DNA from: Candidatus Methylomirabilota bacterium
Lineage (GTDB): Bacteria > Methylomirabilota > Methylomirabilia > Methylomirabilales > Methylomirabilaceae
Direction: 5' to 3'
NCBI GenBank assembly: GCA_016207095.1
Contig: JACQQF010000045.1
Coordinates: 1-64,000 of the forward strand
DNA length: 64,000 bases
Shown here: piece after piece, positions 1 to 64,000 of the stretch
Layout: each line of letters opens with the position of its first letter
Numbering within the stretch: position 1 is the first letter of the stretch
Notes under the pieces: model-generated
The model's database searches: none
What the model was told of the DNA's origin: nothing
The model's input: the letters and a program-made list of their open reading frames with translations, nothing else
Made by a program: the position numbers and the translations under genes

Positions 1-97
1 CGGTGATCAGATGACCCCACCGCCGTTTACTCCTCAGTATTGCTACAAGCGCATTAAATAGGGTGTCATTGCTCCGAAAGTCTCCCGTCACGCGTCG

Positions 98-154
98 TGT
101 CACCCTGAGCCGAGCGAAGGGTCTCCGAGATTCTTTGCGTCGCTCAGAATGACA
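98..154. repeat. Dispersed palindromic repeat (TGTCACCCTGAGC type)
   Basis: Imperfect inverted repeat: TGTCACCCTGAGC at 98-110 pairs with GCTCAGAATGACA at 142-154. It resembles the short stem-loop repeats scattered between genes in many environmental bacterial genomes. It lies upstream of the first gene; the rest of bases 1-97 shows nothing I can name. Confidence 0.6.
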
Positions 155-206
155 GAGAGAAGTAATGGACTTTCATGCCCCTGGGCGCGCCGCAGGCGCA
201 TGGGGT

Positions 207-283
207 ATTGCGAGGAACGAAGTAGCGCGGCAATCTCAAAAGGGGCGGGATTGCTTCACTCCTTTCAGTCGCTCGCAATGACA
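207..283. repeat. Dispersed palindromic repeat (ATTGCGAG type)
   Basis: Arms ATTGCGAG (208-215) and CTCGCAAT (272-279) frame a block containing the words GGAACGAAGTAGCGCGGCAA and TTGCTTC. A partial relative is seen near 47048-47088. The right end runs into the start region of the next gene, so the open frame upstream of base 296 is repeat, not protein. Confidence 0.65.
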
Positions 284-295
284 GAGAAAAAGGGA

Positions 296-1078
296 ATGGT
301 CGGAAAAGACCGGCAACAACAACTGCTGGAGTTCGCCGTAGACGCCGCCCGGCAGGCCGGGGAGATCACGCTGGAATACTTCCAGACCGTCCTCACCCCG
401 GAGCGGAAGCCTGACCGGACCTTTGTCACGGCGGCCGACCGCAAGGCGGAGGAGAGGCTCCGTGCACTGATCCGGGAGGCCTATCCGGATCATGGCATCA
501 TCGGCGAGGAGTTCGGCGAAGAGCCCGGCGCGTCGGGCTGGACCTGGATCATCGACCCACTCGACGGAACCGCTTCCTTCATCCATGGTGTCCCCCTTTT
601 CGGCGTCCTGCTCGGACTGGAATCGGATGGGGAGGCCGTTGTGGGGGTGGCGAACTTTCCCGCGTTGGGCGAGCTGGTCTCGGCGGCCAAGGGATTGGGC
701 TGTTTCTGGAACGGCCGCCGCGTCGCTGTCTCGGTCGTGGACAACCTCAAAGACGCGCTGCTCCTGTTCACCGATAGCTCCGGCTTCCAGCCTCACGGCC
801 GAGAGGGGGCTTTCCGCCGCCTGCTCGCAAGCACCCGCATGCACCGTAGCTGGGGAGATTGTTATGGACACATCCTGGTCGCGACGGGGCGCGCAGAGGT
901 CATGCTCGATCCAGTGATGAACGTCTGGGACTGTGCCGCATTGATGCCGATCGTTCAGGAGGCGGGCGGGACCTTTACGGATTGGGGAGGACGGCCGACC
1001 ATTCGTGGAGGGAACGCGATCTCGACCAACGGGCTGCTCTTCGACCAGGTGATGCGGATGGTGAGGGAGGGAGATTAA
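296..1078 (+). CDS. Inositol-monophosphatase-family phosphatase, probable HisN-type histidinol-phosphatase
   Basis: 260 aa from the ATG at 296 (an in-frame ATG at 278 is possible; everything earlier is repeat sequence). The Mg-dependent IMPase fold is clear: a GEEFGEE segment, the metal-binding WIIDPLDGT motif at about residues 80-88, and a C-terminal WDCAAL...EAGG segment. The GDCYGH stretch and compact length look more like the histidinol-phosphatase branch of the family than true inositol phosphatase. HisN-type enzymes dephosphorylate L-histidinol phosphate in histidine synthesis. No his genes are adjacent, so the substrate is inferred; 3'-phosphoadenosine phosphatase or inositol phosphatase activity remains possible. 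Cytoplasmic. Confidence 0.8.
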   Translation: MVGKDRQQQLLEFAVDAARQAGEITLEYFQTVLTPERKPDRTFVTAADRKAEERLRALIREAYPDHGIIGEEFGEEPGASGWTWIIDPLDGTASFIHGVPLFGVLLGLESDGEAVVGVANFPALGELVSAAKGLGCFWNGRRVAVSVVDNLKDALLLFTDSSGFQPHGREGAFRRLLASTRMHRSWGDCYGHILVATGRAEVMLDPVMNVWDCAALMPIVQEAGGTFTDWGGRPTIRGGNAISTNGLLFDQVMRMVREGD

Positions 1079-1136
1079 ACAGAACGGGCGTTCCCGATCG
1101 GTCCGGAAACGCCCGTTGAGATGCAGCTAGAGGCCG

Positions 1137-1448
1137 TCATCGATCTTGGTACTTGCCTTTCTCCTTCTCCATCGCCTCCTTACCGGCCTGGTAGGCGGCG
1201 CTGAGAATCGATTTCTTTTCATCAAAGATCTCTCTACCCTGCCCGACCGCCTCCTCGACCCGGCCCCTCAGATCTTCCGCAAGATCGGCGGTCCGCTCTT
1301 TCAGATCTGTCGCGAGGTCTCGGAGGCGAGCGCGGGTCTGCGGGCCCCGTTCTGGAGCGAACAGAAGCGCCAGGCTTGCGCCAAGGGCGCCGCCAATGAT
1401 GAACGCCAGGGCGAGAGAAGCTGGGGCGCATCCCCGTTCTTCGCTCAT
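1137..1448 (-). CDS. YtxH-domain small membrane protein
   Basis: 103 aa. One N-terminal membrane segment with small-residue packing (FIIGGALGASLALLFAP, about residues 14-31) leads into a long amphipathic helix rich in Arg, Asp and Glu, as in YtxH/gas-vesicle-GvpP-like general stress proteins. I chose the ATG at 1448 because an AGGAGG sits about 8 bases before it; the in-frame GTG three codons earlier overlaps that ribosome site. The gene follows the DUF948 gene at 1454-1843 with a 5-base gap, the usual pairing of these two families. Exact function of the family is unknown; a role at the membrane under stress is assumed. Confidence 0.8.
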   Translation of the reverse strand: MSEERGCAPASLALAFIIGGALGASLALLFAPERGPQTRARLRDLATDLKERTADLAEDLRGRVEEAVGQGREIFDEKKSILSAAYQAGKEAMEKEKGKYQDR

Positions 1449-1453
1449 GTCCG

Positions 1454-1843
1454 TCACCTCCTTCCTATGAATCTTGCTACGAGAGTCTGAAGGCCAACCC
1501 GAACGCCGGTCAGAACAGCAGCGCCCGTAATCAGCTTCGGGACCACGCTATGTTGGATCAGTTGATTCGCGGATCGGACGGTCCGCCCGGCCTCGGCAAT
1601 CGCATCGAGCGTCCCGCCCACCTTCTCCATCCCTCCCGTCACCTGTTCGGAGGCGCGATTGAGGTTCCGGATGACCTCTTTCAGATCGATTAAGGCAGGT
1701 CGCAGCTCCAGTTGAACAATCTTCAAAAACTCCTCCGCCTGCCTTGCGGTCCGCCTGATTTGCACAAAGGCGGGGACCATCCCGCACACCAGCAGGAGAA
1801 ACAGCACCACCAGAGACCATAGGGCAAATCCGGTAGAGAACAT
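1454..1843 (-). CDS. DUF948-like membrane protein
   Basis: 129 aa. An N-terminal transmembrane helix (about residues 5-28, LWSLVVLFLLLVCGM) is followed by a coiled-coil-like region with repeated polar helices, and a weakly hydrophobic C-terminal stretch. The start at 1843 has AAAGGA six bases upstream; 16 further codons upstream are open but have no ribosome site. It is the first gene of a two-gene unit with the YtxH protein and has a good sigma-70-type promoter at 1882-1910. DUF948 proteins are general-stress-associated in Firmicutes; function not known. Confidence 0.72.
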   Translation of the reverse strand: MFSTGFALWSLVVLFLLLVCGMVPAFVQIRRTARQAEEFLKIVQLELRPALIDLKEVIRNLNRASEQVTGGMEKVGGTLDAIAEAGRTVRSANQLIQHSVVPKLITGAAVLTGVRVGLQTLVARFIGRR

Positions 1844-1881
1844 CGCGTTTCCTTTAGCAGATTGAGGTAAAACGGAGTTGC

Positions 1882-1910
1882 ATTCTATCAAAGCCGCCAG
1901 ATCACGTCAA
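1882..1910 (-). promoter_or_regulatory. Sigma-70-type promoter for the DUF948/YtxH pair
   Basis: On the minus strand TTGACG (1905-1910) and TAGAAT (1882-1887) are separated by 17 bases. Each hexamer matches the consensus in five of six positions. The gene start follows about 38 bases downstream of the -10. Confidence 0.6.
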
Positions 1911-2103
1911 GCAGAACAATGCGCCTCAATGGCGGCTCGATCTTCTCTGTCAGGTTTGGCAGTTACTCCGTGAGGGTTGTCAGGGCGAGGAAGCAAGGAA
2001 GGCTTGAGGATACGAACGATCTCATGTACCCTTATGGCCCGCGTCGCCGCCGGGAAACGTGTTGAATGAGGCTGCGAGGTATCTCTATCAGAGAGATCAG
2101 GTG

Positions 2104-3285
2104 ATGAAACCACTAGACGGGATCAGGGTCGTGGATTTATCGCGCATCTTGGCCGGGCCCTACTGTTCTATGATCTTGGCCGACCTCGGCGCCGAGGTGG
2201 TCAAGGTCGAGGAGATGCCGAACGGCGATGAAGCCAGGCAGGTGGGGCCTTTTGTGGAAGGCGTGAGTGCCTATTTCATGAGCCTCAACCGGGGAAAGAA
2301 GAGCATCACCCTTAATCTCAAAGACCCCCAAGGGCGGGCCCTGCTCATCGAGCTGGCCAAGAGGTCCGACATCCTCCTGGAGAACTTCCGCCCGGGGACA
2401 ATGCAGAAGCTCGGTCTGTCCTACGACACGCTCGCGCAGGTCAACCCACGCCTCATCTACGGCTCTCTCTCCGGGTTCGGCCAGACCGGCCCATACGCCT
2501 CACGAAGGGCGTTCGACATCATCGTCCAGGGGATGGGCGGGATCATGAGCATCACGGGCGAGCCGGGGCGGCCTCCCGTTCGGGTGGGAGCCGCTATTGG
2601 AGACATGGGCGCCGGCCTTTTTACGGCCATCGGGATCTTGGCCGCCCTTCAGGCCAGGGAACGGACCGGAGTGGGGCAACAGGTGGACGTCGGAATGCTG
2701 GACTGCCAGGTTGCCCTACTGGAGTATGCGATCATCAGGTATACCACGAGTGGTGAGGTTCCTGGACCCCTCGGGACGCGGCATCCCTGGATCACGCCAT
2801 TCGAGGTTTTCGAGGCCAAGGACGGCCCGATCGTCCTTGGCGTCGGAACGAAGCACTGGACCCGGTTCTGCGGGAAGCTCGGCCTTCCCGGCCTCGCCGA
2901 GAACCCGCGCTTCGCAACAAATGCCCTGAGAACCACCCATTACGAGGAGCTACGACCGACCCTGGCAGAGATCATGAAGACAAAGGGGGTGGAGGAGTGG
3001 ATCAGAGAGATGGAGGAGATCGGCGTCCCTTGCGGCCCCATTAACACCGTGGACCGGGTCGTGTCGAACCCGCAGGTTCAGGCGCGGGAGATGATCACCG
3101 AGGTCGAGCACGAAGGCGTGGGCAAGGTCAAGATGGCAGCCTGCCCCGTGAAGCTTTCCGAAACCCCGAGCGGAATTCAGGGTCCGGCACCCACCTTGGG
3201 GCAGCACACCGAGGAGGTTCTGACGCAACTCTTGGGCTGCTCGACGGAGCAAGTGAAAACGCTGCGGCAGGACGGGATCGTGTAG
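2104..3285 (+). CDS. CaiB/BaiF (class III) CoA-transferase
   Basis: 393 aa. The family opening is clear (PLDGIRVVDLSRILAGPYC, then DLGAEVVKVE), as are the ENFRPG and YGSLSGFGQTGPY segments and a GMLDCQ segment that carries the Asp expected to form the acyl-aspartyl intermediate (about residue 201). Members move CoA between carboxylic acids, for example formyl-CoA:oxalate or succinyl-CoA:dicarboxylate transferases. The start at 2104 (MKPLDG) fits the family N-terminus; the frame is open 15 codons earlier but those residues are not conserved. It is a stand-alone gene convergent with clpB, so the physiological acid cannot be told from context. Confidence 0.88.
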   Translation: MKPLDGIRVVDLSRILAGPYCSMILADLGAEVVKVEEMPNGDEARQVGPFVEGVSAYFMSLNRGKKSITLNLKDPQGRALLIELAKRSDILLENFRPGTMQKLGLSYDTLAQVNPRLIYGSLSGFGQTGPYASRRAFDIIVQGMGGIMSITGEPGRPPVRVGAAIGDMGAGLFTAIGILAALQARERTGVGQQVDVGMLDCQVALLEYAIIRYTTSGEVPGPLGTRHPWITPFEVFEAKDGPIVLGVGTKHWTRFCGKLGLPGLAENPRFATNALRTTHYEELRPTLAEIMKTKGVEEWIREMEEIGVPCGPINTVDRVVSNPQVQAREMITEVEHEGVGKVKMAACPVKLSETPSGIQGPAPTLGQHTEEVLTQLLGCSTEQVKTLRQDGIV

Positions 3286-3368
3286 GCGGGCGGAAGGGCC
3301 GGCTTTCACGGACACGGTCGGTATACTCCGTGCCGCTGTGAGACGCAGGCGCCGTACCCTTCCCGTGC

Positions 3369-5966
3369 TCAGGCCTTGCTGAGGATCAATTCGCCGCGAG
3401 CCGCATCGACCGTGATGGTGTCGCCTTCGGCGAATTCCCGCTCCAGTAGCCGGCGCGCCAACGGATCCTGAAGCAATCGCCGGATTGCTCGCTTGAGCGG
3501 TCGCGCGCCGAAGACCGGATCATACCCTTCCTTCGCCAAAAACTCCTTGGCCTTGTCGGTGACGTTAAGGACGAGCTTCCTTTCGGCCAACCTTTTCTGA
3601 AGCCGCCTGAGCTGGATCTCCACGATCTGCTTGATCTGGGCGAGAGACAGGGTGTGGAAGATCAGGATCTCGTCCACCCGGTTCAGGAACTCCGGGCGGA
3701 AGTGGGCACGGACCGCCTCCATGACCATTTGCCGCATCTTGTCGTCATCTCGACCGCCCAGCTCCTGGATCACCTGGCTTCCGAGGTTGCTGGTCATGAT
3801 GATGATCGTGTTCTTGAAGTCCACGGTCCGTCCCTGTCCGTCGGTCAGGCGCCCGTCGTCCAGGATCTGGAGCAGGACGTTGAAGACGTCGTTGTGGGCC
3901 TTTTCGATTTCGTCCAGAAGTAAGACAGAGTAGGGGCGGCGTCGGACCGCCTCGGTGAGCTGCCCCCCCTCCTCGAACCCGACGTAGCCGGGCGGGGCGC
4001 CGATCAGGCGGGAGACGGTGTGCTTCTCCATATACTCGCTCATGTCCAGGCGAACCATCGCCCGGTCGTCGTCGAAGAGGAATTCGGCCAGCGCCCTGGC
4101 CAACTCGGTCTTCCCCACCCCTGTCGGCCCGAGGAATATGAAGGAGCCGATCGGTCGGTTTGGGTCCTGCAAACCTGACCGGGCGCGTCGGATCGCGTCG
4201 CTGACGGCGTTGATCGCCTCATACTGCCCGACCACCCGCTCTCGGAGCTTGTCTTCCATAGTCAAGAGCTTTTGGGTCTCTCCCTCCAGCATCTTGGAGA
4301 CCGGGATCCCGGTCCATTTTGAGACGATCTGGGCAATATCTTCCTCGTCCACCTCTTCCTTGAGCATTGCGCCGTCCTTCTGAAGTTTCTCAAGGCCGCC
4401 CTTTTCGCCTTCTATCTCCTTCTGCAGGGCTGAGATCAGACCGTAGCGGAGTTCGGCGACCTTTCCCAACTCGCCCTGCCGTTCGGCCATTTGCTCCTGG
4501 AGCTTGGCCGCCTCGATCCGCTCCTTCAGGCTGCGGATTCGCTGGATAAACGCCTTCTCCTGCTCCCAACGGGACTTGAGCCCCTCTTCCTTGTCGCGGA
4601 TGTCCTTTAGCTCCGCGGCGGTGCGCTCAAGCCGCTCCCGGGATGACGGGTCGATCTCTTTCTTCAATGCTTCGCGCTCGATCTCAAGCTGACGCCCCCT
4701 CCGATTCAGCTCGTCCAGCTCCGTTGGCATGCTGTCGATCTCCATCCGGAGACGCGACGCCGCCTCGTCGATCAGATCTATCGCCTTGTCAGGCAGGAAC
4801 CGGTCGGCGATGTAGCGGTTGCTCAGGACCGCCGCCGCCACCAGGGCCGAGTCCTTGATCCGGACGCCGTGGTGGACCTCGTACCGTTCCTTCAGCCCGC
4901 GGAGGATCGAGATGGTGTCCTCCACCGATGGCTCGCCGACGAGAACCGGTTGGAAGCGCCGCTCAAGCGCCGCGTCCTTCTCGACGCGCTTCCGGTATTC
5001 GTCCAGCGTCGTGGCGCCCACGCATCGAAGCTCACCGCGGGCCAACGCTGGCTTCAGCATATTCGAGGCGTCCATGGCCCCTTCGGCGGCGCCGGCGCCA
5101 ACGAGCGTGTGCAGCTCGTCAATGAAAAGGACGATCTGTCCCTCCTGCTCAGTGACCTCTCGAAGGACCGCCTTCAGCCGGTCCTCGAACTCTCCCCGGT
5201 ACTTGCTGCCGGCCACTAGCGCGCCGATGTCCAGCGCCAGAACACGCTTGTTCTTGAGCGACTCCGGCACATCCCCGTTGACGATCCGCTGGGCGAGCCC
5301 TTCCACGATCGCGGTCTTCCCAACGCCGGGCTCCCCGATCAAGACCGGGTTGTTCTTGGTCCGGCGGGCCAGGACCTGAATGACGCGGCGGATCTCATCG
5401 TCGCGACCGATGACGGGATCCAGCTTGCCCTTTCGAGCCAGGTCGGTCAGATCGCGGGCATACCGTTCCAGTGCCTGGTACTTCTCCTCTGGAGCTTGGT
5501 CGGTCACGCGCTGGCCCCCGCGGATCTCCTGCAAGGCGGCATAGATCCCGTCCTTGGTAACCCCTAGCTCGCGCAATAACTTCCCGACAACCCCGCCGCG
5601 CTCTTCGGCGATCGCCAGGAGCAGATGCTCTGTGCTGACGTACTCATCCTTGAGGCGCTCTGCCTCGCTCAGCGCAGCGTTCAGAATCTTTTCCAGGCGC
5701 GAAGTGATGTGGGCCTGGCCTTGTGGCACGCCGGACACCTGAGGGAGTCGCCTCAGTTCCTCCTTAAGGCGCTGAGCGACCTGGGCGGGATTGGTCCCCA
5801 TCTTTCTCAGGACCGGCTGAACCACTCCCTCCGCCTGCTCGACCAGCGCCAGCAATAGATGCTCGACGTCGATCGTCTGATGCTGATGCTCCTCAGCAAG
5901 CTTTTGGGCCTGCTGGATGGCCTCCTGTGCCTTGAACGTGAATTTGTCAAATCGCATGACGGCCAT
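3369..5966 (-). CDS. clpB: ATP-dependent disaggregase ClpB
   Basis: 865 aa, full length for ClpB. Order of domains: N-terminal Clp repeat pair (residues 6-145), first AAA+ module with Walker A GEPGVGKT near residue 210 and the [20 protein letters not shown] Walker B region, the long regulatory coiled coil (about 400-525), second AAA+ module with GPTGVGKT near 610, [21 protein letters not shown], and a C-terminal D2-small domain. ClpB works with DnaK to pull proteins out of aggregates. The ATG at 5966 has AAGGAGG five bases upstream. A near-consensus sigma-70-type promoter lies at 6004-6032; I see no CIRCE element. Confidence 0.97.
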
Positions 5967-6003
5967 GATCCCTCCTTGCGTCTCTGATCACCATACACTG
6001 ACA

Positions 6004-6032
6004 ATAATATGTGCTGGGTCCCCGATTGTCAA
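6004..6032 (-). promoter_or_regulatory. Sigma-70-type promoter of clpB
   Basis: Minus strand TTGACA (6027-6032, perfect) and TATTAT (6004-6009) with a 17-base spacer. It predicts a transcript start near 5997 and a roughly 30-base leader before the clpB ATG. Confidence 0.7.
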
Positions 6033-6052
6033 CGCGACGATCGGAGTGGTCC

Positions 6053-6082
6053 TTGACGGATTGTAGAAAGCGGTGCTATATA
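6053..6082 (+). promoter_or_regulatory. Candidate sigma-70 promoter for the zinc-ribbon/GHL10 genes
   Basis: TTGACG (6053-6058) and TATATA (6077-6082) with an 18-base spacer, divergent from the clpB promoter. Spacing is slightly long and the -10 is only a fair match. Confidence 0.45.
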
Positions 6083-6204
6083 GGAGCGAGCATGGAAGCC
6101 GAATACTGGAGTCGAGAGGGAGCCGCTCACACAATGATCGAATGACCTCATACCGCCTGCATCGCGCACAGGCCGGCGGCATGAGGATAGGAACGCACGG
6201 GACA

Positions 6205-6339
6205 ATGACAGAGAAAAAGGATATCCGGTACTGCCCATTCTGCGGGCGGACTTCGTTTGAGCTTTCAGGGGAAGAGGACGACTCCGTTTATTGTGAGCAT
6301 TGTGGGGTCGATGTGAAGGTGAAGGAACTGATTCCGTGA
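6205..6339 (+). CDS. Small zinc-ribbon protein
   Basis: 44 aa from the ATG at 6205. Two cysteine pairs, CPFC and CEHC, separated by about 19 residues form a typical zinc ribbon. The frame is open upstream to 6073 but those codons are not protein-like. The first 16 bases of the gene (ATGACAGAGAAAAAGG) are the same as the tail of the palindromic repeat near base 278, so the start may derive from a repeat. The TGA overlaps the GTG start of the next gene (GTGA), implying translational coupling. Function unknown; ribbons of this size usually bind nucleic acid or another protein. Confidence 0.6.
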   Translation: MTEKKDIRYCPFCGRTSFELSGEEDDSVYCEHCGVDVKVKELIP

Positions 6340-7523
6340 CGATCGCCGTCAAGACCTTGTTGTTCGGCGCGATCATCCTCCTGACTGGATGCCCCGGAGT
6401 CGCTGCATCCTATCCCTATGGTCTCTGGGTGGAGGCCGAGGGGCCGAATCAGACCCTCGACGATCTTGGCCGGCTCGAGGCGATGGTGCGCGCGGCGGCG
6501 GATGCCGGGATCGCGAATCTCTATCTACAAGTGTATCGAGGCGGGCGAAGCTGGTACGCCTCCGATCTCGCCGATGACGAACCGTATCGCCGGGCGATCG
6601 CGCGCCAACGATATGATCCGCTCCAATTCGCCCTGGGACTGGCCCACTCAAAGGGCCTTCGAGTTCATGCATGGATGAACCTCTTCAATCTGGGGAAGCG
6701 CCGCGAAGGACCGGTCCAGGCCCGCCTTGGTCCAGCCGCTATCACCAGGGACAATCGAGGACGATCCCTTCTCGATTACGACCTCTCCCGTCCGCCCGGC
6801 GACGAGGGGAAGTGGGTAATGCTGGATACGCCCGGCTACTGGCTTGATCCTGGTGATTCGCAGGTACAGGCCGCCCTCACCGCTCTCGTCGAGGAGTTGG
6901 TCTCTCGCTACCCGACTCTGGACGGGGTTCACTTCGACTATATTCGGTATCCCTACGGGATCCCGACGGTCCCCGGCTCACGCTACAGTAACGGCCTCGA
7001 TTTTGGCTACGGAGAGCGGAGCGTCGCCCGGTTTCAGGCGGAGACTGGATTCTCGGCCTTTGCCGCGAAGGATGATCCGTCCGTCGCGCAGCGATGGGAT
7101 GACTGGCGCCGTGAGCAGTTCGGTCGGTTTCTCCGGCATGTCCGCGGTCAGCTCAGGCGACTCAAGCGGGATCTGGCGCTTTCGGCTGCGCTCCTGGCCT
7201 GGCCGGACCGGGCCTATCTGTCCGCGTATCAGGACTGGCGGCTATGGCTGGAGCAAGGCCTGCTGGACCAGGGGATCGTCATGAACTACACACGAGACAG
7301 CCGCTTGGCCAGCTACCTTACCCGTCAGGCGGTGGCGTTTCGGGGGCGCTCTAAACTCTTCGTGGGTCTCGGGGCGTACGCTCTCCTGGATCAACCCGAT
7401 CTCCTGGCACAGCAGATCCGCGACGCACGCCAGCAGGGCGCTGACGGTGTGGTGCTGTTCTCCTATGACAACCTGCTCAAACGGCAACCGTTGCTCCAGC
7501 GACTGGGCGCGATGCTCAAGTGA
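6336..7523 (+). CDS. GHL10-family glycoside-hydrolase-like lipoprotein
   Basis: 395 aa from the GTG at 6336, which overlaps the preceding stop. A lipoprotein signal is seen (hydrophobic core, then LLTGC lipobox near residue 20). The rest is a TIM-barrel of the GHL10/PF02638 type, with the HFDYIRYPYG signature near residue 208 and a late VLFSYDN segment. Related proteins are attached to the cell envelope and are thought to act on peptidoglycan or other glycans; substrate not established. It is followed after 25 bases by another lipoprotein, so the two may act together at the outer membrane. Confidence 0.8.
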   Translation: MTIAVKTLLFGAIILLTGCPGVAASYPYGLWVEAEGPNQTLDDLGRLEAMVRAAADAGIANLYLQVYRGGRSWYASDLADDEPYRRAIARQRYDPLQFALGLAHSKGLRVHAWMNLFNLGKRREGPVQARLGPAAITRDNRGRSLLDYDLSRPPGDEGKWVMLDTPGYWLDPGDSQVQAALTALVEELVSRYPTLDGVHFDYIRYPYGIPTVPGSRYSNGLDFGYGERSVARFQAETGFSAFAAKDDPSVAQRWDDWRREQFGRFLRHVRGQLRRLKRDLALSAALLAWPDRAYLSAYQDWRLWLEQGLLDQGIVMNYTRDSRLASYLTRQAVAFRGRSKLFVGLGAYALLDQPDLLAQQIRDARQQGADGVVLFSYDNLLKRQPLLQRLGAMLK

Positions 7524-7548
7524 TCGTGTGGCCGGAGGGACCTCCATA

Positions 7549-8841
7549 ATGCGCGTGCGAATATCATCGAGAAATTCCGTGATCACCTGGCTCCTGCCGT
7601 CCTTGCTCTCTCTGGCACTCGTCGGTTGTGCTATGAGCGAGGAGCGCGTGGTGGCCAGGGCTGAAGGGCTGGCCGCCGCCGGCAGAGGCTCCGACGCGCT
7701 TCGCCTGCTGGGCAACTATTTGGAGCGGACCCCCCAGGCCGCCGGTCCCCGTCGGCTGAAGATCCTCCTGGCGATTGAAGAACAGCAATCCGACCAGGCA
7801 CTTCGAGACTATGAGGCGATGAGCGCTTCGCAGAAGAGTGACGACCCGGCACTGCTGCACCAGCTTTCGCTGGGACTCATCCGCGATGCGCTCAGGAGCC
7901 ATGAGGGTTTCCTTCGAGCGAGGGCCGCCGCCGCGCTCGTGGAGTTGGCTGATCCCTCGGCTGATTGGCTCCTCCGGCTGGGCCTGGAGCACCCGGATTC
8001 ATCGGTCCGGGCGCACGCGGCGGAGACGGTCGGACGCCTCGGCAAGCGCGCACTCCGGCCGGAGCTGGAGCAACTGCTGAATGACACCGATCCGTTCGTC
8101 AGGGCAGCGTCGGCCTGGGCGATCGGGCGGCTCGGGGAGGCATCCGGCCGGCCCCCGCTTCGACAAGCGCTCAAGGACCGCCACCCGCACGTCAAGGTCA
8201 GGGCCGCCGGAGCTCTGGTCATGTTGCAGGACCGGTCAGTGATCTCCTTTCTTACCGACGCCCTCGAGGCGAAAGACGCGGCGGTGCGAATGCAAGCCGC
8301 CGAGGTCTTAGGGATTCTACGCGAGCCGTCTGTTCAGGCGTTGCTCACGCAGCGGCTTCAGGATCCTGATCTGTATGTTCGGCTCTATGCAGCAGAGGCC
8401 CTGGTCAAGATCGGAGACCCTTCGGCCGTCTCGTACCTGCGGGTTGCCCTCCATCAGCAGAACCGGTTTCTGGGAATGTTCGCCGGCGAGCTACTGTCCA
8501 ACCTGGGCGACCGCTCCGCAATCCCGCTCCTCAAAAAGGCATTGCAGGGCGACGGCGATATTCGGATGCGGCTCTATGCGGCGTGGACGCTTGGACGCTT
8601 GGGCGATCGCTCGGGGCTGCCGTCGGCGGAGCAGGTGCTGCGAAGTCCCGATCAGCACCTTCGGGCCAACGCGGCCTGGACTCTCGGAGAGATCGGAGGC
8701 GAAAAAGCGATGTCGCTCTTGAAGGTCGCCCTCCGCGACGAGGCCCCCACCGTAAAGATGCATGCCATCTGGGCGCTGGATCGCATCGTTCGGCCACGGG
8801 GCAAGACCCCCAGCTCTTCAGGAGTCAGCAAGCTCTCGTGA
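7549..8841 (+). CDS. HEAT/PBS-lyase-repeat lipoprotein
   Basis: 430 aa. A signal peptide ends in a lipobox (ALVGC near residue 27), followed by a short helical region and then about eight HEAT-like repeats of roughly 31 residues with the recurring pattern VRxxAAxxLGxLG, from about residue 125 to the end. Such alpha-solenoids are protein-binding scaffolds. The ATG at 7549 gives the signal peptide; the longer open frame upstream overlaps the preceding gene and is not credible. Partner unknown; the adjacent GHL10 lipoprotein is a candidate. Confidence 0.8.
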   Translation: MRVRISSRNSVITWLLPSLLSLALVGCAMSEERVVARAEGLAAAGRGSDALRLLGNYLERTPQAAGPRRLKILLAIEEQQSDQALRDYEAMSASQKSDDPALLHQLSLGLIRDALRSHEGFLRARAAAALVELADPSADWLLRLGLEHPDSSVRAHAAETVGRLGKRALRPELEQLLNDTDPFVRAASAWAIGRLGEASGRPPLRQALKDRHPHVKVRAAGALVMLQDRSVISFLTDALEAKDAAVRMQAAEVLGILREPSVQALLTQRLQDPDLYVRLYAAEALVKIGDPSAVSYLRVALHQQNRFLGMFAGELLSNLGDRSAIPLLKKALQGDGDIRMRLYAAWTLGRLGDRSGLPSAEQVLRSPDQHLRANAAWTLGEIGGEKAMSLLKVALRDEAPTVKMHAIWALDRIVRPRGKTPSSSGVSKLS

Positions 8842-8966
8842 AGCACTGCCCCAAAGACGGGCGCGCCATCTGAGATCCCATCTCCATCCTCGCGTGGCCT
8901 GCTTTTCAGATTGCCACCGCTGGGCCGAATGTGTTATATTCTCGCGCTACAGTTGGCGGCTGTTGT

Positions 8967-9039
8967 GGTTCGACAAGCCTGTCCTGAGGATACTCGAAGG
9001 GCCTGTCCTGAGCTCAGTCGAAGGGCTCACCACGAACGG
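8967..9039. repeat. Dispersed repeat (TTCGACAAGCCTGTCCTGAG type)
   Basis: Contains GCCTGTCCTGAG twice (around 8987 and 9001) with interleaved TCGAAGGGC words and ends in CACCACGAACGG. A related block lies inside coding sequence at 34139-34185. The remaining bases of 8842-9097 hold no gene I can support. Confidence 0.6.
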
Positions 9040-9097
9040 CCCGCAAACATAGTTATCGCGCATAGTGCTTGACCGACCGTTAGCCTGTGGAGCGTGA

Positions 9098-9901
9098 ATG
9101 GCTGAGGTGGTTGCACTTTTCGTTTCGACGGTTCTCCTGAGGCCCTACGTCTTTTTGTTTCTGGCCCTCTACGTGTGGGCGGCGGCGGCGGCCATCGGGT
9201 GGCGCCGAACGGCCCTGTTCACCGCCATCGCCTGGGCGGTGGCGTTTACCGCCGAGTACTCTTCAACACGGAACGGGATTCCATTCGGGTTCTATAGCTA
9301 CATCCCGGCCACCAAGGGCCGGGAGCTCTGGGTCAGCAATGTCCCGTTCATGGATTCCCTCTCGTTTACCTTCCTGGCCTACGTGAGCTTTGCGCTGGCG
9401 CAGTGGCTAAGACTGCCCAGCGATGCGGGCGCGCGGGAGGTGAAGGACGTTCGGCGGTCCTGGCCTGTCCTGGGTCTCACGGCGTTTCTGTTCATGTTGA
9501 TCGACGTGGTGATCGATCCGCTCGCGCTACGCGGCGATCGCTGGTTCTTAGGGAAGATCTACGAATATCCAAGTCCTGGCATCTATTTTGGCGTGCCGCT
9601 GACAAACTTCCTCGGGTGGGGGGTGGTAGGGTTTGTGGTTATCGCCCTGTTCCAACGGCTCGATGGCGCCCTGCCGGCAGAAGAGAGTTCGAGCCGGGGC
9701 GTCAGGCCGATCCTTCTGGGCGCTGCCTTATACTTCCTGATTCTGGCGTTTAATCTCTGCATGACCTTTGCCATCGGTGAGTATCTCCTGGGGACAGTGG
9801 GGATCTTGCTCTATGTGCCAATTACCCGGTTGTTCCTCACCCGCTATTGGAGCATGTCCCCTGTCCACAGTTTCGTCAGTAGAGGAGCAATGTCATCATG
9901 A
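9098..9901 (+). CDS. CruF-like carotenoid biosynthesis membrane protein
   Basis: 267 aa with about seven membrane helices. The pattern EYSSTRNGIPFGFYSY, then a GRELWVSNVPFMDSLSF segment and a later DVVIDPLA segment match the DUF422/CruF family, whose members hydrate carotenoid end groups (bisanhydrobacterioruberin hydratase, gamma-carotene 1',2'-hydratase). The ATGA at 9898 couples it to hpnH. Placement at the head of a hopanoid operon suggests it works on a membrane isoprenoid; hydration of a carotenoid is the family role, but no phytoene genes are in the window. Confidence 0.78.
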   Translation: MAEVVALFVSTVLLRPYVFLFLALYVWAAAAAIGWRRTALFTAIAWAVAFTAEYSSTRNGIPFGFYSYIPATKGRELWVSNVPFMDSLSFTFLAYVSFALAQWLRLPSDAGAREVKDVRRSWPVLGLTAFLFMLIDVVIDPLALRGDRWFLGKIYEYPSPGIYFGVPLTNFLGWGVVGFVVIALFQRLDGALPAEESSSRGVRPILLGAALYFLILAFNLCMTFAIGEYLLGTVGILLYVPITRLFLTRYWSMSPVHSFVSRGAMSS

Positions 9902-10899
9902 GATTTCCGCTGCACATCACGACGGACATGATCGCGCACCAGGTGCGCCAGGGGCTGAAAGGCCACAAGCGCTATCCGTTCGTACTGATGCTGGAACCGC
10001 TGTACACCTGTAACTTGGCCTGCTTGGGCTGCTCCCTTGAGCGGCATACCGGGAAGCTTGAGGACCGGTTGACGCTTGAGCAGTGCCTGAAAGCGGTGGA
10101 TCAATCGGGCGCCCCTGCGGTGTCGATATGCGGCGGAGAGCCCACCATCTATCCCGAATTGAATGAACTCATGGGAGAGATCATTGCCAGAAAGCGTCAC
10201 ATCTATCTCTGCACGAACGCGCTGCTGCTCGATAGGACGGTCTACGGCAGGATCGCGCCCCACGTGCGGATCACGATTAATGTTCACCTGGACGGTATGA
10301 AAAAGACACACGACCATGTCTGCGCCAGGGATGGCGTGTTCGACAAGGCGATCGAGATGATCAAAGAAGGCAAGCGTCTCGGCTACCACGTGATCACGAA
10401 CACGACCATCTTCAAAGAGACCGACATGGACGAGGTTGAGGAGCTGTGCCGCTTGCTGAAAGAGTACCGCGTTGACGGGATGCTGATCTCTCCGGGCTAT
10501 CAGTACGAGTCGGTGGACCACGACATCTTCCTCACCCGCGACGATATCCACCGAAAGTTTCGGAGAGTCCTGGAGCTGTCGAAGCGCTACCGGCTCAGCT
10601 CCACCCCTATGTTCCTCGAGTTCGCCGCCGGGATGCGCGAGTATCCCTGCTCGCCGTGGAGCACCGTGACCTACACCCCGATGGGCTGGAAAGGGCCGTG
10701 CTATCTCATCGGGGCGAAATACTTCAAGACCTGGGAGGAGTTCTGGAACGGGGTGGACTGGGACTACTGGGAGTCCCGACAGGACCGGCGCTGCCAGAAC
10801 TGCAAGATGCACTCCGGCTTTGAAGCGTCTGTAGTGCGCGCGCTACCGAAGAGCCCTAGAGATATGGTCAGAATGGCGGCGTGGAACCTGCTGGGGTGA
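9898..10899 (+). CDS. hpnH: Adenosylhopene transferase HpnH (radical SAM)
   Basis: 333 aa. The radical-SAM cluster motif CNLACLGC begins at about residue 38; SICGGEPTIYPEL follows as the SAM-binding glycine stretch, and the C-terminus carries the RRCQNCKMHSGFE segment typical of HpnH. The enzyme adds a 5'-deoxyadenosyl group to diploptene, the first step towards C35 bacteriohopanepolyols. It overlaps the upstream CruF-like gene by four bases and precedes shc by six bases, the expected hopanoid operon arrangement. Confidence 0.95.
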   Translation: MRFPLHITTDMIAHQVRQGLKGHKRYPFVLMLEPLYTCNLACLGCSLERHTGKLEDRLTLEQCLKAVDQSGAPAVSICGGEPTIYPELNELMGEIIARKRHIYLCTNALLLDRTVYGRIAPHVRITINVHLDGMKKTHDHVCARDGVFDKAIEMIKEGKRLGYHVITNTTIFKETDMDEVEELCRLLKEYRVDGMLISPGYQYESVDHDIFLTRDDIHRKFRRVLELSKRYRLSSTPMFLEFAAGMREYPCSPWSTVTYTPMGWKGPCYLIGAKYFKTWEEFWNGVDWDYWESRQDRRCQNCKMHSGFEASVVRALPKSPRDMVRMAAWNLLG

Positions 10900-10905
10900 T
10901 CGAAG

Positions 10906-12894
10906 GTGGTGTCGCCACCTGCGGGAGATCGACTGCTGGACCCTGTGTTGAGCTCCCCGGAGATTGACACTGTCCGGCTCGACGGGGCGATCGAAAGGGC
11001 TCGATCTCGCCTCCTCGCGATACAGGACCCGGAAGGCTTCTGGGTGGCGGAGCTCGGGACCGACTCTACCCTGACCTCCGAATACCTGATGCTCCGCCGC
11101 CTTCTCGGCAAGGTGGATGAAACCAAGCAGCAAAAGGCGGGCGCGTACCTGCGAGAGACCCAGCTCCCCGAGGGCGGCTGGAACATCTATGACGGCGGCC
11201 CCAACCATCTGAGCACCACGGTCAAGGCCTATTTCGCGCTAAAGCTCAACGGCCATTCCCGGGACGAGCCGTTCATGCGCCGGGCCCGGGAGGTGATCCT
11301 GGATCAAGGGGGGCTCCTCCGAGTCAACGTCTTCACGAAGTTCACCCTCGCCATATTCGGCCAGATCGATTGGCGCGGCGTCCCGGCGATGCCGATCGAG
11401 CTGTTCCTCCTTCCTCGATGGTCCTTGTTCAACATGCACGAGATCTCCTACTGGTCCAGGACCGTGCTCACCCCTCTGATGATCATCTATGCCCACAAGC
11501 CGGTCGTGCCGGTCCCGACCGGAGCCGACCTCATGGAGCTTCGAGGCGATCTGACAGCGAGACACGACTACTACTTTCCCCGGGACGCGCGCCTGCTCTC
11601 ATGGCGGAACGTGTTCCTCGCGGCCGACCGGATGCTCCACTGGTACGAGTGGCATCCTGTGCAGCGCCTTCGCCGCCGTGCGACGGAGCGAGCCGCGCCC
11701 TGGATGCTGGCCCGGATGCGGGGAGAAGGCGGCCTCGGCGGGATCTACCCGGCGATGGCGAACTCTGTCATCGCCCTGCGCTGCCTCGGCTATGAGGTCG
11801 AGCATCCGATTGTGGCAAAGGCTTTCAAGCAGATCGAGGCGCTGGAGGTCGAGGACGACCGGACCCTGCACCTGCAGCCCTGTTTCTCTCCTGTCTGGGA
11901 CACCTGCCTGGCGGTGAACGCCCTTCGGGCATCCGGATTGCCTGCGGATCACGCCGCCATGGTCAGCGCCTGCAGGTGGCTCCTTACCAAACAGACCTGG
12001 AAGAAGGGAGACTGGAAGGTGAAGGCCCCGGCGGCCGAGCCCGGCGGCTGGTACTTCCAGTTCGAGAATGAGTTCTACCCCGATATCGACGACAGCGCAG
12101 TGGTGATGACCGCCCTCATCAAGACCGTCCTGCCCGATGAGGAGGCAAAACGCGCCGCACTGGCTCAGGCGCTCAAGTGGGTCATGCCGATGCAATCGAG
12201 CGACGGCGGCTGGGCGGCATATGACAAGGATAACAACAGGTTGTTCCTGAACGAGATCCCATTCGCTGACCACAAGGCGCTCCTCGACCCGCCCACGGCT
12301 GACCTGACCGGACGGATGCTCGAGACGCTGGGCCACCTGGGCCGCACCCGTTCCGACCCTGCCGTGAAGCGGGCCATCGTATTTCTTCAGGCCAATCAGG
12401 AACCCGAGGGGTGCTGGTACGGTCGGTGGGGAGTGAACTACATCTATGGGACGTGGTCGGTCTTGGCCGGGCTTCGGGCGATCGGAGAGCCGATGGATCA
12501 GCCATATGTCCATCGGGCCATTAACTGGCTGGTCGTCCGGCAGAACCCGGATGGTGGCTGGGGCGAATCGTGCTACTCCTACGACGACCCGCGGACGGCA
12601 GGCCGGGGGAACAGCACCGCATCCCAGACCGCATGGGCGCTCATGGGCCTGTTGCACGGGGGCGTCGTGAGACACCCTGCCGTCTCCAAAGGAATCGACT
12701 ATCTCCTCCGAACCCAATCTGTCGATGGCGGGTGGGAGGAAAGAGCATTCACTGGAACCGGGTTCCCCAGAGTCTTCTACCTCCGATACCACCTGTACCG
12801 ACTGTACTTTCCCCTCTGGGCTCTCTCCCTCTACCGCACCCTTCGCCGGACCGCCGACTCGTCGGATGGAGACGGCGCGACGCTCGCACATTAG
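10906..12894 (+). CDS. shc: Squalene-hopene cyclase
   Basis: 662 aa, normal length for the family. The catalytic DxDD motif is present as DIDDS near residue 393, and there are several QW repeats (for example QSSDGGWAAY, QNPDGGWGES, QSVDGGWEE). The enzyme cyclises squalene to hopene/hopanol at the cytoplasmic membrane. The GTG at 10906 lies six bases after hpnH. The 3' end overlaps the start of the HpnG-like gene by 29 bases. The set shc-hpnH-hpnG predicts extended hopanoids. Confidence 0.97.
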   Translation: MVSPPAGDRLLDPVLSSPEIDTVRLDGAIERARSRLLAIQDPEGFWVAELGTDSTLTSEYLMLRRLLGKVDETKQQKAGAYLRETQLPEGGWNIYDGGPNHLSTTVKAYFALKLNGHSRDEPFMRRAREVILDQGGLLRVNVFTKFTLAIFGQIDWRGVPAMPIELFLLPRWSLFNMHEISYWSRTVLTPLMIIYAHKPVVPVPTGADLMELRGDLTARHDYYFPRDARLLSWRNVFLAADRMLHWYEWHPVQRLRRRATERAAPWMLARMRGEGGLGGIYPAMANSVIALRCLGYEVEHPIVAKAFKQIEALEVEDDRTLHLQPCFSPVWDTCLAVNALRASGLPADHAAMVSACRWLLTKQTWKKGDWKVKAPAAEPGGWYFQFENEFYPDIDDSAVVMTALIKTVLPDEEAKRAALAQALKWVMPMQSSDGGWAAYDKDNNRLFLNEIPFADHKALLDPPTADLTGRMLETLGHLGRTRSDPAVKRAIVFLQANQEPEGCWYGRWGVNYIYGTWSVLAGLRAIGEPMDQPYVHRAINWLVVRQNPDGGWGESCYSYDDPRTAGRGNSTASQTAWALMGLLHGGVVRHPAVSKGIDYLLRTQSVDGGWEERAFTGTGFPRVFYLRYHLYRLYFPLWALSLYRTLRRTADSSDGDGATLAH

Positions 12895-13660
12895 TAGCGC
12901 CCGCGGCGCCCCGCTGGCCGTCTTTGTGGCAACACGGGCGGAGGCCAGGCCGCTCTGGATGGCGCTGTTCTCGACCTCCCGCGCCCCCCACCTCTCGGAC
13001 TCGGTTGCCCGCGCTCAGTTACAGGACCGGGAGGTGGTCCTGGCAACCACCGGGATGGGGCGAGAGCATGCCGAAGCCGCCGCTCGCCGCCTCTTCGATG
13101 AGGTCCCCGGCGCGGTCGCCTTCTCGGTCGGGGTGTCGGCCGGGCTCGATCCCCGGGTGCGGCCCGGGGATCTTGTTGTGGCTGATCAGGTGAGCTTTCA
13201 CCGACGCAGCGGGGGAGCTGCTCACACCCTTTCATGCGATTCCGGGTTGAAAGAGTCCGCCGTGAACGTCGTGCGTCAATCGGGCAAGCGGTACCATCTC
13301 GGCCCCATCGTGACAGCGGATCAGATCGTTCTGACGGCGAAGGAGAAGCGGGATTTGAGGGTGGGGTCAGGCGCCCTTGCCGTCGATATGGAAAGCGCGG
13401 CAATCGCGGCGGCGGCCGCAGCACGGTCGGTCCCGTTCCTGGCCATCCGGGCCATCCTCGATCCGGTGGAAGAGGATCTCCGGATCGCCTTCGATCAGTT
13501 TCTGGATCATCGGGGGGAGCCGCGCCCAGGGAGTCTTGCCCGATACCTTTTCGCTCACCCTCTCGCCCTTATCTCCCTCGTCGGGTTGGGGCTTCGGACG
13601 AAGGCGGCCTGTCGTCACCTCGGTCGCCTGCTGCGTGAGCTTTCAAGCATCCTAGCCTGA
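12866..13660 (+). CDS. hpnG: HpnG-type nucleoside phosphorylase
   Basis: 264 aa from an ATG inside the 3' end of shc. The PNP/UDP-phosphorylase fold is shown by FVATRAEARPL, a GVSAGLDPRVRPGDLVVAD stretch and VDMESAAIAAAA near residue 174. HpnG removes adenine from adenosylhopane to give ribosylhopane phosphate, directly after HpnH. The shc-like neighbour sequence upstream rules out the longer frame. The position between shc and transporter genes supports the hopanoid role over nucleoside salvage. Confidence 0.88.
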   Translation: METARRSHISSARGAPLAVFVATRAEARPLWMALFSTSRAPHLSDSVARAQLQDREVVLATTGMGREHAEAAARRLFDEVPGAVAFSVGVSAGLDPRVRPGDLVVADQVSFHRRSGGAAHTLSCDSGLKESAVNVVRQSGKRYHLGPIVTADQIVLTAKEKRDLRVGSGALAVDMESAAIAAAAAARSVPFLAIRAILDPVEEDLRIAFDQFLDHRGEPRPGSLARYLFAHPLALISLVGLGLRTKAACRHLGRLLRELSSILA

Positions 13661-13683
13661 GCGATGGACAGGTCCGGCCATGC

Positions 13684-13713
13684 TTGACGATTCGGCGACT
13701 TTTCCGGTATGAT
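13684..13713 (+). promoter_or_regulatory. Candidate sigma-70 promoter before the 13740 lipoprotein gene
   Basis: TTGACG (13684-13689) and TATGAT (13708-13713) with an 18-base spacer. It would start a transcript about 20 bases before the next gene, separating it from the hopanoid operon. Confidence 0.5.
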
Positions 13714-13739
13714 CGTACCAACCCACACCGCTATCCTCT

Positions 13740-14324
13740 GTGATGCCTCGCCTGAGAGTCTGTACGCCGAGAGGGGGTCACATCTTTCCAAGTGTCCGGC
13801 GCCATGAGGGTGTTTCAGCGCTCGCTCTGCTTGTGCTGACGGCGTGCGCCGCCGGCAAGATCGTCGACGGCGTCCTTGTTGACGACGCTCGGGGGTTCAA
13901 GATTCCTGTGCTCAGAGACGGTTGGCGGCAGTTCAAGGCCGAGGGGGTGGAAGTGGCATTCCGGGCGGAGCCGGGGGGCCAGATCGCGGCGCTGTTCGTC
14001 AGTTGTGAGGGCCAGCAGGCGATCCCGCTCCGAATCCTGAGTAGACGCCTGTTCTTCGGGATCGGGGCAAAGCGGGTGATGGCGCAGGAGCAGGTTTCGC
14101 TGAACGGCACCGAAGCGATCCACACCCTGTTGGAGGGTCGCGTCAAGGACGCCGAGGTCATGGTCAGCAGCTACGTCGCCAAGGACGCCACCTGCATCTA
14201 TGATCTGGTCTACGTGGCTGCTCGCGCCGCCTTTGAGGAGCGGTTGCCTGAGTTTGAGCGGTTTGTGAAGGGCTGGGTACTCACCGGAAAGAGTTCCACG
14301 TTCCAAGTGCCGGGTTCCAGGTAA
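13740..14324 (+). CDS. Predicted lipoprotein of unknown function
   Basis: 194 aa from a GTG (13740) with an ATG one codon later. A rather long basic N-region leads to a hydrophobic core ending in LVLTAC, a plausible lipobox near residue 36. The mature part is a mixed alpha/beta domain (VDDARGFKIPVLRDGW opening, EVMVSSYVAKDATCIYDLVYV core) that I do not recognise by name. The last ten codons and the stop come from the dispersed palindrome at 14289-14512, so the native C-terminus has been replaced or extended. Context between hopanoid and Mla genes hints at envelope lipid handling. Confidence 0.65.
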   Translation: MMPRLRVCTPRGGHIFPSVRRHEGVSALALLVLTACAAGKIVDGVLVDDARGFKIPVLRDGWRQFKAEGVEVAFRAEPGGQIAALFVSCEGQQAIPLRILSRRLFFGIGAKRVMAQEQVSLNGTEAIHTLLEGRVKDAEVMVSSYVAKDATCIYDLVYVAARAAFEERLPEFERFVKGWVLTGKSSTFQVPGSR

Positions 14325-14512
14325 TATAGAGTTCCGTGTTCTACGTTAAATACTGTTTCGGGTTCCACGTGCCGGGTTCCAAGTTCCAAGGTCCGGGTTG
14401 AAACCCGTGGGGCTTGACCTTTTGTTTAGAACTTAGAACCTGGCACTTGGCACCTGGAACAGTATTTAGCCTGGAACTCGGAACATAGAACCTGGAACTG
14501 CAGAGAGGACAG
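14289..14512. repeat. Large imperfect palindromic repeat (GTTCCACGTGCC... family)
   Basis: About 220 bases made of GTTCCA/GGAAC words. The left half contains TAAATACTGTTTCGGGTTCC (from about 14347) and the right half the complementary GGAACAGTATTTA (about 14456-14468), with GGGTTGAAACCC near the centre. The whole block can fold as one long hairpin. It supplies the end of the preceding gene and abuts the mlaE ribosome site. Confidence 0.7.
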
Positions 14513-14515
14513 CCA

Positions 14516-15301
14516 ATGCGGACTCTGGCCCTGGCCATCGGCGGCCAGTCCCAGCGGATGTTGGAGCTGCTGGGAGGGCTCTCCCAGCTCTCCTACCAGA
14601 CTTTCTCGTGCGCCGTCAGACCTCCGTATCATCTCCGCCTGTTGATCCAGCAGGTGGATCACATCGGCGTGAAATCGATCTCGATCGCCGGCGTGGCCGC
14701 GCTGTTCACCGGCCTCGTCTTGGCCCTGCAGACCGCGTACGGCCTCAGCCGGTTCGGGGCGAAGGCGTACGTGGGGCTCATCGTCTCCATGTCGATGGTG
14801 CGGGAGCTGGGACCCGTTCTCACGGCCCTCTTGGTCGGAGGAAGGGTCAGCTCGGGGATGACGGCCGAATTGGGATCGATGAAAGTCACAGAACAGATCG
14901 ACGCAATGCGGGCCATGGGCGCGAATCCGATCAAGAAACTGGTGGTGCCGCGAGTGCTCAGCACGATGTTGGTCCTGCCGCTGCTCACAGTCATGGCCGA
15001 CATCCTGGGCATTCTGGGCGGGATGGTGATCTCCAAGCATGAGTTCCAGGTCGATTACCGGCTCTACTACAATGCCGTGACGCGCAATCTCACGTTAGCC
15101 GACATCGTGAGCGGCCTCGGCAAGACGGTCATCTTCGGCTATATCATCGCCATCGTCGGTTGCTATAAGGGGCTGGAGACGGTGGGCGGAACGGAGGGGC
15201 TGGGCAAGGCGACCACCGCGACCGTCGTCACCTCGGCCATCATGGTCATCATCTCGGATTTCTTTCTGACGAAGTTCTTCTGGTGGCTGGAGGGCTGGTA
15301 A
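14516..15301 (+). CDS. mlaE: MlaE-family lipid ABC transporter permease
   Basis: 261 aa with five or six membrane helices. GLVLALQTAYGL, RELGPVLTALLVGGRV, GSMKVTEQIDAMRAMG and SPIKKLVVPR-like (NPIKKLVVPR) segments are hallmarks of MlaE/YrbE permeases. MlaE sits in the inner membrane with the ATPase MlaF and the MCE protein MlaD to move phospholipid between membranes. The mlaF gene starts one base after the stop. Location directly after hopanoid genes suggests a possible role in hopanoid traffic, as proposed for other hopanoid-cluster MCE systems. Confidence 0.93.
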   Translation: MRTLALAIGGQSQRMLELLGGLSQLSYQTFSCAVRPPYHLRLLIQQVDHIGVKSISIAGVAALFTGLVLALQTAYGLSRFGAKAYVGLIVSMSMVRELGPVLTALLVGGRVSSGMTAELGSMKVTEQIDAMRAMGANPIKKLVVPRVLSTMLVLPLLTVMADILGILGGMVISKHEFQVDYRLYYNAVTRNLTLADIVSGLGKTVIFGYIIAIVGCYKGLETVGGTEGLGKATTATVVTSAIMVIISDFFLTKFFWWLEGW

Positions 15302-15302
15302 G

Positions 15303-16043
15303 GTGAGCGACCCGATCATCGAGTTCCGCCAGGTCTCTAAGTCATTCAATGGCACGCCGGTCCTGTCGGGAATGGACCTGGCGATCCGCCCGGCCGAGAC
15401 GGTCACGGTCATCGGCGGCAGCGGGATCGGCAAGAGCGTCACCCTCAAGCTGATCGTTGGCTTGATGAAGCCGGAGGCAGGCCAGGTGCTGATCGAGGGG
15501 GAGGATATCGTGCCGCTGACGGAGGACCAGCTCATCCGCGTCCGCAAGAAGATCGGGATGGTCTTCCAGGGCGGGGCAATCTTCGATTCCCTGTCGGTGG
15601 GAGAGAACATCGCCTACCCCCTCCGCGAGCATACCACCATGTCGGAGAAGGACATCCGAGACCGCGTCAGAGAGACCCTCCACCTTGTGGGGCTCGATGG
15701 CATCGAAGACAAAGACCCGGCGGAGCTGTCCGGCGGGATGAGAAAGCGGGTGGCCCTGGCCCGAGCGATCGCCCTGGCTCCCCGGATCATCCTGTATGAC
15801 GAGCCGACGACAGGCCTCGACCCTACCAACACCGAGAAGATCAACGAATTGATCGTGGATATGGATGAGAAGTTGGGCGTCACGTCGGTGGTGGTCACGC
15901 ACGACATGCGGAGCGCGTTCAAGATCTCCGACCGGATCGCCCTGCTTTACCAGGGGAAGATCGTTTTCGCCGGGACCCCCCATCAGATCGAAAGCTCCGA
16001 TCTGCCGGTGGTCCGACAGTTTATTGCGGGAAGCATGGTGTGA
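15303..16043 (+). CDS. mlaF: MlaF-family ABC ATPase
   Basis: 246 aa from a GTG at 15303. Walker A is GGSGIGKS (about residues 38-45), the signature is LSGGMRKRVALARA, Walker B is IILYDEPTTGLDP, and the H-loop VVTHDM follows. The GMRKR variant of the signature is typical of Mla/Ttg2A ATPases. It energises the MlaE permease encoded one base upstream. Confidence 0.94.
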   Translation: MSDPIIEFRQVSKSFNGTPVLSGMDLAIRPAETVTVIGGSGIGKSVTLKLIVGLMKPEAGQVLIEGEDIVPLTEDQLIRVRKKIGMVFQGGAIFDSLSVGENIAYPLREHTTMSEKDIRDRVRETLHLVGLDGIEDKDPAELSGGMRKRVALARAIALAPRIILYDEPTTGLDPTNTEKINELIVDMDEKLGVTSVVVTHDMRSAFKISDRIALLYQGKIVFAGTPHQIESSDLPVVRQFIAGSMV

Positions 16044-16056
16044 AAGCGCAGGGAAA

Positions 16057-16130
16057 GCTTTCAGCCATCAGCGGTCAGCTCTCAGCAAGAACGATTTTGC
16101 TGACCGCTGATGGCTGACGGCTGAATGCTT
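16057..16130. repeat. Dispersed palindrome (CAGCCATCAGC family)
   Basis: Perfect 18-base arms: CAGCCATCAGCGGTCAGC at 16062-16079 and its reverse complement at 16099-16116, with a 19-base loop. Relatives at 19597-19640 and 44093-44192. It separates mlaF from mlaD and could form a strong RNA hairpin inside the operon. Confidence 0.8.
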
Positions 16131-16154
16131 ACATGAAGCGCAGGAGGAAGGCAG

Positions 16155-17108
16155 ATGCAGGGGCGTGAACAGTCGATGCGGTTGCGGGTGGGGATCTTCG
16201 TCCTCGGACTCCTGGTCCTTTTCGTGGTGTTTGTCCTGACGATCGGCAGCCAGAGTCGGATCTTCGAGCGCCGATACACGCTGCATGCCTTCTTCGGCAC
16301 CATCGAGGGCCTTAGCGTTGGGGCGCCGGTCCGCCTGGCTGGCGTCTCCGTCGGGAAGGTCAGCGCCATCACATTCGGTAAGGACCTGGCCAGCAAGAAG
16401 ATCAGAGCGACCATGAGCCTCGATGCGAGGCTCCAGGACCGGATTCGGGAGGATTCGATCGCTAGCATCGGGACCATCGGGCTGGTGGGCGATAAGGTGC
16501 TGGAGCTGACGGTGGGAAGTCCTGATAAGAAGGTCCTTCCTGCAGGGGCCGTGGTGGCCAGCATCGATCCGCCGGATTACGCCAAGCTCCTTCAGAGAGG
16601 CGATCAGATCGTTGATAACGTGCTGAGGATTTCGGATTCCCTGAGCCATCTCCTGGGCGGCGGGGAAGGCGCGGCGGCGGGACAGGATCTGGCACAGAGC
16701 ATCAGCTCCCTCAGTCGGATCATGCGGGAGATCGAGCAAGGAGACGGATTGCTCCACGCCTTGGTCTATGAGAAACGCTCCGGCGAGGTCCTGAATGATT
16801 TGAGACATGCGGCCCGTGCGCTGAACGAGTTGACGACGAAATTCCAGGCGCAGAAGGGGCTGGCACACGTTCTGTTTGCGGATCCGAGAGCCGACAAGAT
16901 CATGGGAGACCTTGAGCATGCCTCCAACAATCTCAAGCTCGTTTCGGCCCGACTTGCCAAAGGTGAGGGAACGCTTGGAGCGCTTATCGACGACCCCACC
17001 CTGTATGAGGACCTCGCATCCCTCCTGCGGGGGGCGAATCGCAGCCTGATCCTGCGAACCCTGATCCAATCGACCCGGCAGTCGGGGGCCTCCGCCGAGT
17101 CGCGATGA
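16155..17108 (+). CDS. mlaD: MlaD-family MCE-domain lipid-binding protein
   Basis: 317 aa. One N-terminal transmembrane helix (VGIFVLGLLVLFVVFVLTIG, about residues 11-30) anchors a single MCE domain (FFGTIEGLSVGAPVRLAGV, then GTIGLVGDKVLELTVG), followed by a helical C-terminal tail of about 180 residues. The start at 16155 has GGAGG about seven bases upstream. The periplasmic MCE ring carries lipid between MlaFE and outer-membrane partners. The ATGA overlap with the GH57 gene downstream implies cotranslation even though that enzyme is unrelated in function. Confidence 0.9.
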   Translation: MQGREQSMRLRVGIFVLGLLVLFVVFVLTIGSQSRIFERRYTLHAFFGTIEGLSVGAPVRLAGVSVGKVSAITFGKDLASKKIRATMSLDARLQDRIREDSIASIGTIGLVGDKVLELTVGSPDKKVLPAGAVVASIDPPDYAKLLQRGDQIVDNVLRISDSLSHLLGGGEGAAAGQDLAQSISSLSRIMREIEQGDGLLHALVYEKRSGEVLNDLRHAARALNELTTKFQAQKGLAHVLFADPRADKIMGDLEHASNNLKLVSARLAKGEGTLGALIDDPTLYEDLASLLRGANRSLILRTLIQSTRQSGASAESR

Positions 17109-19594
17109 GCCCTGCCGCCCCCGCATCGCTGATTGTCCACGGCCATTTCTACCAGCCGCCACGCGAGAACCCCTGGACCGAGGAGGTTGAGCGACAGGCA
17201 TCCGCCGCCCCTTACCACGATTGGAACGAGCGCATCGCCGCCGAGTGCTACACGGCGAACGGATGGGCAAAACTTCTGGATGAAGAGGGGCGGATTGTCA
17301 GGCTGATCAACAACTATGCTACGATTAGCTTCGACATCGGCCCTACACTCTTTCGGTGGCTTGAACGGCATACCCCAGAGACCTGTCGCCGTATCATCCA
17401 GGGCGACCGTGAGAGCCGCGCCCGCAATGGGGGCCACGGCGGAGCACTCGCGCACCCCTACGTGCATGCGATCCTGCCACTTACCGATGTGCGGGACCGT
17501 TCCACCCTGGTCAAATGGGGGATCGCCGACTTCCAGTGGCGATTCGGCCGCAGGGCGGATGGAATGTGGCTTCCCGAGACGGCCGTTGACCTGGCGATGC
17601 TTCAGCTTCTGGCCGATCATGGGATCCGATTCACCATCCTGGCACCCTCCCAGGCTGTCCGTTTCCGCCTGAGCGGTGAGGGGGGTTGGATCGAGGTCGG
17701 CCCTGAGGGAATTGACCCGGGGCGCCCTTACCGGTGTGCATTGCCCGGTGGTGGATCGATCGCCCTGTTCTTTTATGACGCGGCGCTCTCCCGTGCCGTC
17801 GCCTTTGAGGGTCTGTTGAAGGGTCCTGATCGCCTCGCCGACCGAGTCGTGGAGGCTTCCCGTCACTCCCAGCATCCTCGCCTGTACATCCTCTGCACCG
17901 ACGGGGAGTCGTACGGGCATCACACCCCGTTCGGAGAGCGGGCCTTGGCCGCCCTCATTGCGCGGCAGGGCACGCCCGAAGATGTCGCGATGACCAACCT
18001 TGGCGCCTGCCTCGAAAGCCATCCACCCGACCACGAGGTCGTCATCAGGGAAGGGAGCTCCTGGAGCTGCGCTCACGGCCTCGGGCGGTGGAAGGAAGAC
18101 TGCGGCTGCAACACCGGCGGCCAGCCCGGCTGGCGACAAGGCTGGCGCGTTCACCTCCGCGCGGCCTTGGAGGGTCTACGGGAGGAGCTCCATCATATTT
18201 TCGTGGAACAAGGGGACAGATATCTCACCGATGTCTGGGCCGCGAGGGACGGCTACATCGACCTGATATTGGATCACAGCGCGCGCAACGTCGAGGGCTA
18301 CTTGATGAAGCACGCCCGCCGATCGCTCTCGACAGAGGAGCGGGCAGCGGCGCTGCAACTCTTGGAGATGCAGCGGCACGCCCTCCTGATGCAGACCAGT
18401 TGTGGCTGGTTCTTTGACGACATCTCCGGCATCGAGTCGGTGCAGAACCTCGGGCACGCGGCGCGCGCGATCGAGCTGGCCTCCGCCTTCACGACGAAGA
18501 GTATCGAGGCGAGGTTCCTGGCCGAGCTCCAATCGGCCAGGAGCAACGTTGCAGTGGAGCGCGACGGCAGGCGGATCTGGGAGGTCCGCGTCCGCCCTAC
18601 AAGGGTCCCGCTTGCGCGCCTGGCGGTCCTGTATGCTGCTCGGTCGCTGGTTGACGAACTTCCGGAGCCGTATCACGTGTATGCGTTCACCCTGCATCGA
18701 CTTGCCCTGGAGCGGCAACCCATCACGGGTGGGACGATAGTCGCGGGTGGTGTTGATGTACGGTCGGTCTTGACGCTGGAGCGGGAGAAGATGGGGTTTG
18801 TCCTCCGTTGGTCGGACGCCGATGGAATGGCGGGATATCTGTTTCCTTGGAAGGGAGATACGGAGATCCAACGTTGGCGTGAGGCCGTTGAGAGAGAGGC
18901 AGAGGGTGCCTCGCCGCAGGATCACGCTCAGGTGGTCCCGATCTCCTTGAAGATGTTGTCTCCGGAGGAGCGGCAGGAGATCTTAATAGCCCTTTACGAA
19001 GGACGTGCGGAAGAGTTCCACAAGGCGTACGATGAGCTGGCGACGAGCACCCGTGTGCTACTGACGGCCTTCTTCAATGAGGGGCTCTCCCCTCCCCAGC
19101 CGCTCAGGACCCCGGCTGAGTATATCCTTGCTCGCGACTTGGAGGCGCGCCTCCGGGAATGGCTGTCCGATGGCAGCGCCGACGCCCACCGCGCTCTGCT
19201 GGCGTTGGCTGATGGGGCAAGGCGACTCGGCCTGCGACAGAGGGACCGGCTTCACACCCTCCTCTCCACGTCGCTCATTGCTCGGATACGACAATTGAGA
19301 GACCATCCGGACCTGGATCGGTTCAGAGGCGCCCAGGAGATCCTGGATCTCGCCGAGCGATTGGATTGCGAGCCTCAGGGCGAGGAGATCAATGTCCTGA
19401 TCGAGGAGATTCTCGCGCATCAGGTGTCGCCGTGCATCGATCTCCTGCTTCAAACCGGCTCCAGGGAGCAGTACGATTTGGTCTCGGCCCTGCTTCGCCT
19501 CGGTGAACGATTCGGCTTTGCAACCCAAGAGCTCAGGCAACGCCTTCGTCCGATCGAGGAACGACTGGCTGCGGATCCCGGCCTCTGGCCCTAA
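17105..19594 (+). CDS. GH57 glycoside hydrolase with DUF3536 domain
   Basis: 829 aa. The N-terminal GH57 barrel begins HGHFYQPPRENPW and carries GMWLPETAVD (the Glu is expected to be the catalytic nucleophile, near residue 160) and a YILCTDGESYGHH segment. The C-terminal half is the DUF3536 helical domain. Family members are putative alpha-amylase or branching-type enzymes on alpha-glucans; no substrate is proven for this architecture. The four-base overlap with mlaD is likely operon packing. A second GH57 enzyme with different accessory domains is at 34110-36251. Confidence 0.88.
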   Translation: MSPAAPASLIVHGHFYQPPRENPWTEEVERQASAAPYHDWNERIAAECYTANGWAKLLDEEGRIVRLINNYATISFDIGPTLFRWLERHTPETCRRIIQGDRESRARNGGHGGALAHPYVHAILPLTDVRDRSTLVKWGIADFQWRFGRRADGMWLPETAVDLAMLQLLADHGIRFTILAPSQAVRFRLSGEGGWIEVGPEGIDPGRPYRCALPGGGSIALFFYDAALSRAVAFEGLLKGPDRLADRVVEASRHSQHPRLYILCTDGESYGHHTPFGERALAALIARQGTPEDVAMTNLGACLESHPPDHEVVIREGSSWSCAHGLGRWKEDCGCNTGGQPGWRQGWRVHLRAALEGLREELHHIFVEQGDRYLTDVWAARDGYIDLILDHSARNVEGYLMKHARRSLSTEERAAALQLLEMQRHALLMQTSCGWFFDDISGIESVQNLGHAARAIELASAFTTKSIEARFLAELQSARSNVAVERDGRRIWEVRVRPTRVPLARLAVLYAARSLVDELPEPYHVYAFTLHRLALERQPITGGTIVAGGVDVRSVLTLEREKMGFVLRWSDADGMAGYLFPWKGDTEIQRWREAVEREAEGASPQDHAQVVPISLKMLSPEERQEILIALYEGRAEEFHKAYDELATSTRVLLTAFFNEGLSPPQPLRTPAEYILARDLEARLREWLSDGSADAHRALLALADGARRLGLRQRDRLHTLLSTSLIARIRQLRDHPDLDRFRGAQEILDLAERLDCEPQGEEINVLIEEILAHQVSPCIDLLLQTGSREQYDLVSALLRLGERFGFATQELRQRLRPIEERLAADPGLWP

Positions 19595-19596
19595 TG

Positions 19597-19640
19597 TCAG
19601 CCATCAGCCGTCAGCTTATGGCCGAGGGCTGAAGGCTAAA
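19597..19640. repeat. Dispersed palindrome (CAGCCATCAGC family)
   Basis: Begins TCAGCCATCAGCCGTCAGC and continues to GGGCTGAAGGCTAA, a shorter, less perfect relative of the repeat at 16057-16130. Lies between two convergently spaced plus-strand genes. Confidence 0.65.
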
Positions 19641-19654
19641 CAAGGAGCAGTCTA

Positions 19655-20971
19655 ATGCAAGGCTTTGACGGTGGAACACTGATGCTGGAGACCGCACTCA
19701 TCTTCTTGCTGATCCTGATCAATGGATTCTTCGCGGGCTCCGAGGTGGCGGTCATCTCGCTCCGCCGTAGCCGGGTGCAGGAGTTGGCAGAGGCAGGCGA
19801 TGGGCGGGCAGCGACAGTACAGCGACTCAAGGATGACCCTGACCGATTCCTTGCGACCATTCAGATCGGGATCAATTTCGTGGGCACACTCGCCGCGGCG
19901 GTCGGCGGTGCGTTGGCGGTGCGGACCGTTCATCCGCTGCTCGATCGCCTTCCAGGAGGTGGACTGCGGGTTGGCGGCGAGATGGCTGCCCTCGGAGTAG
20001 TGGTCCTCACCATCACCTATCTTACCGTCGTATTCGGGGAGCTGGTCCCGAAATCGCTTGCCCTCCGCCACGCGGAACGCGTCGCGCTCGCGATTGCCGG
20101 ACCGCTTGAGATCCTCTCTCGCTGGTTCTCGTTCCTGGCCCGCCCACTTATCGCCTCGAGCCGCCTGATCCTCTCACCGTTCGGCGTTGCCCCGCACGGA
20201 ACGACCGGCTTCGTCAGTGAGGAGGAGATCATACAAATGGTCAGGGAGGGAAAGGAGAAGGGGATCTTTGATCAAGCCGAGCAGGAGCTGATCCACAGCG
20301 TTTTCGAGTTTACCGAGGCCTCGGTGAAAAAGGTCATGGTCCCTCGCCCGCGGATCGACGCCATCGAGCTTGAAACGCCAATGGAGGAAGCGCTCAGGTT
20401 CATCGTCGAGACGGGGCATTCCCGCTATCCGGTCTATCGGAAGAGTCTCGAGGACATCTGCGGGATCTTATACTTCAAGGACCTTCTGCGCCTGCAATTG
20501 GAGAGTCGGCCGGCCTCGCTCGGCGCGATTATCCATCCAGTCTATTTCGTCCCGGAGACGATGCAGGTCAGCCAGCTCCTGAAAGAGCTGCAGCGGCGGC
20601 GGATGTCGATGGCGATCGTGGTGGACGAGCATGGAGGCGTGGACGGGCTCGTGACCATGGAGGATCTTATCGAGGAGATTGTCGGGGAGATCCACGACGA
20701 GTACGATACCGCCGCTAAGCCGGTTGTGCGGCTGAAGGACGGCTCGCTCATTATTGATGCGTCCCTGAGCATCAAGGACCTGCAGGACGAGCACGGCTTG
20801 CCGTTCCCCGAGTCCCCCGAGTACGAGACGCTGGCTGGATTCATGCAGACCCAACTTCAACGGATGCCGAAGGGCGGCGACATTATCAAGTATCAGGGGA
20901 TGAAGCTGACGGTGGTCGAATTGGAAGGCCGGCGGATCGCCCGGATCAAGGTCGAGGACCATGGGAAATAG
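19655..20971 (+). CDS. CNNM/CBS-domain transporter (TlyC/CorC-HlyC family)
   Basis: 438 aa. N-terminal DUF21/CNNM membrane domain with three or four helices (LETALIFLLILINGFFAGSE opening, NFVGTLAAAVGGA), a CBS pair at roughly residues 205-330 (VMVPRPRIDAIE, then VDEHGGVDGLVTMEDLIEEIVGEI), and a C-terminal CorC_HlyC domain. Family members export Mg or Co or regulate such transport; the haemolysin label is historical. The ATG at 19655 has AAGGAG seven bases upstream. It is followed after nine bases by a cation:proton antiporter, a sensible ion-homeostasis pair. Confidence 0.9.
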   Translation: MQGFDGGTLMLETALIFLLILINGFFAGSEVAVISLRRSRVQELAEAGDGRAATVQRLKDDPDRFLATIQIGINFVGTLAAAVGGALAVRTVHPLLDRLPGGGLRVGGEMAALGVVVLTITYLTVVFGELVPKSLALRHAERVALAIAGPLEILSRWFSFLARPLIASSRLILSPFGVAPHGTTGFVSEEEIIQMVREGKEKGIFDQAEQELIHSVFEFTEASVKKVMVPRPRIDAIELETPMEEALRFIVETGHSRYPVYRKSLEDICGILYFKDLLRLQLESRPASLGAIIHPVYFVPETMQVSQLLKELQRRRMSMAIVVDEHGGVDGLVTMEDLIEEIVGEIHDEYDTAAKPVVRLKDGSLIIDASLSIKDLQDEHGLPFPESPEYETLAGFMQTQLQRMPKGGDIIKYQGMKLTVVELEGRRIARIKVEDHGK

Positions 20972-20980
20972 GACTGTCAG

Positions 20981-22180
20981 GTGGAGCATCTGACCAGGGT
21001 TCTGTTCGATATCTTCCTGATTTTTGCCTCGGCCAAGCTGCTGGGCGAGCTCTTCGAGCGGTTCCGCCAGCCAGCCGTCGTGGGGGAGGTCCTGGCCGGC
21101 CTGCTGCTCGGGCCGTACCTCCTTGGGATTGTTCCCCATTCCCCTGTCTACGAGGGGATCGCTGAAATCGGAGTAATCTTCCTCCTCTTCACGGTCGGTC
21201 TCGAGACGAAGCCAAGTGACATCCTGAAGGTTGGGGTCGTCGCGTCGAAGGTGGGGCTTCTCGGGATCCTCCTGCCGTTCGTGCTGGGCTTCGGACTTAT
21301 CGCCTACCTTGGCCATCCAACCCTCGAAGCCTTGTTCATCGGCACCGCGCTAGTCGCCACCTCGGTCGGGATCACCGCCAGGGTCCTGGGAGACATGGGG
21401 CTGATCCAGGAGATCGAGAGTCGGATCATCCTGGGCGCTGCAGTCATCGACGATATCATCGGAATGATCTTGCTCGCCGTCGTGAGCAGCTTGGGCGAGG
21501 GCGCGCTTTCCTGGGTCAGAATCACCCTGGTGGCCGTTGAAGCGATCGCGTTCACGCTCTTTTTGGGCCTGGTCGGGAGCCGAGTCATTAACCGATACGG
21601 AAGATGGATCGAGAGGATCAAAACCCCCCAGGCCCCGCTGGTGTTCAGCATTCTCATCTGCCTGGGTCTCTCCGCCCTCTCCAGCGCGATAGGGATGGCG
21701 GCCATCATCGGGGCCTTCATGGCCGGAATGGTGCTGGCCGAGTTCAGCGAGGGGTATCATCTGGTGGAAAAGGCCGAGGCGATCTACGCCTTCCTCGTGC
21801 CGTTCTTCTTCTTCGTGATGGGCAGCCACATCAACCTCGCCGTGATGGCCAGCGGCGAGATCATCTGGTTGGCTCTGGTGATCACAGTTTTGGCGGTGGT
21901 GGGGAAGCTGGTAGGTTGCGGGATCGGGGCCCTCTCTCTGGGTCGATCGGGCGCGCTGATTGTCGGGGTCGGGATGGTGCCGAGGGGCGAAGTAGGGATC
22001 ATCGTGGCGATGCTGGGCCTGAGGCTTCATGCGATACCGGAAAGCATGTACGCCCTGGTCATCTTCATGTCGGTCGTGACTACTCTCGCGGTCCCTCCGG
22101 TTCTCCGGGTCCTGTTCAGGGAGCGGTTGCAAACCCGAGAACAGGCAACCATTTGGACCGCGAGAGAGAAGGCAGGGTGA
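20981..22180 (+). CDS. CPA2-type cation:proton antiporter
   Basis: 399 aa, about 12 membrane helices, starting at a GTG (20981). Typical Kef/NapA features: RQPAVVGEVLAGLLLGP, IGVIFLLFTVGLE, and a GAAVIDDIIGM stretch holding the two transmembrane aspartates used in ion exchange (about residues 158-159). There is no C-terminal RCK/TrkA domain, so it is more like an Na/H or K/H exchanger without nucleotide gating. It is probably cotranscribed with the CNNM gene. Confidence 0.9.
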   Translation: MEHLTRVLFDIFLIFASAKLLGELFERFRQPAVVGEVLAGLLLGPYLLGIVPHSPVYEGIAEIGVIFLLFTVGLETKPSDILKVGVVASKVGLLGILLPFVLGFGLIAYLGHPTLEALFIGTALVATSVGITARVLGDMGLIQEIESRIILGAAVIDDIIGMILLAVVSSLGEGALSWVRITLVAVEAIAFTLFLGLVGSRVINRYGRWIERIKTPQAPLVFSILICLGLSALSSAIGMAAIIGAFMAGMVLAEFSEGYHLVEKAEAIYAFLVPFFFFVMGSHINLAVMASGEIIWLALVITVLAVVGKLVGCGIGALSLGRSGALIVGVGMVPRGEVGIIVAMLGLRLHAIPESMYALVIFMSVVTTLAVPPVLRVLFRERLQTREQATIWTAREKAG

Positions 22181-22274
22181 TGGCGCTCAGGGGGACGGGA
22201 TCATGTCAGGTGTGTGCGACCGCTCATGGCTGCCGGCCACCAATCGTCAAGGGTGGAGCGATCAGGAGGGCTCA

Positions 22275-22565
22275 ATGAATCAACTTTATCTGATTTTGTT
22301 TTTGGTCCTCGGGGTGGCCATCGCAACCTTCGCCATCCAAAACTCCGGCGAGGCGGTGGTGAAGTTCATCGGCTGGCAGTTTCACAGTTCGCTGGTAGTC
22401 ATCGTCCTGATCTCGACCGCGGCCGGAGTGATCATGGCCATCCTCCTCAGCCTCCCGGGGACCTTTCGTCTGCGGGCGCGAGTGCGGGAGCAGGCACAGC
22501 GGATTGCGGACCTGGAGCAGCGGCTTCGAGAATCTGAGCCGAAGAACACTCAGGAAACGCATTGA
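22275..22565 (+). CDS. LapA-domain small membrane protein
   Basis: 96 aa. Two transmembrane helices (LYLILFLVLGVAIATFAIQN and SSLVVIVLISTAAGVIMAIL) followed by a cytoplasmic coiled coil (RVREQAQRIADLEQRL) match LapA/DUF1049 (LPS assembly protein A-like). The ATG at 22275 has AGGAGG five bases upstream; the frame is open 24 codons further but has no ribosome site. A decayed copy of its 3' half lies 800 bases downstream. In E. coli LapA works with LapB in LPS regulation; here only the domain is known. Confidence 0.82.
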   Translation: MNQLYLILFLVLGVAIATFAIQNSGEAVVKFIGWQFHSSLVVIVLISTAAGVIMAILLSLPGTFRLRARVREQAQRIADLEQRLRESEPKNTQETH

Positions 22566-22741
22566 CAATCCGCGATGAATGAGGAGCCGCCACTGGAAAG
22601 ACGCGGAGCGCCGCTCTCATCCGGCGACACTTCGCCGAAATTAAGACCTCTGCGCTCGTCGCGCCGATTCCAACGTGCGGCCCTTCGCCTCCTCGCCACA
22701 CCCGTTGTGAGGAGTGGCCGACGCAAGGGAGTAGACAGACC

Positions 22742-23212
22742 ATGATCCCTACCATCCAGAAAGTAATGGTCACCACCGACTTCTCAGATCTGGGAAACGG
22801 CGCAATCCCTCACGCCTATTCCTTGCTGGCGGACCGCGAGGGGACCGTCATCCTCTGTCACATCCTGGAGCCGCCGGCGCTTCCGAGCCCTCTCTACGCC
22901 CACTATTCACCAGGGGGAGCATTGTCGCCGGAGGATCGGGAACGGCTTAGACAGGGCTTGCTTCAGGCGCTGGAGCAGCTTGTACCCTCGGAGGTTCGTA
23001 AGTCTGGCAGGATAGTAACTCAAGTCCGCGTTGTGGAGACCCTGGAGCCAGTCTCCGAGGCAATCTGCCAGGAGGCGAAGGTGCTCGGTGTGGACATCAT
23101 CGTGATAGCGTCCCACGGCCATTCCGGGGTGGCCCGACTCTTCCTCGGCTCGGTGGCCGAGCGTGTATTGCGATTGGCCGATCGGCCGGTCCTTATCGTG
23201 CGAAACGGATAA
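22742..23212 (+). CDS. Universal stress protein, UspA family
   Basis: 156 aa single Usp domain: IQKVMVTTDFSDLGNGAIPHAYSLL-type opening with the conserved Asp, IIVIASHGHSG and a terminal SVAERVLRLADRPVLIVR. The GHSG-x9-GSVAE pattern indicates the ATP-binding subfamily. It probably supports stress survival; regulation is not visible from the sequence. Confidence 0.93.
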   Translation: MIPTIQKVMVTTDFSDLGNGAIPHAYSLLADREGTVILCHILEPPALPSPLYAHYSPGGALSPEDRERLRQGLLQALEQLVPSEVRKSGRIVTQVRVVETLEPVSEAICQEAKVLGVDIIVIASHGHSGVARLFLGSVAERVLRLADRPVLIVRNG

Positions 23213-23251
23213 GCGTATCTTGCCTCAAGGGGGATGGCCTCAGGTGTCCGA

Positions 23252-23340
23252 GTGATGATGCGGTCCTCCTCGATCTCCCAGGCACATTTCGTCTGTGGCC
23301 GCGATTGAGAGAGCAGCCGCAACGGATCACCGACATAAAG
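23252..23340 (+). pseudogene. Relic of a LapA-like gene
   Basis: Aligned by hand, bases 23252-23340 match the 3' half of the LapA gene (22427-22516) at about 66 of 90 positions with one single-base gap. In the best frame it reads LLDLPGTFRLWPRLREQPQR against LLSLPGTFRLRARVREQAQR in the intact gene, then stops at 23398. No start or membrane part is left. It lies in the 357-base gap 23213-23569, which otherwise shows nothing I can name. Confidence 0.7.
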
Positions 23341-23569
23341 TTGCCCCCCGACGATTCTGAGCATATGCGCCTTGTCTACCTTTACACCCTCCCAGGTTAA
23401 TCTTACATGGTCTCCCGGCAAGGAAGGCTCAGCCCCATCAGAGTTTTGCTTTGGAGGGGCCCAAAACAAACCATGGAGACTTGGGGAGTTGGCCGCGATG
23501 AGGGATCAACTTCCCCGCGTTGGCATATATTTTGGATTTCTGGAGGATTGTGAAAGGGGGTGAGCCCTT

Positions 23570-23848
23570 ATGATGAAGAGGGCTGGGGCAGCCCTTGTCG
23601 CTATCCTGGTGGCCCTCTCCTTGACTGGTCTGGCGTTCGCTGCAGTGAAGCATGTCACCGGTGAGTTGGTCTCGGTGAACAACGCCATGAACACCCTAGT
23701 GGTCTCAGCTGAAGGACAGCAATTGGCCCTTAGCGTCGAGGGGAAGCCTGCTGAAACCCTAGGTAGCCTCAAGCCAGAAGATATGGTGACGGTCGAGTAT
23801 GTCGAGGAGGGCGGGAAGCGTACCGCTCGGGCCATCACAAAGGGCTAA
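23570..23848 (+). CDS. Small secreted protein of unknown function
   Basis: 92 aa. A classic signal peptide (Lys/Arg start, hydrophobic core LVAILVALSLTGLAFA, likely cut after AFA near residue 24) leads to a ~65-residue beta-rich domain (VTGELVSVNNAMNTLVVSAE, ending VEEGGKRTARAITKG) resembling small OB-like periplasmic proteins. An AAAGGGGGTG lies upstream of tandem ATGs at 23570 and 23573. A strong terminator follows, so it is the end of a transcript. I do not recognise the family. Confidence 0.72.
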   Translation: MMKRAGAALVAILVALSLTGLAFAAVKHVTGELVSVNNAMNTLVVSAEGQQLALSVEGKPAETLGSLKPEDMVTVEYVEEGGKRTARAITKG

Positions 23849-23865
23849 GCAGGTTACAAGGGCCG

Positions 23866-23902
23866 AGAAAAGGCGCCTCTCTGAAGCAGGGGCGCCTTTT
23901 CC
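23866..23902 (+). terminator. Rho-independent terminator
   Basis: Perfect 10-bp stem AAAAGGCGCC (23868-23877) / GGCGCCTTTT (23891-23900) with a 13-base loop, A-rich before and T-rich within the descending arm, 18 bases after the small secreted protein gene. It is nearly symmetric, so it could act in both directions. Confidence 0.75.
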
Positions 23903-24203
23903 ATTCATGGGGCTGAAGTCGGATATCTCGGCGGAACAATTGCGGGTCGTGCAACTCTTGATACACCGATACAGATCATCCATTTGCTGCGGCATCTGAG
24001 TAACGCATCGACCTAGATGTCTCCAGGGGGAGGCATCACGATGCGAAACAACCACTCATACGTCGCCGATGATAGTTCGTCCCCTTGCCTCTTGACGCGG
24101 CGGGGCGCCGCCAGCAGGTCATCAGGGTATACAATCGCGCCCCCGCGCGACGCAGGCCCACTCGGCAGAAAAGGTCCCGAGTCTGCAGGCCCTCCGAATC
24201 TTC
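23903..24203. other. Gene-free stretch before the TetR gene
   Basis: A short open frame of 74 codons starts at 24017, but its codon use and Ser/Pro/Gly-rich product do not look like a protein. I see no RNA gene or remnant here. Confidence 0.4.
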
Positions 24204-24232
24204 TTGACGAAGCGCCCGTGCTCAGCGATAAT
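24204..24232 (+). promoter_or_regulatory. Sigma-70-type promoter of the TetR gene
   Basis: TTGACG (24204-24209) and GATAAT (24227-24232), 17-base spacer, five of six matches in each hexamer. The predicted transcript start near 24239 falls inside the first operator box. Confidence 0.65.
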
Positions 24233-24235
24233 GAT

Positions 24236-24265
24236 GACTAATCAGTCAGTGTCGACCGATTGGTC
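24236..24265 (+). promoter_or_regulatory. Twin TetR-type operator boxes
   Basis: Two 12-base near-palindromes: GACTAATCAGTC (24236-24247; its reverse complement reads GACTGATTAGTC) and GACCGATTGGTC (24254-24265). They share the consensus GACYGATTRGTC on opposite strands and lie 18 bases apart start to start, just downstream of the promoter -10 and before the TetR ATG. This is the layout of an autoregulated TetR gene; binding is inferred. Confidence 0.65.
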
Positions 24266-24295
24266 GGAGCGGAGGGGGCAGCGCCGGAACAGGGA

Positions 24296-24916
24296 ATGGA
24301 CGCGGAGCGGCGAGTACAGAGGAGGATGCAAGCGACGCGCGAAAGGATTGTGCGCTCGGCACTGGCGTTGTTTGCCAAGAATGGGATATACCAGACCACC
24401 GTCGAGGACATTACGGAAGCGGCCGATGTCGGGAAGGGGACCTTCTATGAGCACTTCCCATCCAAAACGGCAATCATTCAACATCTCCTCCACGAGGGAT
24501 TTGAGGCGCTTCTTCGGCAATGCCGCAGCGAGGTAGGCTCGGCCCGGACCACCAGGGACAGGGTGAAGCGCTTGCTGCGAGCGCAGCTCCACTTCTTCGA
24601 CGAGCGCGGCGATTTGCTAAGCCTGTTTCACCAGGTCCGCGGGCTGCTCAAGCTTCGGCCCGGTGAGGCGAGCATCTTGCAGAAGGAGTACAAGAGATAT
24701 CTGCGCTTCCTCGCAGAGGAGCTCGGTGCTCTGCTTGAAGGGAAGAGGTGTTCGGAGGCGGCCTTGACGCAAGTGGCGTGTGCGATGGCCGGATATGTGA
24801 CAGGCTATCTGTCCTATCGTGTGATTACCGGTGTGAACAAGAACACGACACGGGACCTGAGGGTCGCATCCCGAATCTTCCTTGAGGGGATCGAGAGGAA
24901 TGGCTGGCACGAGTGA
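24296..24916 (+). CDS. TetR-family transcriptional regulator
   Basis: 206 aa from the ATG at 24296. The N-terminal HTH is canonical (RERIVRSALALFAKNGIYQT, then TVEDITEAADVGKGTFYEHF). The C-terminal ligand domain is undetermined, with EEL and GYVTGYLSYRV segments. The frame is open to a TTG at 24260, but that codon lies in the second operator box, so the ATG is preferred. It overlaps the next gene by 17 bases and is upstream of an MscS channel, which are likely targets along with itself. Confidence 0.88.
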   Translation: MDAERRVQRRMQATRERIVRSALALFAKNGIYQTTVEDITEAADVGKGTFYEHFPSKTAIIQHLLHEGFEALLRQCRSEVGSARTTRDRVKRLLRAQLHFFDERGDLLSLFHQVRGLLKLRPGEASILQKEYKRYLRFLAEELGALLEGKRCSEAALTQVACAMAGYVTGYLSYRVITGVNKNTTRDLRVASRIFLEGIERNGWHE

Positions 24917-25487
24917 CGAAGAAGGGCGGGCAGTCGAAATGGAGAACCGTTCTGCCATCATCCGAGGGCGTGTGTCGCCGGCGCCGGAGATTCCGGCGCC
25001 GGATCCGGTGGGAGAGGAGACAAGGGGCATGGTTGACAGGATCAGCAAGACTCTATGGCGGGGCCACAGGCGGCGGCTGGAAGGACAGATTGCCGAGTAT
25101 GCAGGCATCCTTCTGGAAATTGAAGGCCGCCTGATACGAATGCGCGGGCGCGCAAGGCGGACAGCGGGCGACGCCCAAGCGAGGCTAGCGTCAGCGATAG
25201 AACAAATGGAATCGGATTACAGGAAGGTCGCCGAAGGGTGGCAGGCTATACTGAAGGGATTGGACCACACGATCACATCAGGTCGGGAGGTTGCGCGTGA
25301 AGCGATCAATCGGGCGGACGCCGTGCTGGCTGAAGGTTCCACGCTCCTGACCGGTCCGGCAAACGCTCTTCGGCGGGCACGGGTCGAGGCAGCCGCGCTA
25401 CGGAAGGGGTTGAAGGTTGGCTTCAGGAGGGGGCGGCGATTGGCAGCCGTGGCGAGCGGCCGCCGCGCCGCACGGGCGAAACCGTAG
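24900..25487 (+). CDS. Hypothetical basic helical protein
   Basis: 195 aa from the ATG at 24900, which overlaps the end of the TetR gene; an alternative ATG is at 24939. The product is nearly all helix, with long amphipathic stretches (EGQIAEYAGILLEIEGRLIR, REVAREAINRADAVLAEGS) and a very basic C-terminus (GFRRGRRLAAVASGRRAARA). It resembles apolipoprotein/phasin-like or histone-like proteins in composition only. I do not recognise a family. Cotranscription with TetR and MscS is likely. Confidence 0.6.
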   Translation: MAGTSDEEGRAVEMENRSAIIRGRVSPAPEIPAPDPVGEETRGMVDRISKTLWRGHRRRLEGQIAEYAGILLEIEGRLIRMRGRARRTAGDAQARLASAIEQMESDYRKVAEGWQAILKGLDHTITSGREVAREAINRADAVLAEGSTLLTGPANALRRARVEAAALRKGLKVGFRRGRRLAAVASGRRAARAKP

Positions 25488-25535
25488 TCGCGTGACCCGA
25501 TGCGAGACTGAAATGTCTGAGATGGGAGTGGCCTG

Positions 25536-26597
25536 GTGATCGACCAGAAGATTCTCATGGAGTTGTTTGTCGCATTCGGGGTGGCGCTTGCGTCTACCGC
25601 TGCTCTGCTTGCGCTGCGCCGGGTTGGTCTGCGGGCACTTGGTAAGCTCGCCCACCGGACGGAGAGCGGGCTGGACGACCTGGCCTTGGCGGCGATTCGC
25701 CTGCCCAGTCTCCTCTGGGCTCAGGCATTCGGACTCTACATCGGCTTGGCCATGGTCCCCTCCATGCCCCGAAAGACCGAACAGCTCGTTGACGGTGGCT
25801 TGGTCATCCTCTTGATTGTCTCGATCACACTCGCAGCGGGTCGATTCCTGTCGGCGGCAATCACCCTGTACGCTGACCGCCTGCATCTTGAGATCACCGT
25901 GACGGGGCTCACCACGGCGCTGGTGAGGGGCGTCGTATATCTGTGTGGCGCTCTCGTCCTGCTGAATACGCTCGGGATATCGGTGACCCCGATTCTCACG
26001 GCGTTGGGCGTGGGAGGGTTAGCGGTGGCTCTGGCCCTCCGCGACTCCCTGGCAAACCTGTTCGCCGGGATCCATATTCTGATAGAGAAGCCGCTTCGCG
26101 TCGGCGACTATGTCAAGCTGGAGTCGGGTCAAGAGGGGTACGTGGCCGATATAGGGTGGCGGACGACGCGGATCCGGATGTTGCCCAACAACATGATCGT
26201 CGTCCCAAACGCCAAGCTGGCCGAGAGCATCGTCACGAACTACTATCTTCCGGACAAGCGAATGTCCCTCCTCATCCCTGTCAGCGTCGACTATGAAAGC
26301 GATCCCTCCTGGGTCGAGAGGGTCCTTTTGGAGGAGGCGGCCCGCGCCACCGACGAGGTCCCGGGGCTGCTGGCTGAGCCGGCCCCGTTCGTCCGGTTCA
26401 TTCCCGGCTTCGGGGAGTCGTCTCTCGACTTCACCCTGATCGTGCAGGTGAGAGAGTTCGTGGATCAGTACCTGGTCCAGCATGAGCTGCGGAAGCGGAT
26501 CTTCGCCCGCTTTCAGAAGGAGGGGATCGAGATTCCCTTCCCGCAGCGAGTCGTCCATATGCGTGCAGAGACCGTACAGGGTTATCGTCTCCCTTAA
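25536..26597 (+). CDS. MscS-type mechanosensitive channel
   Basis: 353 aa from a GTG at 25536. Four or five predicted membrane helices, the last being the pore-lining TM3 (LTALGVGGLAVALALRDSLANLFAG), then the beta domain (GDYVKLESGQEGYVADIGWRTTRIR, PNAKLAESIVTNYY) and an alpha/beta C-terminal domain. Small-conductance channels open on hypo-osmotic shock. Being next to trehalose genes suggests an osmotic-stress neighbourhood. Confidence 0.92.
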   Translation: MIDQKILMELFVAFGVALASTAALLALRRVGLRALGKLAHRTESGLDDLALAAIRLPSLLWAQAFGLYIGLAMVPSMPRKTEQLVDGGLVILLIVSITLAAGRFLSAAITLYADRLHLEITVTGLTTALVRGVVYLCGALVLLNTLGISVTPILTALGVGGLAVALALRDSLANLFAGIHILIEKPLRVGDYVKLESGQEGYVADIGWRTTRIRMLPNNMIVVPNAKLAESIVTNYYLPDKRMSLLIPVSVDYESDPSWVERVLLEEAARATDEVPGLLAEPAPFVRFIPGFGESSLDFTLIVQVREFVDQYLVQHELRKRIFARFQKEGIEIPFPQRVVHMRAETVQGYRLP

Positions 26598-26631
26598 GAA
26601 GGAATCGGCGGCGACAAGATAGGAGGCGCGA

Positions 26632-27303
26632 ATGCGGGAGCGCGCGGAGGTGCCATTCGAGTTCTATGGTTGCATCGAACTCCGCCGATTGTTGGGGCTG
26701 AGAGCCGAGACCGAGAAGCAGTTGGTAGGATTCCTGAAACAGGTGTCATTGGACTCCGTCTGTTACCATACCCACGGATCGCTGCTTCGCCATAGATACC
26801 GGGTCGGAGTCTATTCCAACGACTTCGCCACCTGGGCGGCGATACAGGTCCGCGACCGGGTCCTGGGGGAGCGGCTGGCGGTGTTGGATCCTATCGACTT
26901 TGTGGCCCTTTCGGATCTCCGGGAGAGGATCATTTCCGTCGTGACGGACCACCTGAAGAGCATAACGGTCGTTCCGCGGGTTGTCCACGGGGAGCCATTC
27001 GAGTTCATCGAATCCTGGGTCGTCGGCGTCCCCCTTGGGATCGGGGCTTACACCCTGGAGGACTTCCGAAAGAGACTGAGCGATCTCGACAACAGCGCCA
27101 TTTACTATCACGCGGTGGAGGCCCGGGTGCGGCTGGAGCGCAAGCGAAACGACTTTGCCGCCTGGCTGGGCGATTCCCTCGACCTTCCAGGACTTGCAGC
27201 CAGGGTCGAGTCCCTGGACCCGTACATGGGAGGCCTGGAGCGGCTGCGATCCCGGATGCTGGCTTACTGCGACGAGGTGCTGAGCCGGGGACGAGATCTA
27301 TGA
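26632..27303 (+). CDS. DUF5752-family protein
   Basis: 223 aa. Opening FEFYGCIELRRLLGLRAET, a LDSVCYHTHGSL stretch and FATWAAIQVRD are typical of DUF5752, a family usually found beside trehalose or mannosylglycerate-type glycosyltransferases. The gene overlaps treT by four bases (ATGA at 27300), strongly suggesting a joint function. No catalytic motif is apparent; a regulatory or accessory role for TreT is an inference. Confidence 0.72.
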   Translation: MRERAEVPFEFYGCIELRRLLGLRAETEKQLVGFLKQVSLDSVCYHTHGSLLRHRYRVGVYSNDFATWAAIQVRDRVLGERLAVLDPIDFVALSDLRERIISVVTDHLKSITVVPRVVHGEPFEFIESWVVGVPLGIGAYTLEDFRKRLSDLDNSAIYYHAVEARVRLERKRNDFAAWLGDSLDLPGLAARVESLDPYMGGLERLRSRMLAYCDEVLSRGRDL

Positions 27304-28502
27304 CCACTGTAAGCCTGGATGACTATCGCGCGGTTGCGCCCAAGGGGACTGTGGAGTTTCTCAGGTGCCTCGCGCAGCGCGCGCGCGGCCGGACCTTCCT
27401 GCACGTCAACTCTACCCGCCACGGCGGCGGGGTGGCCGAGATCCTCCATCGGCTATTGCCGATCATGACCGAACTGGGGGTGGATGCGCGGTGGGAGGTG
27501 ATCAAGGGGGACGCCGCCTTTTACGGCGTAACGAAGGCCTTTCACAACGCCCTCCAGGGGCAGGACCAGGCCATTACGAAAGAGATGCTTGATGTCTACG
27601 CGGCCACCAATACGGCGAATGCCAGAGATCTCTCGCTGGAGGGCGATCTGGTGCTGATCCATGATCCCCAGCCTGCCCCGCTGATAGAGCACCGCCCAGG
27701 CAAGGGGAAGTGGGTTTGGCGCTGTCATATCGACCTCTCGAATCCCCAACGCGAGGCCTGGCGGCTTCTTCGAAAGTATGTGGCGAGGTATGATGCAGCG
27801 GTCTTCTCGCTGCCAAGGTTCGCCAAGCGTCTGTATATCCCACAGTTCCTGGTGTACCCGTCTATTGACCCGCTAAGCGAGAAGAATCGTGACCTCTGCG
27901 AGGGAGAACTGAACGGGACGCTTGAGCGCCTTGGTATTCCCAGGGACAAACCGATCCTCCTTCAGGTCTCCCGGTTCGATCGCTTTAAGGACCCGATCGG
28001 AGTGATTGACGCGTACAGGCTGGTGAAGAGACACAAGGACTGCCGATTGATCCTGGCAGGCGGCGGCGCCGACGACGATCCTGAGGGGGCGGCGGTGCTG
28101 GCAGAGGTAAGGGAAGCCGCCGGCACTGACCCCGATATCCATATCCTGGAACTCCCGTTCAGCGCGCACCTGGAGATTAACGCGTTGCAACGGGCGGCCA
28201 CGATCGTGCTGCAAAAGTCCCTGCGGGAGGGGTTCGGTCTCACGGTCGCCGAGGCGTTGTGGAAGGGCAAGCCTGTGGTGGGCGGCGCCGCGGGCGGGAT
28301 CACCGTGCAGGTCATCTACGATGTGACTGGCTACACGGTGAACTCGGTGGAAGGCGCGGCGTTCCGTATCCGGTACCTGCTGAACAATCCGGACCTGATC
28401 GCCAAGATGGGGGAAGCGGGTCGGGAGTATGTCCGCCAGGAGTTTCTGATCACCCGTCACCTGGCCGATTACCTGACAATGCTGATCGTCCTGACCAAAT
28501 AA
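27300..28502 (+). CDS. treT: Trehalose glycosyltransferring synthase TreT (GT4)
   Basis: 400 aa GT4 glycosyltransferase with a GT-B fold: N-terminal FLHVNSTRHGGGVAEILH, DPQPAPLI, LLQVSRFDRFKDPIGVIDAY and the EGFGLTVAEALWKGKPVVG donor-binding E-x7-E region. The combination of HGGGVAE with DUF5752 upstream is typical of TreT, which makes trehalose reversibly from an NDP-glucose and glucose. It gives a second trehalose route next to otsA/otsB. Confidence 0.82.
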   Translation: MTTVSLDDYRAVAPKGTVEFLRCLAQRARGRTFLHVNSTRHGGGVAEILHRLLPIMTELGVDARWEVIKGDAAFYGVTKAFHNALQGQDQAITKEMLDVYAATNTANARDLSLEGDLVLIHDPQPAPLIEHRPGKGKWVWRCHIDLSNPQREAWRLLRKYVARYDAAVFSLPRFAKRLYIPQFLVYPSIDPLSEKNRDLCEGELNGTLERLGIPRDKPILLQVSRFDRFKDPIGVIDAYRLVKRHKDCRLILAGGGADDDPEGAAVLAEVREAAGTDPDIHILELPFSAHLEINALQRAATIVLQKSLREGFGLTVAEALWKGKPVVGGAAGGITVQVIYDVTGYTVNSVEGAAFRIRYLLNNPDLIAKMGEAGREYVRQEFLITRHLADYLTMLIVLTK

Positions 28503-28595
28503 CCTGACGGGGCACGCCATGGGGAGTCCAGCTCCGAGGATGGAGAAGACGTCCCCTCTGGTCCGGTCGGCGTATCAGCCCAAGGCAGATACAGT

Positions 28596-30854
28596 ATGCG
28601 AATCACTCTTCGTCTTGTGCTTTCGATTGTAACCGTTGTCGGTCTCATTGTGTTCGCGTTTACCCTGGTCCAGGTGCACCAGGAAAAGCAGAGGCAGAAG
28701 ACCGATCTGGAACGCCGAGCGTCGCTGTTGGCTGAAAGTCTGGGAGAGACCATTGAGCCTCTAGTGGAACAGGGACATTCCAGGCGGCTCCAGCGAATCG
28801 TCGAAAAATTTGGGAACCGGGAAAGGCTTGCCGGAGTTGCCGTGTACGATACGCAGGGAACTCTTCTGGCAGTCACGCCGAGCTTGGCTGCCCATCTACC
28901 TACCCCTCCGAAGATGGTCACGAAGGCTATGGCCGCGAATCAAGAAGAGGGGGATTTCTCGACCATCGGCCCGGCGCAGATGTACGTGTTCGTCTTACCG
29001 CTGCGTCCAGAGGAGCAAGTCGCCGGGGCTCTCGTAATCTTCCATGATGCCACCTATATCCAGGTTCGCTTGCGGCAGATCTGGCAAAGCAACTTCATTC
29101 GACTCTTGGTTCAAGCCGTGTTGATCTCGTTGACAATATTGCTCATTGTGCGTTGGACCCTTGTCGGGCCCATCGCAAGAATGACGGAGCGGATAAAGCG
29201 ACTAAGGAGGGGAGACCTTCCCGATTTCTCATCACTCTCCCGAGAAGATCTGTTGAGGCCGTTGGCAACCGAAGTCACTCAAATGGCAGAAAGCCTATCG
29301 GCCGCGAGGGCCGCAGCCGAGGAGGAAGCAAGGCTCAGGCAGGCGGGGGACTCACTTTGGACTCCCGAACTGCTGAAGGAGCACCTGCGGACAAAACTCC
29401 AGGGAAGGTCGATTATCGTCGTCTCCAACCGAGAGCCGTACATCCACGTGAGGAGAGGGAAGCGGATCGAATGCGTCGTTCCGGCAAGCGGATTGGTCAC
29501 GGCCCTGGGCCCTGTCCTGGCCGCTTGCGAAGGCACGTGGATTGCGCACGGAAGCGGCGATGCAGACAGCCAAGTAGTGGATCACCTGAGCAAACTTCGG
29601 GTCCCTCCAGAAGAACCGCGATATACGCTAAAGAGGGTCTGGCTGACGAAGGAGGAAGAGGCGGGTTACTACTACGGGTTCGCCAATGAGGGCCTATGGC
29701 CCCTCTGTCATATCGCGCACACCCGGCCCATCTTTCGGACCGACGACTGGGGATACTATCAGCTCGTCAATGAAAAGTTTGCGCAGTCCACGCTGGAGGA
29801 GCTGGAGGGTGTTGACGAGCCATCCGTCCTCATTCAAGATTACCACTTTGCCCTCCTGCCCAGGCTGATCAAGGAAAAGCGCCCAGATGCGCGTGTGGCC
29901 ATCTTCTGGCATATCCCCTGGCCCAACCCCGAATCGTTCGGCATCTGCCCATGGCAACGCGAGCTGCTCCACGGGATGCTGGGTGCGGACCTGATCGGAT
30001 TTCACACTCAGTTTCACTGCAACAATTTCCTGGATACAGTGGACCGGGCGCTGGAATCGCGGATAGATTGGGAGCGGTTCGCGGTTAGGCGCGCAAACCA
30101 CAGGACCTCTGTCAAGCCTTTCCCGATCAGCATTGCTTATCCGGACTACCCTCCAGCGTTGCCCACAACCCAAGCTGCCGAGCATACGAAAGCGCAGTTG
30201 CTCAGAGATCTCGGCGTCGTGTCAAAACACCTTGCCGTTGGCGTCGATCGTCTCGACTATACCAAGGGGATTCTGGAACGCCTTCGCGGCGTTGAGCGGT
30301 TTTTAGAGAAGTACCCCGAGTTTCAGGGGCAGTTCACCTTCGTGCAGCTCGGAGCGCCCAGCCGCACCCACATCAAACAGTACCAAGACCTGATCTCGGC
30401 CGTCGAGACTGAGTCCGACCGGATCAACTGGCGCTTCCAGACCAGGGAGTGGAAGCCGATCATCCTCCTGAAGAAACACCATAGCCATGAAGAAATCCGA
30501 CCTTTCTACCAAGCAGCCGACCTCTGCCTGGTGACCTCTCTCCATGATGGTATGAACCTGGTCGCAAAGGAGTTCGTCAGCGCGCGCGATGACGAACAGG
30601 GCGTCCTCATCCTCAGTCGCTTCACCGGCGCTGCCCGGGAGCTTAGGGACGCCCTCATCGTCAATCCTTACGATATCGAGCACCTCGCCGAGGCGATCCG
30701 GTCTGCCTTGGAAATGCCCGCCGAGGAACAGAGCCTCCGGATGCGTATGATGCGTGACACCATCAGGGATCGCAACATCTATCGCTGGGCGGCCGATCTG
30801 ATCACAGAGCTCACTCAGGTCCGCATTGAGGGCGTGCCCGCTCAGAAGGCATGA
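28596..30854 (+). CDS. otsA: Membrane sensor/HAMP-fused trehalose-6-phosphate synthase
   Basis: 752 aa, about 270 residues longer than ordinary OtsA. Residues 1-27 hold a transmembrane helix, about 28-165 an extracytoplasmic sensor-like region, 166-190 a second helix, 190-255 a HAMP-like linker and coiled coil (LVGPIARMTERIKRLRRGDL). From about residue 269 the GT20 synthase is complete: VVSNREPYIH, HIPWPNPESFGICPWQ, GFHTQFHCNNFL, VGVDRLDYTKGI and the SLHDGMNLVAKEFV loop. It should convert UDP- or ADP-glucose plus glucose-6-phosphate to trehalose-6-phosphate, tethered to the membrane under signal control. The sensor fold is not identified. otsB follows after 12 bases. Confidence 0.88.
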   Translation: MRITLRLVLSIVTVVGLIVFAFTLVQVHQEKQRQKTDLERRASLLAESLGETIEPLVEQGHSRRLQRIVEKFGNRERLAGVAVYDTQGTLLAVTPSLAAHLPTPPKMVTKAMAANQEEGDFSTIGPAQMYVFVLPLRPEEQVAGALVIFHDATYIQVRLRQIWQSNFIRLLVQAVLISLTILLIVRWTLVGPIARMTERIKRLRRGDLPDFSSLSREDLLRPLATEVTQMAESLSAARAAAEEEARLRQAGDSLWTPELLKEHLRTKLQGRSIIVVSNREPYIHVRRGKRIECVVPASGLVTALGPVLAACEGTWIAHGSGDADSQVVDHLSKLRVPPEEPRYTLKRVWLTKEEEAGYYYGFANEGLWPLCHIAHTRPIFRTDDWGYYQLVNEKFAQSTLEELEGVDEPSVLIQDYHFALLPRLIKEKRPDARVAIFWHIPWPNPESFGICPWQRELLHGMLGADLIGFHTQFHCNNFLDTVDRALESRIDWERFAVRRANHRTSVKPFPISIAYPDYPPALPTTQAAEHTKAQLLRDLGVVSKHLAVGVDRLDYTKGILERLRGVERFLEKYPEFQGQFTFVQLGAPSRTHIKQYQDLISAVETESDRINWRFQTREWKPIILLKKHHSHEEIRPFYQAADLCLVTSLHDGMNLVAKEFVSARDDEQGVLILSRFTGAARELRDALIVNPYDIEHLAEAIRSALEMPAEEQSLRMRMMRDTIRDRNIYRWAADLITELTQVRIEGVPAQKA

Positions 30855-30866
30855 CTGGCCCTCCCG

Positions 30867-31649
30867 ATGAGATGGCTGTGTTCCCGGTGGCCAGAGGTGA
30901 AGGAGCAGATCCTCAAGAGCGGCCACACGCTCCTTTTCCTGGATTACGACGGCACGCTCGCGCCGATCGCCCCTTCGCCCGAGCAGGCCACGCTCCCCTC
31001 TTCGACAAGGTCGGTGCTTCAGAGGCTCTCACGAAACCCTCGAGTGACGGTCGCCCTGATCAGCGGCCGCCCGCTGGCCAACCTGCGGCAACTGGTCGGA
31101 GTGCGGAGCCTCACCTATGTTGGGAATCATGGACTGGAGATGTGGCACCGTGGACGGCGCACGGGCGTGTTCGTTCCGGGGTCTTCCAGGGAAGCCCTCT
31201 CTCGTATTCGACCGAGGTGTGCCGGCTTGGTCGAGGATGTGCCCGGCGCCCGTCTCGAGGACAAAGGGTTGTCGCTTGCCATCCACTATCGGCTTGCGCG
31301 CGCAAGCCAGGTGGCTCGTCTGAAGGCGGGGATTGGGCGTGAGGTGCGCCCATTTGTCAGGTCCGGGGCGCTTACGGTCATGAACGGAAAGAAGGTCATT
31401 GAGGTATGCCCGAGCCTCAACTGGACAAAAGGTCACGCGACGTTGCGGCTGATGAAGCGAGTACGCCGCCGGTCACTGTTGCCCATCTACATCGGTGACG
31501 ACCAGACGGACGAGACCGCATTTCGCATGCTGAGAGGGGGAATAACGATAAGGGTGGGCATGCATCGGCGGTCAAAGGCGCAGTATTATGTGAGGGGGGT
31601 TGGGGAGGTGCTTCAGTTCCTTGAATGGATCCTGGCCCGATATGCGTAA
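30867..31649 (+). CDS. otsB: Trehalose-6-phosphate phosphatase
   Basis: 260 aa HAD-superfamily enzyme. Motif I is LFLDYDGTLAPIAP (near residue 24), motif II ALISGR, and motif IV YIGDDQTDE (near 214), all as in OtsB. It completes the OtsAB route by removing phosphate from trehalose-6-phosphate. Twelve bases downstream of the otsA fusion gene. Confidence 0.94.
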   Translation: MRWLCSRWPEVKEQILKSGHTLLFLDYDGTLAPIAPSPEQATLPSSTRSVLQRLSRNPRVTVALISGRPLANLRQLVGVRSLTYVGNHGLEMWHRGRRTGVFVPGSSREALSRIRPRCAGLVEDVPGARLEDKGLSLAIHYRLARASQVARLKAGIGREVRPFVRSGALTVMNGKKVIEVCPSLNWTKGHATLRLMKRVRRRSLLPIYIGDDQTDETAFRMLRGGITIRVGMHRRSKAQYYVRGVGEVLQFLEWILARYA

Positions 31650-31837
31650 CAGCCGACAAGCCTGCTGGCCCTGTCGCCGGCGGCTCATGCGGCAGATGGT
31701 GGCCGGGAGGATCATCGTGTGCTTCGGGCCAGGGCCGTGGCGGTCGTTGAAGTCATGCGAAGGTGATGCTATCTTCAGGCAATCCGCGTGAGCAATCGCG
31801 CAGCGCTGTCAAAAGCCAGCGGTCGGAACAACCGATA

Positions 31838-34066
31838 ATGCCAACGCTTCAGAGTGAAGACATCAAGGCGATCGTGCGGGGAGACCATGGAGACCCATTT
31901 GCCGTGCTGGGCCCGCATCAGGTCGGGGTCGGGACCGGGACTGCCGTGGCGGTGCGCGTCTTCTTCCCTGAGGCCCAGCAGGTGACGGTTGTTCCCGTCG
32001 ATCTCCCCGACGACGGAGAGCCAATGGAGCTGCTGCACACGGATGGCTTCTTCGAGGCAGTGTTCTTGGAGCGTCGTCACCTGTTTGCCTATCGGCTGCG
32101 GGTAGTTGACGGGCAGGGACAAACGCTGGAGGTCGAGGACCCGTACCGCTTTCCACCTGCCTTGAGCGAGTACGATCTCTACCTGATGGGTGAGGGCACT
32201 CACCTCAGCAACTATGAGAAGCTCGGAGCCCATACAACGAAACTGGAGGGCGTGCCGGGGGTGAATTTTTCGGTCTGGGCTCCCAACGCCAGGAGGGTCA
32301 GCGTCGTGGGCGACTTCAATCACTGGGACGGCCGGTGCCACGCGATGCGGAACCATCCAGGAAATGGGATCTGGGAGATCTTCATCCCAGGAGTGGGGGA
32401 CGGAGCGCGATACAAATTTGAGGTCAAGGCACGATCCGGTGAGGAGATCGCGCTGAAGGCCGACCCGTATGCGTGTGCCTTCGAGCCGGCCCCCCGGACC
32501 GCCTCGATCGTGTGCGATATCGACACCTATCGGTGGGGTGATGAGGCGTGGATGGAGGCCAGAGACCGCCACAATCCGCTCGAGCGCCCGTTGGCAATCT
32601 ACGAGGTGCACCTGGGCTCCTGGATGCGGGTGCCGGAGGACGCGAATCGCTTTCTGACCTATCGGGAGCTTGCGCACAAGCTGGCCGATTACGTCATCGA
32701 GTTGGGGTATACCCACGTCGAGCTGCTGCCGATCACGGAACACCCTTTCTATGGGTCATGGGGGTATCAGACCATCGGTTACTTCGCCCCCACCCGTCGT
32801 TACGGGACGCCTGCCGACTTCATGTACTTCGTCGATCACCTGCACCAGCGCGGGATCGGCGTCATTCTGGACTGGGTCCCGGCCCACTTTCCTCGCGACG
32901 CACACGGACTGGTCCACTTCGACGGAACGCACCTGTACGAGCATGCCGACCCCCGGAGAGGCGAGCAGAAGGAATGGGATACCTTGGTTTTCAACTACGG
33001 CCGCACAGAGGTGGCCAACTTTCTGTTGGGCAACGCGCTCTTCTGGCTGGAGCGATATCACCTGGACGGCCTGCGGGTGGATGCAGTCTCCTCGATGGTC
33101 TATCTCGATTACTCCCGGAAACCCGGTGAATGGATCCCGAACGTCCACGGCGGGAACGAGAATCTCGAGGCGATCGCCTTTCTGAGACGTTTCAATGAAC
33201 TGGCCTATGAGCGCCATCCTGGCGTGATGACCATTGCCGAGGAGTCCACCGCCTGGCCCCAGGTCTCGCGGCCGACCACCGTGGGCGGCCTCGGTTTTGG
33301 ACTCAAGTGGAATATGGGGTGGATGCACGACATGCTGGGCTACATGGCCCTCGACCCGGTCTACCGGAGCTACCATCACAATAGCCTCACCTTCGGCCTA
33401 CTCTACGCATTCACCGAGAATTTCGTCCTGCCCCTCTCCCACGATGAGGTGGTGCACGGGAAGGGATCGCTGCTGGGCAAGATGCCGGGCGACATCTGGC
33501 AGCAGTTCGCAAACCTCCGCTGTTTGTACGCGTACATGTACGGGCATCCGGGAAAGAAGCTCCTGTTCATGGGGGGGGAATTCGGCCAATGGCGGGAGTG
33601 GGATCACGATCAGAGCCTGGACTGGCACCTGCTGGAGCAAGGCCCCCACCACAAGGGCGTGCAACGATTGGTTCGCGACCTGAACGACCTCTACCGGTCG
33701 CAGCCCGCCCTTTTTGAGGTCGATTTCGATCCCGCCGGGTTCGAGTGGATCGACTGTCGCGACGGGCAGCAAAGCGTCGTCTCGTTCCTACGCCGAGCCA
33801 AGAACCCTGATGATTTCGTGGTTTTTGTCAGCAACTTCACCCCTGTGCCCCGCTTTGGCTATCGCGCCGGCGTGCCGATCGGGGGCTATTATCGGGAGCT
33901 GCTGAACAGCGATGCCGCGATCTACGGAGGGAGTAACCTCGGGAATATCGGCGGGACGATGGCAGAGCCGGTCCCTGCCCATGGACATTCCTTCTCAGTG
34001 GTCCTGACCCTCCCCCCGCTGGCCACTGTGGTGCTCAAACCCACTGGCACTGCAGGCCAGGTATGA
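31838..34066 (+). CDS. glgB: 1,4-alpha-glucan branching enzyme
   Basis: 742 aa from the ATG at 31838; 25 upstream codons are open but not conserved. Two N-terminal carbohydrate-binding modules (the second with [20 protein letters not shown]) precede the GH13 barrel: [31 protein letters not shown] with the nucleophile Asp (about residue 413), [11 protein letters not shown] with the acid/base Glu (about 467) and [14 protein letters not shown]. It introduces alpha-1,6 branches into glycogen. No glgA or glgC is in the window. Confidence 0.96.
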
Positions 34067-34082
34067 GGATAACGCCCGGGAA

Positions 34083-34108
34083 CCAGTGCCCCCCTCGGGG
34101 GGAACTGG
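34083..34108 (+). promoter_or_regulatory. Strong hairpin directly before the GH57 amylase start
   Basis: CCAGT (34083-34087) pairs with ACTGG (34104-34108), and CCCCCC with GGGGGG inside. The hairpin ends one base before the ATG at 34110 and covers any ribosome site. It may limit translation or act as a weak terminator after glgB; neither is shown. Confidence 0.5.
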
Positions 34109-34109
34109 G

Positions 34110-36251
34110 ATGACGACGAGGCTCATGGATAAGCCCGCTTCGACAGGGCTCAGCGCAGGCTTCGACCCGGCTCAGGACAGGCTCCGGTTTCTCCTTGTCC
34201 TGCATAACCATCAACCCTTGGGCAACTTCGACGACGTGATCCAAAGGTTGATGGACAAAGCCTATCGGCCCTTTCTGGAGGCGATTCGCGACCGGCCGGC
34301 CCTCAAGCTCACACTGCACGTCAGCGGACCGCTCCTTCTATGGCTGGAGCGCCGAGCCTCCGACTATCTGGATCTCGTCGGCGAGTTGGTCCAGCGGGGC
34401 CAGGTGGAGCTGCTGATGGGAGGGTTGTACGAGCCGATCCTCGCGGCGATCCCTTACGAGGACCGCGTGGCCCAGATCGATCTGATGCGCGAGCGCCTGC
34501 GGTCCCGTTTCGGCGTCCGTCCGCGGGGCCTGTGGCTTGCCGAGCGGGTGTGGGATCCAGCGATCGTACCGGCGCTCGCCGCCGCGGGGGTGGCATATGT
34601 CCTCATGGATGACCGAGCCTTTCTCGCTTCCGGGTTTTCGGCGGATCGACTGCATGACTACTACCTGACCGAAGCGGATGGACAGACGGTCGCTGTCTTC
34701 CCGATCGATAAAGCGCTCCGGTACCTCATCCCCTTCCGCCCACCGACTGAGATCGAGGATTACCTACGCCGGATCGTGGAGACCGGAGGGCGGCTGGCCA
34801 TCGCTGCCGACGACGGCGAGAAGTTCGGCGGCTGGCCCGGTACCTCCAGGTGGGTGTACGAGGAGGGGTGGCTGAAGGGCTTCCTGGATCTCCTCGAGGG
34901 GACAGCCGACTGGATCGTCTCGCAGACCGCCGGTGAGGCATTGGATGGCCTTCGTCCCGCTGGGCTCTGCTATCTGCCCACCGGTTCGTATGGCGAGATG
35001 GAGGAGTGGGCCCTCGGCCACGAAGAGGGGCGGCGGTTTGCGCAGGTCAAGACCCGGCTCGGCGCCGATGCCGATCGATTCACCGCCCACATCCGAGGGG
35101 GACATTGGAAGCACTTCCTGGTCCGTTATCCCGAGGCGAACCGGGCCCACAAGAAGGGTCTGACCCTCAGCTGCCTGCTCCCGCGTCGCCGCCGGGTCAG
35201 TCGAGTGCGGCGTGAACTCCTTGCCGCGCAGTGCAATGATGGGTACTGGCATGGGATATTCGGCGGGCTCTACCTTCCGCATCTGCGGCACGAGATCTGG
35301 CGCCATCTGGCCCGGGCCGAGGCGTTGATCCGCCGTCGCCAGGCGATCCAGGTCGAGGCGACAGATCTCGATTGCGATGGGCGCGAAGAGGTCTGGATTC
35401 ACGGCAAGAGTTTCTCGGCCCAGGTGCAGCCGCACCGCGGTGGTCGGCTTGTGGAGTGGACCGATTTCGCTGAGGAGGTCAACTTCCTCAATACCCTGAC
35501 CCGTCGTCCCGAGGCGTATCATGACGCCATCCGTAGCGCGGCAGCCCAGATCGACGGAGGGACGAAGGGCGGCATCCCAGGCATCCATGACCTGCAGCGA
35601 GCGGCCCCGGCCGACCTGGCGGAGGCCCTGGTCTACGATCCCTGGGAGCGCGCGGGCTTCCTCGATCACTTCTTCGTCGAGCCCAATCCAGTCGCCTCTT
35701 GGGCGGCGGGCCGCCTGGATGAGCGAGGGGATTTCACTGGCGGGGAGTGCGGGTGGCAGCCGACCTCCTGCGGCGTTGCCCTCGACCGATCGGGACACGT
35801 TCGCGCCGATGCCGAGGGTGGCCATCCGGTCCTGCTGCGGAAAGAGTATGCCTTCACGGATAAACAGCGCCTAGCCGTTTTCTATCGCATTGTGAATAAC
35901 GGGAGAGGTTCACTGGTCGCGCGCTTCGGGGTGGAGCTGAACTTCTTCCTCCCGGGTCTCGCCTTCGGCCGGTCTCAGCTCGTCATCGGTGACCAGATAC
36001 TCTCGCTCGATTCCCCCACCTGTGTAGCCGGGGTCGAGCGCTTCACTCTATCTGCCCTGGGGGAGCACCATCGCGTGACCGTCAGTCTCGATCAACAGGC
36101 AACCCTATACGGCCACCTGGTGGCGACCGTCTCGCAGTCGGAGCAGGGGTATGAGCGGACGGTGCAGGCGGTTGCCGCCATGCCAAGCTGGGATCTCTGC
36201 CTTGATCCCGGTCAGGAATGGAGGGCCGAGGTGAGCGTGCAGGTTGCGTGA
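34110..36251 (+). CDS. GH57 alpha-amylase/4-alpha-glucanotransferase-type enzyme
   Basis: 713 aa. GH57 barrel (FLLVLHNHQPLGNFD opening, GLWLAERVWDP with the nucleophile Glu near residue 143, YVLMDDRAF) followed by DUF1925- and DUF1926-like beta domains, the architecture of Thermococcus-type 4-alpha-glucanotransferases and amylases. The start could be the ATG at 34110 or 34125. About 15 N-terminal codons (34139-34185, STGLSAGFDPAQD) come from a dispersed repeat. Lies 43 bases after glgB, so it probably serves glycogen turnover. Confidence 0.88.
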   Translation: MTTRLMDKPASTGLSAGFDPAQDRLRFLLVLHNHQPLGNFDDVIQRLMDKAYRPFLEAIRDRPALKLTLHVSGPLLLWLERRASDYLDLVGELVQRGQVELLMGGLYEPILAAIPYEDRVAQIDLMRERLRSRFGVRPRGLWLAERVWDPAIVPALAAAGVAYVLMDDRAFLASGFSADRLHDYYLTEADGQTVAVFPIDKALRYLIPFRPPTEIEDYLRRIVETGGRLAIAADDGEKFGGWPGTSRWVYEEGWLKGFLDLLEGTADWIVSQTAGEALDGLRPAGLCYLPTGSYGEMEEWALGHEEGRRFAQVKTRLGADADRFTAHIRGGHWKHFLVRYPEANRAHKKGLTLSCLLPRRRRVSRVRRELLAAQCNDGYWHGIFGGLYLPHLRHEIWRHLARAEALIRRRQAIQVEATDLDCDGREEVWIHGKSFSAQVQPHRGGRLVEWTDFAEEVNFLNTLTRRPEAYHDAIRSAAAQIDGGTKGGIPGIHDLQRAAPADLAEALVYDPWERAGFLDHFFVEPNPVASWAAGRLDERGDFTGGECGWQPTSCGVALDRSGHVRADAEGGHPVLLRKEYAFTDKQRLAVFYRIVNNGRGSLVARFGVELNFFLPGLAFGRSQLVIGDQILSLDSPTCVAGVERFTLSALGEHHRVTVSLDQQATLYGHLVATVSQSEQGYERTVQAVAAMPSWDLCLDPGQEWRAEVSVQVA
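34139..34185 (+). repeat. Dispersed repeat inside the GH57 coding sequence
   Basis: GCTTCGACAGGGCTCAGCGC and CAGGCTTCGACCCGGCTCAG words resemble the repeat at 8967-9039 (TTCGAC, CTGTCCTGAG in either orientation). It is translated in frame as the N-terminal extension before the conserved barrel begins at about residue 27. Confidence 0.55.
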
Positions 36252-36339
36252 GAGCCATGAACCAACGGTGCAGACCCTCCAGCGCCCCGCTTTCTCGAAG
36301 TCCTGCTCCCCCAGTTTCCTGAGCCCCGTCTCACGAATC

Positions 36340-36368
36340 TTGACCGCTTTGGAAGCGGGGACTACAAT
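36340..36368 (+). promoter_or_regulatory. Sigma-70-type promoter of the TPR gene
   Basis: TTGACC (36340-36345) and TACAAT (36363-36368) with a 17-base spacer, about 45 bases upstream of the TPR start. Confidence 0.55.
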
Positions 36369-36413
36369 GGGGAACGCTGTGAAGTGCCTGTTCTTGTATC
36401 GGAGGAGATGACC

Positions 36414-37031
36414 ATGCCGCAGAGGATGTCCGAGGAGACGATCGAGGTCTATCGAAAGACTGTTGAGCAAGAGCCGGGGAACGTCGAGGCGAGGTACCAG
36501 CTTGCGCTCGGGTACTATCACGCGAGGCGGGTGAAGGAAGCGATCGCTGAGATGCAGCGGGTGATCATTCTCGATCCCAAGTATGTCGATGCCCACTTTC
36601 AACTCAGCCTCTGGTACTACGGGCGGTGTATGTTCCATGCCGCCATCGAAGCCTCTCAGAAGGTCATCGCCCTGGAGCCCGCCAACCCCGGCGCGCACTA
36701 TCGGATGGCAAGAGCATACTTTCATTTGGGGAAGCTGGACCTGGCCATCCAGAGTTTCCGTAAGGTGTTGGAAGCCGACCCCACTCATATGATCGTCCAT
36801 TACCACCTTGGCATCATCTATGAGCGGAAACGGATGTGGCACGAAGCGATCCGCGAGTTCTTACAGGTGGTGTCGGAGAATCCGAATGATGCCTCCTCCC
36901 ATTTCCATCTGGGGCTCGCCTACAAGCGCCTTGGGGTCCGCGATCTGGCCGTCGGCGAGTTCATGATGGCATTGGATCTCGACCCGGAAGACAACGCGTC
37001 GCTTGAGCAACTCCAAGGCCTCCAAGGCTAG
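36414..37031 (+). CDS. Tetratricopeptide-repeat protein
   Basis: 205 aa, about five TPR units covering nearly the whole length (for example GNVEARYQLALGYYHARR, NPGAHYRMARAYFHLGKLD, DASSHFHLGLAYKRLG). No signal peptide or membrane segment, so it is cytoplasmic. The ATG at 36414 has GGAGGAG about six bases upstream, favouring it over earlier starts. TPRs bind proteins; partner unknown. Confidence 0.82.
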   Translation: MPQRMSEETIEVYRKTVEQEPGNVEARYQLALGYYHARRVKEAIAEMQRVIILDPKYVDAHFQLSLWYYGRCMFHAAIEASQKVIALEPANPGAHYRMARAYFHLGKLDLAIQSFRKVLEADPTHMIVHYHLGIIYERKRMWHEAIREFLQVVSENPNDASSHFHLGLAYKRLGVRDLAVGEFMMALDLDPEDNASLEQLQGLQG

Positions 37032-37046
37032 CCCGAGTCACCTCGT

Positions 37047-37090
37047 CACCCCCCTCTCCCCCACGGGGAAGAGGAGGGGGCTGGGGGGCA
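37047..37090. repeat. Dispersed repeat (CCCCTCTCCCC family)
   Basis: Inverted CCCCCTCTCCCCC / GGAGGGGGCTGGGGGG words between the TPR and YgfZ genes. A relative with the same pattern is at 38223-38275. Such blocks are common near gene ends in environmental genomes and may act as terminators. Confidence 0.6.
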
Positions 37091-37107
37091 GAAGCGACTA
37101 AGTCACG

Positions 37108-38196
37108 ATGCGCAAGCGAACTCAGTTATACGACGCAGAGCGTGGGGCAGGAGCCACCTTCGGTGAGTGGTTTGGCCGGGCGCTGCCCGCTCGGTTTTCG
37201 GATCCCGGCCTCGAATATCATACCGTCCGCGCCGGCATGGGCCTGATTGATCAGTCGTACCGGGGCATCCTTGAGCTCAGGGGCAAAGACAGCACCCGTT
37301 TTCTCAATGGGATGGTGACGAATGATGTCAAATCGCTCAAGGCGGGTTCCGGGCAGTATGCCGCCATGCTAAGCGTCCATGGCAAATTGATCGCCGATAT
37401 GCGGATCTACGCGGTCGCCGATGGCTATTGGCTCGATTTGCAGGAGGAACTGGTTCCAAAGGTACTCCAGACCATCGACCGTCATCTGATCGCCGACCAA
37501 GTGGAAGTCCGGGATAGGTGCGCCGATTTCGTCCTGCTCGCCCTGCAAGGCCCTGCCAGCGCGGAACTGCTGGCTCGGCTGGGGATCGGGGGGGCAAAGG
37601 ACCTGGAGGAATACCAGCATCTCGAGACCGCCATCGAGGGGAGATCTGTCAGGCTGATCCGGGCCGGCGAGACCGGCGAGGAGGGGTTCGTTCTCGTGCC
37701 AGAAGCCGGCGCGGCCGCGGCGGTCTGGGAGGCGCTCCTGCAGGCGGGCCGCGACGACCAGCTCCGGCCGGTTGGAATGGAGGCGCTCAACACCCTTCGG
37801 ATCGAGGCCGGGATCCCCTGGTATGGCATCGATATGGACGAAACCAATCTCCTTCAGGAGGCGGGCTTGGAGCGGGCCGCCAGCTTCTCGAAGGGGTGCT
37901 ATATCGGCCAGGAGACGGTGGTTCGGGTCGCGCATCGCGGCCACGTCAACTGGCACTTGGTCGGCTTGGTCATTGGAGGCATCGAGGTACCTGAGGTCGG
38001 CGCCAAGCTGCGCTACGAGCAGCGAGAGGTCGGACGGATCACCAGCGCGGTGCATTCGCCCGCACTGAACCGGCCGGTCGCTTTGGGGTATGTCCGCCGC
38101 GAGCGGATGGCGCCGGGAACGATCCTGGAACTCCGGGCCTCGCAGGGGGATACCTCCGCCGAAATCGTTCCGCTTCCCTTCTACAAGCGAAGGTGA
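37108..38196 (+). CDS. ygfZ: YgfZ/GcvT-family folate-binding protein
   Basis: 362 aa. GcvT-like fold with RFLNGMVTNDVKSL near residue 66 and the diagnostic motif KGCYIGQETVVR near residue 264. YgfZ (COG0354) uses a folate to help build or repair Fe-S enzymes such as MiaB. It has no glycine-cleavage genes around it, and the KGCYxGQE motif distinguishes it from GcvT. Confidence 0.9.
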   Translation: MRKRTQLYDAERGAGATFGEWFGRALPARFSDPGLEYHTVRAGMGLIDQSYRGILELRGKDSTRFLNGMVTNDVKSLKAGSGQYAAMLSVHGKLIADMRIYAVADGYWLDLQEELVPKVLQTIDRHLIADQVEVRDRCADFVLLALQGPASAELLARLGIGGAKDLEEYQHLETAIEGRSVRLIRAGETGEEGFVLVPEAGAAAAVWEALLQAGRDDQLRPVGMEALNTLRIEAGIPWYGIDMDETNLLQEAGLERAASFSKGCYIGQETVVRVAHRGHVNWHLVGLVIGGIEVPEVGAKLRYEQREVGRITSAVHSPALNRPVALGYVRRERMAPGTILELRASQGDTSAEIVPLPFYKRR

Positions 38197-38222
38197 TGCA
38201 CGCCGTGTTTCCCGGACCGCGA

Positions 38223-38275
38223 CAATTTCCCCTCTCCCCTATGTGGGGGAGAGGGCGAGGGTGAGGGGGGCGAAG
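38223..38275. repeat. Dispersed repeat (CCCCTCTCCCC family)
   Basis: TTTCCCCTCTCCCC, then GGGGGAGAGGGCGAGGGTGA; second copy of the family at 37047-37090. It lies between the convergent YgfZ and thioesterase genes and could terminate both. Confidence 0.6.
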
Positions 38276-38280
38276 TTAAT

Positions 38281-38298
38281 TGGACCGGCACTAGGGGA
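38281..38298. repeat. Solo copy of the CTAG-ended inverted repeat
   Basis: TTGGACCGGCACTAGGGG is nearly identical to the right end of the 42803-42910 element (TTGGAACGGCACTAGGGG), one mismatch in 18. As there, its CTA is the stop codon of a minus-strand gene. Confidence 0.55.
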
Positions 38299-38719
38299 GG
38301 TGTTCAAACGTTCGCACAACCTCGCGGAACCGCTCCGGTAGCGGCATAGTCCGCTTGGTCGAAGGATCGATCGCGACGTAGACGCTGGTAGCGGTAAAGA
38401 GGGGCGCGGTCTCACCCTCTCTGTAGATCTCGAATTCAACAACGAAGCTCTTGGTCCTGAGTTCGGCGACCCTGGTGCGGACCTCAAGCAGATCATCGAA
38501 ATAGGCCGCGGCGCGGAAGTCACAACTGATGTGGGCCAGGACGAAGTCGAACCCGCCTTTCACCATCTCCTGGTAAGGATAGCTCAGGTGGCGGAAGTAT
38601 TCTGTCACCGCCGTGTCGGTGTAGGTCAGGTAGTTGCCGTTGAAGACGATTCCCTGCATGTCGGTCTCGGCGAACCGGACCCGAAGCGGGAAGTGGTAGC
38701 GGAATTGGTCTCGACCCAT
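38291..38719 (-). CDS. YbgC-like acyl-CoA thioesterase (4HBT)
   Basis: 142 aa hot-dog-fold protein. The opening FPLRVRFAETDMQGIVFNGNYLTY carries the Asp of the 4-hydroxybenzoyl-CoA thioesterase/YbgC active site, followed by YLTYTDTAVTEYFR. It hydrolyses short acyl-CoAs; in many bacteria YbgC goes with Tol-Pal, which is not here. Its stop codon is part of a dispersed repeat at 38281-38298. Confidence 0.87.
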   Translation of the reverse strand: MGRDQFRYHFPLRVRFAETDMQGIVFNGNYLTYTDTAVTEYFRHLSYPYQEMVKGGFDFVLAHISCDFRAAAYFDDLLEVRTRVAELRTKSFVVEFEIYREGETAPLFTATSVYVAIDPSTKRTMPLPERFREVVRTFEHLP

Positions 38720-38946
38720 CGGCCACTCCTGGTGCCGGTCCCATTAGCTTCGCCTAGCGGCGTTGCTGGCCCCCGGGACACTCCCTGCGACGTACCTGGG
38801 AACGTACGCCTCGGTTGGTCCCGTGGGCCGCGCCTTTCCATGCTCGCTTCTTGGCCCGGCACGACCTAGCAACTGTTGGAGAACCCAGCTCGATTCCCAC
38901 TAGGCGGTGCAATGGTATACAAGATTGACTCCGGAGGCAATGTCCC

Positions 38947-39489
38947 ATGAAGATCTATACGAAAACGGGCGATAAAGGGGAAACTGGATTGATCGGTGGG
39001 ACGAGGGTGTCGAAATCTGCCCTTCGAGTCGAGGCGTACGGAGAGGTGGATGAGCTGAATGCGGTACTTGGCTACGCGAGGGCCAAGCTGACCGACGAGT
39101 CGATCAAGGGACAGCTTTCGGATATTCAGCGCGACCTCTTTGCCATAGGCGCACAACTTGCCGATCCGAGAGGCCAGATTGAAAAAAAGGCCGAGAAGGC
39201 GGGTGTCAACGAAGCGCGCGTCAAAGAGCTGGAGGCGATCATCGATCGGTACGACACCGCCTTGCAGCCCCTCCGTTCATTCATTCTCCCCGGAGGGGCC
39301 GAGATCGGCGCCATCCTTCACCTGGCCAGGGGGGTCTGCAGGCGCGCCGAGCGTCGGGTGGTGGCCCTGTCCAAAGAAGCGCCGCTTCCTCCTGTGCTCA
39401 TTGCCTATATCAATCGGCTCTCTGATCTCCTCTTCACAATGGCAAGGGCGGTCAATCGGGAGGCGGGGGTCGAAGAGATTCCCTGGTAA
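38947..39489 (+). CDS. PduO-type cob(I)alamin adenosyltransferase
   Basis: 180 aa. The N-terminal ATP-binding motif YTKTGDKGETGLIGG starts at residue 4; EVDELNAVLGYAR and LPGGAEIGAILHLARGVCRRAERRV (split across 110-135) follow. The enzyme forms adenosylcobalamin from cob(I)alamin and ATP. GGAGG lies upstream of the ATG. No B12-dependent enzyme is adjacent. Bases 38720-38946 before it contain only a small CGTAC/GTACG palindrome and no gene I can support. Confidence 0.94.
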   Translation: MKIYTKTGDKGETGLIGGTRVSKSALRVEAYGEVDELNAVLGYARAKLTDESIKGQLSDIQRDLFAIGAQLADPRGQIEKKAEKAGVNEARVKELEAIIDRYDTALQPLRSFILPGGAEIGAILHLARGVCRRAERRVVALSKEAPLPPVLIAYINRLSDLLFTMARAVNREAGVEEIPW

Positions 39490-39505
39490 AACCGGGAGGA
39501 AACGG

Positions 39506-40036
39506 GTGGCGATCCTGAAGGTGGCTCGTCTTGGACATCCGGTCTTGCGGCAGGTGGCTCCGCCGATCAAGCCCGAGTCGATTCAAGAGGCCGAGACTCA
39601 ACGGCTCATCGATGACATGATCGAAACGATGCGGGAGTACGATGGTGTGGGGATCGCTGCCCCTCAGGTCCACGTCTCGAAGCAGATCGCCGTGATCGAG
39701 GCGAAAGGGAGCCGGCGGTATCCCGACGCCCCCGACATCCACCTCACGGTCCTGATCAACTTGGAGGTGACCCCGCTCGGTCCGGAGCTGGGGGACGATT
39801 GGGAAGGATGCCTTAGCTTGAACGATTTCCGCGGGCTCACGCCGCGTTACCAGCAGGTGCGGGCGAAGGCGCTCGATCGGGAAGGTCGTCCGGTCGAGTT
39901 CGTCGCCACGGGGTTCCATGCGCGGGTCCTCCAGCACGAGCGGGATCACCTGTTGGGCAAGGTGTTCATCGACCGGATGCCCAGCTTTGAAACACTCTCG
40001 TATCTGGCAGAGTTTACGCGCTACTGGAGCCGTTAG
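39506..40036 (+). CDS. def: Peptide deformylase
   Basis: 176 aa from the GTG at 39506, which has GGAGG seven bases upstream; the open frame begins earlier inside the adenosyltransferase gene but that part is not protein. All three deformylase motifs are present: GVGIAAPQV, EGCLSL (usually GCLS) and QHERDHLLG, with the metal-binding Cys and two His. It removes the formyl group from nascent proteins. Confidence 0.95.
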   Translation: MAILKVARLGHPVLRQVAPPIKPESIQEAETQRLIDDMIETMREYDGVGIAAPQVHVSKQIAVIEAKGSRRYPDAPDIHLTVLINLEVTPLGPELGDDWEGCLSLNDFRGLTPRYQQVRAKALDREGRPVEFVATGFHARVLQHERDHLLGKVFIDRMPSFETLSYLAEFTRYWSR

Positions 40037-40047
40037 ACCCCTCCGCA

Positions 40048-40365
40048 GCGTCGCTAAGACGGTGACGGATGAGCTTGCCTTCGGCCTGCCGGGAGAACCA
40101 CTTTCAAGGGTCGCCGCACAACCCCAGAGCCCCGGACCGGGTCCCGGGGGTTCCTCGAGCGGATCGGCGTCGGCCGTTGCCTGTGGGCTGGCCGACTCTC
40201 CTCCTGGCACCGACACCTGAGGCCGTTTCTCGAGCTCGCCGATCTCCTCTGTCTGCCGACAGCGCCAACCCTTGCGCCCGTGCTGACGCGGGAATTGGCT
40301 GCCGTAGCGACACCGGACGGTGCGTCTCCCCGGTCGCCGTTGACGGGATCTGGGTCAGGGGGTGA
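40048..40365 (+). pseudogene. Decayed amidase-signature gene
   Basis: The translated pieces match the amidase signature family in order: KTVTDELAFGLPGE in frame from 40056; then, one frame over, GSPHNPRAPDRVPG; then back in the first frame GGSSSGSASAVACGLADSPP followed by GTDT. A typical amidase continues GTDTGGSVR, but here a stop follows and the sequence jumps to a C-terminal-like DLLCLPTAPTLAP. Two compensating frameshifts, a large internal deletion and no start codon show it is dead. It fills the 338-base gap between def and the methyltransferase gene. Confidence 0.75.
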
Positions 40366-40374
40366 GGACCAGGG

Positions 40375-41013
40375 TCAGCTGCGCCTGGCCAGCACGGCCA
40401 TCCAGGTGAAACTCCCCGAGGGAGGCAGCTCGCAAAACGTCAGATCCGCCGTCAGCCACATCCGGCCCGTGAGCCCAAGACGCTCCATCGCCGCCTCGAC
40501 CAAAGCCCGGTCCACATCCTGAAATCCGGACAGGATCACCGACGCGTCGTCGCCGCTCAGCCGCACGAGCTCCGCCATCATCTCGGTGAGGACGGGCAGG
40601 GGTAGATTGGCCAACACCAGGTCGAACCGGCCGGCGATCGCCTCGGCGGAGCCTCGGACCAGCATCACCCGGTCCGTCACACGGTTCAGCTCGGCATTCC
40701 GCCGGCACGTGACGACCGCCTGGGGACTGATATCGAGCGCCACGGCGCGATCCACTCCGAGCTTGACGCCTGCGAGGGCCAGGATGCCGCCGCCGCACCC
40801 CATGTCCACCAAGGTCCGACAGCGGCGGCCTCGGAGGGTTTGGAGCATGAGGCGGAGACACAGCCGGGTAGTCGGGTGGGTGGCCGGGAAGGTTCGGGCG
40901 GTGCGCAGCAGCACTCCGGCCGGGGCGCGGGCGACCAGCGCGCGCCACCAAGGGGCCCCGACCGCCAGCACGCCGTCGATGCGGTAGCCGAATAGCATGA
41001 CCTCACATCTCAT
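40375..41013 (-). CDS. PrmA-like class I methyltransferase
   Basis: 212 aa. SAM-binding motif I is VDMGCGGGILALAGVKLG (near residue 70), motif II VALDIS, and the NLPLPVL segment near 134 corresponds to the catalytic N(I/L)xxxxL motif of ribosomal protein L11 methyltransferase. The protein lacks the long N-terminal substrate domain of true PrmA, so the substrate is open (protein or small molecule). Stands alone between the amidase relic and a divergent SirB1 gene. Confidence 0.75.
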   Translation of the reverse strand: MRCEVMLFGYRIDGVLAVGAPWWRALVARAPAGVLLRTARTFPATHPTTRLCLRLMLQTLRGRRCRTLVDMGCGGGILALAGVKLGVDRAVALDISPQAVVTCRRNAELNRVTDRVMLVRGSAEAIAGRFDLVLANLPLPVLTEMMAELVRLSGDDASVILSGFQDVDRALVEAAMERLGLTGRMWLTADLTFCELPPSGSFTWMAVLARRS

Positions 41014-41148
41014 GGGAGGGACTGGATTGTGTCGCCACCTCCGGAAGAGGATAGCATACGAGGGTGGCGATCGCCTCCTCCACTTTGAGCTTTTCGGGTG
41101 CCGCGCGGGGTGAGTCCGGGCGGCGCCGAGGGGATGCAGGCTTTCAAT

Positions 41149-41178
41149 TTACTCATATTTTTGGGTAAAATTACTCAT
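41149..41178. promoter_or_regulatory. Direct TTACTCAT repeat
   Basis: TTACTCAT at 41149-41156 and again at 41171-41178, 22 bases apart (two helical turns), in an AT-rich patch between the divergent methyltransferase and SirB1 genes. A possible activator or repressor site; nothing confirms it. Confidence 0.3.
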
Positions 41179-41277
41179 CAGATCCCCGGCTGGTCCGAGG
41201 CCCGGTTGATGTCCAAGTTGAGCCGCGCCTAACAGGGACGTGATCAGCTTAACAGCGACCTGTGCGGGTATCGACAA

Positions 41278-42126
41278 ATGGCGGGATCCGGGATAGATGG
41301 TCTTGCACGGCAACGCTTTGCCGCGATGATGTCCAAACCAACCGAGGCGATCGACCTTGCCGAGGCGGCGCTCCTGATTGCCCAGGAGGAGTATCCCGGG
41401 CTGGATGTTGGGGCCTATCTTGGCCATCTGGATCGGATGGCCGACGAGCTTGGGAAGCAACTCCGGCTGCGCGACGATCCTCAAAGGAAGATCGAAGCGT
41501 TGAACGACTACCTCTTCGGTGATCTCAAGTTCACGGGGAATACGGAGGCGTACTACGACCCGCGGAACAGCTTTCTCAATGAGGTCCTTGACAGGCGGAC
41601 CGGGATCCCTATCACCCTTTCGACCGTTTACCTGGAGGTGGGATGGCGTCTCGGGTTGCCGCTTCATGGAGTTGGCTTTCCGGGCCACTTCCTGGTAAAA
41701 TACTCGGCGGGGAAGGAAGAGATCATTCTCGATCCGTTTCATCGAGGCTCGATCCTGACCGAGGAGGAGTGTCAGACCCGGCTTGACCAGGTGTACGATG
41801 GGCGGGTCCATTTCAGGCCGGGCTTCCTCGCCGCAGCCACCAAGCGTCAGATCCTGACCAGAATCCTGGCCAACCTTAAGGGGATCTACGTTGCCGCAAA
41901 GGATTACCGCCGGGCCCTGGCCGCGGTGGAGCGGATCCTGCTCATCGATTCGACCCTGGCTCCTGAGATCCGGGATCGTGGGATATTGCGGATGCAGCTT
42001 GGTCAGGCACCTCAGGCCATTGCCGACCTCGAATGGTATGTGACCACGAACCCGCAGGCGGAGGATGTCGAGGAGGTTCGGAAGCGGCTGCGGGATTGTC
42101 GGCAGGCACAAGCGAGCCTGAATTAG
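41278..42126 (+). CDS. SirB1-family transglutaminase-like/TPR protein
   Basis: 282 aa. The N-terminal transglutaminase-like domain shows YYDPRNSFLNEVLDRRTGIPITLS and GVGFPGHFLVKY; the C-terminal 100 residues are TPR-like (RILANLKGIYVAAKDYRRAL). SirB1/YchA proteins are conserved but biochemically poorly defined; the Cys usually found in transglutaminases is not obvious here. Followed after 20 bases by the ferritin-like gene. Confidence 0.82.
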   Translation: MAGSGIDGLARQRFAAMMSKPTEAIDLAEAALLIAQEEYPGLDVGAYLGHLDRMADELGKQLRLRDDPQRKIEALNDYLFGDLKFTGNTEAYYDPRNSFLNEVLDRRTGIPITLSTVYLEVGWRLGLPLHGVGFPGHFLVKYSAGKEEIILDPFHRGSILTEEECQTRLDQVYDGRVHFRPGFLAAATKRQILTRILANLKGIYVAAKDYRRALAAVERILLIDSTLAPEIRDRGILRMQLGQAPQAIADLEWYVTTNPQAEDVEEVRKRLRDCRQAQASLN

Positions 42127-42146
42127 TGAAGCAGGAGACGGGATCG

Positions 42147-42806
42147 ATGGAACCGAGTGCGTTCATCAAAGAGTTGGAGGAGGAGAACAACAAGCTCCTG
42201 GGCCGGCTCGAGCCAGCGGAGACGCTGATGGTGGAAAGCGGCGGCAGACTTGACATCGGGCGCTTGCTGAAGATTGCCCTGAGGAACGAGATGGAGGCGA
42301 CTGAGCTGGCAGCCCGATGGATCGAGAGCACTCCGGAGGTGGACGTGAAGCTCGGTTTCGCCCGACAGGTGGGCGACGAGTCCAAACACTACCGGATGAT
42401 CGAGGATCGTCTGAAGGCCCTGGGCGTCGATCTCAGCGGATTCAACCCGATCGGCCAAGGGTATGGGGAGCTGTTTCAGTACCTGACCACGCTCACCGAC
42501 ACCGTGGAGCGGCTGGCGGCCGGCCAGTTCACCCGAGAGGCGATCGCCCTCGTCAAGAACCGGCAGTTCATCGAGCTCTGCGAGACAAAGGGCGATTACG
42601 CCACTGCCAAGCTGTACCGTGAGGTGATCCAACCGGACGAAAAGTACCATCACGAGCTTGGCCGGCGTCTCCTGCAAAAGTACGCTGTAACGGATGATCA
42701 GCAGGAGCGGGCGAGGCTGGCCTCACGAAAAACACTGGAGCTGGCTGAGGAGCTATCGGGTTTGGCCTTAAAGAAAGCCGGAATCCATCACGCCCCTGGC
42801 TGCTAG
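42147..42806 (+). CDS. Ferritin-like di-iron protein
   Basis: 219 aa from the ATG at 42147 (AGGAG upstream; an in-frame GTG at 42126 is possible). A four-helix bundle with paired ligands: Glu in ALRNEMEA, E-x-x-H in DESKHYRM, Glu in IELCETKG and E-x-x-H in DEKYHHE. This is the rubrerythrin/ferritin-like layout for a di-iron centre, suggesting iron storage, peroxide defence or oxygenation; no specific family identified. Its TAG stop is the end of a CTAG-type repeat element. Confidence 0.75.
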   Translation: MEPSAFIKELEEENNKLLGRLEPAETLMVESGGRLDIGRLLKIALRNEMEATELAARWIESTPEVDVKLGFARQVGDESKHYRMIEDRLKALGVDLSGFNPIGQGYGELFQYLTTLTDTVERLAAGQFTREAIALVKNRQFIELCETKGDYATAKLYREVIQPDEKYHHELGRRLLQKYAVTDDQQERARLASRKTLELAEELSGLALKKAGIHHAPGC

Positions 42807-42910
42807 TACCGTTCCAACTATTTACGCCAGAATGGTGAGGCTAGGGACAGCGATGGTCCTTAGCAGGACACCTCGCTGTGACTATCCGTAACAAGTTGGA
42901 ACGGCACTAG
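42803..42910. repeat. 108-bp element with 16-bp terminal inverted repeats
   Basis: Left end CTAGTACCGTTCCAAC (42803-42818), right end GTTGGAACGGCACTAG (42895-42910), 15 of 16 complementary. Inside, CAGCGATGGTCCT and AGGACACCTCGCTG form a second hairpin. Both convergent neighbours use a CTAG end as their stop codon. A solo end occurs at 38281-38298. The shape is that of a MITE or a bidirectional terminator. Confidence 0.7.
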
Positions 42911-43317
42911 GGGCCGATCTCCCCCGAAGCGATCTGGCGGACCAATGGCTCGTCGGCCGGGGGAAATGCGTAGGCGCCGATCTGTGCCGCGGTCACCCAG
43001 CGGTAGGCTGCGCACCCGAGAAGGCGCGGCTCGCCATTCAGGATGGTGCATCGGTAGAATCGGAGGTGGACCCGGCGTTCGGTATCCACGTGCTCGGCGG
43101 AGGCAACCTGTTCGTGGACCGCGATCGTCAGGCCCAGCTCTTCCATCACCTCTCTGGTCAGGCAGGCCTCGAAGCTTTCGCCAGGCTGCCGTTTGCCGCC
43201 GGGAAACTCCCAGAGCCCGCCGAGATGAGCGCCATTCCGTCGCTGGGTGATCAGGACCTCATCGTCTTTGATGATGAGGCCGGCCGCCACCTCGACTTCT
43301 GGAGCGATCTCTCGCAC
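42907..43317 (-). CDS. Nudix hydrolase, MutT-like
   Basis: 136 aa from the GTG at 43317, whose first base is the last base of the mutY stop (TAGTG). The Nudix box is complete: GGKRQPGESFEACLTREVME followed by ELGL. The closest role is 8-oxo-dGTP diphosphatase (MutT), which sanitises oxidised nucleotides. The linkage to mutY suggests a GO-repair pair; it may also substitute for the missing C-terminal domain of this MutY. Confidence 0.88.
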   Translation of the reverse strand: MREIAPEVEVAAGLIIKDDEVLITQRRNGAHLGGLWEFPGGKRQPGESFEACLTREVMEELGLTIAVHEQVASAEHVDTERRVHLRFYRCTILNGEPRLLGCAAYRWVTAAQIGAYAFPPADEPLVRQIASGEIGP

Positions 43318-44054
43318 TAACTGCTCCCTTCCTTGACGGAGCGTCTCGGTCGGCCCGTCCGGTTCCGAGAATTCCGATCCGGCGTCCACGGATAGGAGAG
43401 ACAGATCTGCCGCATCGTGCAGGTCGAGCAGCCGGGAAGGCGGGCGGTGCACACCAGAGCCCCAAAGTCCATCAGTGCCTGGTTGAAGTCGTACCCTCGC
43501 CCTTTGGGTATGAGGGCGGCTGACAGATCCCAGAGGTGCCTGAGCACCTTGGATCGCTTTGGATGGCCGGGGCCAAGGAAGACCCGGTGTAGGAGCCGCA
43601 TAACGTTGGTGTCGAGGATCGGGGCGTCCTTGCGGAAGGCAAAACTCATCACCGCGCCGGCGGTATAGCGGCCGATCCCTTTGAGGGCCTGAAGCTCCTC
43701 GAGCGAGTCGGGGAGCTTGCCGCCACGGCGGCGAACAGTATCCTTTGCGATGGCGTGAAGGCGAACGGGTCGGATGTTGTACCCCAGCGGCCGCCAGGTG
43801 GCTTCAACATCGCGCACCGAAGCGCCGGCGAGCTCCCCGATCGACGGGTACTTCCGAAGAAACTCCTTATACTTGGGAATCACCCGATCGACCTGGGTCT
43901 GTTGCAGCATCACCTCCGAGACCAGGATCTTGTAAGGGTCGGAGGTTTTCCGCCACGGGAGATCCCGCCGATGGCGGGCGTACCAGCGGAGGAGTCGCTG
44001 TTGGAATGTCCGCCTGAGGTCGGGGTCCGGGAAGTGGGCATCGTTGGACGGCAT
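43317..44054 (-). CDS. mutY: Adenine glycosylase MutY lacking the C-terminal domain
   Basis: 245 aa from the ATG at 44054. HhH-GPD core with SEVMLQQTQVDRV (catalytic Glu), LKGIGRYTAGAV (helix-hairpin-helix) and DTNV (catalytic Asp), and the [4Fe-4S] ligands C-x6-C-x2-C-x5-C in VCTARLPGCSTCTMRQIC. Full MutY has about 350 aa with a Nudix-like C-terminal domain that reads 8-oxoG; it is absent here and a separate Nudix gene follows immediately. A possible promoter (TTGAAA, 17 bases, TACACT, 44062-44090) overlaps the longer reading frame and supports the later start. Confidence 0.9.
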   Translation of the reverse strand: MPSNDAHFPDPDLRRTFQQRLLRWYARHRRDLPWRKTSDPYKILVSEVMLQQTQVDRVIPKYKEFLRKYPSIGELAGASVRDVEATWRPLGYNIRPVRLHAIAKDTVRRRGGKLPDSLEELQALKGIGRYTAGAVMSFAFRKDAPILDTNVMRLLHRVFLGPGHPKRSKVLRHLWDLSAALIPKGRGYDFNQALMDFGALVCTARLPGCSTCTMRQICLSYPWTPDRNSRNRTGRPRRSVKEGSS

Positions 44055-44092
44055 CGCCCGTAGTGTAATAAGTTGCCCGACCGATTTCAATA

Positions 44093-44192
44093 GCATTCAG
44101 CACCGATAGCAGTCAGCCATCGGCGTTCAGCCTTCAGCTATCAGCTTTCTGATGGCTTTAGACTGAGAGCTGAATGCTGACTGCTGAACGCT
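44093..44192. repeat. Dispersed palindrome (CAGCCATCAGC family)
   Basis: Runs of TCAGCACCGATAGCAGTCAG, CAGCTATCAGCTTTCTGATG and complementary GAATGCTGACTGCTGAA words; third member of the family at 16057 and 19597. Sits between divergent mutY and tldD. Confidence 0.7.
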
Positions 44193-44205
44193 AGAAAGGA
44201 CATAG

Positions 44206-45681
44206 ATGACGACGCAACTAGTCAAACCGGAGCGCTTTTTCCTGGAGAAGTTCGGCTTGACGGAGCGGCATCTCGAGCGGGGGTTGGGCGCCGCCCTCGG
44301 CGCGCAGATCGATTATGCCGACCTCTATTTCGAATACCGGATCAGCGAAGCCCTCTCGCTCGAGGAGGGGATGATCAAGCGGGCATCGAAGAATATCAGT
44401 CAGGGGGCAGGCGTCCGAGCGCTCGCCGGTGAGAAGACCGGCTACGCCTTCTCCGACGAGATCAGTGTACAGAATCTTGAGTTGGCCGGCTCCCGGGCAA
44501 AGGCGGTCGCCGAACGGGCGGGCGCCGGGATTTCTCCGCCGGTCAAGGTTGGGGGCAGCCCTCGCCACGATCTCTACCCGGTCCGCGTCCAGCCGATCGA
44601 AATCCCGGTCGAGAAGAAGATCGATCTGCTCCAGCGGATCGATGCCATCGCCAGGAAGGAAGACCCGCGGATCGTCCAGGTCATGGGCTCATTCGCCAGT
44701 GAGTACAAAATCGTCCTGGTTGCGACCTCTGCCGGCGTCATGATCGGCGACATCCAGCCACTTTCTCGCCTGAACATCACGTGCATCGCCCAGGAGGGAG
44801 ACAACCGTCAGATGGGGACATGCGGCGGCGGCGGCCGGGCCGAGTTCGAGTTCTTCCTGGAGGATGGGCGGTTCGAGCGCTACGCGAAAGAGGCGGCCCG
44901 CCTGGCCATCGTCAACCTCAGCGCGGCCGATGCCCCGGCCGGGACCACGGATGTGGTCCTCGGCCCGGGATGGCCAGGGGTCTTGCTGCATGAGGCGATC
45001 GGCCACGGCCTCGAGGGCGATTTCAATCGGAAGAAGACCTCGGCCTTCACCGACCGAATCGGGCAGCGGGTGGCGTCCGAGCTCGTCACGGTGGTGGACG
45101 ACGGGACGATACCGTCGCGGCGCGGCTCCCTGAACATGGACGACGAGGGGACGCCGACCGGTCGCACGGTTTTGATCGACCGCGGGATCCTGCAAGGGTA
45201 TCTGCAGGATCGACTGAACGCTCGCCTCATGGGGATGAAGCCCACGGGCAACGGACGGCGCGAAAGCTATGCCTACCAGCCGATGCCGCGCATGACGAAC
45301 ACCTTCATGCTGGCGGGCGACTCGACGCCGGAGGAGATCATCGCGTCCGTCAAGCGGGGGTTGTACGCCGTGACCTTTGGTGGCGGTCAGGTGGACATCA
45401 CCAGCGGGAAGTTCGTCTTCTCGGCGAGCGAGGCATACCTGATCGAGAACGGCAAGATTACGCGGCCGGTCAAGGGCGCCACACTGATCGGCCATGGCCC
45501 GGAGGTCCTCACCCGCGTAAGCATGGTGGGAGATGACCTGAAGTTGGACGAAGGGATCGGAACCTGCGGCAAGGATGGCCAGTTAGTTCCCGTCGGAGTG
45601 GGCCTGCCGACCATCAAGATTGAGGGGCTCACCGTGGGCGGAACAGAGGGCCTCAACAAGGCGGAGAGCTTTCTTCAATGA
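44206..45681 (+). CDS. tldD: Metalloprotease TldD
   Basis: 491 aa. The zinc site is LLHEAIGHGLEGD (HExxxH near residue 263), the TldD signature. With TldE it forms a protease that matures antibiotics such as microcin B17 and degrades CcdA. ATGA overlap at 45678 with tldE. The start at 44206 follows AAAGGA. Confidence 0.95.
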   Translation: MTTQLVKPERFFLEKFGLTERHLERGLGAALGAQIDYADLYFEYRISEALSLEEGMIKRASKNISQGAGVRALAGEKTGYAFSDEISVQNLELAGSRAKAVAERAGAGISPPVKVGGSPRHDLYPVRVQPIEIPVEKKIDLLQRIDAIARKEDPRIVQVMGSFASEYKIVLVATSAGVMIGDIQPLSRLNITCIAQEGDNRQMGTCGGGGRAEFEFFLEDGRFERYAKEAARLAIVNLSAADAPAGTTDVVLGPGWPGVLLHEAIGHGLEGDFNRKKTSAFTDRIGQRVASELVTVVDDGTIPSRRGSLNMDDEGTPTGRTVLIDRGILQGYLQDRLNARLMGMKPTGNGRRESYAYQPMPRMTNTFMLAGDSTPEEIIASVKRGLYAVTFGGGQVDITSGKFVFSASEAYLIENGKITRPVKGATLIGHGPEVLTRVSMVGDDLKLDEGIGTCGKDGQLVPVGVGLPTIKIEGLTVGGTEGLNKAESFLQ

Positions 45682-47021
45682 TCAGCCAAGATATCGCCGA
45701 AGCGGTCTTGCGGGAGGCGAAGCGGAAGGGCAGTACAGAGGCCGACTTGGCCCTGGTGGAGAATGAGCTGGTCACAGTCCAGGTCAGGTTGGGCGAGGTG
45801 GAAACGATCCGTAGCGCGAGGGAAGTGGGACTTGGGCTGCGCCTCTTTTTCGGCAAACGGTCGGCCACCAGTTCCACCTCCGACCTCTCCAAGGAATCGC
45901 TCGCTCGCCTGGTAGAGGATACATCTGTCCTTGCGAAGGTGACCGCCCACGATGAGTTCTCGGGTCTTCCCTCTGTGGGAGAGTGTGCCAGGAGCTTCCC
46001 GGAGCTTCATCTCTACGACTCCGACGGTGAGGCGCTCCCGGTCAAGGAGCGGATCGCCCGCGCCAAGGAAGCCGAAGCTGCGGCCCTGGCCTACGACCCC
46101 AGGATCACCAACTCCGAGGGAGCGGATTTCGCCAGCAACCTCTATCGGATCATCTATGGGAGCAGTCACGGCTTTCTGGGGGAGTATCGCGGCTCCACCT
46201 TCAGCCTTGCGGTGACGCCGATCGCCCTGTTCAACGGAGCGATGCAGCGCGATTATTGGTATTCGTATGCCAGAAAGCTGAGCAAGCTGGAGTCGGCTGA
46301 AGCGATCGGGAGGAGGGCAGCGGAGCGGACCATCAGGCGACTCGGTGGAAGGAAGATCCACACCCAGGAGGTCCCGGTAGTGTTCGATCCCGAGACCGCC
46401 GCCAGCCTGATGCGGATCCTCTGCTCCGCGGTGTCCGGCCCCTCGCTCTATCGGGGAGCGTCATTCCTGATCGACCGGTTAGGCGATCGGATCGCGCCGG
46501 AGATCGTCTCCGTTTATGACGATGGGACAATCCCTGGCTACCTGGGTTCGAAGCCGTTTGATGGCGAAGGGTTGCCCACGCGACGGAACGCGGTCCTGGA
46601 AAACGGCGTCCTGCGCAGCTACCTCCTCGATACCTATTCCGCCCGCAAGCTGAAGCTCGCCCCGACCGGCAACGCAGCCCGTGGCGTCGGCGACGTGCCG
46701 ACCGTCGGGCCGACCAACTTCTTCCTTCAGGCCGGTCAGTACGATCCCGCGGAGATCATCCGGTCGGTGGACTCCGGTCTGTACGTCACCGAGCTGATCG
46801 GCCCCGGCGTGAACCTCGTCACCGGGGATTACTCGCGGGGGGCGGTGGGGTTCTGGATCGAAAAGGGAGAACTCGCCTATCCGGTGGAGGAGATCACCGT
46901 GGCCGGCAATCTCAAGGAGATGCTGCTCGGGATCGAGATGGTCGGCAACGATCTGACCTTCCGCAATAGCGTCGTGGCACCCACTCTCAAGATCCGCCGC
47001 ATGACCGTCGCCGGCCACTAA
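45678..47021 (+). CDS. tldE: TldE/PmbA-family subunit
   Basis: 447 aa. TldE/PmbA fold without the metal motif; conserved GEYRGSTFSLAVTPIALFNG and DTYSARKLKLAPTGNAARGV segments. It pairs with TldD to make the active heterodimer. Start overlaps tldD by four bases. Confidence 0.93.
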   Translation: MISQDIAEAVLREAKRKGSTEADLALVENELVTVQVRLGEVETIRSAREVGLGLRLFFGKRSATSSTSDLSKESLARLVEDTSVLAKVTAHDEFSGLPSVGECARSFPELHLYDSDGEALPVKERIARAKEAEAAALAYDPRITNSEGADFASNLYRIIYGSSHGFLGEYRGSTFSLAVTPIALFNGAMQRDYWYSYARKLSKLESAEAIGRRAAERTIRRLGGRKIHTQEVPVVFDPETAASLMRILCSAVSGPSLYRGASFLIDRLGDRIAPEIVSVYDDGTIPGYLGSKPFDGEGLPTRRNAVLENGVLRSYLLDTYSARKLKLAPTGNAARGVGDVPTVGPTNFFLQAGQYDPAEIIRSVDSGLYVTELIGPGVNLVTGDYSRGAVGFWIEKGELAYPVEEITVAGNLKEMLLGIEMVGNDLTFRNSVVAPTLKIRRMTVAGH

Positions 47022-47047
47022 AGCTGCACCCTGCTTACCGGTTCCCT

Positions 47048-47088
47048 GTCATTGCGAGCGCCTACAACGCGCGAAGCAATCTCACCTC
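47048..47088. repeat. Partial ATTGCGAG-type repeat
   Basis: GTCATTGCGAGCGCCTACAA and GCGAAGCAATCTCACC match half of the repeat at 207-283. Lies after tldE. Confidence 0.55.
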
Positions 47089-47230
47089 TACTTACACCCC
47101 ACTGTATTGACAGAATCAGACCCCTCGATCGCCTGCCCGCCAAAGGTCTCCCCCGTCAGGGACGCATTCGTGATTCCTCTTGGTTTATCCTGAACTGTCA
47201 TGTATCCTCATAACAAGGAGGAAGAACGAC

Positions 47231-47515
47231 ATGGGAAGGAAACGAACCGTCATTGTAGTCTTAGATGCTGAGGTGGCAGAAGCCCTGAAAGCGGAAGCCG
47301 AGGGGCGGGACCGGAGCATGAGCTGGATTGTGAACCGCCTCCTGGCGGCTGCTCTCCAGCAGCCCCGCCGGATCGTCCTCGAGGAAGTGCTACCCGAAGA
47401 CCCCGACTGGGAGATCATCCGGGCGCGCCGCCACCAGCCTCTAGCCAACCTTGATACCTATCACCGGGAGCGGCTGAAAAAGAGCGGACTGCGAAAGAGA
47501 GCAGTCGGCGACTGA
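47231..47515 (+). CDS. Ribbon-helix-helix antitoxin
   Basis: 94 aa from the ATG at 47231 (AAGGAGG upstream); the earlier frame start lacks a ribosome site. N-terminal RHH fold: RTVIVVLDAEVAEALKAEAE, then SMSWIVNRLLAAAL. The C-terminal tail would wrap a RelE-type toxin, whose remnant follows directly at 47517. Confidence 0.75.
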   Translation: MGRKRTVIVVLDAEVAEALKAEAEGRDRSMSWIVNRLLAAALQQPRRIVLEEVLPEDPDWEIIRARRHQPLANLDTYHRERLKKSGLRKRAVGD

Positions 47516-47516
47516 G

Positions 47517-47746
47517 ATTTACAGGGTCCGCTTCCGCAGCCGCTCAGTCCGCAAGGAGTTGGATGGCCTGGACGATGAAACGTATCTCCGTATTGTGGCG
47601 GCTATCCATGCCCTTCGGGAGAATCCCCACCCGCCAGGGACCAAAAGCTCACCGGGCAGAAGGTCTACCGCATCCGGTCAGGCGACTACCGGGTCCTTTA
47701 CACTGTAGATGACGAAGGTAAGGTCGTACGGATTGAAGCAGTGTGA
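47517..47746 (+). pseudogene. Frameshifted RelE-family toxin
   Basis: Frame one gives YRVRFRSRSVRKELDGLDDE and then RIVAAIHALRENPHPPG up to a run of four A at 47643-47646; a one-base shift then gives KLTGQKVYRIRSGDYRVLYT and VDDEGKVVRIEAV, ending at 47746. Together this is a full RelE/ParE toxin of about 75 residues. A missing A in the run explains the break. No ATG, GTG or TTG start is in frame; only an ATT at 47517 would give the usual N-terminus. Confidence 0.85.
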
Positions 47747-47867
47747 AAGCGTGACGAGAGAACGTATGACTGAAAGGGACAGGAGAAATCAGTGGACGCC
47801 GGCCTTCACGCGACCAAATTGATCGGTCCCGACGGCTGCAGATTGCAACGACTGACCCAGCAGATGA

Positions 47868-47935
47868 TTATGGCTCGATGTAGAACTCGATTCCGTGGCC
47901 GTCGGGATTGCGGACTGAGAGCGAGCGGCTTGTTG
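47868..47935 (-). pseudogene. C-terminal stub of a VOC (glyoxalase-like) gene
   Basis: Minus strand translation reads SLSVRNPDGHGIEFYIEP followed by TAA at 47868-47870. RDPDGxxIEFY is the terminal metal-binding strand of vicinal-oxygen-chelate proteins. The rest of the gene is gone, cut off by the vapC end at 47954. Confidence 0.7.
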
Positions 47936-47953
47936 AAAGTTGTCGTTCGCCCG

Positions 47954-48358
47954 CTATGGCTTCCAGACAGGAATCCCAACGTGGCGGGCCAGCAGGTCAA
48001 AGTGCTTGTCGCGGTGAAGAAGGCGGCACGGGTAGTTCACGGCAACCGCGGCGATGAGATGATCTGTCGCTGGGATGGACAAACCCTTGCGTCGCGCTGT
48101 GTGAGCCATCCAATACGCTGATCTCCAGACCGATGCCGTAATCAGGAACTGTTGGAGCGCTTCCAAGTCTTCGCAGAGCTCCTGATACTCTCCCTCCGTC
48201 CTTGTGCCGCCAGCAAGCTCCAAGATGATCATTTCACAAACCGCCGCGCGCCCCTCGGCCAGCAAATGACGGACTTGTTCCCTTACGAGGGCATCTCCAG
48301 TGGGCCGCAACGCATGGATCCAGACCGAAGTGTCGATCAGGACCCAGTCGTTAGCCAT
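47954..48358 (-). CDS. vapC: VapC-type PIN-domain toxin
   Basis: 134 aa. The PIN acidic residues are in place: D9 (LIDTSVW), E47 (LELAGG), D99 (ATDHLIAA) and D117 (HRDKHFD). VapC toxins are RNases that cut tRNA or rRNA. The ATG overlaps the last eight bases of vapB (ATGGCTAA). Confidence 0.92.
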   Translation of the reverse strand: MANDWVLIDTSVWIHALRPTGDALVREQVRHLLAEGRAAVCEMIILELAGGTRTEGEYQELCEDLEALQQFLITASVWRSAYWMAHTARRKGLSIPATDHLIAAVAVNYPCRLLHRDKHFDLLARHVGIPVWKP

Positions 48359-48554
48359 TGGTCCGGAGCTTGGTCAGCCTGCTTGATGTGAGTTCAAGGG
48401 GGAAGCGGCCCAGTTTTCCAAGGAGACGCTCGATACGTTCCTGTCGAATGAGCGCCTCTAGAGAGCGGTGGATGAGCTCCTTCTTCGTCCTGGCGTTGGT
48501 GAGCGCCAGCGCTTGCTTCATGAGCTTGTCATCAATCTCCATGGTAGTCCTCAT
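48351..48554 (-). CDS. vapB: VapB-type antitoxin
   Basis: 67 aa from the ATG at 48554, with AGGAGG seven bases upstream; earlier codons are inside the operator. RHH-type N-terminus RTTMEIDDKLMKQALAL, typical of the DUF2191 VapB group, with a short toxin-binding C-terminus (LLGKLGRFPLELTSSRL). It neutralises VapC and represses the operon. Confidence 0.9.
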   Translation of the reverse strand: MRTTMEIDDKLMKQALALTNARTKKELIHRSLEALIRQERIERLLGKLGRFPLELTSSRLTKLRTNG

Positions 48555-48569
48555 CGCGAACCCTCCTAT

Positions 48570-48605
48570 TGGCATAAAATTACCACGATTTTTATGCCAT
48601 GTCAA
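48570..48605 (-). promoter_or_regulatory. vapBC operator and promoter
   Basis: A perfect 10-bp inverted repeat, TGGCATAAAA (48570-48579) and TTTTATGCCA (48590-48599), with a 10-base centre. A perfect -35 TTGACA (48600-48605, minus strand) adjoins it and a weak -10 TAATTT (48577-48582) falls inside it. VapB/VapC binding here would block RNA polymerase. Confidence 0.75.
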
Positions 48606-48659
48606 ACTTCCTCATGGCGAGGCGCCGAGCAGGGCCTGATCTGATGCTCGGGTTGTCCC

Positions 48660-49373
48660 CTACCACCTGTGCTCGCCGCTCGGCTTCTCACCGGCTTCCC
48701 TTTTCGGCGTAAAGGTGGCGGCAGGCAAAGGCGCGGTGATCGTCAGTGGTTCGCCCGTAACCTGGTTTCTCGCCGTTACTTCAATGCTCAAACCGGAGAG
48801 GTCTTTCCTTCCCTTGTCAAGCTCGAAGAATAGGAACCCCGCGCGTTCCTTGCTCGGGGCGATTATCCCGTCCTGGAAGCTTTTTGCTGCGAAGTCCTGA
48901 ACGAGCTGCTTGTTGATCTTACTTGTATGCATGGCCGAGGCCACGACAGCGATCGGGATGCCAACGATGGGGACGATCAGGCTCCAGCCCAGGGCCCTGC
49001 CTACAGCACTCCGTTCGGCCTTGCTGGCTGCTTCCTCAGGTGTGAAGGACTTCAGTACGGCGGCGCCTCGTACGATGATGTCCGTGGCGTTGACTTCATA
49101 GGGTTGTTGCCCCACGTTCTCGACTTGGACCAGAAGCGGCAGAACGCCCTCCTCGACCAGTTTCGTGTCGAAGGCCTCCTGGCTTTTTTCCGGTGTTGCG
49201 TACTCCTGCACAAGGAGAGTTAACTCCCCCTGTACTGCCTTCCTCACGTTCGCTCCGGAAGGATCCGGCCTTAGCGGTAACCCTCTTGACGCGACAGGGT
49301 CATAGGTTGCGCATCCAGCAAAGAGGACCGCCGTAATCAACGAGAACCCCACAATAACGTTCCTTTGTTTCAT
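48660..49373 (-). CDS. Predicted lipoprotein with a central hydrophobic segment
   Basis: 237 aa from the ATG at 49373 with AGGAGG seven bases upstream; the frame is open a further 116 codons that are not protein-like. Signal peptide with lipobox FAGC near residue 21. The mature part has a beta-rich region (ELTLLVQEYATPEKSQEAFD), then a glycine-rich hydrophobic helix (LGWSLIVPIVGIPIAVVASA) and a C-terminal domain rich in beta strands. I do not recognise the family. Confidence 0.72.
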   Translation of the reverse strand: MKQRNVIVGFSLITAVLFAGCATYDPVASRGLPLRPDPSGANVRKAVQGELTLLVQEYATPEKSQEAFDTKLVEEGVLPLLVQVENVGQQPYEVNATDIIVRGAAVLKSFTPEEAASKAERSAVGRALGWSLIVPIVGIPIAVVASAMHTSKINKQLVQDFAAKSFQDGIIAPSKERAGFLFFELDKGRKDLSGLSIEVTARNQVTGEPLTITAPLPAATFTPKREAGEKPSGEHRW

Positions 49374-49542
49374 GATCCACCCTCCTGTCCGGTGTGACGT
49401 TGTTTGATGACTCTTTCTCTTCAAAGGCGCCTTACTTGGAGCCCGTCGTAATTTGGCGGGGCGGCCGCCGAGAGAGGTCCGCCTGCTCCCTGATGATGGT
49501 GCGCCGAGTCTGCCCCCTCCTGCGCAGGTGACCGAGTCAGCA

Positions 49543-49671
49543 TCATTCGTCTCCCTTGAAGACTCTGCGGGCGATGCACTTTCTTCGTGCAGCATAGAAG
49601 GCACCGAAGGCGATATAAATCGCAAGCGACCATGGGAACAGCAACAACGCCCCGACGAATAAGCCGTACAT
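49543..49671 (-). CDS. 42-residue membrane protein
   Basis: Begins MYGLFVGALLLFPWSLAIYI, a single transmembrane helix, then AFGAFYAARRKC and a basic tail ending FKGDE. GGAGGAG lies about eight bases before the ATG at 49671. The surroundings (49374-49542 and 49672-49969) show no other gene I can support. Small single-helix proteins often modulate transporters or sensors; function unknown. Confidence 0.6.
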   Translation of the reverse strand: MYGLFVGALLLFPWSLAIYIAFGAFYAARRKCIARRVFKGDE

Positions 49672-49969
49672 GCTTTGCTCCTCCTCCTTCTCCTGAGTCC
49701 TTCATCCAAGGTTTGGCCCACTTGTTGACTAAGATCGCTCGTGATCTAGGAACCATTGCCGACACCTATTCAAAGCAACGGGAATGCCAGGGAAAATGAT
49801 TAGAAAAAACAGGTAGTTACCTCGACGGTGGGTCAAGGATCGTCGGTGTTTGGTTGGGGGACCAGGGTGCGGTGGGTGAAACCTCGTCAATCAGGGGCTT
49901 GAAGTGGAGTCCTGTTACGGCATTCGGAAGCAGGTGGCGGGAACAAAGGCAGTCGAAAATGCGCCTCGG

Positions 49970-50899
49970 TCAGATCTTGAACCGGAGCGCAGCGGGAAGG
50001 ATCTCGATGGTCGCGGGCAGACGACCTACGCATTCACCGTCCAGATCAAGGAGCACATCCTCGTTGCTGGTCGCTACAACCTTCTTTGCCAGGAGAAGTC
50101 GCGTGCCGGGGTCATAGACGTGAGTCCCGTCGTAGAGGGAGCGCCACTTCAGGATGAAATCCTTCAGACTGAAGCCCGTCCAGATCGTGATATCAAAGCG
50201 CCCGTCATCGATGTCTGCGTAAGGGGCGACCCACATGCCGCCGCCAAAGTACTGCGAGTTACAGACCGCGCAATTGGTGATGTTCATAGATTCAGGAGCA
50301 CCGTTGCCCACAGTAAGAGTGACGGCCTGATCCCGGTACCGGAGAAGCGTCCTCGCAGTTGTCAACAGAAAGGCCAGCCTCCCTCCCATGCGCTTGCTGA
50401 CACTCGTGACTGCATGGGCCACAGCTCCCCCGCAACCGAACGACGCCACGTTGACGAAGACCCGCTCCCCGGACTGGCCCTCGTGGCCGGTGAAACGCAC
50501 GTGGCCTACATCGATCATCCGGGCATTGCACCCCGACAACCGGGCACAGGCTTCCTCAATCGTTCTGCCAATGCCGAATCCCCTGGGCAAATCAGACCCC
50601 GTCCCTTGCGGGATGACGCCCAGGACAGCGCTTGGCGCCACAGGACGGCGTTCATCGAAAAATCCACAGGCAACCTCGTTCAACGTCCCATCCCCTCCGA
50701 CGGCCACGACCATCTCGAAGCCGTTCGCAAGAGCCTTGCGGGTCAGAGCGGTGGCGTGCCTGGGGCCTTCCGTCATGGCGTGCTCGAACGGACCCACCGC
50801 CCGCTCCAACGCCCGGGCGATACGGTCCCAACGACGGCCCGTCGCCCCGGAAGCCGAGGCGGGGTTCACGACCACGAATGTCCGCAGGTTCTTATTCAT
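49970..50899 (-). CDS. Diacylglycerol-kinase-like lipid kinase
   Basis: 309 aa DAGK/YegS-BmrU type. Substrate/ATP loop VVNPASASGATGRRWD near residue 10, VAVGGDGTLNEVACG with the GGDGT motif at 68-72, and IPQGTGSDLPRGFG. It phosphorylates a lipid hydroxyl (diacylglycerol, ceramide or a related alcohol). It is the last gene of the minus-strand operon, five bases after the DUF2156 gene, so its lipid is probably the operon's product. Confidence 0.9.
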   Translation of the reverse strand: MNKNLRTFVVVNPASASGATGRRWDRIARALERAVGPFEHAMTEGPRHATALTRKALANGFEMVVAVGGDGTLNEVACGFFDERRPVAPSAVLGVIPQGTGSDLPRGFGIGRTIEEACARLSGCNARMIDVGHVRFTGHEGQSGERVFVNVASFGCGGAVAHAVTSVSKRMGGRLAFLLTTARTLLRYRDQAVTLTVGNGAPESMNITNCAVCNSQYFGGGMWVAPYADIDDGRFDITIWTGFSLKDFILKWRSLYDGTHVYDPGTRLLLAKKVVATSNEDVLLDLDGECVGRLPATIEILPAALRFKI

Positions 50900-50904
50900 C
50901 GCGT

Positions 50905-51906
50905 TCAGATGGATCGGGTGAGGAGAAGCAGGTCGATTATGCTGCGGATCGATAGCGGGCGAGTGGCGAGGTACTCACGTTCCAGGATGTCCGGTCCCCA
51001 CTTGAGCTTGTAATGGGCCTGGCTCTCCGCTGGATAGATCACCTTCCCGTATCTATGCAGCCTCCGCACCGCCCATGCAACCAGTCTGTTGGCCCCTGGG
51101 AGCTCCTCGCCCTCAACGATGAACGGGGTGAAGCCAAAGTGTAGGAACTCCACCCCGTCGGCGATCATTCGCTCTATGGCGCACGCGTTGCACAGCTCCA
51201 TTGCGCCGGGCGGTGCGGCTGGCAGACGCCGCGTGAGGTCGTGCAGGTAGCCTGGATTCTTCCCCCAGACCGGAACGTACGTGATGAAGCCGACCGCACG
51301 GTCGCACGCGTCCAGGACCATGAAGATTCGTCGCCAGCATTCTTGGTAAGCTCCGATCTCCCCGACCATGAAATCGAGTTCTTTCCGCCCCTTCCTCTCG
51401 AGCCACTTTGCGCTAATGGCGTGCAGGTGCGCGAAGGTGCGCTCCTCGCGGGGCACGTCCCGTCCGACCTCAACGACCCGGAGGCCGGCCTTCCGAGCTC
51501 GGTTGATCTTGTTGCGGAGCTGCATCTTTGAGGTACCGCGCAGGCTGTAGTGACGCAGCGTCAGAGTGAAATTCGTGCCGAGCTGATTCACGGCAAACCC
51601 GCGGTCGAGAAACATGTGAACTTGCGGCTCTCGCACCTGCACCACGATCACACTCCGGCCGCGTAACGCGGCCTGTGTCAGGAAGCGGTCGAGGAGCTCG
51701 CCTTGTGATGATGCTGGAGCGTGTACGCCTCCGAATGCAACCAAGTGCCGCCCCTGCTCTCGATAGGCGATGAAGCCCTCAATTCCGTCGAACGTGAAGC
51801 GCTGGTTGCGAGGAGACAGTGCCAAGTATCCTGATGGGTGGTCAATCAGCGCCGATACATCGAGAGGATAAAGCCATGGGTGCTCGATCTCGCGCGTGGA
51901 GGTCAT
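50905..51906 (-). CDS. DUF2156 (LPG-synthase C-terminal-like) protein
   Basis: 333 aa from the ATG at 51906 (AAGGAGG upstream). GNAT-like double fold of the phosphatidylglycerol lysyltransferase C-terminal domain: NQRFTFDGIEGFIAYR, MQLRNKINRARKAG and FLHFGFTPFIVEGEE near residue 260. Members without the membrane domain move aminoacyl or acyl groups to lipids or peptides. It comes just after the DAO-type oxidase and before the lipid kinase, fitting a headgroup-modifying role. Confidence 0.8.
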   Translation of the reverse strand: MTSTREIEHPWLYPLDVSALIDHPSGYLALSPRNQRFTFDGIEGFIAYREQGRHLVAFGGVHAPASSQGELLDRFLTQAALRGRSVIVVQVREPQVHMFLDRGFAVNQLGTNFTLTLRHYSLRGTSKMQLRNKINRARKAGLRVVEVGRDVPREERTFAHLHAISAKWLERKGRKELDFMVGEIGAYQECWRRIFMVLDACDRAVGFITYVPVWGKNPGYLHDLTRRLPAAPPGAMELCNACAIERMIADGVEFLHFGFTPFIVEGEELPGANRLVAWAVRRLHRYGKVIYPAESQAHYKLKWGPDILEREYLATRPLSIRSIIDLLLLTRSI

Positions 51907-51917
51907 GCCTGTCCTCC

Positions 51918-53246
51918 TTACGCTATCCTGTCCAGAAGTGACATCATCCGTACGGTGGATTGGACGGCGAGCCAGCGCACTGGCTCGAAGGGGATCAGTG
52001 GTGGATTGTTCCTGTACCATGGCAGATCCTCCATTGCCGCGCCGTCGCAGAGCAGGTGGGTGACCCAGGCCCCGGAGGCGACCGAGAGCGCGAGGCCATG
52101 TCCGCACCAGCCGAGAACGTGGAGAACCGAGGGCTTACGGTGCATCCGCTGAATGGCCGGTAAGGCATCGCGGACATACCCGATGACACCGGTCCAGCCT
52201 CCTGCTACCCGCACAAGAACCTCAGTCGGGAAGGTCCTGCCAAGCTCCTTGGCAAGCCGATCGAGGGCAGTCGCGCTGCTTCGATCCTCATCCGTGCAGC
52301 CGTCCCATCGGTAGCGCGGCGCGCCGCCGCCGAAGACGATCCGGTCATCACTAGTCAGGCGAAAGTAATTGAAGACTCGTTTTGCGTCGAGCACCCCCTC
52401 ACGCCCTTTCCACCCCAACGCCTCGCGCGCACGAGACTCGAGCGGCTGGGTGGCAATAACCTGAAGATGGACCGGCAGGATGCGCCCTCGGAGCATGCCA
52501 AGGGAAGGCGTGTATGCCCCGGTCGCCACCACGACCTCGTTCGCGATAATCTCACCGCCACCAGCGATCTCGAGGCGGACCGGGCGGTTGTCGTCGATGC
52601 CAGTCACCCGGGCATCCTCAAAGATCGCGCCGCCTCGAACGGTTACGCACTTAGCAAGACCGGCGAGAAGCCGTGTCGGATGAAGCGTTCCTGCGACCGG
52701 CAGCCTCACCGCCGCCGGGCCGCGGGCGCTTCGACGTGTGCATGGCGCCAGGCGGATCGTCCGATCGAGCGCTTCGTCGTCCAGCACCTCGGCGGGAAGG
52801 TCGAGCGCCCTTATCAGCGCGGCGAGCGCGGCAACGCGAGTTCGCCCAGCCGGCGAACGCGCCACCACAAGCTGTCCGGTCATCTCGAACTCGCAGTCAA
52901 TTCCCTCTCTGGCGACGAGCCTACAGACGTCTTCGACTGCGCGCAGTGTCGCAACATAGAGTGCTCTTGCCCTCGCCGGACCATGCCGCCGGACAAGAGC
53001 GGGAAGGCTCTGCCCGACGCCCGGGCCGAGAAGACCCGTCATGCGTCCCGATGCGCCAGCGCCGATCCGCAGGGCTTCCAGCACGACAACACGCGCGCCG
53101 GGCAGCCGTCCGAGCAGGTGGTATGCTGCCGAGAGGCCTGCCAGCCCTCCGCCAATCACTGCGACATCAGTCCGGAGGGTCCCGCCCGGCAGGCGCGGAT
53201 ACTCTGGGGTCTGAAATTCCGACCAGATGGGCGCGGCCGGGATCAC
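51918..53246 (-). CDS. DAO-type FAD-dependent oxidoreductase
   Basis: 442 aa. Dinucleotide-binding VAVIGGGLAGLSAAYHLL at about residue 29, then VVLEALRIGAGASGRMTG as in PuuB/glycine-oxidase-like amine oxidases, and GGWTGVIGYVRDALPAI near 375. It should oxidise a secondary or primary amine with release of hydrogen peroxide, or dehydrogenate it. The GTG start overlaps the stop of the upstream gene (GTGA). An amine substrate agrees with the transaminase at the head of the operon. Confidence 0.82.
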   Translation of the reverse strand: MIPAAPIWSEFQTPEYPRLPGGTLRTDVAVIGGGLAGLSAAYHLLGRLPGARVVVLEALRIGAGASGRMTGLLGPGVGQSLPALVRRHGPARARALYVATLRAVEDVCRLVAREGIDCEFEMTGQLVVARSPAGRTRVAALAALIRALDLPAEVLDDEALDRTIRLAPCTRRSARGPAAVRLPVAGTLHPTRLLAGLAKCVTVRGGAIFEDARVTGIDDNRPVRLEIAGGGEIIANEVVVATGAYTPSLGMLRGRILPVHLQVIATQPLESRAREALGWKGREGVLDAKRVFNYFRLTSDDRIVFGGGAPRYRWDGCTDEDRSSATALDRLAKELGRTFPTEVLVRVAGGWTGVIGYVRDALPAIQRMHRKPSVLHVLGWCGHGLALSVASGAWVTHLLCDGAAMEDLPWYRNNPPLIPFEPVRWLAVQSTVRMMSLLDRIA

Positions 53247-54331
53247 CGTTGCACCGCCCCCGCGTCAAGAGCGCGCGACACGACGCTCGACCGGCGCACG
53301 CGCCAGATCCGCCCGTCGACGAGGTAGTGGTGAAAAGCAACTCCCCAGCCCAGGCCGATGAGGACGTTTCGCGCCAGATCCGAGTGAACGGCCGCAACGC
53401 CAAGCACCCGCGGGCCGTACCAGGCAAGTCCAAGCGTCAGCCCAAAAGCGAGGTAGCGGAGCAGACTCCCCGATGGTGTGCGACCGAGGCCCCGCTCGTA
53501 CTGCCAGACGATGCGGTGGTATTGAAGATTGTGGAAGATCGTGAGCGTGGCCAAGATCGTCAGCAGATTTCCGAGGAGGCCGAAGACGGCCAGATGGAAC
53601 GAGATCACAATGGCCAGTAGGAGGTGCTTGGGGCCCAGCCGGAAAGGCTCTATACGTCCTGACAGCACCAGGCAGATAGTCGCAGTCAGCGCCAAGCCAA
53701 AGGCGACATCGAGCCCGAGACGGAGGGATGGAACCAGTGAGGCCGGCACCATGTGCGGCAACCCACTCCGCGCGTAGGACTCGCTGAGCGAAAAGCGAAG
53801 GTACGGATAGAGGCAACCCACCCAGAGGATAATGCTATCAAGGCGGGCACCCCGGCGCTCGTTCTCGCTGGCGCGCTTGCGGTAGAGCATCAGAAAGCCG
53901 TAGTGCTGTCGCACAAGATGCCAGTAGGCCCAGAGATACGCGGCGAAGAGGAACGCCTGGAAGAGCCAGCCAGCACCAGCCAGCTCCGAGCCGGTTCTCG
54001 CTCGTAACGCGCCGTCGAGTAGCGCGACAGCAGGACCGAGCGCGAGAAGCCCCCAGGACCAAGCCCCCGGAAGCCCGGCGCGCGACCCTTCGTCCGGAGC
54101 GAAATAGGTCCGGGCGTAAGTCCCCCAGACGTGCGTGCCGTCGAAGAGTACGCCCCACAGGAATACCGCCAGCACTGCCGGGTGGCCAGGCGCGCTTGCG
54201 TCGTCGAGGCGAGGCGCGGCCAGGAAGAAGGCCAACAGGCCCAGTCCCGCCACAACCGACCCCTGAAACCAAAGAAGGTCATCTCGCCGGGAGAGGATCC
54301 AGGACTGAGGTGAGACCACGAGGCTAGACAT
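53243..54331 (-). CDS. Histidine-rich polytopic membrane protein
   Basis: 362 aa from the ATG at 54331, which overlaps the preceding stop by eight bases. About eight to ten membrane helices. Conserved-looking His clusters lie at helix ends: FDGTHVWGTYART, AYWHLVRQHYGF, IFHNLQYHRIVWQYE and FHHYLVDGRIWR. Such spacing recalls membrane di-iron desaturases and hydroxylases, but the order does not match a family I can name. It is placed between two flavoenzymes in the operon, so an oxidative role on a membrane lipid is a fair guess. Confidence 0.65.
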   Translation of the reverse strand: MSSLVVSPQSWILSRRDDLLWFQGSVVAGLGLLAFFLAAPRLDDASAPGHPAVLAVFLWGVLFDGTHVWGTYARTYFAPDEGSRAGLPGAWSWGLLALGPAVALLDGALRARTGSELAGAGWLFQAFLFAAYLWAYWHLVRQHYGFLMLYRKRASENERRGARLDSIILWVGCLYPYLRFSLSESYARSGLPHMVPASLVPSLRLGLDVAFGLALTATICLVLSGRIEPFRLGPKHLLLAIVISFHLAVFGLLGNLLTILATLTIFHNLQYHRIVWQYERGLGRTPSGSLLRYLAFGLTLGLAWYGPRVLGVAAVHSDLARNVLIGLGWGVAFHHYLVDGRIWRVRRSSVVSRALDAGAVQR

Positions 54332-55556
54332 ATTGCGGGACCGGGCTGGTCGCGAAGCGCGACCAGATGCGCTGCTGAATGTTGCGGCCGAACCACGAAT
54401 TGGCGAGCTCGAAGGCCCGCCGCTGGAACATATCGCCGAGGGGGCCACCCAGGGCGAATAGGCAGCTCATCCAGTGGGACGAGCGAATCATGGCGGTATT
54501 GACCGGCCGTCGCTCGCGCTCGTACGCTTCGAGCGCCCGATCGAGCGGGGTGGCGCGCGCGCCGGCTGCAAGCGCCGGTCCGACGTGGCGCGCGAGCACG
54601 GCGGCATCCTCGATGGCCATCGTCATCCCTTGCGCCATGACTGGGTTGATGACGTGGATCGCGTCGCCGATCAGCGCCGCGCCTCGACCCGAGTAGAGCG
54701 GAGCATGGCCGCGCCAGAGCTTGTAGAGGTGAACCCCGACGGGCGAGGCACGACGGCCGACCAGCAGGGGCGAGCGATGCACGATCCTGGCCAGCTTGTC
54801 GTGCACCGAACCCGACTGGAAGAGGTGCTCATCTTCCTGGCGGACGAGCGCGGCAAGCCCGAGACGGTTTACGCCCGGTACGACCAGGATCCCCCCGTCC
54901 GGATGCAGCTCGGTTCGCAACACGTCCGGATGGCCCGCCGGCCGGTCGATGTCGAGAATGAAGAGCGAGTGGTCATATTGTTTACGAGGCAGCTCGATCC
55001 CGAGCGCCCCGCGAACAAACGAGTAGGCGCCATCAGCCCCGACGACGAGCCGGGCGCGGATCTGCTGCTCCCCCCCGCCGTCACGGGCCAGCGCAACGCC
55101 ACGCACGCGTCCCTCTTCCTCTAGGAGGCGAACAACGCGGCTGTGGTACCGCATCTCGACGCGCGAGGTGGCCTGGGCCGACTCGACAAACACACGCTCG
55201 ATCTCGGGATGTGGAAGGACGAGGTACGGGTCATGCACCCCCGGGAGCACAAGTGGGACGTCGAGGAGGACGCCGGCCTTGTAGTGAAAGAACTGCATCC
55301 GCGAAACCTCGCGGGCGCCGGCGGCGCGACACCGATCGAGCGCGCCCCACTCCCTGAGTAATTTTGTCACGGGGGGAAGCAGGCTCTCGCCCCGGTTAAT
55401 GTTGCCAGGACCGGAGTGGCGATCGACGACGAGAACGCGCAAGTCGTAGGCGTGAGAGAGCGCCAGGGCGAGCGCGGCACCCCCCACGCCAGCCCCGACG
55501 ACGATCACGTCGAATTTGTGGGAATCAGAATCAGGGGTCAGGCGCGTAGTGTTCAT
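54324..55556 (-). CDS. UbiH/PHBH-type FAD monooxygenase
   Basis: 410 aa from the ATG at 55556 (AAAGGAG upstream). FAD-binding VIVVGAGVGGAALALALSHA at about residue 16, VVGADGAYSFVR (DG motif) and GAALIGDAIHVINPVMAQGM (GD motif). It overlaps the upstream small membrane protein by 26 bases. Members hydroxylate or epoxidise aromatic rings and isoprenoids, or reduce geranylgeranyl groups; here the substrate is unknown. It would need NAD(P)H and oxygen. Confidence 0.85.
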   Translation of the reverse strand: MNTTRLTPDSDSHKFDVIVVGAGVGGAALALALSHAYDLRVLVVDRHSGPGNINRGESLLPPVTKLLREWGALDRCRAAGAREVSRMQFFHYKAGVLLDVPLVLPGVHDPYLVLPHPEIERVFVESAQATSRVEMRYHSRVVRLLEEEGRVRGVALARDGGGEQQIRARLVVGADGAYSFVRGALGIELPRKQYDHSLFILDIDRPAGHPDVLRTELHPDGGILVVPGVNRLGLAALVRQEDEHLFQSGSVHDKLARIVHRSPLLVGRRASPVGVHLYKLWRGHAPLYSGRGAALIGDAIHVINPVMAQGMTMAIEDAAVLARHVGPALAAGARATPLDRALEAYERERRPVNTAMIRSSHWMSCLFALGGPLGDMFQRRAFELANSWFGRNIQQRIWSRFATSPVPQYV

Positions 55557-56007
55557 CTGGACTCCTTTCCTGTGTGATCGCCGGCGCTGACTGCCGCCCC
55601 CACCGGCGGTTCGACTGGAACGGCAACGACACCGGCTTGTAGACGTTCCCGAAGATCCCACGATCGCCGGACAAGTGGATCGGGACGGCGAGCATCGCCC
55701 ACTCGGCGCCTCCGCTCGCCAGCCCCCAGAATCCCACGCCGACGCCCGCGACCAGGTAGCTGTGTGTCACGTTGTAAAGGTGATGGTAAATCGGCGCGAT
55801 CTTGCCTCCGCCCGCCCGCCGAACGGCGATCGCCCCCGGTAGATAGCCCACAAGGTCGATGATGACGAACGCGGCCGCAAAGCGGTCCCAAGCCACGTCG
55901 TTCGCATGCAGCGCCACGAGTGCGCAGAGCGCGAGCACAAGGGTCGTATGCTCGGCCCGCACCCAGAGCCAGGTCTGTGTGGTGTGGAAACGGTGAGTAT
56001 TGTTCAT
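55531..56007 (-). CDS. Small polytopic membrane protein, possibly DUF4260-like
   Basis: 158 aa, four predicted helices. APIYHHLYNVTHSYLVAGVG and HLSGDRGIFGNVYKP are the recognisable parts and resemble the YNxxHSY and HxxxDR segments of DUF4260. The C-terminal tail is polar and overlaps the next gene. The ATG at 56007 comes one base after the upstream stop. The His/Asp-containing helices hint at metal or proton binding; no function is known. Confidence 0.6.
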   Translation of the reverse strand: MNNTHRFHTTQTWLWVRAEHTTLVLALCALVALHANDVAWDRFAAAFVIIDLVGYLPGAIAVRRAGGGKIAPIYHHLYNVTHSYLVAGVGVGFWGLASGGAEWAMLAVPIHLSGDRGIFGNVYKPVSLPFQSNRRWGRQSAPAITQERSPDEHYAPDP

Positions 56008-56008
56008 C

Positions 56009-56866
56009 TTAGTCGAGCCCAGCCCGCGCGATCAGTCGCGCGTGCTCCTTGTCGATGCTGGCGTGAATCATCGCCACCTGCTCCTCGTAGGGTGTCGCCG
56101 TGATAAGGCGTCCGGGCGCCATCTCGGCGTCCGCGAACACCTCCGGATGAAGCCGAGCCACTGAGTCGAACAGGCCCACAAACTCCCGCACGTAGAAGCT
56201 GAACACCTCGCGCATGGCGAGGCGCGCTTCGGCGCACAGGGCGGCGGCCTTCGCCCGGCGGGCGGGATCATCCAGAAGAAGCGTCCGCACCACGTCGGCG
56301 CCAAATGCGACGTGGCGGGTCTCGTCGATGAATGCCCCGCGCACCAGGCGGGCGAGGTATGGATCGACAGGCTTCCAATAGCGCTCCTCGTACGAGTAGA
56401 GCGGATGAGCCATTCCCTCGAGCACCAAGTTGGTCAGGACCATCCCATCGATGAACGAACCTCCGTCGGCGACCTCGTAGCAACGCTGGATGAAGCTGCG
56501 CAGTGGGGGAATGAGAATCGCCTCGGTGGAGGCCGCGAGGCCCTGACCGCAGGCCGCGCTCGCCAGGTCGAGGCGACGCCGGAACACTTCGTGATGACGC
56601 GCCTCGTCCAGCGTCTGCTGGGCGGAGAAGTTGAGCGCGTCCACGCTAGGCGCCAGCCTGGTGAGGGCTCCCGAGACGCGCAGCGACGCTTCCTCGAAAA
56701 CCACGAAGAGGGCGAGGTCGAGGCGGTGCACCTCGGCCAGCGGAGCTGAGCTCAGAATCAGCTCCGGCAGATCCTCCCCGAGTGCGTCGAGTGCGCGACC
56801 CTCGCGGGCCCATTGGTCAGAGACTACCGAGTCAAGCCAGCGTGAGATCGAAAAGTTAATCGCCAT
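56009..56866 (-). CDS. Ferritin-like di-iron oxygenase (AurF/RNR-like)
   Basis: 285 aa all-helical protein. Ligand pairs: FEEASLRV and DEARHHEVF (E-x-x-H) in the first half, LEGMAHPLY and DETRHVAFGAD (E-x-x-H) in the second, the spacing of AurF, ribonucleotide reductase R2 and aldehyde-deformylating oxygenase. AurF-type enzymes oxidise amines to nitro compounds; ADO converts fatty aldehydes to alkanes. With an acyl reductase/transaminase as the upstream partner, either an aldehyde or an amine is a reasonable substrate. Confidence 0.78.
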   Translation of the reverse strand: MAINFSISRWLDSVVSDQWAREGRALDALGEDLPELILSSAPLAEVHRLDLALFVVFEEASLRVSGALTRLAPSVDALNFSAQQTLDEARHHEVFRRRLDLASAACGQGLAASTEAILIPPLRSFIQRCYEVADGGSFIDGMVLTNLVLEGMAHPLYSYEERYWKPVDPYLARLVRGAFIDETRHVAFGADVVRTLLLDDPARRAKAAALCAEARLAMREVFSFYVREFVGLFDSVARLHPEVFADAEMAPGRLITATPYEEQVAMIHASIDKEHARLIARAGLD

Positions 56867-56923
56867 CTGTCCCTCCTTGATTCGGAAGATATGAAAGGTG
56901 CATCACGTCAAGCTCGCGGGGCG

Positions 56924-59368
56924 TCAGCCACGCGCCGCCGCCTCGAGGAGGACACCGTTGCCATCGAGCAACGGCGCGGCAAGCCGGAAGCCGTGCCGTT
57001 CAGCGATCGCAAGCATGCGATCGACCTCGGCCAACGGGACGTCGTTGCCGATCCCGCAGTCGCGCGTCTCACCTTCAAGCGCCAACAGGATCGTCTCGGC
57101 CACGCAGGCGAGCTGTACTCCGTCGGGCAGACCCTGTAGATTTCCCATCCCAAAGCGCGTTGTTGGATCGGGGAGGGCGACGAGGCCGCCGTCGATCACG
57201 GTGAGATCAGCGCGTGCCCTGATTCGCCGAGAGGTGTCTGGCGGCCGGGCGACGTCGCAGATGATTGTTCCGGGCGCGAGCGGAGCGGCGTCGAGAACGG
57301 GACGACCGGCCGCGGTCGCCGTGATGACGATATCGCAATCGCCGAGCCTTCTCAGGTCCAGGCTGATGTCCACGGCGCCAGGACGCCACGAGATTTCCCG
57401 GCGCAGCCGGAGAAGGTGCTCGACCCCTGTGGTCGGGTTGCCGATCAGAATCATGCGCCGAGGTCGCTCGCGGGCCAGCAATCGCGCGCAAAGGGCGCCC
57501 ACGGACCCGCGCGCGCCGACGACCGCAACGCGCGCGTCGGCGATGGCGAGCTGACGCTCTTCGGCCAGACGGCGCGTCGCCGCAAACGCCATCCCGGCGG
57601 TGAGGGCGTTTCCGGTCGTAATGGCCGGTCCCCGGCCTATGACCGCGAGGCCACGCTGGCTATAGGGCACCGTGTATCCACCGAGGCCGACGATGCGGAC
57701 GCCGAGCGAGGCGGCCAGATCGACCGCGCGCCGGATCTCGCGACCGACCCACCGAAGTCCGCGACGGGCCATCTCCTCGGGTAGGAGAAACAGGCCCAGG
57801 ATGAGGCCATCAGCCACCGCCCCCGTCGCCGAGCGGATCGTCGGCGCGCGCATGAGCACCCCGGGAGGAAGCTGCGCCGTGAACCCACAGAAGCGACGAA
57901 GCTCCTCCGGCGCCAGGCCGCTCAGTGATGGATCGGCCGCCGCGACGTCCTCGAGGCGCGTGTAGTGGCCGAGAAATGCGTAACTCGGGGCCGGCGCGTA
58001 CGTGCCAATCGATGGCGGCAGGATGGCGGGAGGCTCCTGGTCGCTTATTGCGACCGAAATGGTGGCTCGAGGATGGTCGAGCGCGCCAATCGCGTGGACG
58101 ATGGTCTCGGTCGTACCGCGATCGAGCGAGTCACAGACTGACTCGATCCCGTCGAGGGCTAAATCAAGCTCCTGGTCTGAGATGACGAGAGGCGGCGCCA
58201 CCCGGAGCACAGGTGAGGTCCCGAGTGTTGGCAGAATGAGCACCGAGGCGTTCTCGGCCACCGTCGCAGCGACGGCGTAGGCATACAGGCTCTGATATTT
58301 GAGGAAGGAGAGGAACGCGCCCTCATCATCGCCAGGCGGTCGGAGCTCGATTGCGGTCATGAGGCCTCGACCGCGGACCGCAGCGATGATCTTGGGATAG
58401 CGCTCGGCAAGCTGGGCGAGGCGCGCCAGGAGACGCTCGCCTTTGCGGGCCGCATCGCCGCAGAGCCCGCCACGCGTGAGCGCGTCGAGGACGGCAAGCC
58501 CGACCCGGCAGGCGACGTTGTTGTTGGCGAAGGTGGACGAGTGCCGGAGGGCGAACCGTTCGTCCCAGAAGGCAGCCGACGCGAAACACCCGCCGAGGGG
58601 GAAGAGGCCGCCGCCGAGCGCTTTTCCAACGAGCAGAACATCGGGCGCGATGCCCTCGTGCTCGCACGCAAAGAGGCGCCCCGTCCGTCCAAGGCCCGTC
58701 TGCACCTCATCAAAGACGAGCGCAATTCCATACTGCGTGCAGAGATCTCTGACACGCCGCAGATAGCCCGGCGGCGGCAGATGAACACCGCGCTCGCCCT
58801 GGATCGGCTCCAGGAAGAATGCCGCGATCCGGTCGCCGTCCCTGGCGACGCGGGCGGCAAGCGCCTCGGCGTCGCCGAATTCAACCCGCTCGAAGCCCGG
58901 CGGAAGCGGGCCGAAGCCCTCGGCATATTGCGTCTGGCCCGTGACCGCGAGGGCACCCAGCGTCTTTCCGTGGAACGAGCCGTTCGCGGAGAGAATGATC
59001 GGGCGGCGGGTTCGAGATCGCACCAGTTTGATTGCGGCCTCCACCGCTTCAGCTCCCGACGTCGTGAAGATCCCACGCGACAGATTGCCGGGAGCGAGGC
59101 GCGTGAGGCATGACGCGAGCTCCTCGGCGTAGGGGGCGCGGTAGGGTTGCACCATCGCCGGCTCGGCGCCGTCGAGGGCGGCGCGGACAGCGTCGATCAC
59201 ACAGGGCGCATTATGCCCTAGCGCCACGGCGCCGTATTGCGCATAGCAATCCAGGAACCGGCGGCCGTGCGAATCGAACAACCACACCCCCTCGCCTCGC
59301 ACCCACGCACGGTCCATGCGGAAGAGCGCGAGCAATCGGTGCAGCGTCGGATTGAGAGTGTGGCTCAT
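56924..59368 (-). CDS. Fused class III aminotransferase and acyl-ACP reductase
   Basis: 814 aa from the ATG at 59368 (ATGA overlap with the small ORF upstream). Residues 1-430: class III PLP aminotransferase, with TTSGAEAVEAAIKLVRSRT, FDEVQTGLGRTG near 221 and the PLP Lys in LLVGKALGGGLFPLGG near 247. Residues 455-814: homologous in order to cyanobacterial acyl-ACP reductase (AAR): FLGHYTRLEDV, GLGGYT, ITTGNALTAGMAF, the Rossmann loop VAVVGARGSVGALCARLL near 614, and LACVAETILLALEGE near 755 matching the AAR segment that carries the acyl-accepting Cys. Predicted: acyl thioester to fatty aldehyde (AAR) to fatty amine (transaminase) with the aldehyde passed within one protein. Confidence 0.82.
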   Translation of the reverse strand: MSHTLNPTLHRLLALFRMDRAWVRGEGVWLFDSHGRRFLDCYAQYGAVALGHNAPCVIDAVRAALDGAEPAMVQPYRAPYAEELASCLTRLAPGNLSRGIFTTSGAEAVEAAIKLVRSRTRRPIILSANGSFHGKTLGALAVTGQTQYAEGFGPLPPGFERVEFGDAEALAARVARDGDRIAAFFLEPIQGERGVHLPPPGYLRRVRDLCTQYGIALVFDEVQTGLGRTGRLFACEHEGIAPDVLLVGKALGGGLFPLGGCFASAAFWDERFALRHSSTFANNNVACRVGLAVLDALTRGGLCGDAARKGERLLARLAQLAERYPKIIAAVRGRGLMTAIELRPPGDDEGAFLSFLKYQSLYAYAVAATVAENASVLILPTLGTSPVLRVAPPLVISDQELDLALDGIESVCDSLDRGTTETIVHAIGALDHPRATISVAISDQEPPAILPPSIGTYAPAPSYAFLGHYTRLEDVAAADPSLSGLAPEELRRFCGFTAQLPPGVLMRAPTIRSATGAVADGLILGLFLLPEEMARRGLRWVGREIRRAVDLAASLGVRIVGLGGYTVPYSQRGLAVIGRGPAITTGNALTAGMAFAATRRLAEERQLAIADARVAVVGARGSVGALCARLLARERPRRMILIGNPTTGVEHLLRLRREISWRPGAVDISLDLRRLGDCDIVITATAAGRPVLDAAPLAPGTIICDVARPPDTSRRIRARADLTVIDGGLVALPDPTTRFGMGNLQGLPDGVQLACVAETILLALEGETRDCGIGNDVPLAEVDRMLAIAERHGFRLAAPLLDGNGVLLEAAARG

Positions 59369-59514
59369 CTGGACACCGGCGCAAAGATCCCGGCATTCAG
59401 GCCATGACGAGAGCGCCGCCTCCTTGCACACACACCATGAGAGGCGTATCCTGGATAGAGCCCCGCCGAACCAACCGCACCACATTTGCCACTGAGATAT
59501 CGGAACTCGGTCAT
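59365..59514 (-). CDS. 49-residue leader ORF coupled to the fusion enzyme
   Basis: AAAGGAGGG sits eight bases before the ATG at 59514, and the TGA overlaps the next start (ATGA). The product begins MTEFRYLSGKCGAVGSAG and has two Cys and a RRRRSR basic cluster; no signal peptide. It could be a coupling leader, a small accessory protein or, less likely, a precursor peptide. I do not recognise it. Confidence 0.5.
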   Translation of the reverse strand: MTEFRYLSGKCGAVGSAGLYPGYASHGVCARRRRSRHGLNAGIFAPVSR

Positions 59515-59551
59515 GAGCGTTCCCTCCTTTGATGGTCTGCCTGCAGGCGAG

Positions 59552-59567
59552 AGCAACCATGGTGCCA
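59552..59567 (-). promoter_or_regulatory. Sigma-54 (-24/-12) promoter of the fatty-amine operon
   Basis: Minus strand TGGCACCATGGTTGCT: TGGCAC (59562-59567), five bases, TTGCT, an exact match to the sigma-54 consensus TGGCAC-N5-TTGCW with GG and GC at -24 and -12. Predicted start near 59541, about 27 bases before the small ORF. The divergent gene encodes a sigma-54-type activator. Confidence 0.78.
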
Positions 59568-59685
59568 GGAGCGAGTGCTTGAAAAAACAGAGAGTTAGGA
59601 CTATAGTGGGGGAAAAATCAGCGGCAAGTGGGTGGGGGATGAAGTGGATTTGGGGCCAACTTCGGCAATGGCAAAGGCATGAGCC

Positions 59686-62600
59686 ATGTCTGCCCAAGAG
59701 AGCACCCGAGAGAGTAATCCATTAGCCGAGTTGATCGGCGACAGCCCGGGGATCGAGGCCGTCCGGGAGCAGACCGGGCGGCTGCTTCACCGTCAGGGTG
59801 ACTCCCACCGGCTCCCTCCTCTCCTGATCCATGGCGAGACCGGGACCGGCAAAGGGCTCCTCGCTCGGGCGGTGCACCGTGGTGGCCCTCGCGCCAGCGG
59901 CCCCTTCGTTGACATCAATTGCGCAGCCATCCCTGAGACCTTGCTCGAGGCGGAGCTGTTCGGCTACGAGCGCGGAGCATTCACCGATGCCAAGCAGGCG
60001 AAGGTCGGACTCTTCCAGGTCGCCCACCGCGGGACGATCTTTCTCGACGAGGTGGGGCTCCTGCCCGATGGACTTCAAGCCAAGCTCCTGAAGGTGATCG
60101 AGGAGCGGTCGGTCCGCCGGATCGGCGGCACGCGAAATGAGTCGGTGGATGTTTGGATCCTTGCAGCCACGAATGAGGATCTCACCACGGCCATACGCGA
60201 GCGTCGTTTCCGCGAAGACCTCTACCATCGCCTGGCGGTCCTGACTCTCTGGATGCCGCCGCTGCGGGAGCGAGGCCGGGACATCCTGCTGCTTGCCGAA
60301 CACTTCCTCAAGAGGGCCTGCGCCGAATATCACCTGCCGCAGAGAACCTTGGCCCCCGACGGTCGCGCGGCCCTCCAAGCCTACCGATGGCCGGGTAACA
60401 TTCGAGAGCTGAGCAACGTCATCGAACGGGTGGCGCTGCTCTCAGAGGCGCCGCTGGTGACCGCGAAGATGCTCGGGCTGCCGGACGTGCCTCTGTCGAA
60501 ATCGCGAGAGGCGGCCCGACCTGATGAGGCGATCTCCCTCGCGACCGCAGTCGGTACCGTCGAGCGGGACCATCTCCTCGAGGCGCTTACCCAGACCAAC
60601 TGGAACATTACGCGGGCTGCGGCAGGCCTGGGGATTTCTCGCGACACACTCCGCTACCGCATCCAGAAGCACAGCTTGCAGCCTCCGGGGGCACTGCAGC
60701 GTCGCCGACGAGGCGCCTCGGGACCCACGACACTGGCGCCCTCGGTAGGGGCGCCAGAGCCTCCGGCCCTCGCGGTTGCTTCAGGTGCCCCGGGGACGGT
60801 TCCCGTGCCCGCGGGCGTTCGGTGGGAGCGGCGGCGGCTCACGCTGCTGCGCGCCGCCCTGGCTGCGCCGCCGGGATCGGACTCCCCCCTGTACGCCAGC
60901 CGGGCGCTTGAGGTTCTAGTGGACAAGGTAAGGAACTTCGGCGGGCGCGTCGAGGAACTGAGCCCGACGGGGATTGTCGCAGTGTTTGGCCTCGAGCCGG
61001 TCGAGGATGCGCCGAGGCGTGCCGCCCATGCGGCGATGGCCATCCAGAAGGCTGCGGAGCGCGCCCGGCGTGGGGGTACCGAGCCGCTGGCGGTCAAGAT
61101 GGGAATCCATGTTGACCAATTTCTGGTGGTGCAGGCCAGCGGTACCGTCGAGATCGACCTGGAGGCCAAGCGCCAGGCATGGACGGTGCTGGAGGCGCTG
61201 GTGACGAGCGCCGAACAGGACACCACTGTGGTCAGCGAGGCTGCCGCACCATTCCTGGAACGCCGCTTCGACCTGGTGCCGCTGGGTGGCCTGGAGCAGG
61301 CGCAGGGGCAAGCCTTCTGCCTGGTTGGGCATGAACGAACAGGACTCCGGTTCGGAAGGCGCATGGCCAGGTTCGTGGGGCGGCGCCACGAGCTGGAGCT
61401 GCTGCACAGCCGACTGACCTCCGCAATGGCGGGGCACGGGCAGGTGGTCGGGATCGGAGGCGAGGCTGGGATCGGCAAATCGCGGCTCCTGTTCGAGTTC
61501 CGACAGAGCCTCGCGGGTGAGCGGGTCACGTTTCTCAGGGGCCGCTGTCTCTCTTACGGGAGCGCCATTCCCTATTTTCCGATCCTCGACATGTTCCGCC
61601 GCAACTACAGGATCACCGAGTCCGATCGCCCAGAGATGATCACCGAAAAAGTCCGGTTCCTGCTGCAGCAGGTGGGGATGGATCCGGAGGAGTGGGCGCC
61701 ATACCTGCTCCAGATTTTGGGGGTGAAGGAGGGGACAGAAAGACTGGCCCCGCTTCCCCCGGAGGCGATCAAGTCCCGGACTCTCGAGGCTCTTCGACAG
61801 ATGAGCCTCATAGGCAGCCGGGGGAGACCGACTGTCTTCGCGGTAGAGGATTTCCACTGGGTGGATAAGGCCTCGGAGGAGTGTTTTAATTCACTGGTCG
61901 AGGGTCTGGGCGGCGCCCGCATCCTGTTCATCTGGACGTACCGTCCCGGATATCAGCCGCCCTGGATGGACAAATCCTATGCGACCCAGATGGCCCTCCA
62001 ACCTCTCTCCCCTCAGGACAGCCTCAGCGTGGTGCACTCAGTCCTCCAGACCCAGCAGGTCCCCGAACCTCTCGCGCAACTGATCCTGGGCAAGGCTGAG
62101 GGGAATCCATTCTTCTTGGAGGAACTGTCCCGGGCAGTCGGAGAGCAGGCAGATCACCGCCTGACCGTGGCGGTGCCTGACACGATCCAGGAGGTCCTCC
62201 TGGCGCGAATTAATCGCCTTTCCGACGAACCAAAGCGGCTCCTTCAGGCAGCCGCCATTCTGGGGCGGGAGGTTTCATTGCGCCTGCTGGGGGCGATCTG
62301 GGAGGGCCCAGGCGTCCTGGACCCGCATGTGAGGGAGCTCACCAGGCTGGAGTTTCTCTATGAGCAAACCTGGGCCGCCGAGCCGGTGTATGTTTTCACC
62401 CATGCCCTGACCCAGGAGGTCGCCTACGAAAGCTTGCTCATCCCTCGCCGCCAGGCCCTTCATGAGGCTACAGGCAGGGCTCTGGAGGCCCTGTACGCGG
62501 ATCGCCTTGATGAGGCGATCGACCGGCTCGCGTATCACTACTCCAGGACCGAGAGGGCCGACAAGGCCGTGGAGTATCTGAGGCGCTTTGCCAAGAAGGC

Positions 62601-63846
62601 GGCCCAAGGGCATGCCCATGCCGAAGCCATCAGAGCATTGCAAGAGGCCCTCGCGCACGTCGAGCGGCTGCCGCCACAGGAGCGCGACCGCCAGCTCCTC
62701 GATCTCACCCTTCGTCAGGCCTACTCCCTCACTCTCCTGGGCCGATTCCAGGCGGTCCAGGAACTCCTCCTGCGCCAGCAGGAGCGCCTGGAGCAGCTCC
62801 AAGATCCAGCCGTGGCCGGACACTATTATTTCCTGCTCGGTCGTGTTTCTTTATTCCTAGGAAATGTCGAGCAGGCGGTCCAGAGTGCGGCGCGATCCAT
62901 TACAGAAGCGAAGCGTTGTGGCGACAAGGCGACCATGGGGAAGGCCTACTATCTGCTGGCACAGGAGGCCCCCCTGTCCGGCCGAGGGCGTCAGGGAATC
63001 GAGCACGGCCAGCAAGCGGTGGCTCTCCTGGAGCCGACCGGGCAGCAGTGGTGGATCGGCCAGGCGCACTGGGTCGTGGGGCTTAATCACGCCCAAATGG
63101 GCGAATTCGAAGAAGCCCTGCAGGCTGAGGCGCGGGCCTACGCCATAGGAGAAGCCGCTGGAGACCGCCAGCTACAGGCTTCTGCCGCCTGGGCCTCCGG
63201 GCTCATCCGCGCGCTGATGGGAGATTGGGAAGCGGGGATCGAAGCGTGTCAGAGAGGTTTGCAACACTCTCCGGATCCACTCAGTATAGCGGTCGCTTTG
63301 GGGTGGCTGGGCCACGCGTACCTGGAGAAGGGAGATTTCGCTAACGCGATTCCCTTGCTCCAGCAGTCAGTCCAGAAGCTCGGCCAGTTTCCCTTCGCCC
63401 AATTTCAGGGATGGTTCATGATATGCCTGGCCGAGGGTCATCGTCTAAACGGTCAGATCGAGAAGGCGCTGGACCTTGCCAACCAGGGACTCGCAATCAC
63501 CAAAGGCGCGAAGTCTTCATACGGGGTCGGGTGGTCCCAGCGGGCCTTGGGTCGAATCGCCCTGGCCAGAGGCTCGCTTTCTGAGGCGGAGACCCATCTT
63601 AATGAAGCCCGGCAAATCTTTCACTCGCTTCAGGCGCGATACGACCTGGGACGCACCCACCTGGACCTCGCTGCCCTCGCCCACGCCCAAGGGAAGAAGG
63701 CGGAGGCCGCGACAGATCTTGGACATGCCCATCGCTTGTTTACGGCCTCGCGGGTCCCCAAGTATTTGGAGCGAACCGAGCAGCTCGCCAAGACCTTCGG
63801 GGTGGCGGTCTCGCGGGAGCCCTCAGACGATCTGTCCGCTGCTTGA
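59686..63846 (+). CDS. Chimeric sigma-54 activator/cyclase-like/STAND-TPR regulator
   Basis: 1386 aa. Residues 17-245: NtrC-type AAA+ with Walker A GETGTGK (50-56), the sigma-54-contact loop as GAFTDA (97-102; usually GAFTGA), Walker B IFLDEVG (118-124) and RFREDLYHRL. Residues 290-330: Fis-type HTH (ITRAAAGLGISRDTLRYRIQ). About 375-555: a nucleotide-cyclase-like domain lacking the metal aspartates (SPTGIVAVFG where GDG...A.FG is usual). From 563: FVGRRHELELL and a second Walker A GEAGIGKS (near 591), a STAND/AAA_16 module. From about 945: around ten TPRs. No receiver domain. It likely senses a ligand or partner through the C-terminal half and activates the divergent sigma-54 operon. Confidence 0.85.
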   Translation: MSAQESTRESNPLAELIGDSPGIEAVREQTGRLLHRQGDSHRLPPLLIHGETGTGKGLLARAVHRGGPRASGPFVDINCAAIPETLLEAELFGYERGAFTDAKQAKVGLFQVAHRGTIFLDEVGLLPDGLQAKLLKVIEERSVRRIGGTRNESVDVWILAATNEDLTTAIRERRFREDLYHRLAVLTLWMPPLRERGRDILLLAEHFLKRACAEYHLPQRTLAPDGRAALQAYRWPGNIRELSNVIERVALLSEAPLVTAKMLGLPDVPLSKSREAARPDEAISLATAVGTVERDHLLEALTQTNWNITRAAAGLGISRDTLRYRIQKHSLQPPGALQRRRRGASGPTTLAPSVGAPEPPALAVASGAPGTVPVPAGVRWERRRLTLLRAALAAPPGSDSPLYASRALEVLVDKVRNFGGRVEELSPTGIVAVFGLEPVEDAPRRAAHAAMAIQKAAERARRGGTEPLAVKMGIHVDQFLVVQASGTVEIDLEAKRQAWTVLEALVTSAEQDTTVVSEAAAPFLERRFDLVPLGGLEQAQGQAFCLVGHERTGLRFGRRMARFVGRRHELELLHSRLTSAMAGHGQVVGIGGEAGIGKSRLLFEFRQSLAGERVTFLRGRCLSYGSAIPYFPILDMFRRNYRITESDRPEMITEKVRFLLQQVGMDPEEWAPYLLQILGVKEGTERLAPLPPEAIKSRTLEALRQMSLIGSRGRPTVFAVEDFHWVDKASEECFNSLVEGLGGARILFIWTYRPGYQPPWMDKSYATQMALQPLSPQDSLSVVHSVLQTQQVPEPLAQLILGKAEGNPFFLEELSRAVGEQADHRLTVAVPDTIQEVLLARINRLSDEPKRLLQAAAILGREVSLRLLGAIWEGPGVLDPHVRELTRLEFLYEQTWAAEPVYVFTHALTQEVAYESLLIPRRQALHEATGRALEALYADRLDEAIDRLAYHYSRTERADKAVEYLRRFAKKAAQGHAHAEAIRALQEALAHVERLPPQERDRQLLDLTLRQAYSLTLLGRFQAVQELLLRQQERLEQLQDPAVAGHYYFLLGRVSLFLGNVEQAVQSAARSITEAKRCGDKATMGKAYYLLAQEAPLSGRGRQGIEHGQQAVALLEPTGQQWWIGQAHWVVGLNHAQMGEFEEALQAEARAYAIGEAAGDRQLQASAAWASGLIRALMGDWEAGIEACQRGLQHSPDPLSIAVALGWLGHAYLEKGDFANAIPLLQQSVQKLGQFPFAQFQGWFMICLAEGHRLNGQIEKALDLANQGLAITKGAKSSYGVGWSQRALGRIALARGSLSEAETHLNEARQIFHSLQARYDLGRTHLDLAALAHAQGKKAEAATDLGHAHRLFTASRVPKYLERTEQLAKTFGVAVSREPSDDLSAA

Positions 63847-63995
63847 CAGAGCGCAAGAAGAAGAATAAGCTCACTTGTTCTGAGAGAGACCCCGCTTCAT
63901 TACAAACCCAGGTGCAACAAGATGATGGCATTTATGAGAGGATCTCCTTCCGCTTGCACTTTTGAAGTGGAAGAAAAACATATCAGGAGGCGTGG

Positions 63996-64000
63996 ATGAG
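63996..64000 (+). CDS. Possible start of a gene cut by the window end
   Basis: AGGAGG at 63985-63990 is followed five bases later by ATG at 63996-63998, then the window ends. Nothing can be said of the product. Bases 63847-63995 show no other gene. Confidence 0.35.

Follow-up and report, generated by a model that had tools for sequence, protein, structure and literature searches.

The question raised by this locus is what the eight genes g8 to g1 jointly make in the window, as we call the whole 64,000-nucleotide stretch of DNA that was analysed. The first-pass annotation had proposed an operon for a fatty-amine-derived, phosphorylated lipid. We assign a probability of about 0.78 to another reading, namely that the locus specifies the synthesis of an aliphatic azoxy compound from a fatty-chain amine, by a pathway of the valanimycin/azodyrecin kind. 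Azoxy compounds of this type, with their rare N-N bond, have so far been described mainly from Streptomyces and its kin.

Organization of the locus

All eight claimed genes are present as uninterrupted minus-strand ORFs from start to stop (Table 1), and the families originally assigned to them hold, i.e. a class III aminotransferase fused to an AAR-like reductase, LPG_synthase_C (DUF2156), DAO, FAD_binding_3 and DAGK_cat/YegS proteins, a diiron-type protein and two membrane proteins that match no Pfam family. The likeliest start of the g8 fusion is at 59368, which gives the protein an N-terminus like those of its counterparts at two related loci (L055 and L056); position 59514 is out of frame with this start. 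With the likeliest starts, the gaps from g8 to g1 are 57, 1, -26, -8, -4, 11 and 5 bp and three of the seven junctions overlap, so that the overlaps claimed for most junctions are found with the longest ORFs (4/7) and not with these starts. The protein encoded divergently on the plus strand is possibly a regulator of the cluster; a sigma-54 activator in this place argues against an actinobacterial host. Three of its stretches are 83-94% identical, and a fourth of 50 aa is 55% identical, to sequence next to a different fusion gene in a genome of the same genus (L031).

Table 1. Positions in the window of the eight genes and of the divergent neighbouring gene.
Feature	Coordinates	Strand	Characteristics
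g8, TamH-like fusion	56924..59368	-	814 aa; class III PLP transaminase and AAR/PigE-type thioester reductase
g7, VlmB homologue, diiron enzyme	56009..56866	-	PDB 6d9f/8wvr match; presumed ligands
g6, VlmO homologue, DUF4260-like membrane protein	55531..56007	-	identity to Streptomyces plasmid proteins; conserved residues
g5, group A FAD monooxygenase	54324..55556	-	FAD_binding_3; PDB 2x3n/6fho, 6sw2, 6sw1
g4, polytopic membrane protein, invariant His/Asp	53243..54331	-	homologues in L056/L057
g3, DAO-family flavoenzyme (glycine/sarcosine oxidase-like)	51918..53246	-	DAO E=3.7e-61
g2, VlmA-like LPG_synthase_C (DUF2156) protein	50905..51906	-	LPG_synthase_C E=9.6e-51
g1, YegS/DAGK-family lipid kinase	49970..50899	-	YegS_C, DAGK_cat, TIGR00147
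Divergent regulator-like protein	59686..63846	+	Pfam: sigma-54 activator, HTH_8, AAA_16, TPR

Homologues of the N-N bond-forming proteins

In the PDB, the entry closest to g7 is annotated "Putative VlmB homolog" and aligns with residues 8-283 of its 285 residues at E=2.6e-26. The residues that we take to be its metal ligands, from their conservation and from what is known of the family (E58, E88, H91, E150, E182 and H185), are kept in 74/74 aligned rows, and the identity to four Streptomyces VlmB-like proteins is only about 28-32%. The g6 protein shares 39-47% identity over the aligned part with proteins encoded on 11 Streptomyces plasmids, all of which carry a VlmB-like gene as well. Its residues D51, H82, H111 and D115, conserved in all 86 rows, correspond to the four residues given as essential in VlmO (D51, H82, H110 and D114) in a passage of PMC11705231. 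Four azoxy-type loci of Streptomyces, which have VlmB and VlmO, encode DUF2156 proteins that are 38-41% identical to g2, and the PDB matches of g2 include Ala- and Lys-tRNA-dependent phosphatidylglycerol synthases. The locus contains, as does a valanimycin-type cluster, a VlmB-type diiron protein with its ligands, a VlmO-type protein with its four residues and a member of the VlmA-type transferase family. We predict that g2 is an aminoacyl-tRNA:hydroxylamine transferase, that g6 forms the N-N bond and that g7 converts a hydrazine to an azoxy group.

The kinase g1 contains the YegS_C and DAGK_cat domains and scores 136.5 bits against TIGR00147 (cut-off 118.65); kinases at L055 and L057, a third related locus, are 26-27% identical to it. 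VlmJ is a protein of the DAGK family, and g1 is perhaps its counterpart, for which we propose a VlmJ-like phosphorylation of a hydroxyl. In the valanimycin route as outlined in part of PMC9379638, VlmJ phosphorylates the serine moiety.

Because g7, g6, g2 and perhaps g1 match VlmB, VlmO, VlmA and VlmJ, correspondences that the first-pass annotation had missed, an N-N compound is expected as the product and not simply a phospholipid. A fatty-amine-derived phosphorylated lipid without N-N bond, in which the DUF2156 protein would attach an amino acid to a lipid and the kinase would form the phospholipid, would be in line with the lipid-acting members of the LPG_synthase_C and YegS families, and a different fusion in a genome of the same genus (G002) lies near CarS-like and PPDK-type genes. 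However, such a pathway leaves no role for the VlmB and VlmO homologues, in which all compared key residues are kept; we therefore rejected it and regard it as quite improbable.

Proposed amine supply and N-hydroxylation

The N-terminal half of g8 matches Aminotran_3 (E=5.5e-95). Its reductase half scores 149.7 bits with the PigE model and 72.2 bits with the AAR model TIGR04058, both under the cut-offs, and among PDB entries (4ppm, 6jzq) this C-terminal half matches the N-terminal half of PigE (E=6.8e-29) better than cyanobacterial AAR (4.7e-17). A Cys of g8 aligns with C294 of SeAAR. This reductase Cys is present in all ten fusions compared, while the simple GxxGxxG pattern and the PLP-Lys pattern were each found in 6/10; g8 of the window has the catalytic Cys, GxxGxxG and the PLP Lys. 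Judged from these features, g8 is a TamH-type fusion, an architecture already characterised, and is predicted to convert an acyl thioester via the fatty aldehyde to a fatty amine. Like PtTamH and PigE, it unites a transaminase and an AAR-type thioester reductase in one chain; a passage of PMC9594044 describes for PtTamH the transaminase-reductase order of g8 and a reductase homologous to AAR. The statement that TamH and PigE carry a different, SDR-type reductase was wrong, whereas the check set in the first-pass annotation came out in its favour, as the C-terminal half is AAR-related and does not fall outside that family. Its proposal that the fusion reduces and aminates an acyl thioester and that the amine is then oxidised is probably right.

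The PigE/TamH type of the best g8 match would also fit an enzyme that feeds a tambjamine/prodigiosin-like pyrrole pathway, as PtTamH and PigE do. In contrast to these, g8 neighbours N-N genes, and no pyrrole-pathway family is among the Pfam and NCBIfam matches listed for g1-g7 (for g5, the best 25 of 94 NCBIfam matches), for which reason this pathway was rejected as extremely improbable.

VlmH, of the two-component N-hydroxylase VlmH/VlmR, gave no match at E≤1e-10 in the genome of the window or in that of L056, whereas 79 of 85 VlmO loci have a VlmH-profile match. We therefore call the cluster a variant of the valanimycin type, with g5 proposed instead as the enzyme that replaces VlmH/VlmR, a predicted fatty-amine N-hydroxylase. 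The solved structures nearest to g5 (E about 4e-24 to 6e-24) are entries that we take to be PqsL, from the alkylquinolone N-oxide pathway of Pseudomonas aeruginosa. To our knowledge, no alkyl-amine activity has been described for PqsL. According to part of PMC7248105, PqsL is an aromatic-amine hydroxylase that needs reduced flavin, whereas the predicted substrate of g5 is a fatty amine. Homologues of g5 occur in the contig of L057 (52% identity) and in the genome of L056 (37%), where the gene overlaps a kinase gene on a different contig from the locus. A search of 96 genomes for this L056 homologue of g5 at E≤1e-50 gave a single positive genome, and so did a search for VlmO at E≤1e-5; it was the same genome in both cases. 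The genome of L057 contains a 44% identical VlmH homologue on another contig and thus has another N-hydroxylase candidate besides g5.

Both PDB matches of g3 are annotated, one as glycine oxidase and one as sarcosine oxidase, and g3 perhaps oxidises the hydrazino acid further. This raises the possibility, which we consider rather unlikely, that the same N-N route leads to the hydrazino acid and g3 carries out one oxidation on the way to a hydrazone, an azo or another N-N product; as it shares the N-N route, it is not fully exclusive of the azoxy reading. Homologues of g3 occur in 7/85 other VlmO loci, and in raw counts they are strikingly distributed, with a DAO homologue in six of the ten loci without VlmB versus one of the 75 with it. 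However, the window and L056 carry both DAO and VlmB, and the inverse pattern was unsupported once relatedness was allowed for (three independent pairs on starred branches, median p 1), so that a replacement of VlmB by DAO was dropped. For g4, no Pfam family, no PDB fold at E≤0.001 (model mean pLDDT 75) and no relative among plasmids was found. Its residues D64, H67, H138, H143 and H267 are invariant in five sequences, one of them partial, and its homologues at L056 and L057 are 57-63% identical; it is possibly a metal oxidoreductase.

Distribution and proposed pathway

Subsets of g1-g8 are co-located in three other genomes (L055, L056 and L057), with 48-74% identity for most genes, which argues that the gene set is more than chance. 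All three are MAGs, none labelled actinobacterial, L056 being labelled Gammaproteobacteria. Homologues of g7, g6 and g2 occur together at L055 and L056, where the gene order differs from that of the window, in which g5-g4-g3 lie between g6 and g2. An amino-acid permease gene is present at L056, with a counterpart at L055, and none lies between g8 and g7 in the window. The genome of L055, whose contig ends in the kinase gene, gave no match to g4 (E≤1e-10) or g5 (E≤1e-20). L057 has VlmO and VlmA but no VlmB in its contig, nor in its genome at E≤1e-10, so that not every member can be expected with certainty to make an azoxy product. Paraburkholderia phymatum carries a related gene set that lacks VlmB. 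In the unrooted VlmO+VlmA tree, in which the program flagged long branches for L049, L057 and L121, the window and these three loci share one side of a branch with a support of 100/100.

Among 95 genomes of the class, a strong VlmB match came from the genome of the window alone, and the matches in 13 others are partial (about 26-32 bits); the idea that the cluster is common among the relatives was thus rejected. No VlmB was found in viral contigs. The methane monooxygenase family PF02461 gave no match in the window's genome, but as its control gave none anywhere either, this absence carries no weight. Fusions with both halves occur in at least five of the 98 other genomes searched. The expected conservation of the neighbourhood was borne out in part, since much of the set stays together in three relatives but five other fusion loci of the class (L027-L031) have no g1-g7 matches within the stretches examined.

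Homology, motif conservation, neighbourhood and tree position are the observations from which we infer each reaction and its place in the pathway, including the roles of g3 and g4, as well as the length of the chain, the identity of the amino acid and the product. The reductase half of g8 would reduce a fatty acyl thioester to the aldehyde, which its transaminase half would convert to the fatty amine, and g5 would N-hydroxylate the latter. The hydroxylamine would then be coupled by g2 to an amino acid from an aminoacyl-tRNA, serine being a guess from the presence of the kinase, and the O-aminoacyl hydroxylamine would be rearranged by g6 to an N-N bonded hydrazino acid. The resulting hydrazine would be oxidised to the azoxy group by g7 and a side-chain hydroxyl phosphorylated by g1, with g3 and g4 tailoring the product.

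The Streptomyces azodyrecin cluster has the same proposed scheme on a long alkyl chain, with a fatty aldehyde, a transaminase, an N-hydroxylase and VlmA-, VlmO- and VlmB-type proteins (passage in PMC9379638). It differs in its separate dehydrogenase and transaminase, its two-component VlmH/VlmR-type hydroxylase and the methyl ester formed by Ady1, whereas in the window a TamH-like fusion and a PqsL-like protein are accompanied by the kinase, DAO and g4. The valanimycin cluster shares VlmA, VlmB and VlmO homologues and a kinase, VlmJ versus g1, but acts on isobutylhydroxylamine, and its VlmH/VlmR, VlmK and SerRS VlmL have no match among the eight genes. The N-N core looks kept and the amine supply and N-hydroxylase replaced. 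The azoxy-cluster survey outlined in PMC9379638 sought VlmA/VlmH pairs in actinobacteria and would miss a set without VlmH. In the Pseudomonas putida cluster of which a passage of PMC4219678 tells, an aminotransferase and a desaturase accompany a VlmH-like protein, and the passage makes no mention of VlmO or VlmB; no description of a VlmO/VlmB cluster outside actinobacteria was found in the incompletely covered azoxy literature that was searched.

We tentatively suggest, with considerable doubt, that bacteria outside the usual Streptomyces group make an amphiphile with a long chain, a phosphate and an azoxy or more highly oxidised N-N group. The pathway would have retained the N-N core of the actinobacterial clusters and would combine it with the TamH-like fusion, the PqsL-like N-hydroxylase, the DAO flavoenzyme and the undescribed His-rich membrane enzyme g4, and g3 and g4 would carry out a new kind of N-N chemistry. 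If the azoxy reading is true, the VlmO/VlmB machinery reaches beyond actinobacteria and TamH-type amine supply is linked to N-N bond formation, g5 would be a candidate N-hydroxylase, and g3 and g4 would be two further candidate enzymes.

Gene set and predicted amine supply

All eight genes claimed in the first-pass annotation, g1 to g8, are present as open ORFs, and the most likely start of the transaminase-reductase fusion gene g8 is 59368. The gaps at their junctions are 57, 1, -26, -8, -4, 11 and 5 bp, and a single transcription unit is therefore plausible. A TldD/PmbA-like gene, recognised by eye, lies near the cluster, and a small possible RHH ORF is found near a VapC-like PIN-domain ORF; two TldD/PmbA-like genes, also assigned by eye, adjoin a kinase-g5 pair in the genome of the related set L056 (L145, 9229-12763). 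Either TldD/PmbA neighbourhood may be due to chance.

Window features with coordinates
Feature	Position	Strand	Assignment
TldD/PmbA-like gene	45678-47021		by eye
Possible RHH ORF	47180-47515
VapC-like PIN-domain ORF	47954-48358	-	by eye
g6	55531-56007	-	VlmO-like
g7	56009-56866	-	VlmB-like

The reductase half of g8 matches the N-terminal half of PigE (E=6.8e-29) and cyanobacterial AAR (E=4.7e-17). Its Cys aligned to SeAAR C294 is kept in 10/10 fusions compared, and the simple GxxGxxG and PLP-Lys patterns are each found in six of them, with the window included both times. PMC9594044 describes PtTamH as a characterised fusion with an AAR-homologous reductase and the domain order of g8, which, coupled with PtTamA, converted C12 acid to the amine. 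In a tree of 41 transaminase rows, made up of the window and 40 hand-chosen loci, the ten fusions form one group (91/75, branch not starred) and 17 transaminases of actinobacterial azoxy clusters a separate one (100/100), a separation that makes the two amine-supply modules look of different descent.

In a same-genus genome (L031, G002:C344, 290-7410), the divergent regulator of the window adjoins another transaminase-reductase fusion, different from g8 (37%/29%) and followed by PPDK-type and CarS-like genes. The two regulators share three stretches, in several frames, that are 83-94% identical. This locus is possibly a fatty-amine lipid cluster.

Proposed N-N core and oxidation steps

By analogy, the steps proposed for the gene set would follow the valanimycin/azodyrecin scheme, with none of them assigned to g3 or g4. 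A review (PMC11705231) states that VlmO makes the N-N bond, that its essential residues are D51, H82, H110 and D114, and that VlmB acts after VlmO, leading to the azoxy group. Residues D51, H82, H111 and D115 of g6 are kept in 86/86 aligned rows, and E58, E88, H91, E150, E182 and H185 of g7 in 74/74 VlmB-like rows, the rows of both alignments being pre-selected at E<=1e-12 and >70% cover. In the PDB, g7 has one strong relative, annotated 'Putative VlmB homolog' (6d9f/8wvr), which aligns over residues 8-283 at E=2.6e-26. Proteins of 11 Streptomyces plasmids are 39-47% identical to g6 over the aligned part, and a VlmB-like gene is also present on these plasmids, four of which were inspected around the g6 relatives. 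A Pseudoalteromonas rhizosphaerae plasmid (L053, 9001-9438) also encodes a VlmO-like protein (30%) in which all four key residues are present and whose gene adjoins an MMPL transporter and an outer-membrane lipoprotein-sorting protein; no g2 or g7 match at E<=1e-3 was found in that stretch, and the protein is perhaps another use of the VlmO fold.

The g2 product belongs to LPG_synthase_C, the family that served as VlmA model in an azoxy-cluster survey (PMC9379638). It is 38-41% identical to DUF2156 proteins of four Streptomyces loci. By family match g1 is a YegS/DAGK kinase, and VlmJ is a kinase of the DAGK family. The same survey has VlmJ phosphorylating a serine moiety in the valanimycin pathway (PMC9379638).

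The best PDB matches of g5, with E-values of about 4e-24 to 6e-24, are 2x3n/6fho, 6sw2 and 6sw1, which we take to be PqsL. According to PMC7248105, PqsL hydroxylates an aromatic amine and 2X3N served as search model in its study. At E<=1e-10, neither the window's genome nor that of L056 gave a VlmH match; the genomes of the related sets L055 and L057 contain matches at 27% and, outside the cluster, 44%, respectively. Another contig of the L056 genome carries a g5 homologue (37%) overlapping a kinase gene. In a search of 96 genomes, that g5 homologue (E<=1e-50) and VlmO (E<=1e-5) each occurred in a single genome, which was the same for both.

For g4 we guess at a metal site because of its invariant His and Asp, and the DAO relatives of g3 might, as a similar guess, point to oxidation at an N next to a carboxylate. 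A rival reading, in which the same N-N pathway has another end product and g3 performs one oxidation, overlaps the azoxy reading. DAO and VlmB occur together in one of the seven DAO-bearing loci (Fisher p=3e-6, 85 VlmO loci), and in a tree-corrected test the independent changes are too few to back an exclusion rule; the window itself holds both genes. Six VlmO loci have a DAO-family flavoenzyme and no VlmB match (L059, L073, L074, L120, L121 and L049), in which an alternative fate of the hydrazine intermediate is possible. For the window, the azoxy reading is retained as the main one.

Related loci and distribution

The azoxy-cluster survey (PMC9379638) covers 3,146 actinobacterial genomes, with VlmH required. 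Our scan of genome contigs with the VlmO alignment kept the best 80 of 157 relatives. In 85 VlmO loci, some cut by contig ends, the partners are VlmB (75), VlmH (79), VlmA (60) and DAO (7); an AAR-type reductase is present in four (L049, L055-L057), g4 in two and g5 in one. In an unrooted VlmO+VlmA tree of 59 rows, from which 27/85 loci without a VlmA row were omitted, the window and L055-L057 fall together on one side of a branch supported at 100/100; the tree program issued long-branch warnings for L049, L057 and L121.

Measured on VlmO+VlmA, the cluster closest to that of the window is L055 (61%), whose record title, a Klebsiella pneumoniae MAG, looks wrong. The L055 order is fusion, an SCP2-like gene scoring below the Pfam cut-off, an ORF judged permease-like by eye, g7, g6, g2 and, at the contig end, the kinase. 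That of L056 is g4, g3, fusion, SCP2-like, amino-acid permease, g7, g6, g2, and that of L057 fusion, g6, g2, kinase, g5, g4, with no g7 in the stretch.

An N-N type cluster is also found on pBPHY01 of Paraburkholderia phymatum STM815 (L049, 4430-15965). It comprises a fusion preceded by an ACP stretch (assigned by eye), AMP ligase, P450, VlmO, VlmA, DAO and a VlmH-like protein, to which the VlmH profile gives 423 bits; the locus has no VlmB match. P. phymatum STM815, a named strain with such a cluster, is practical for chemistry.
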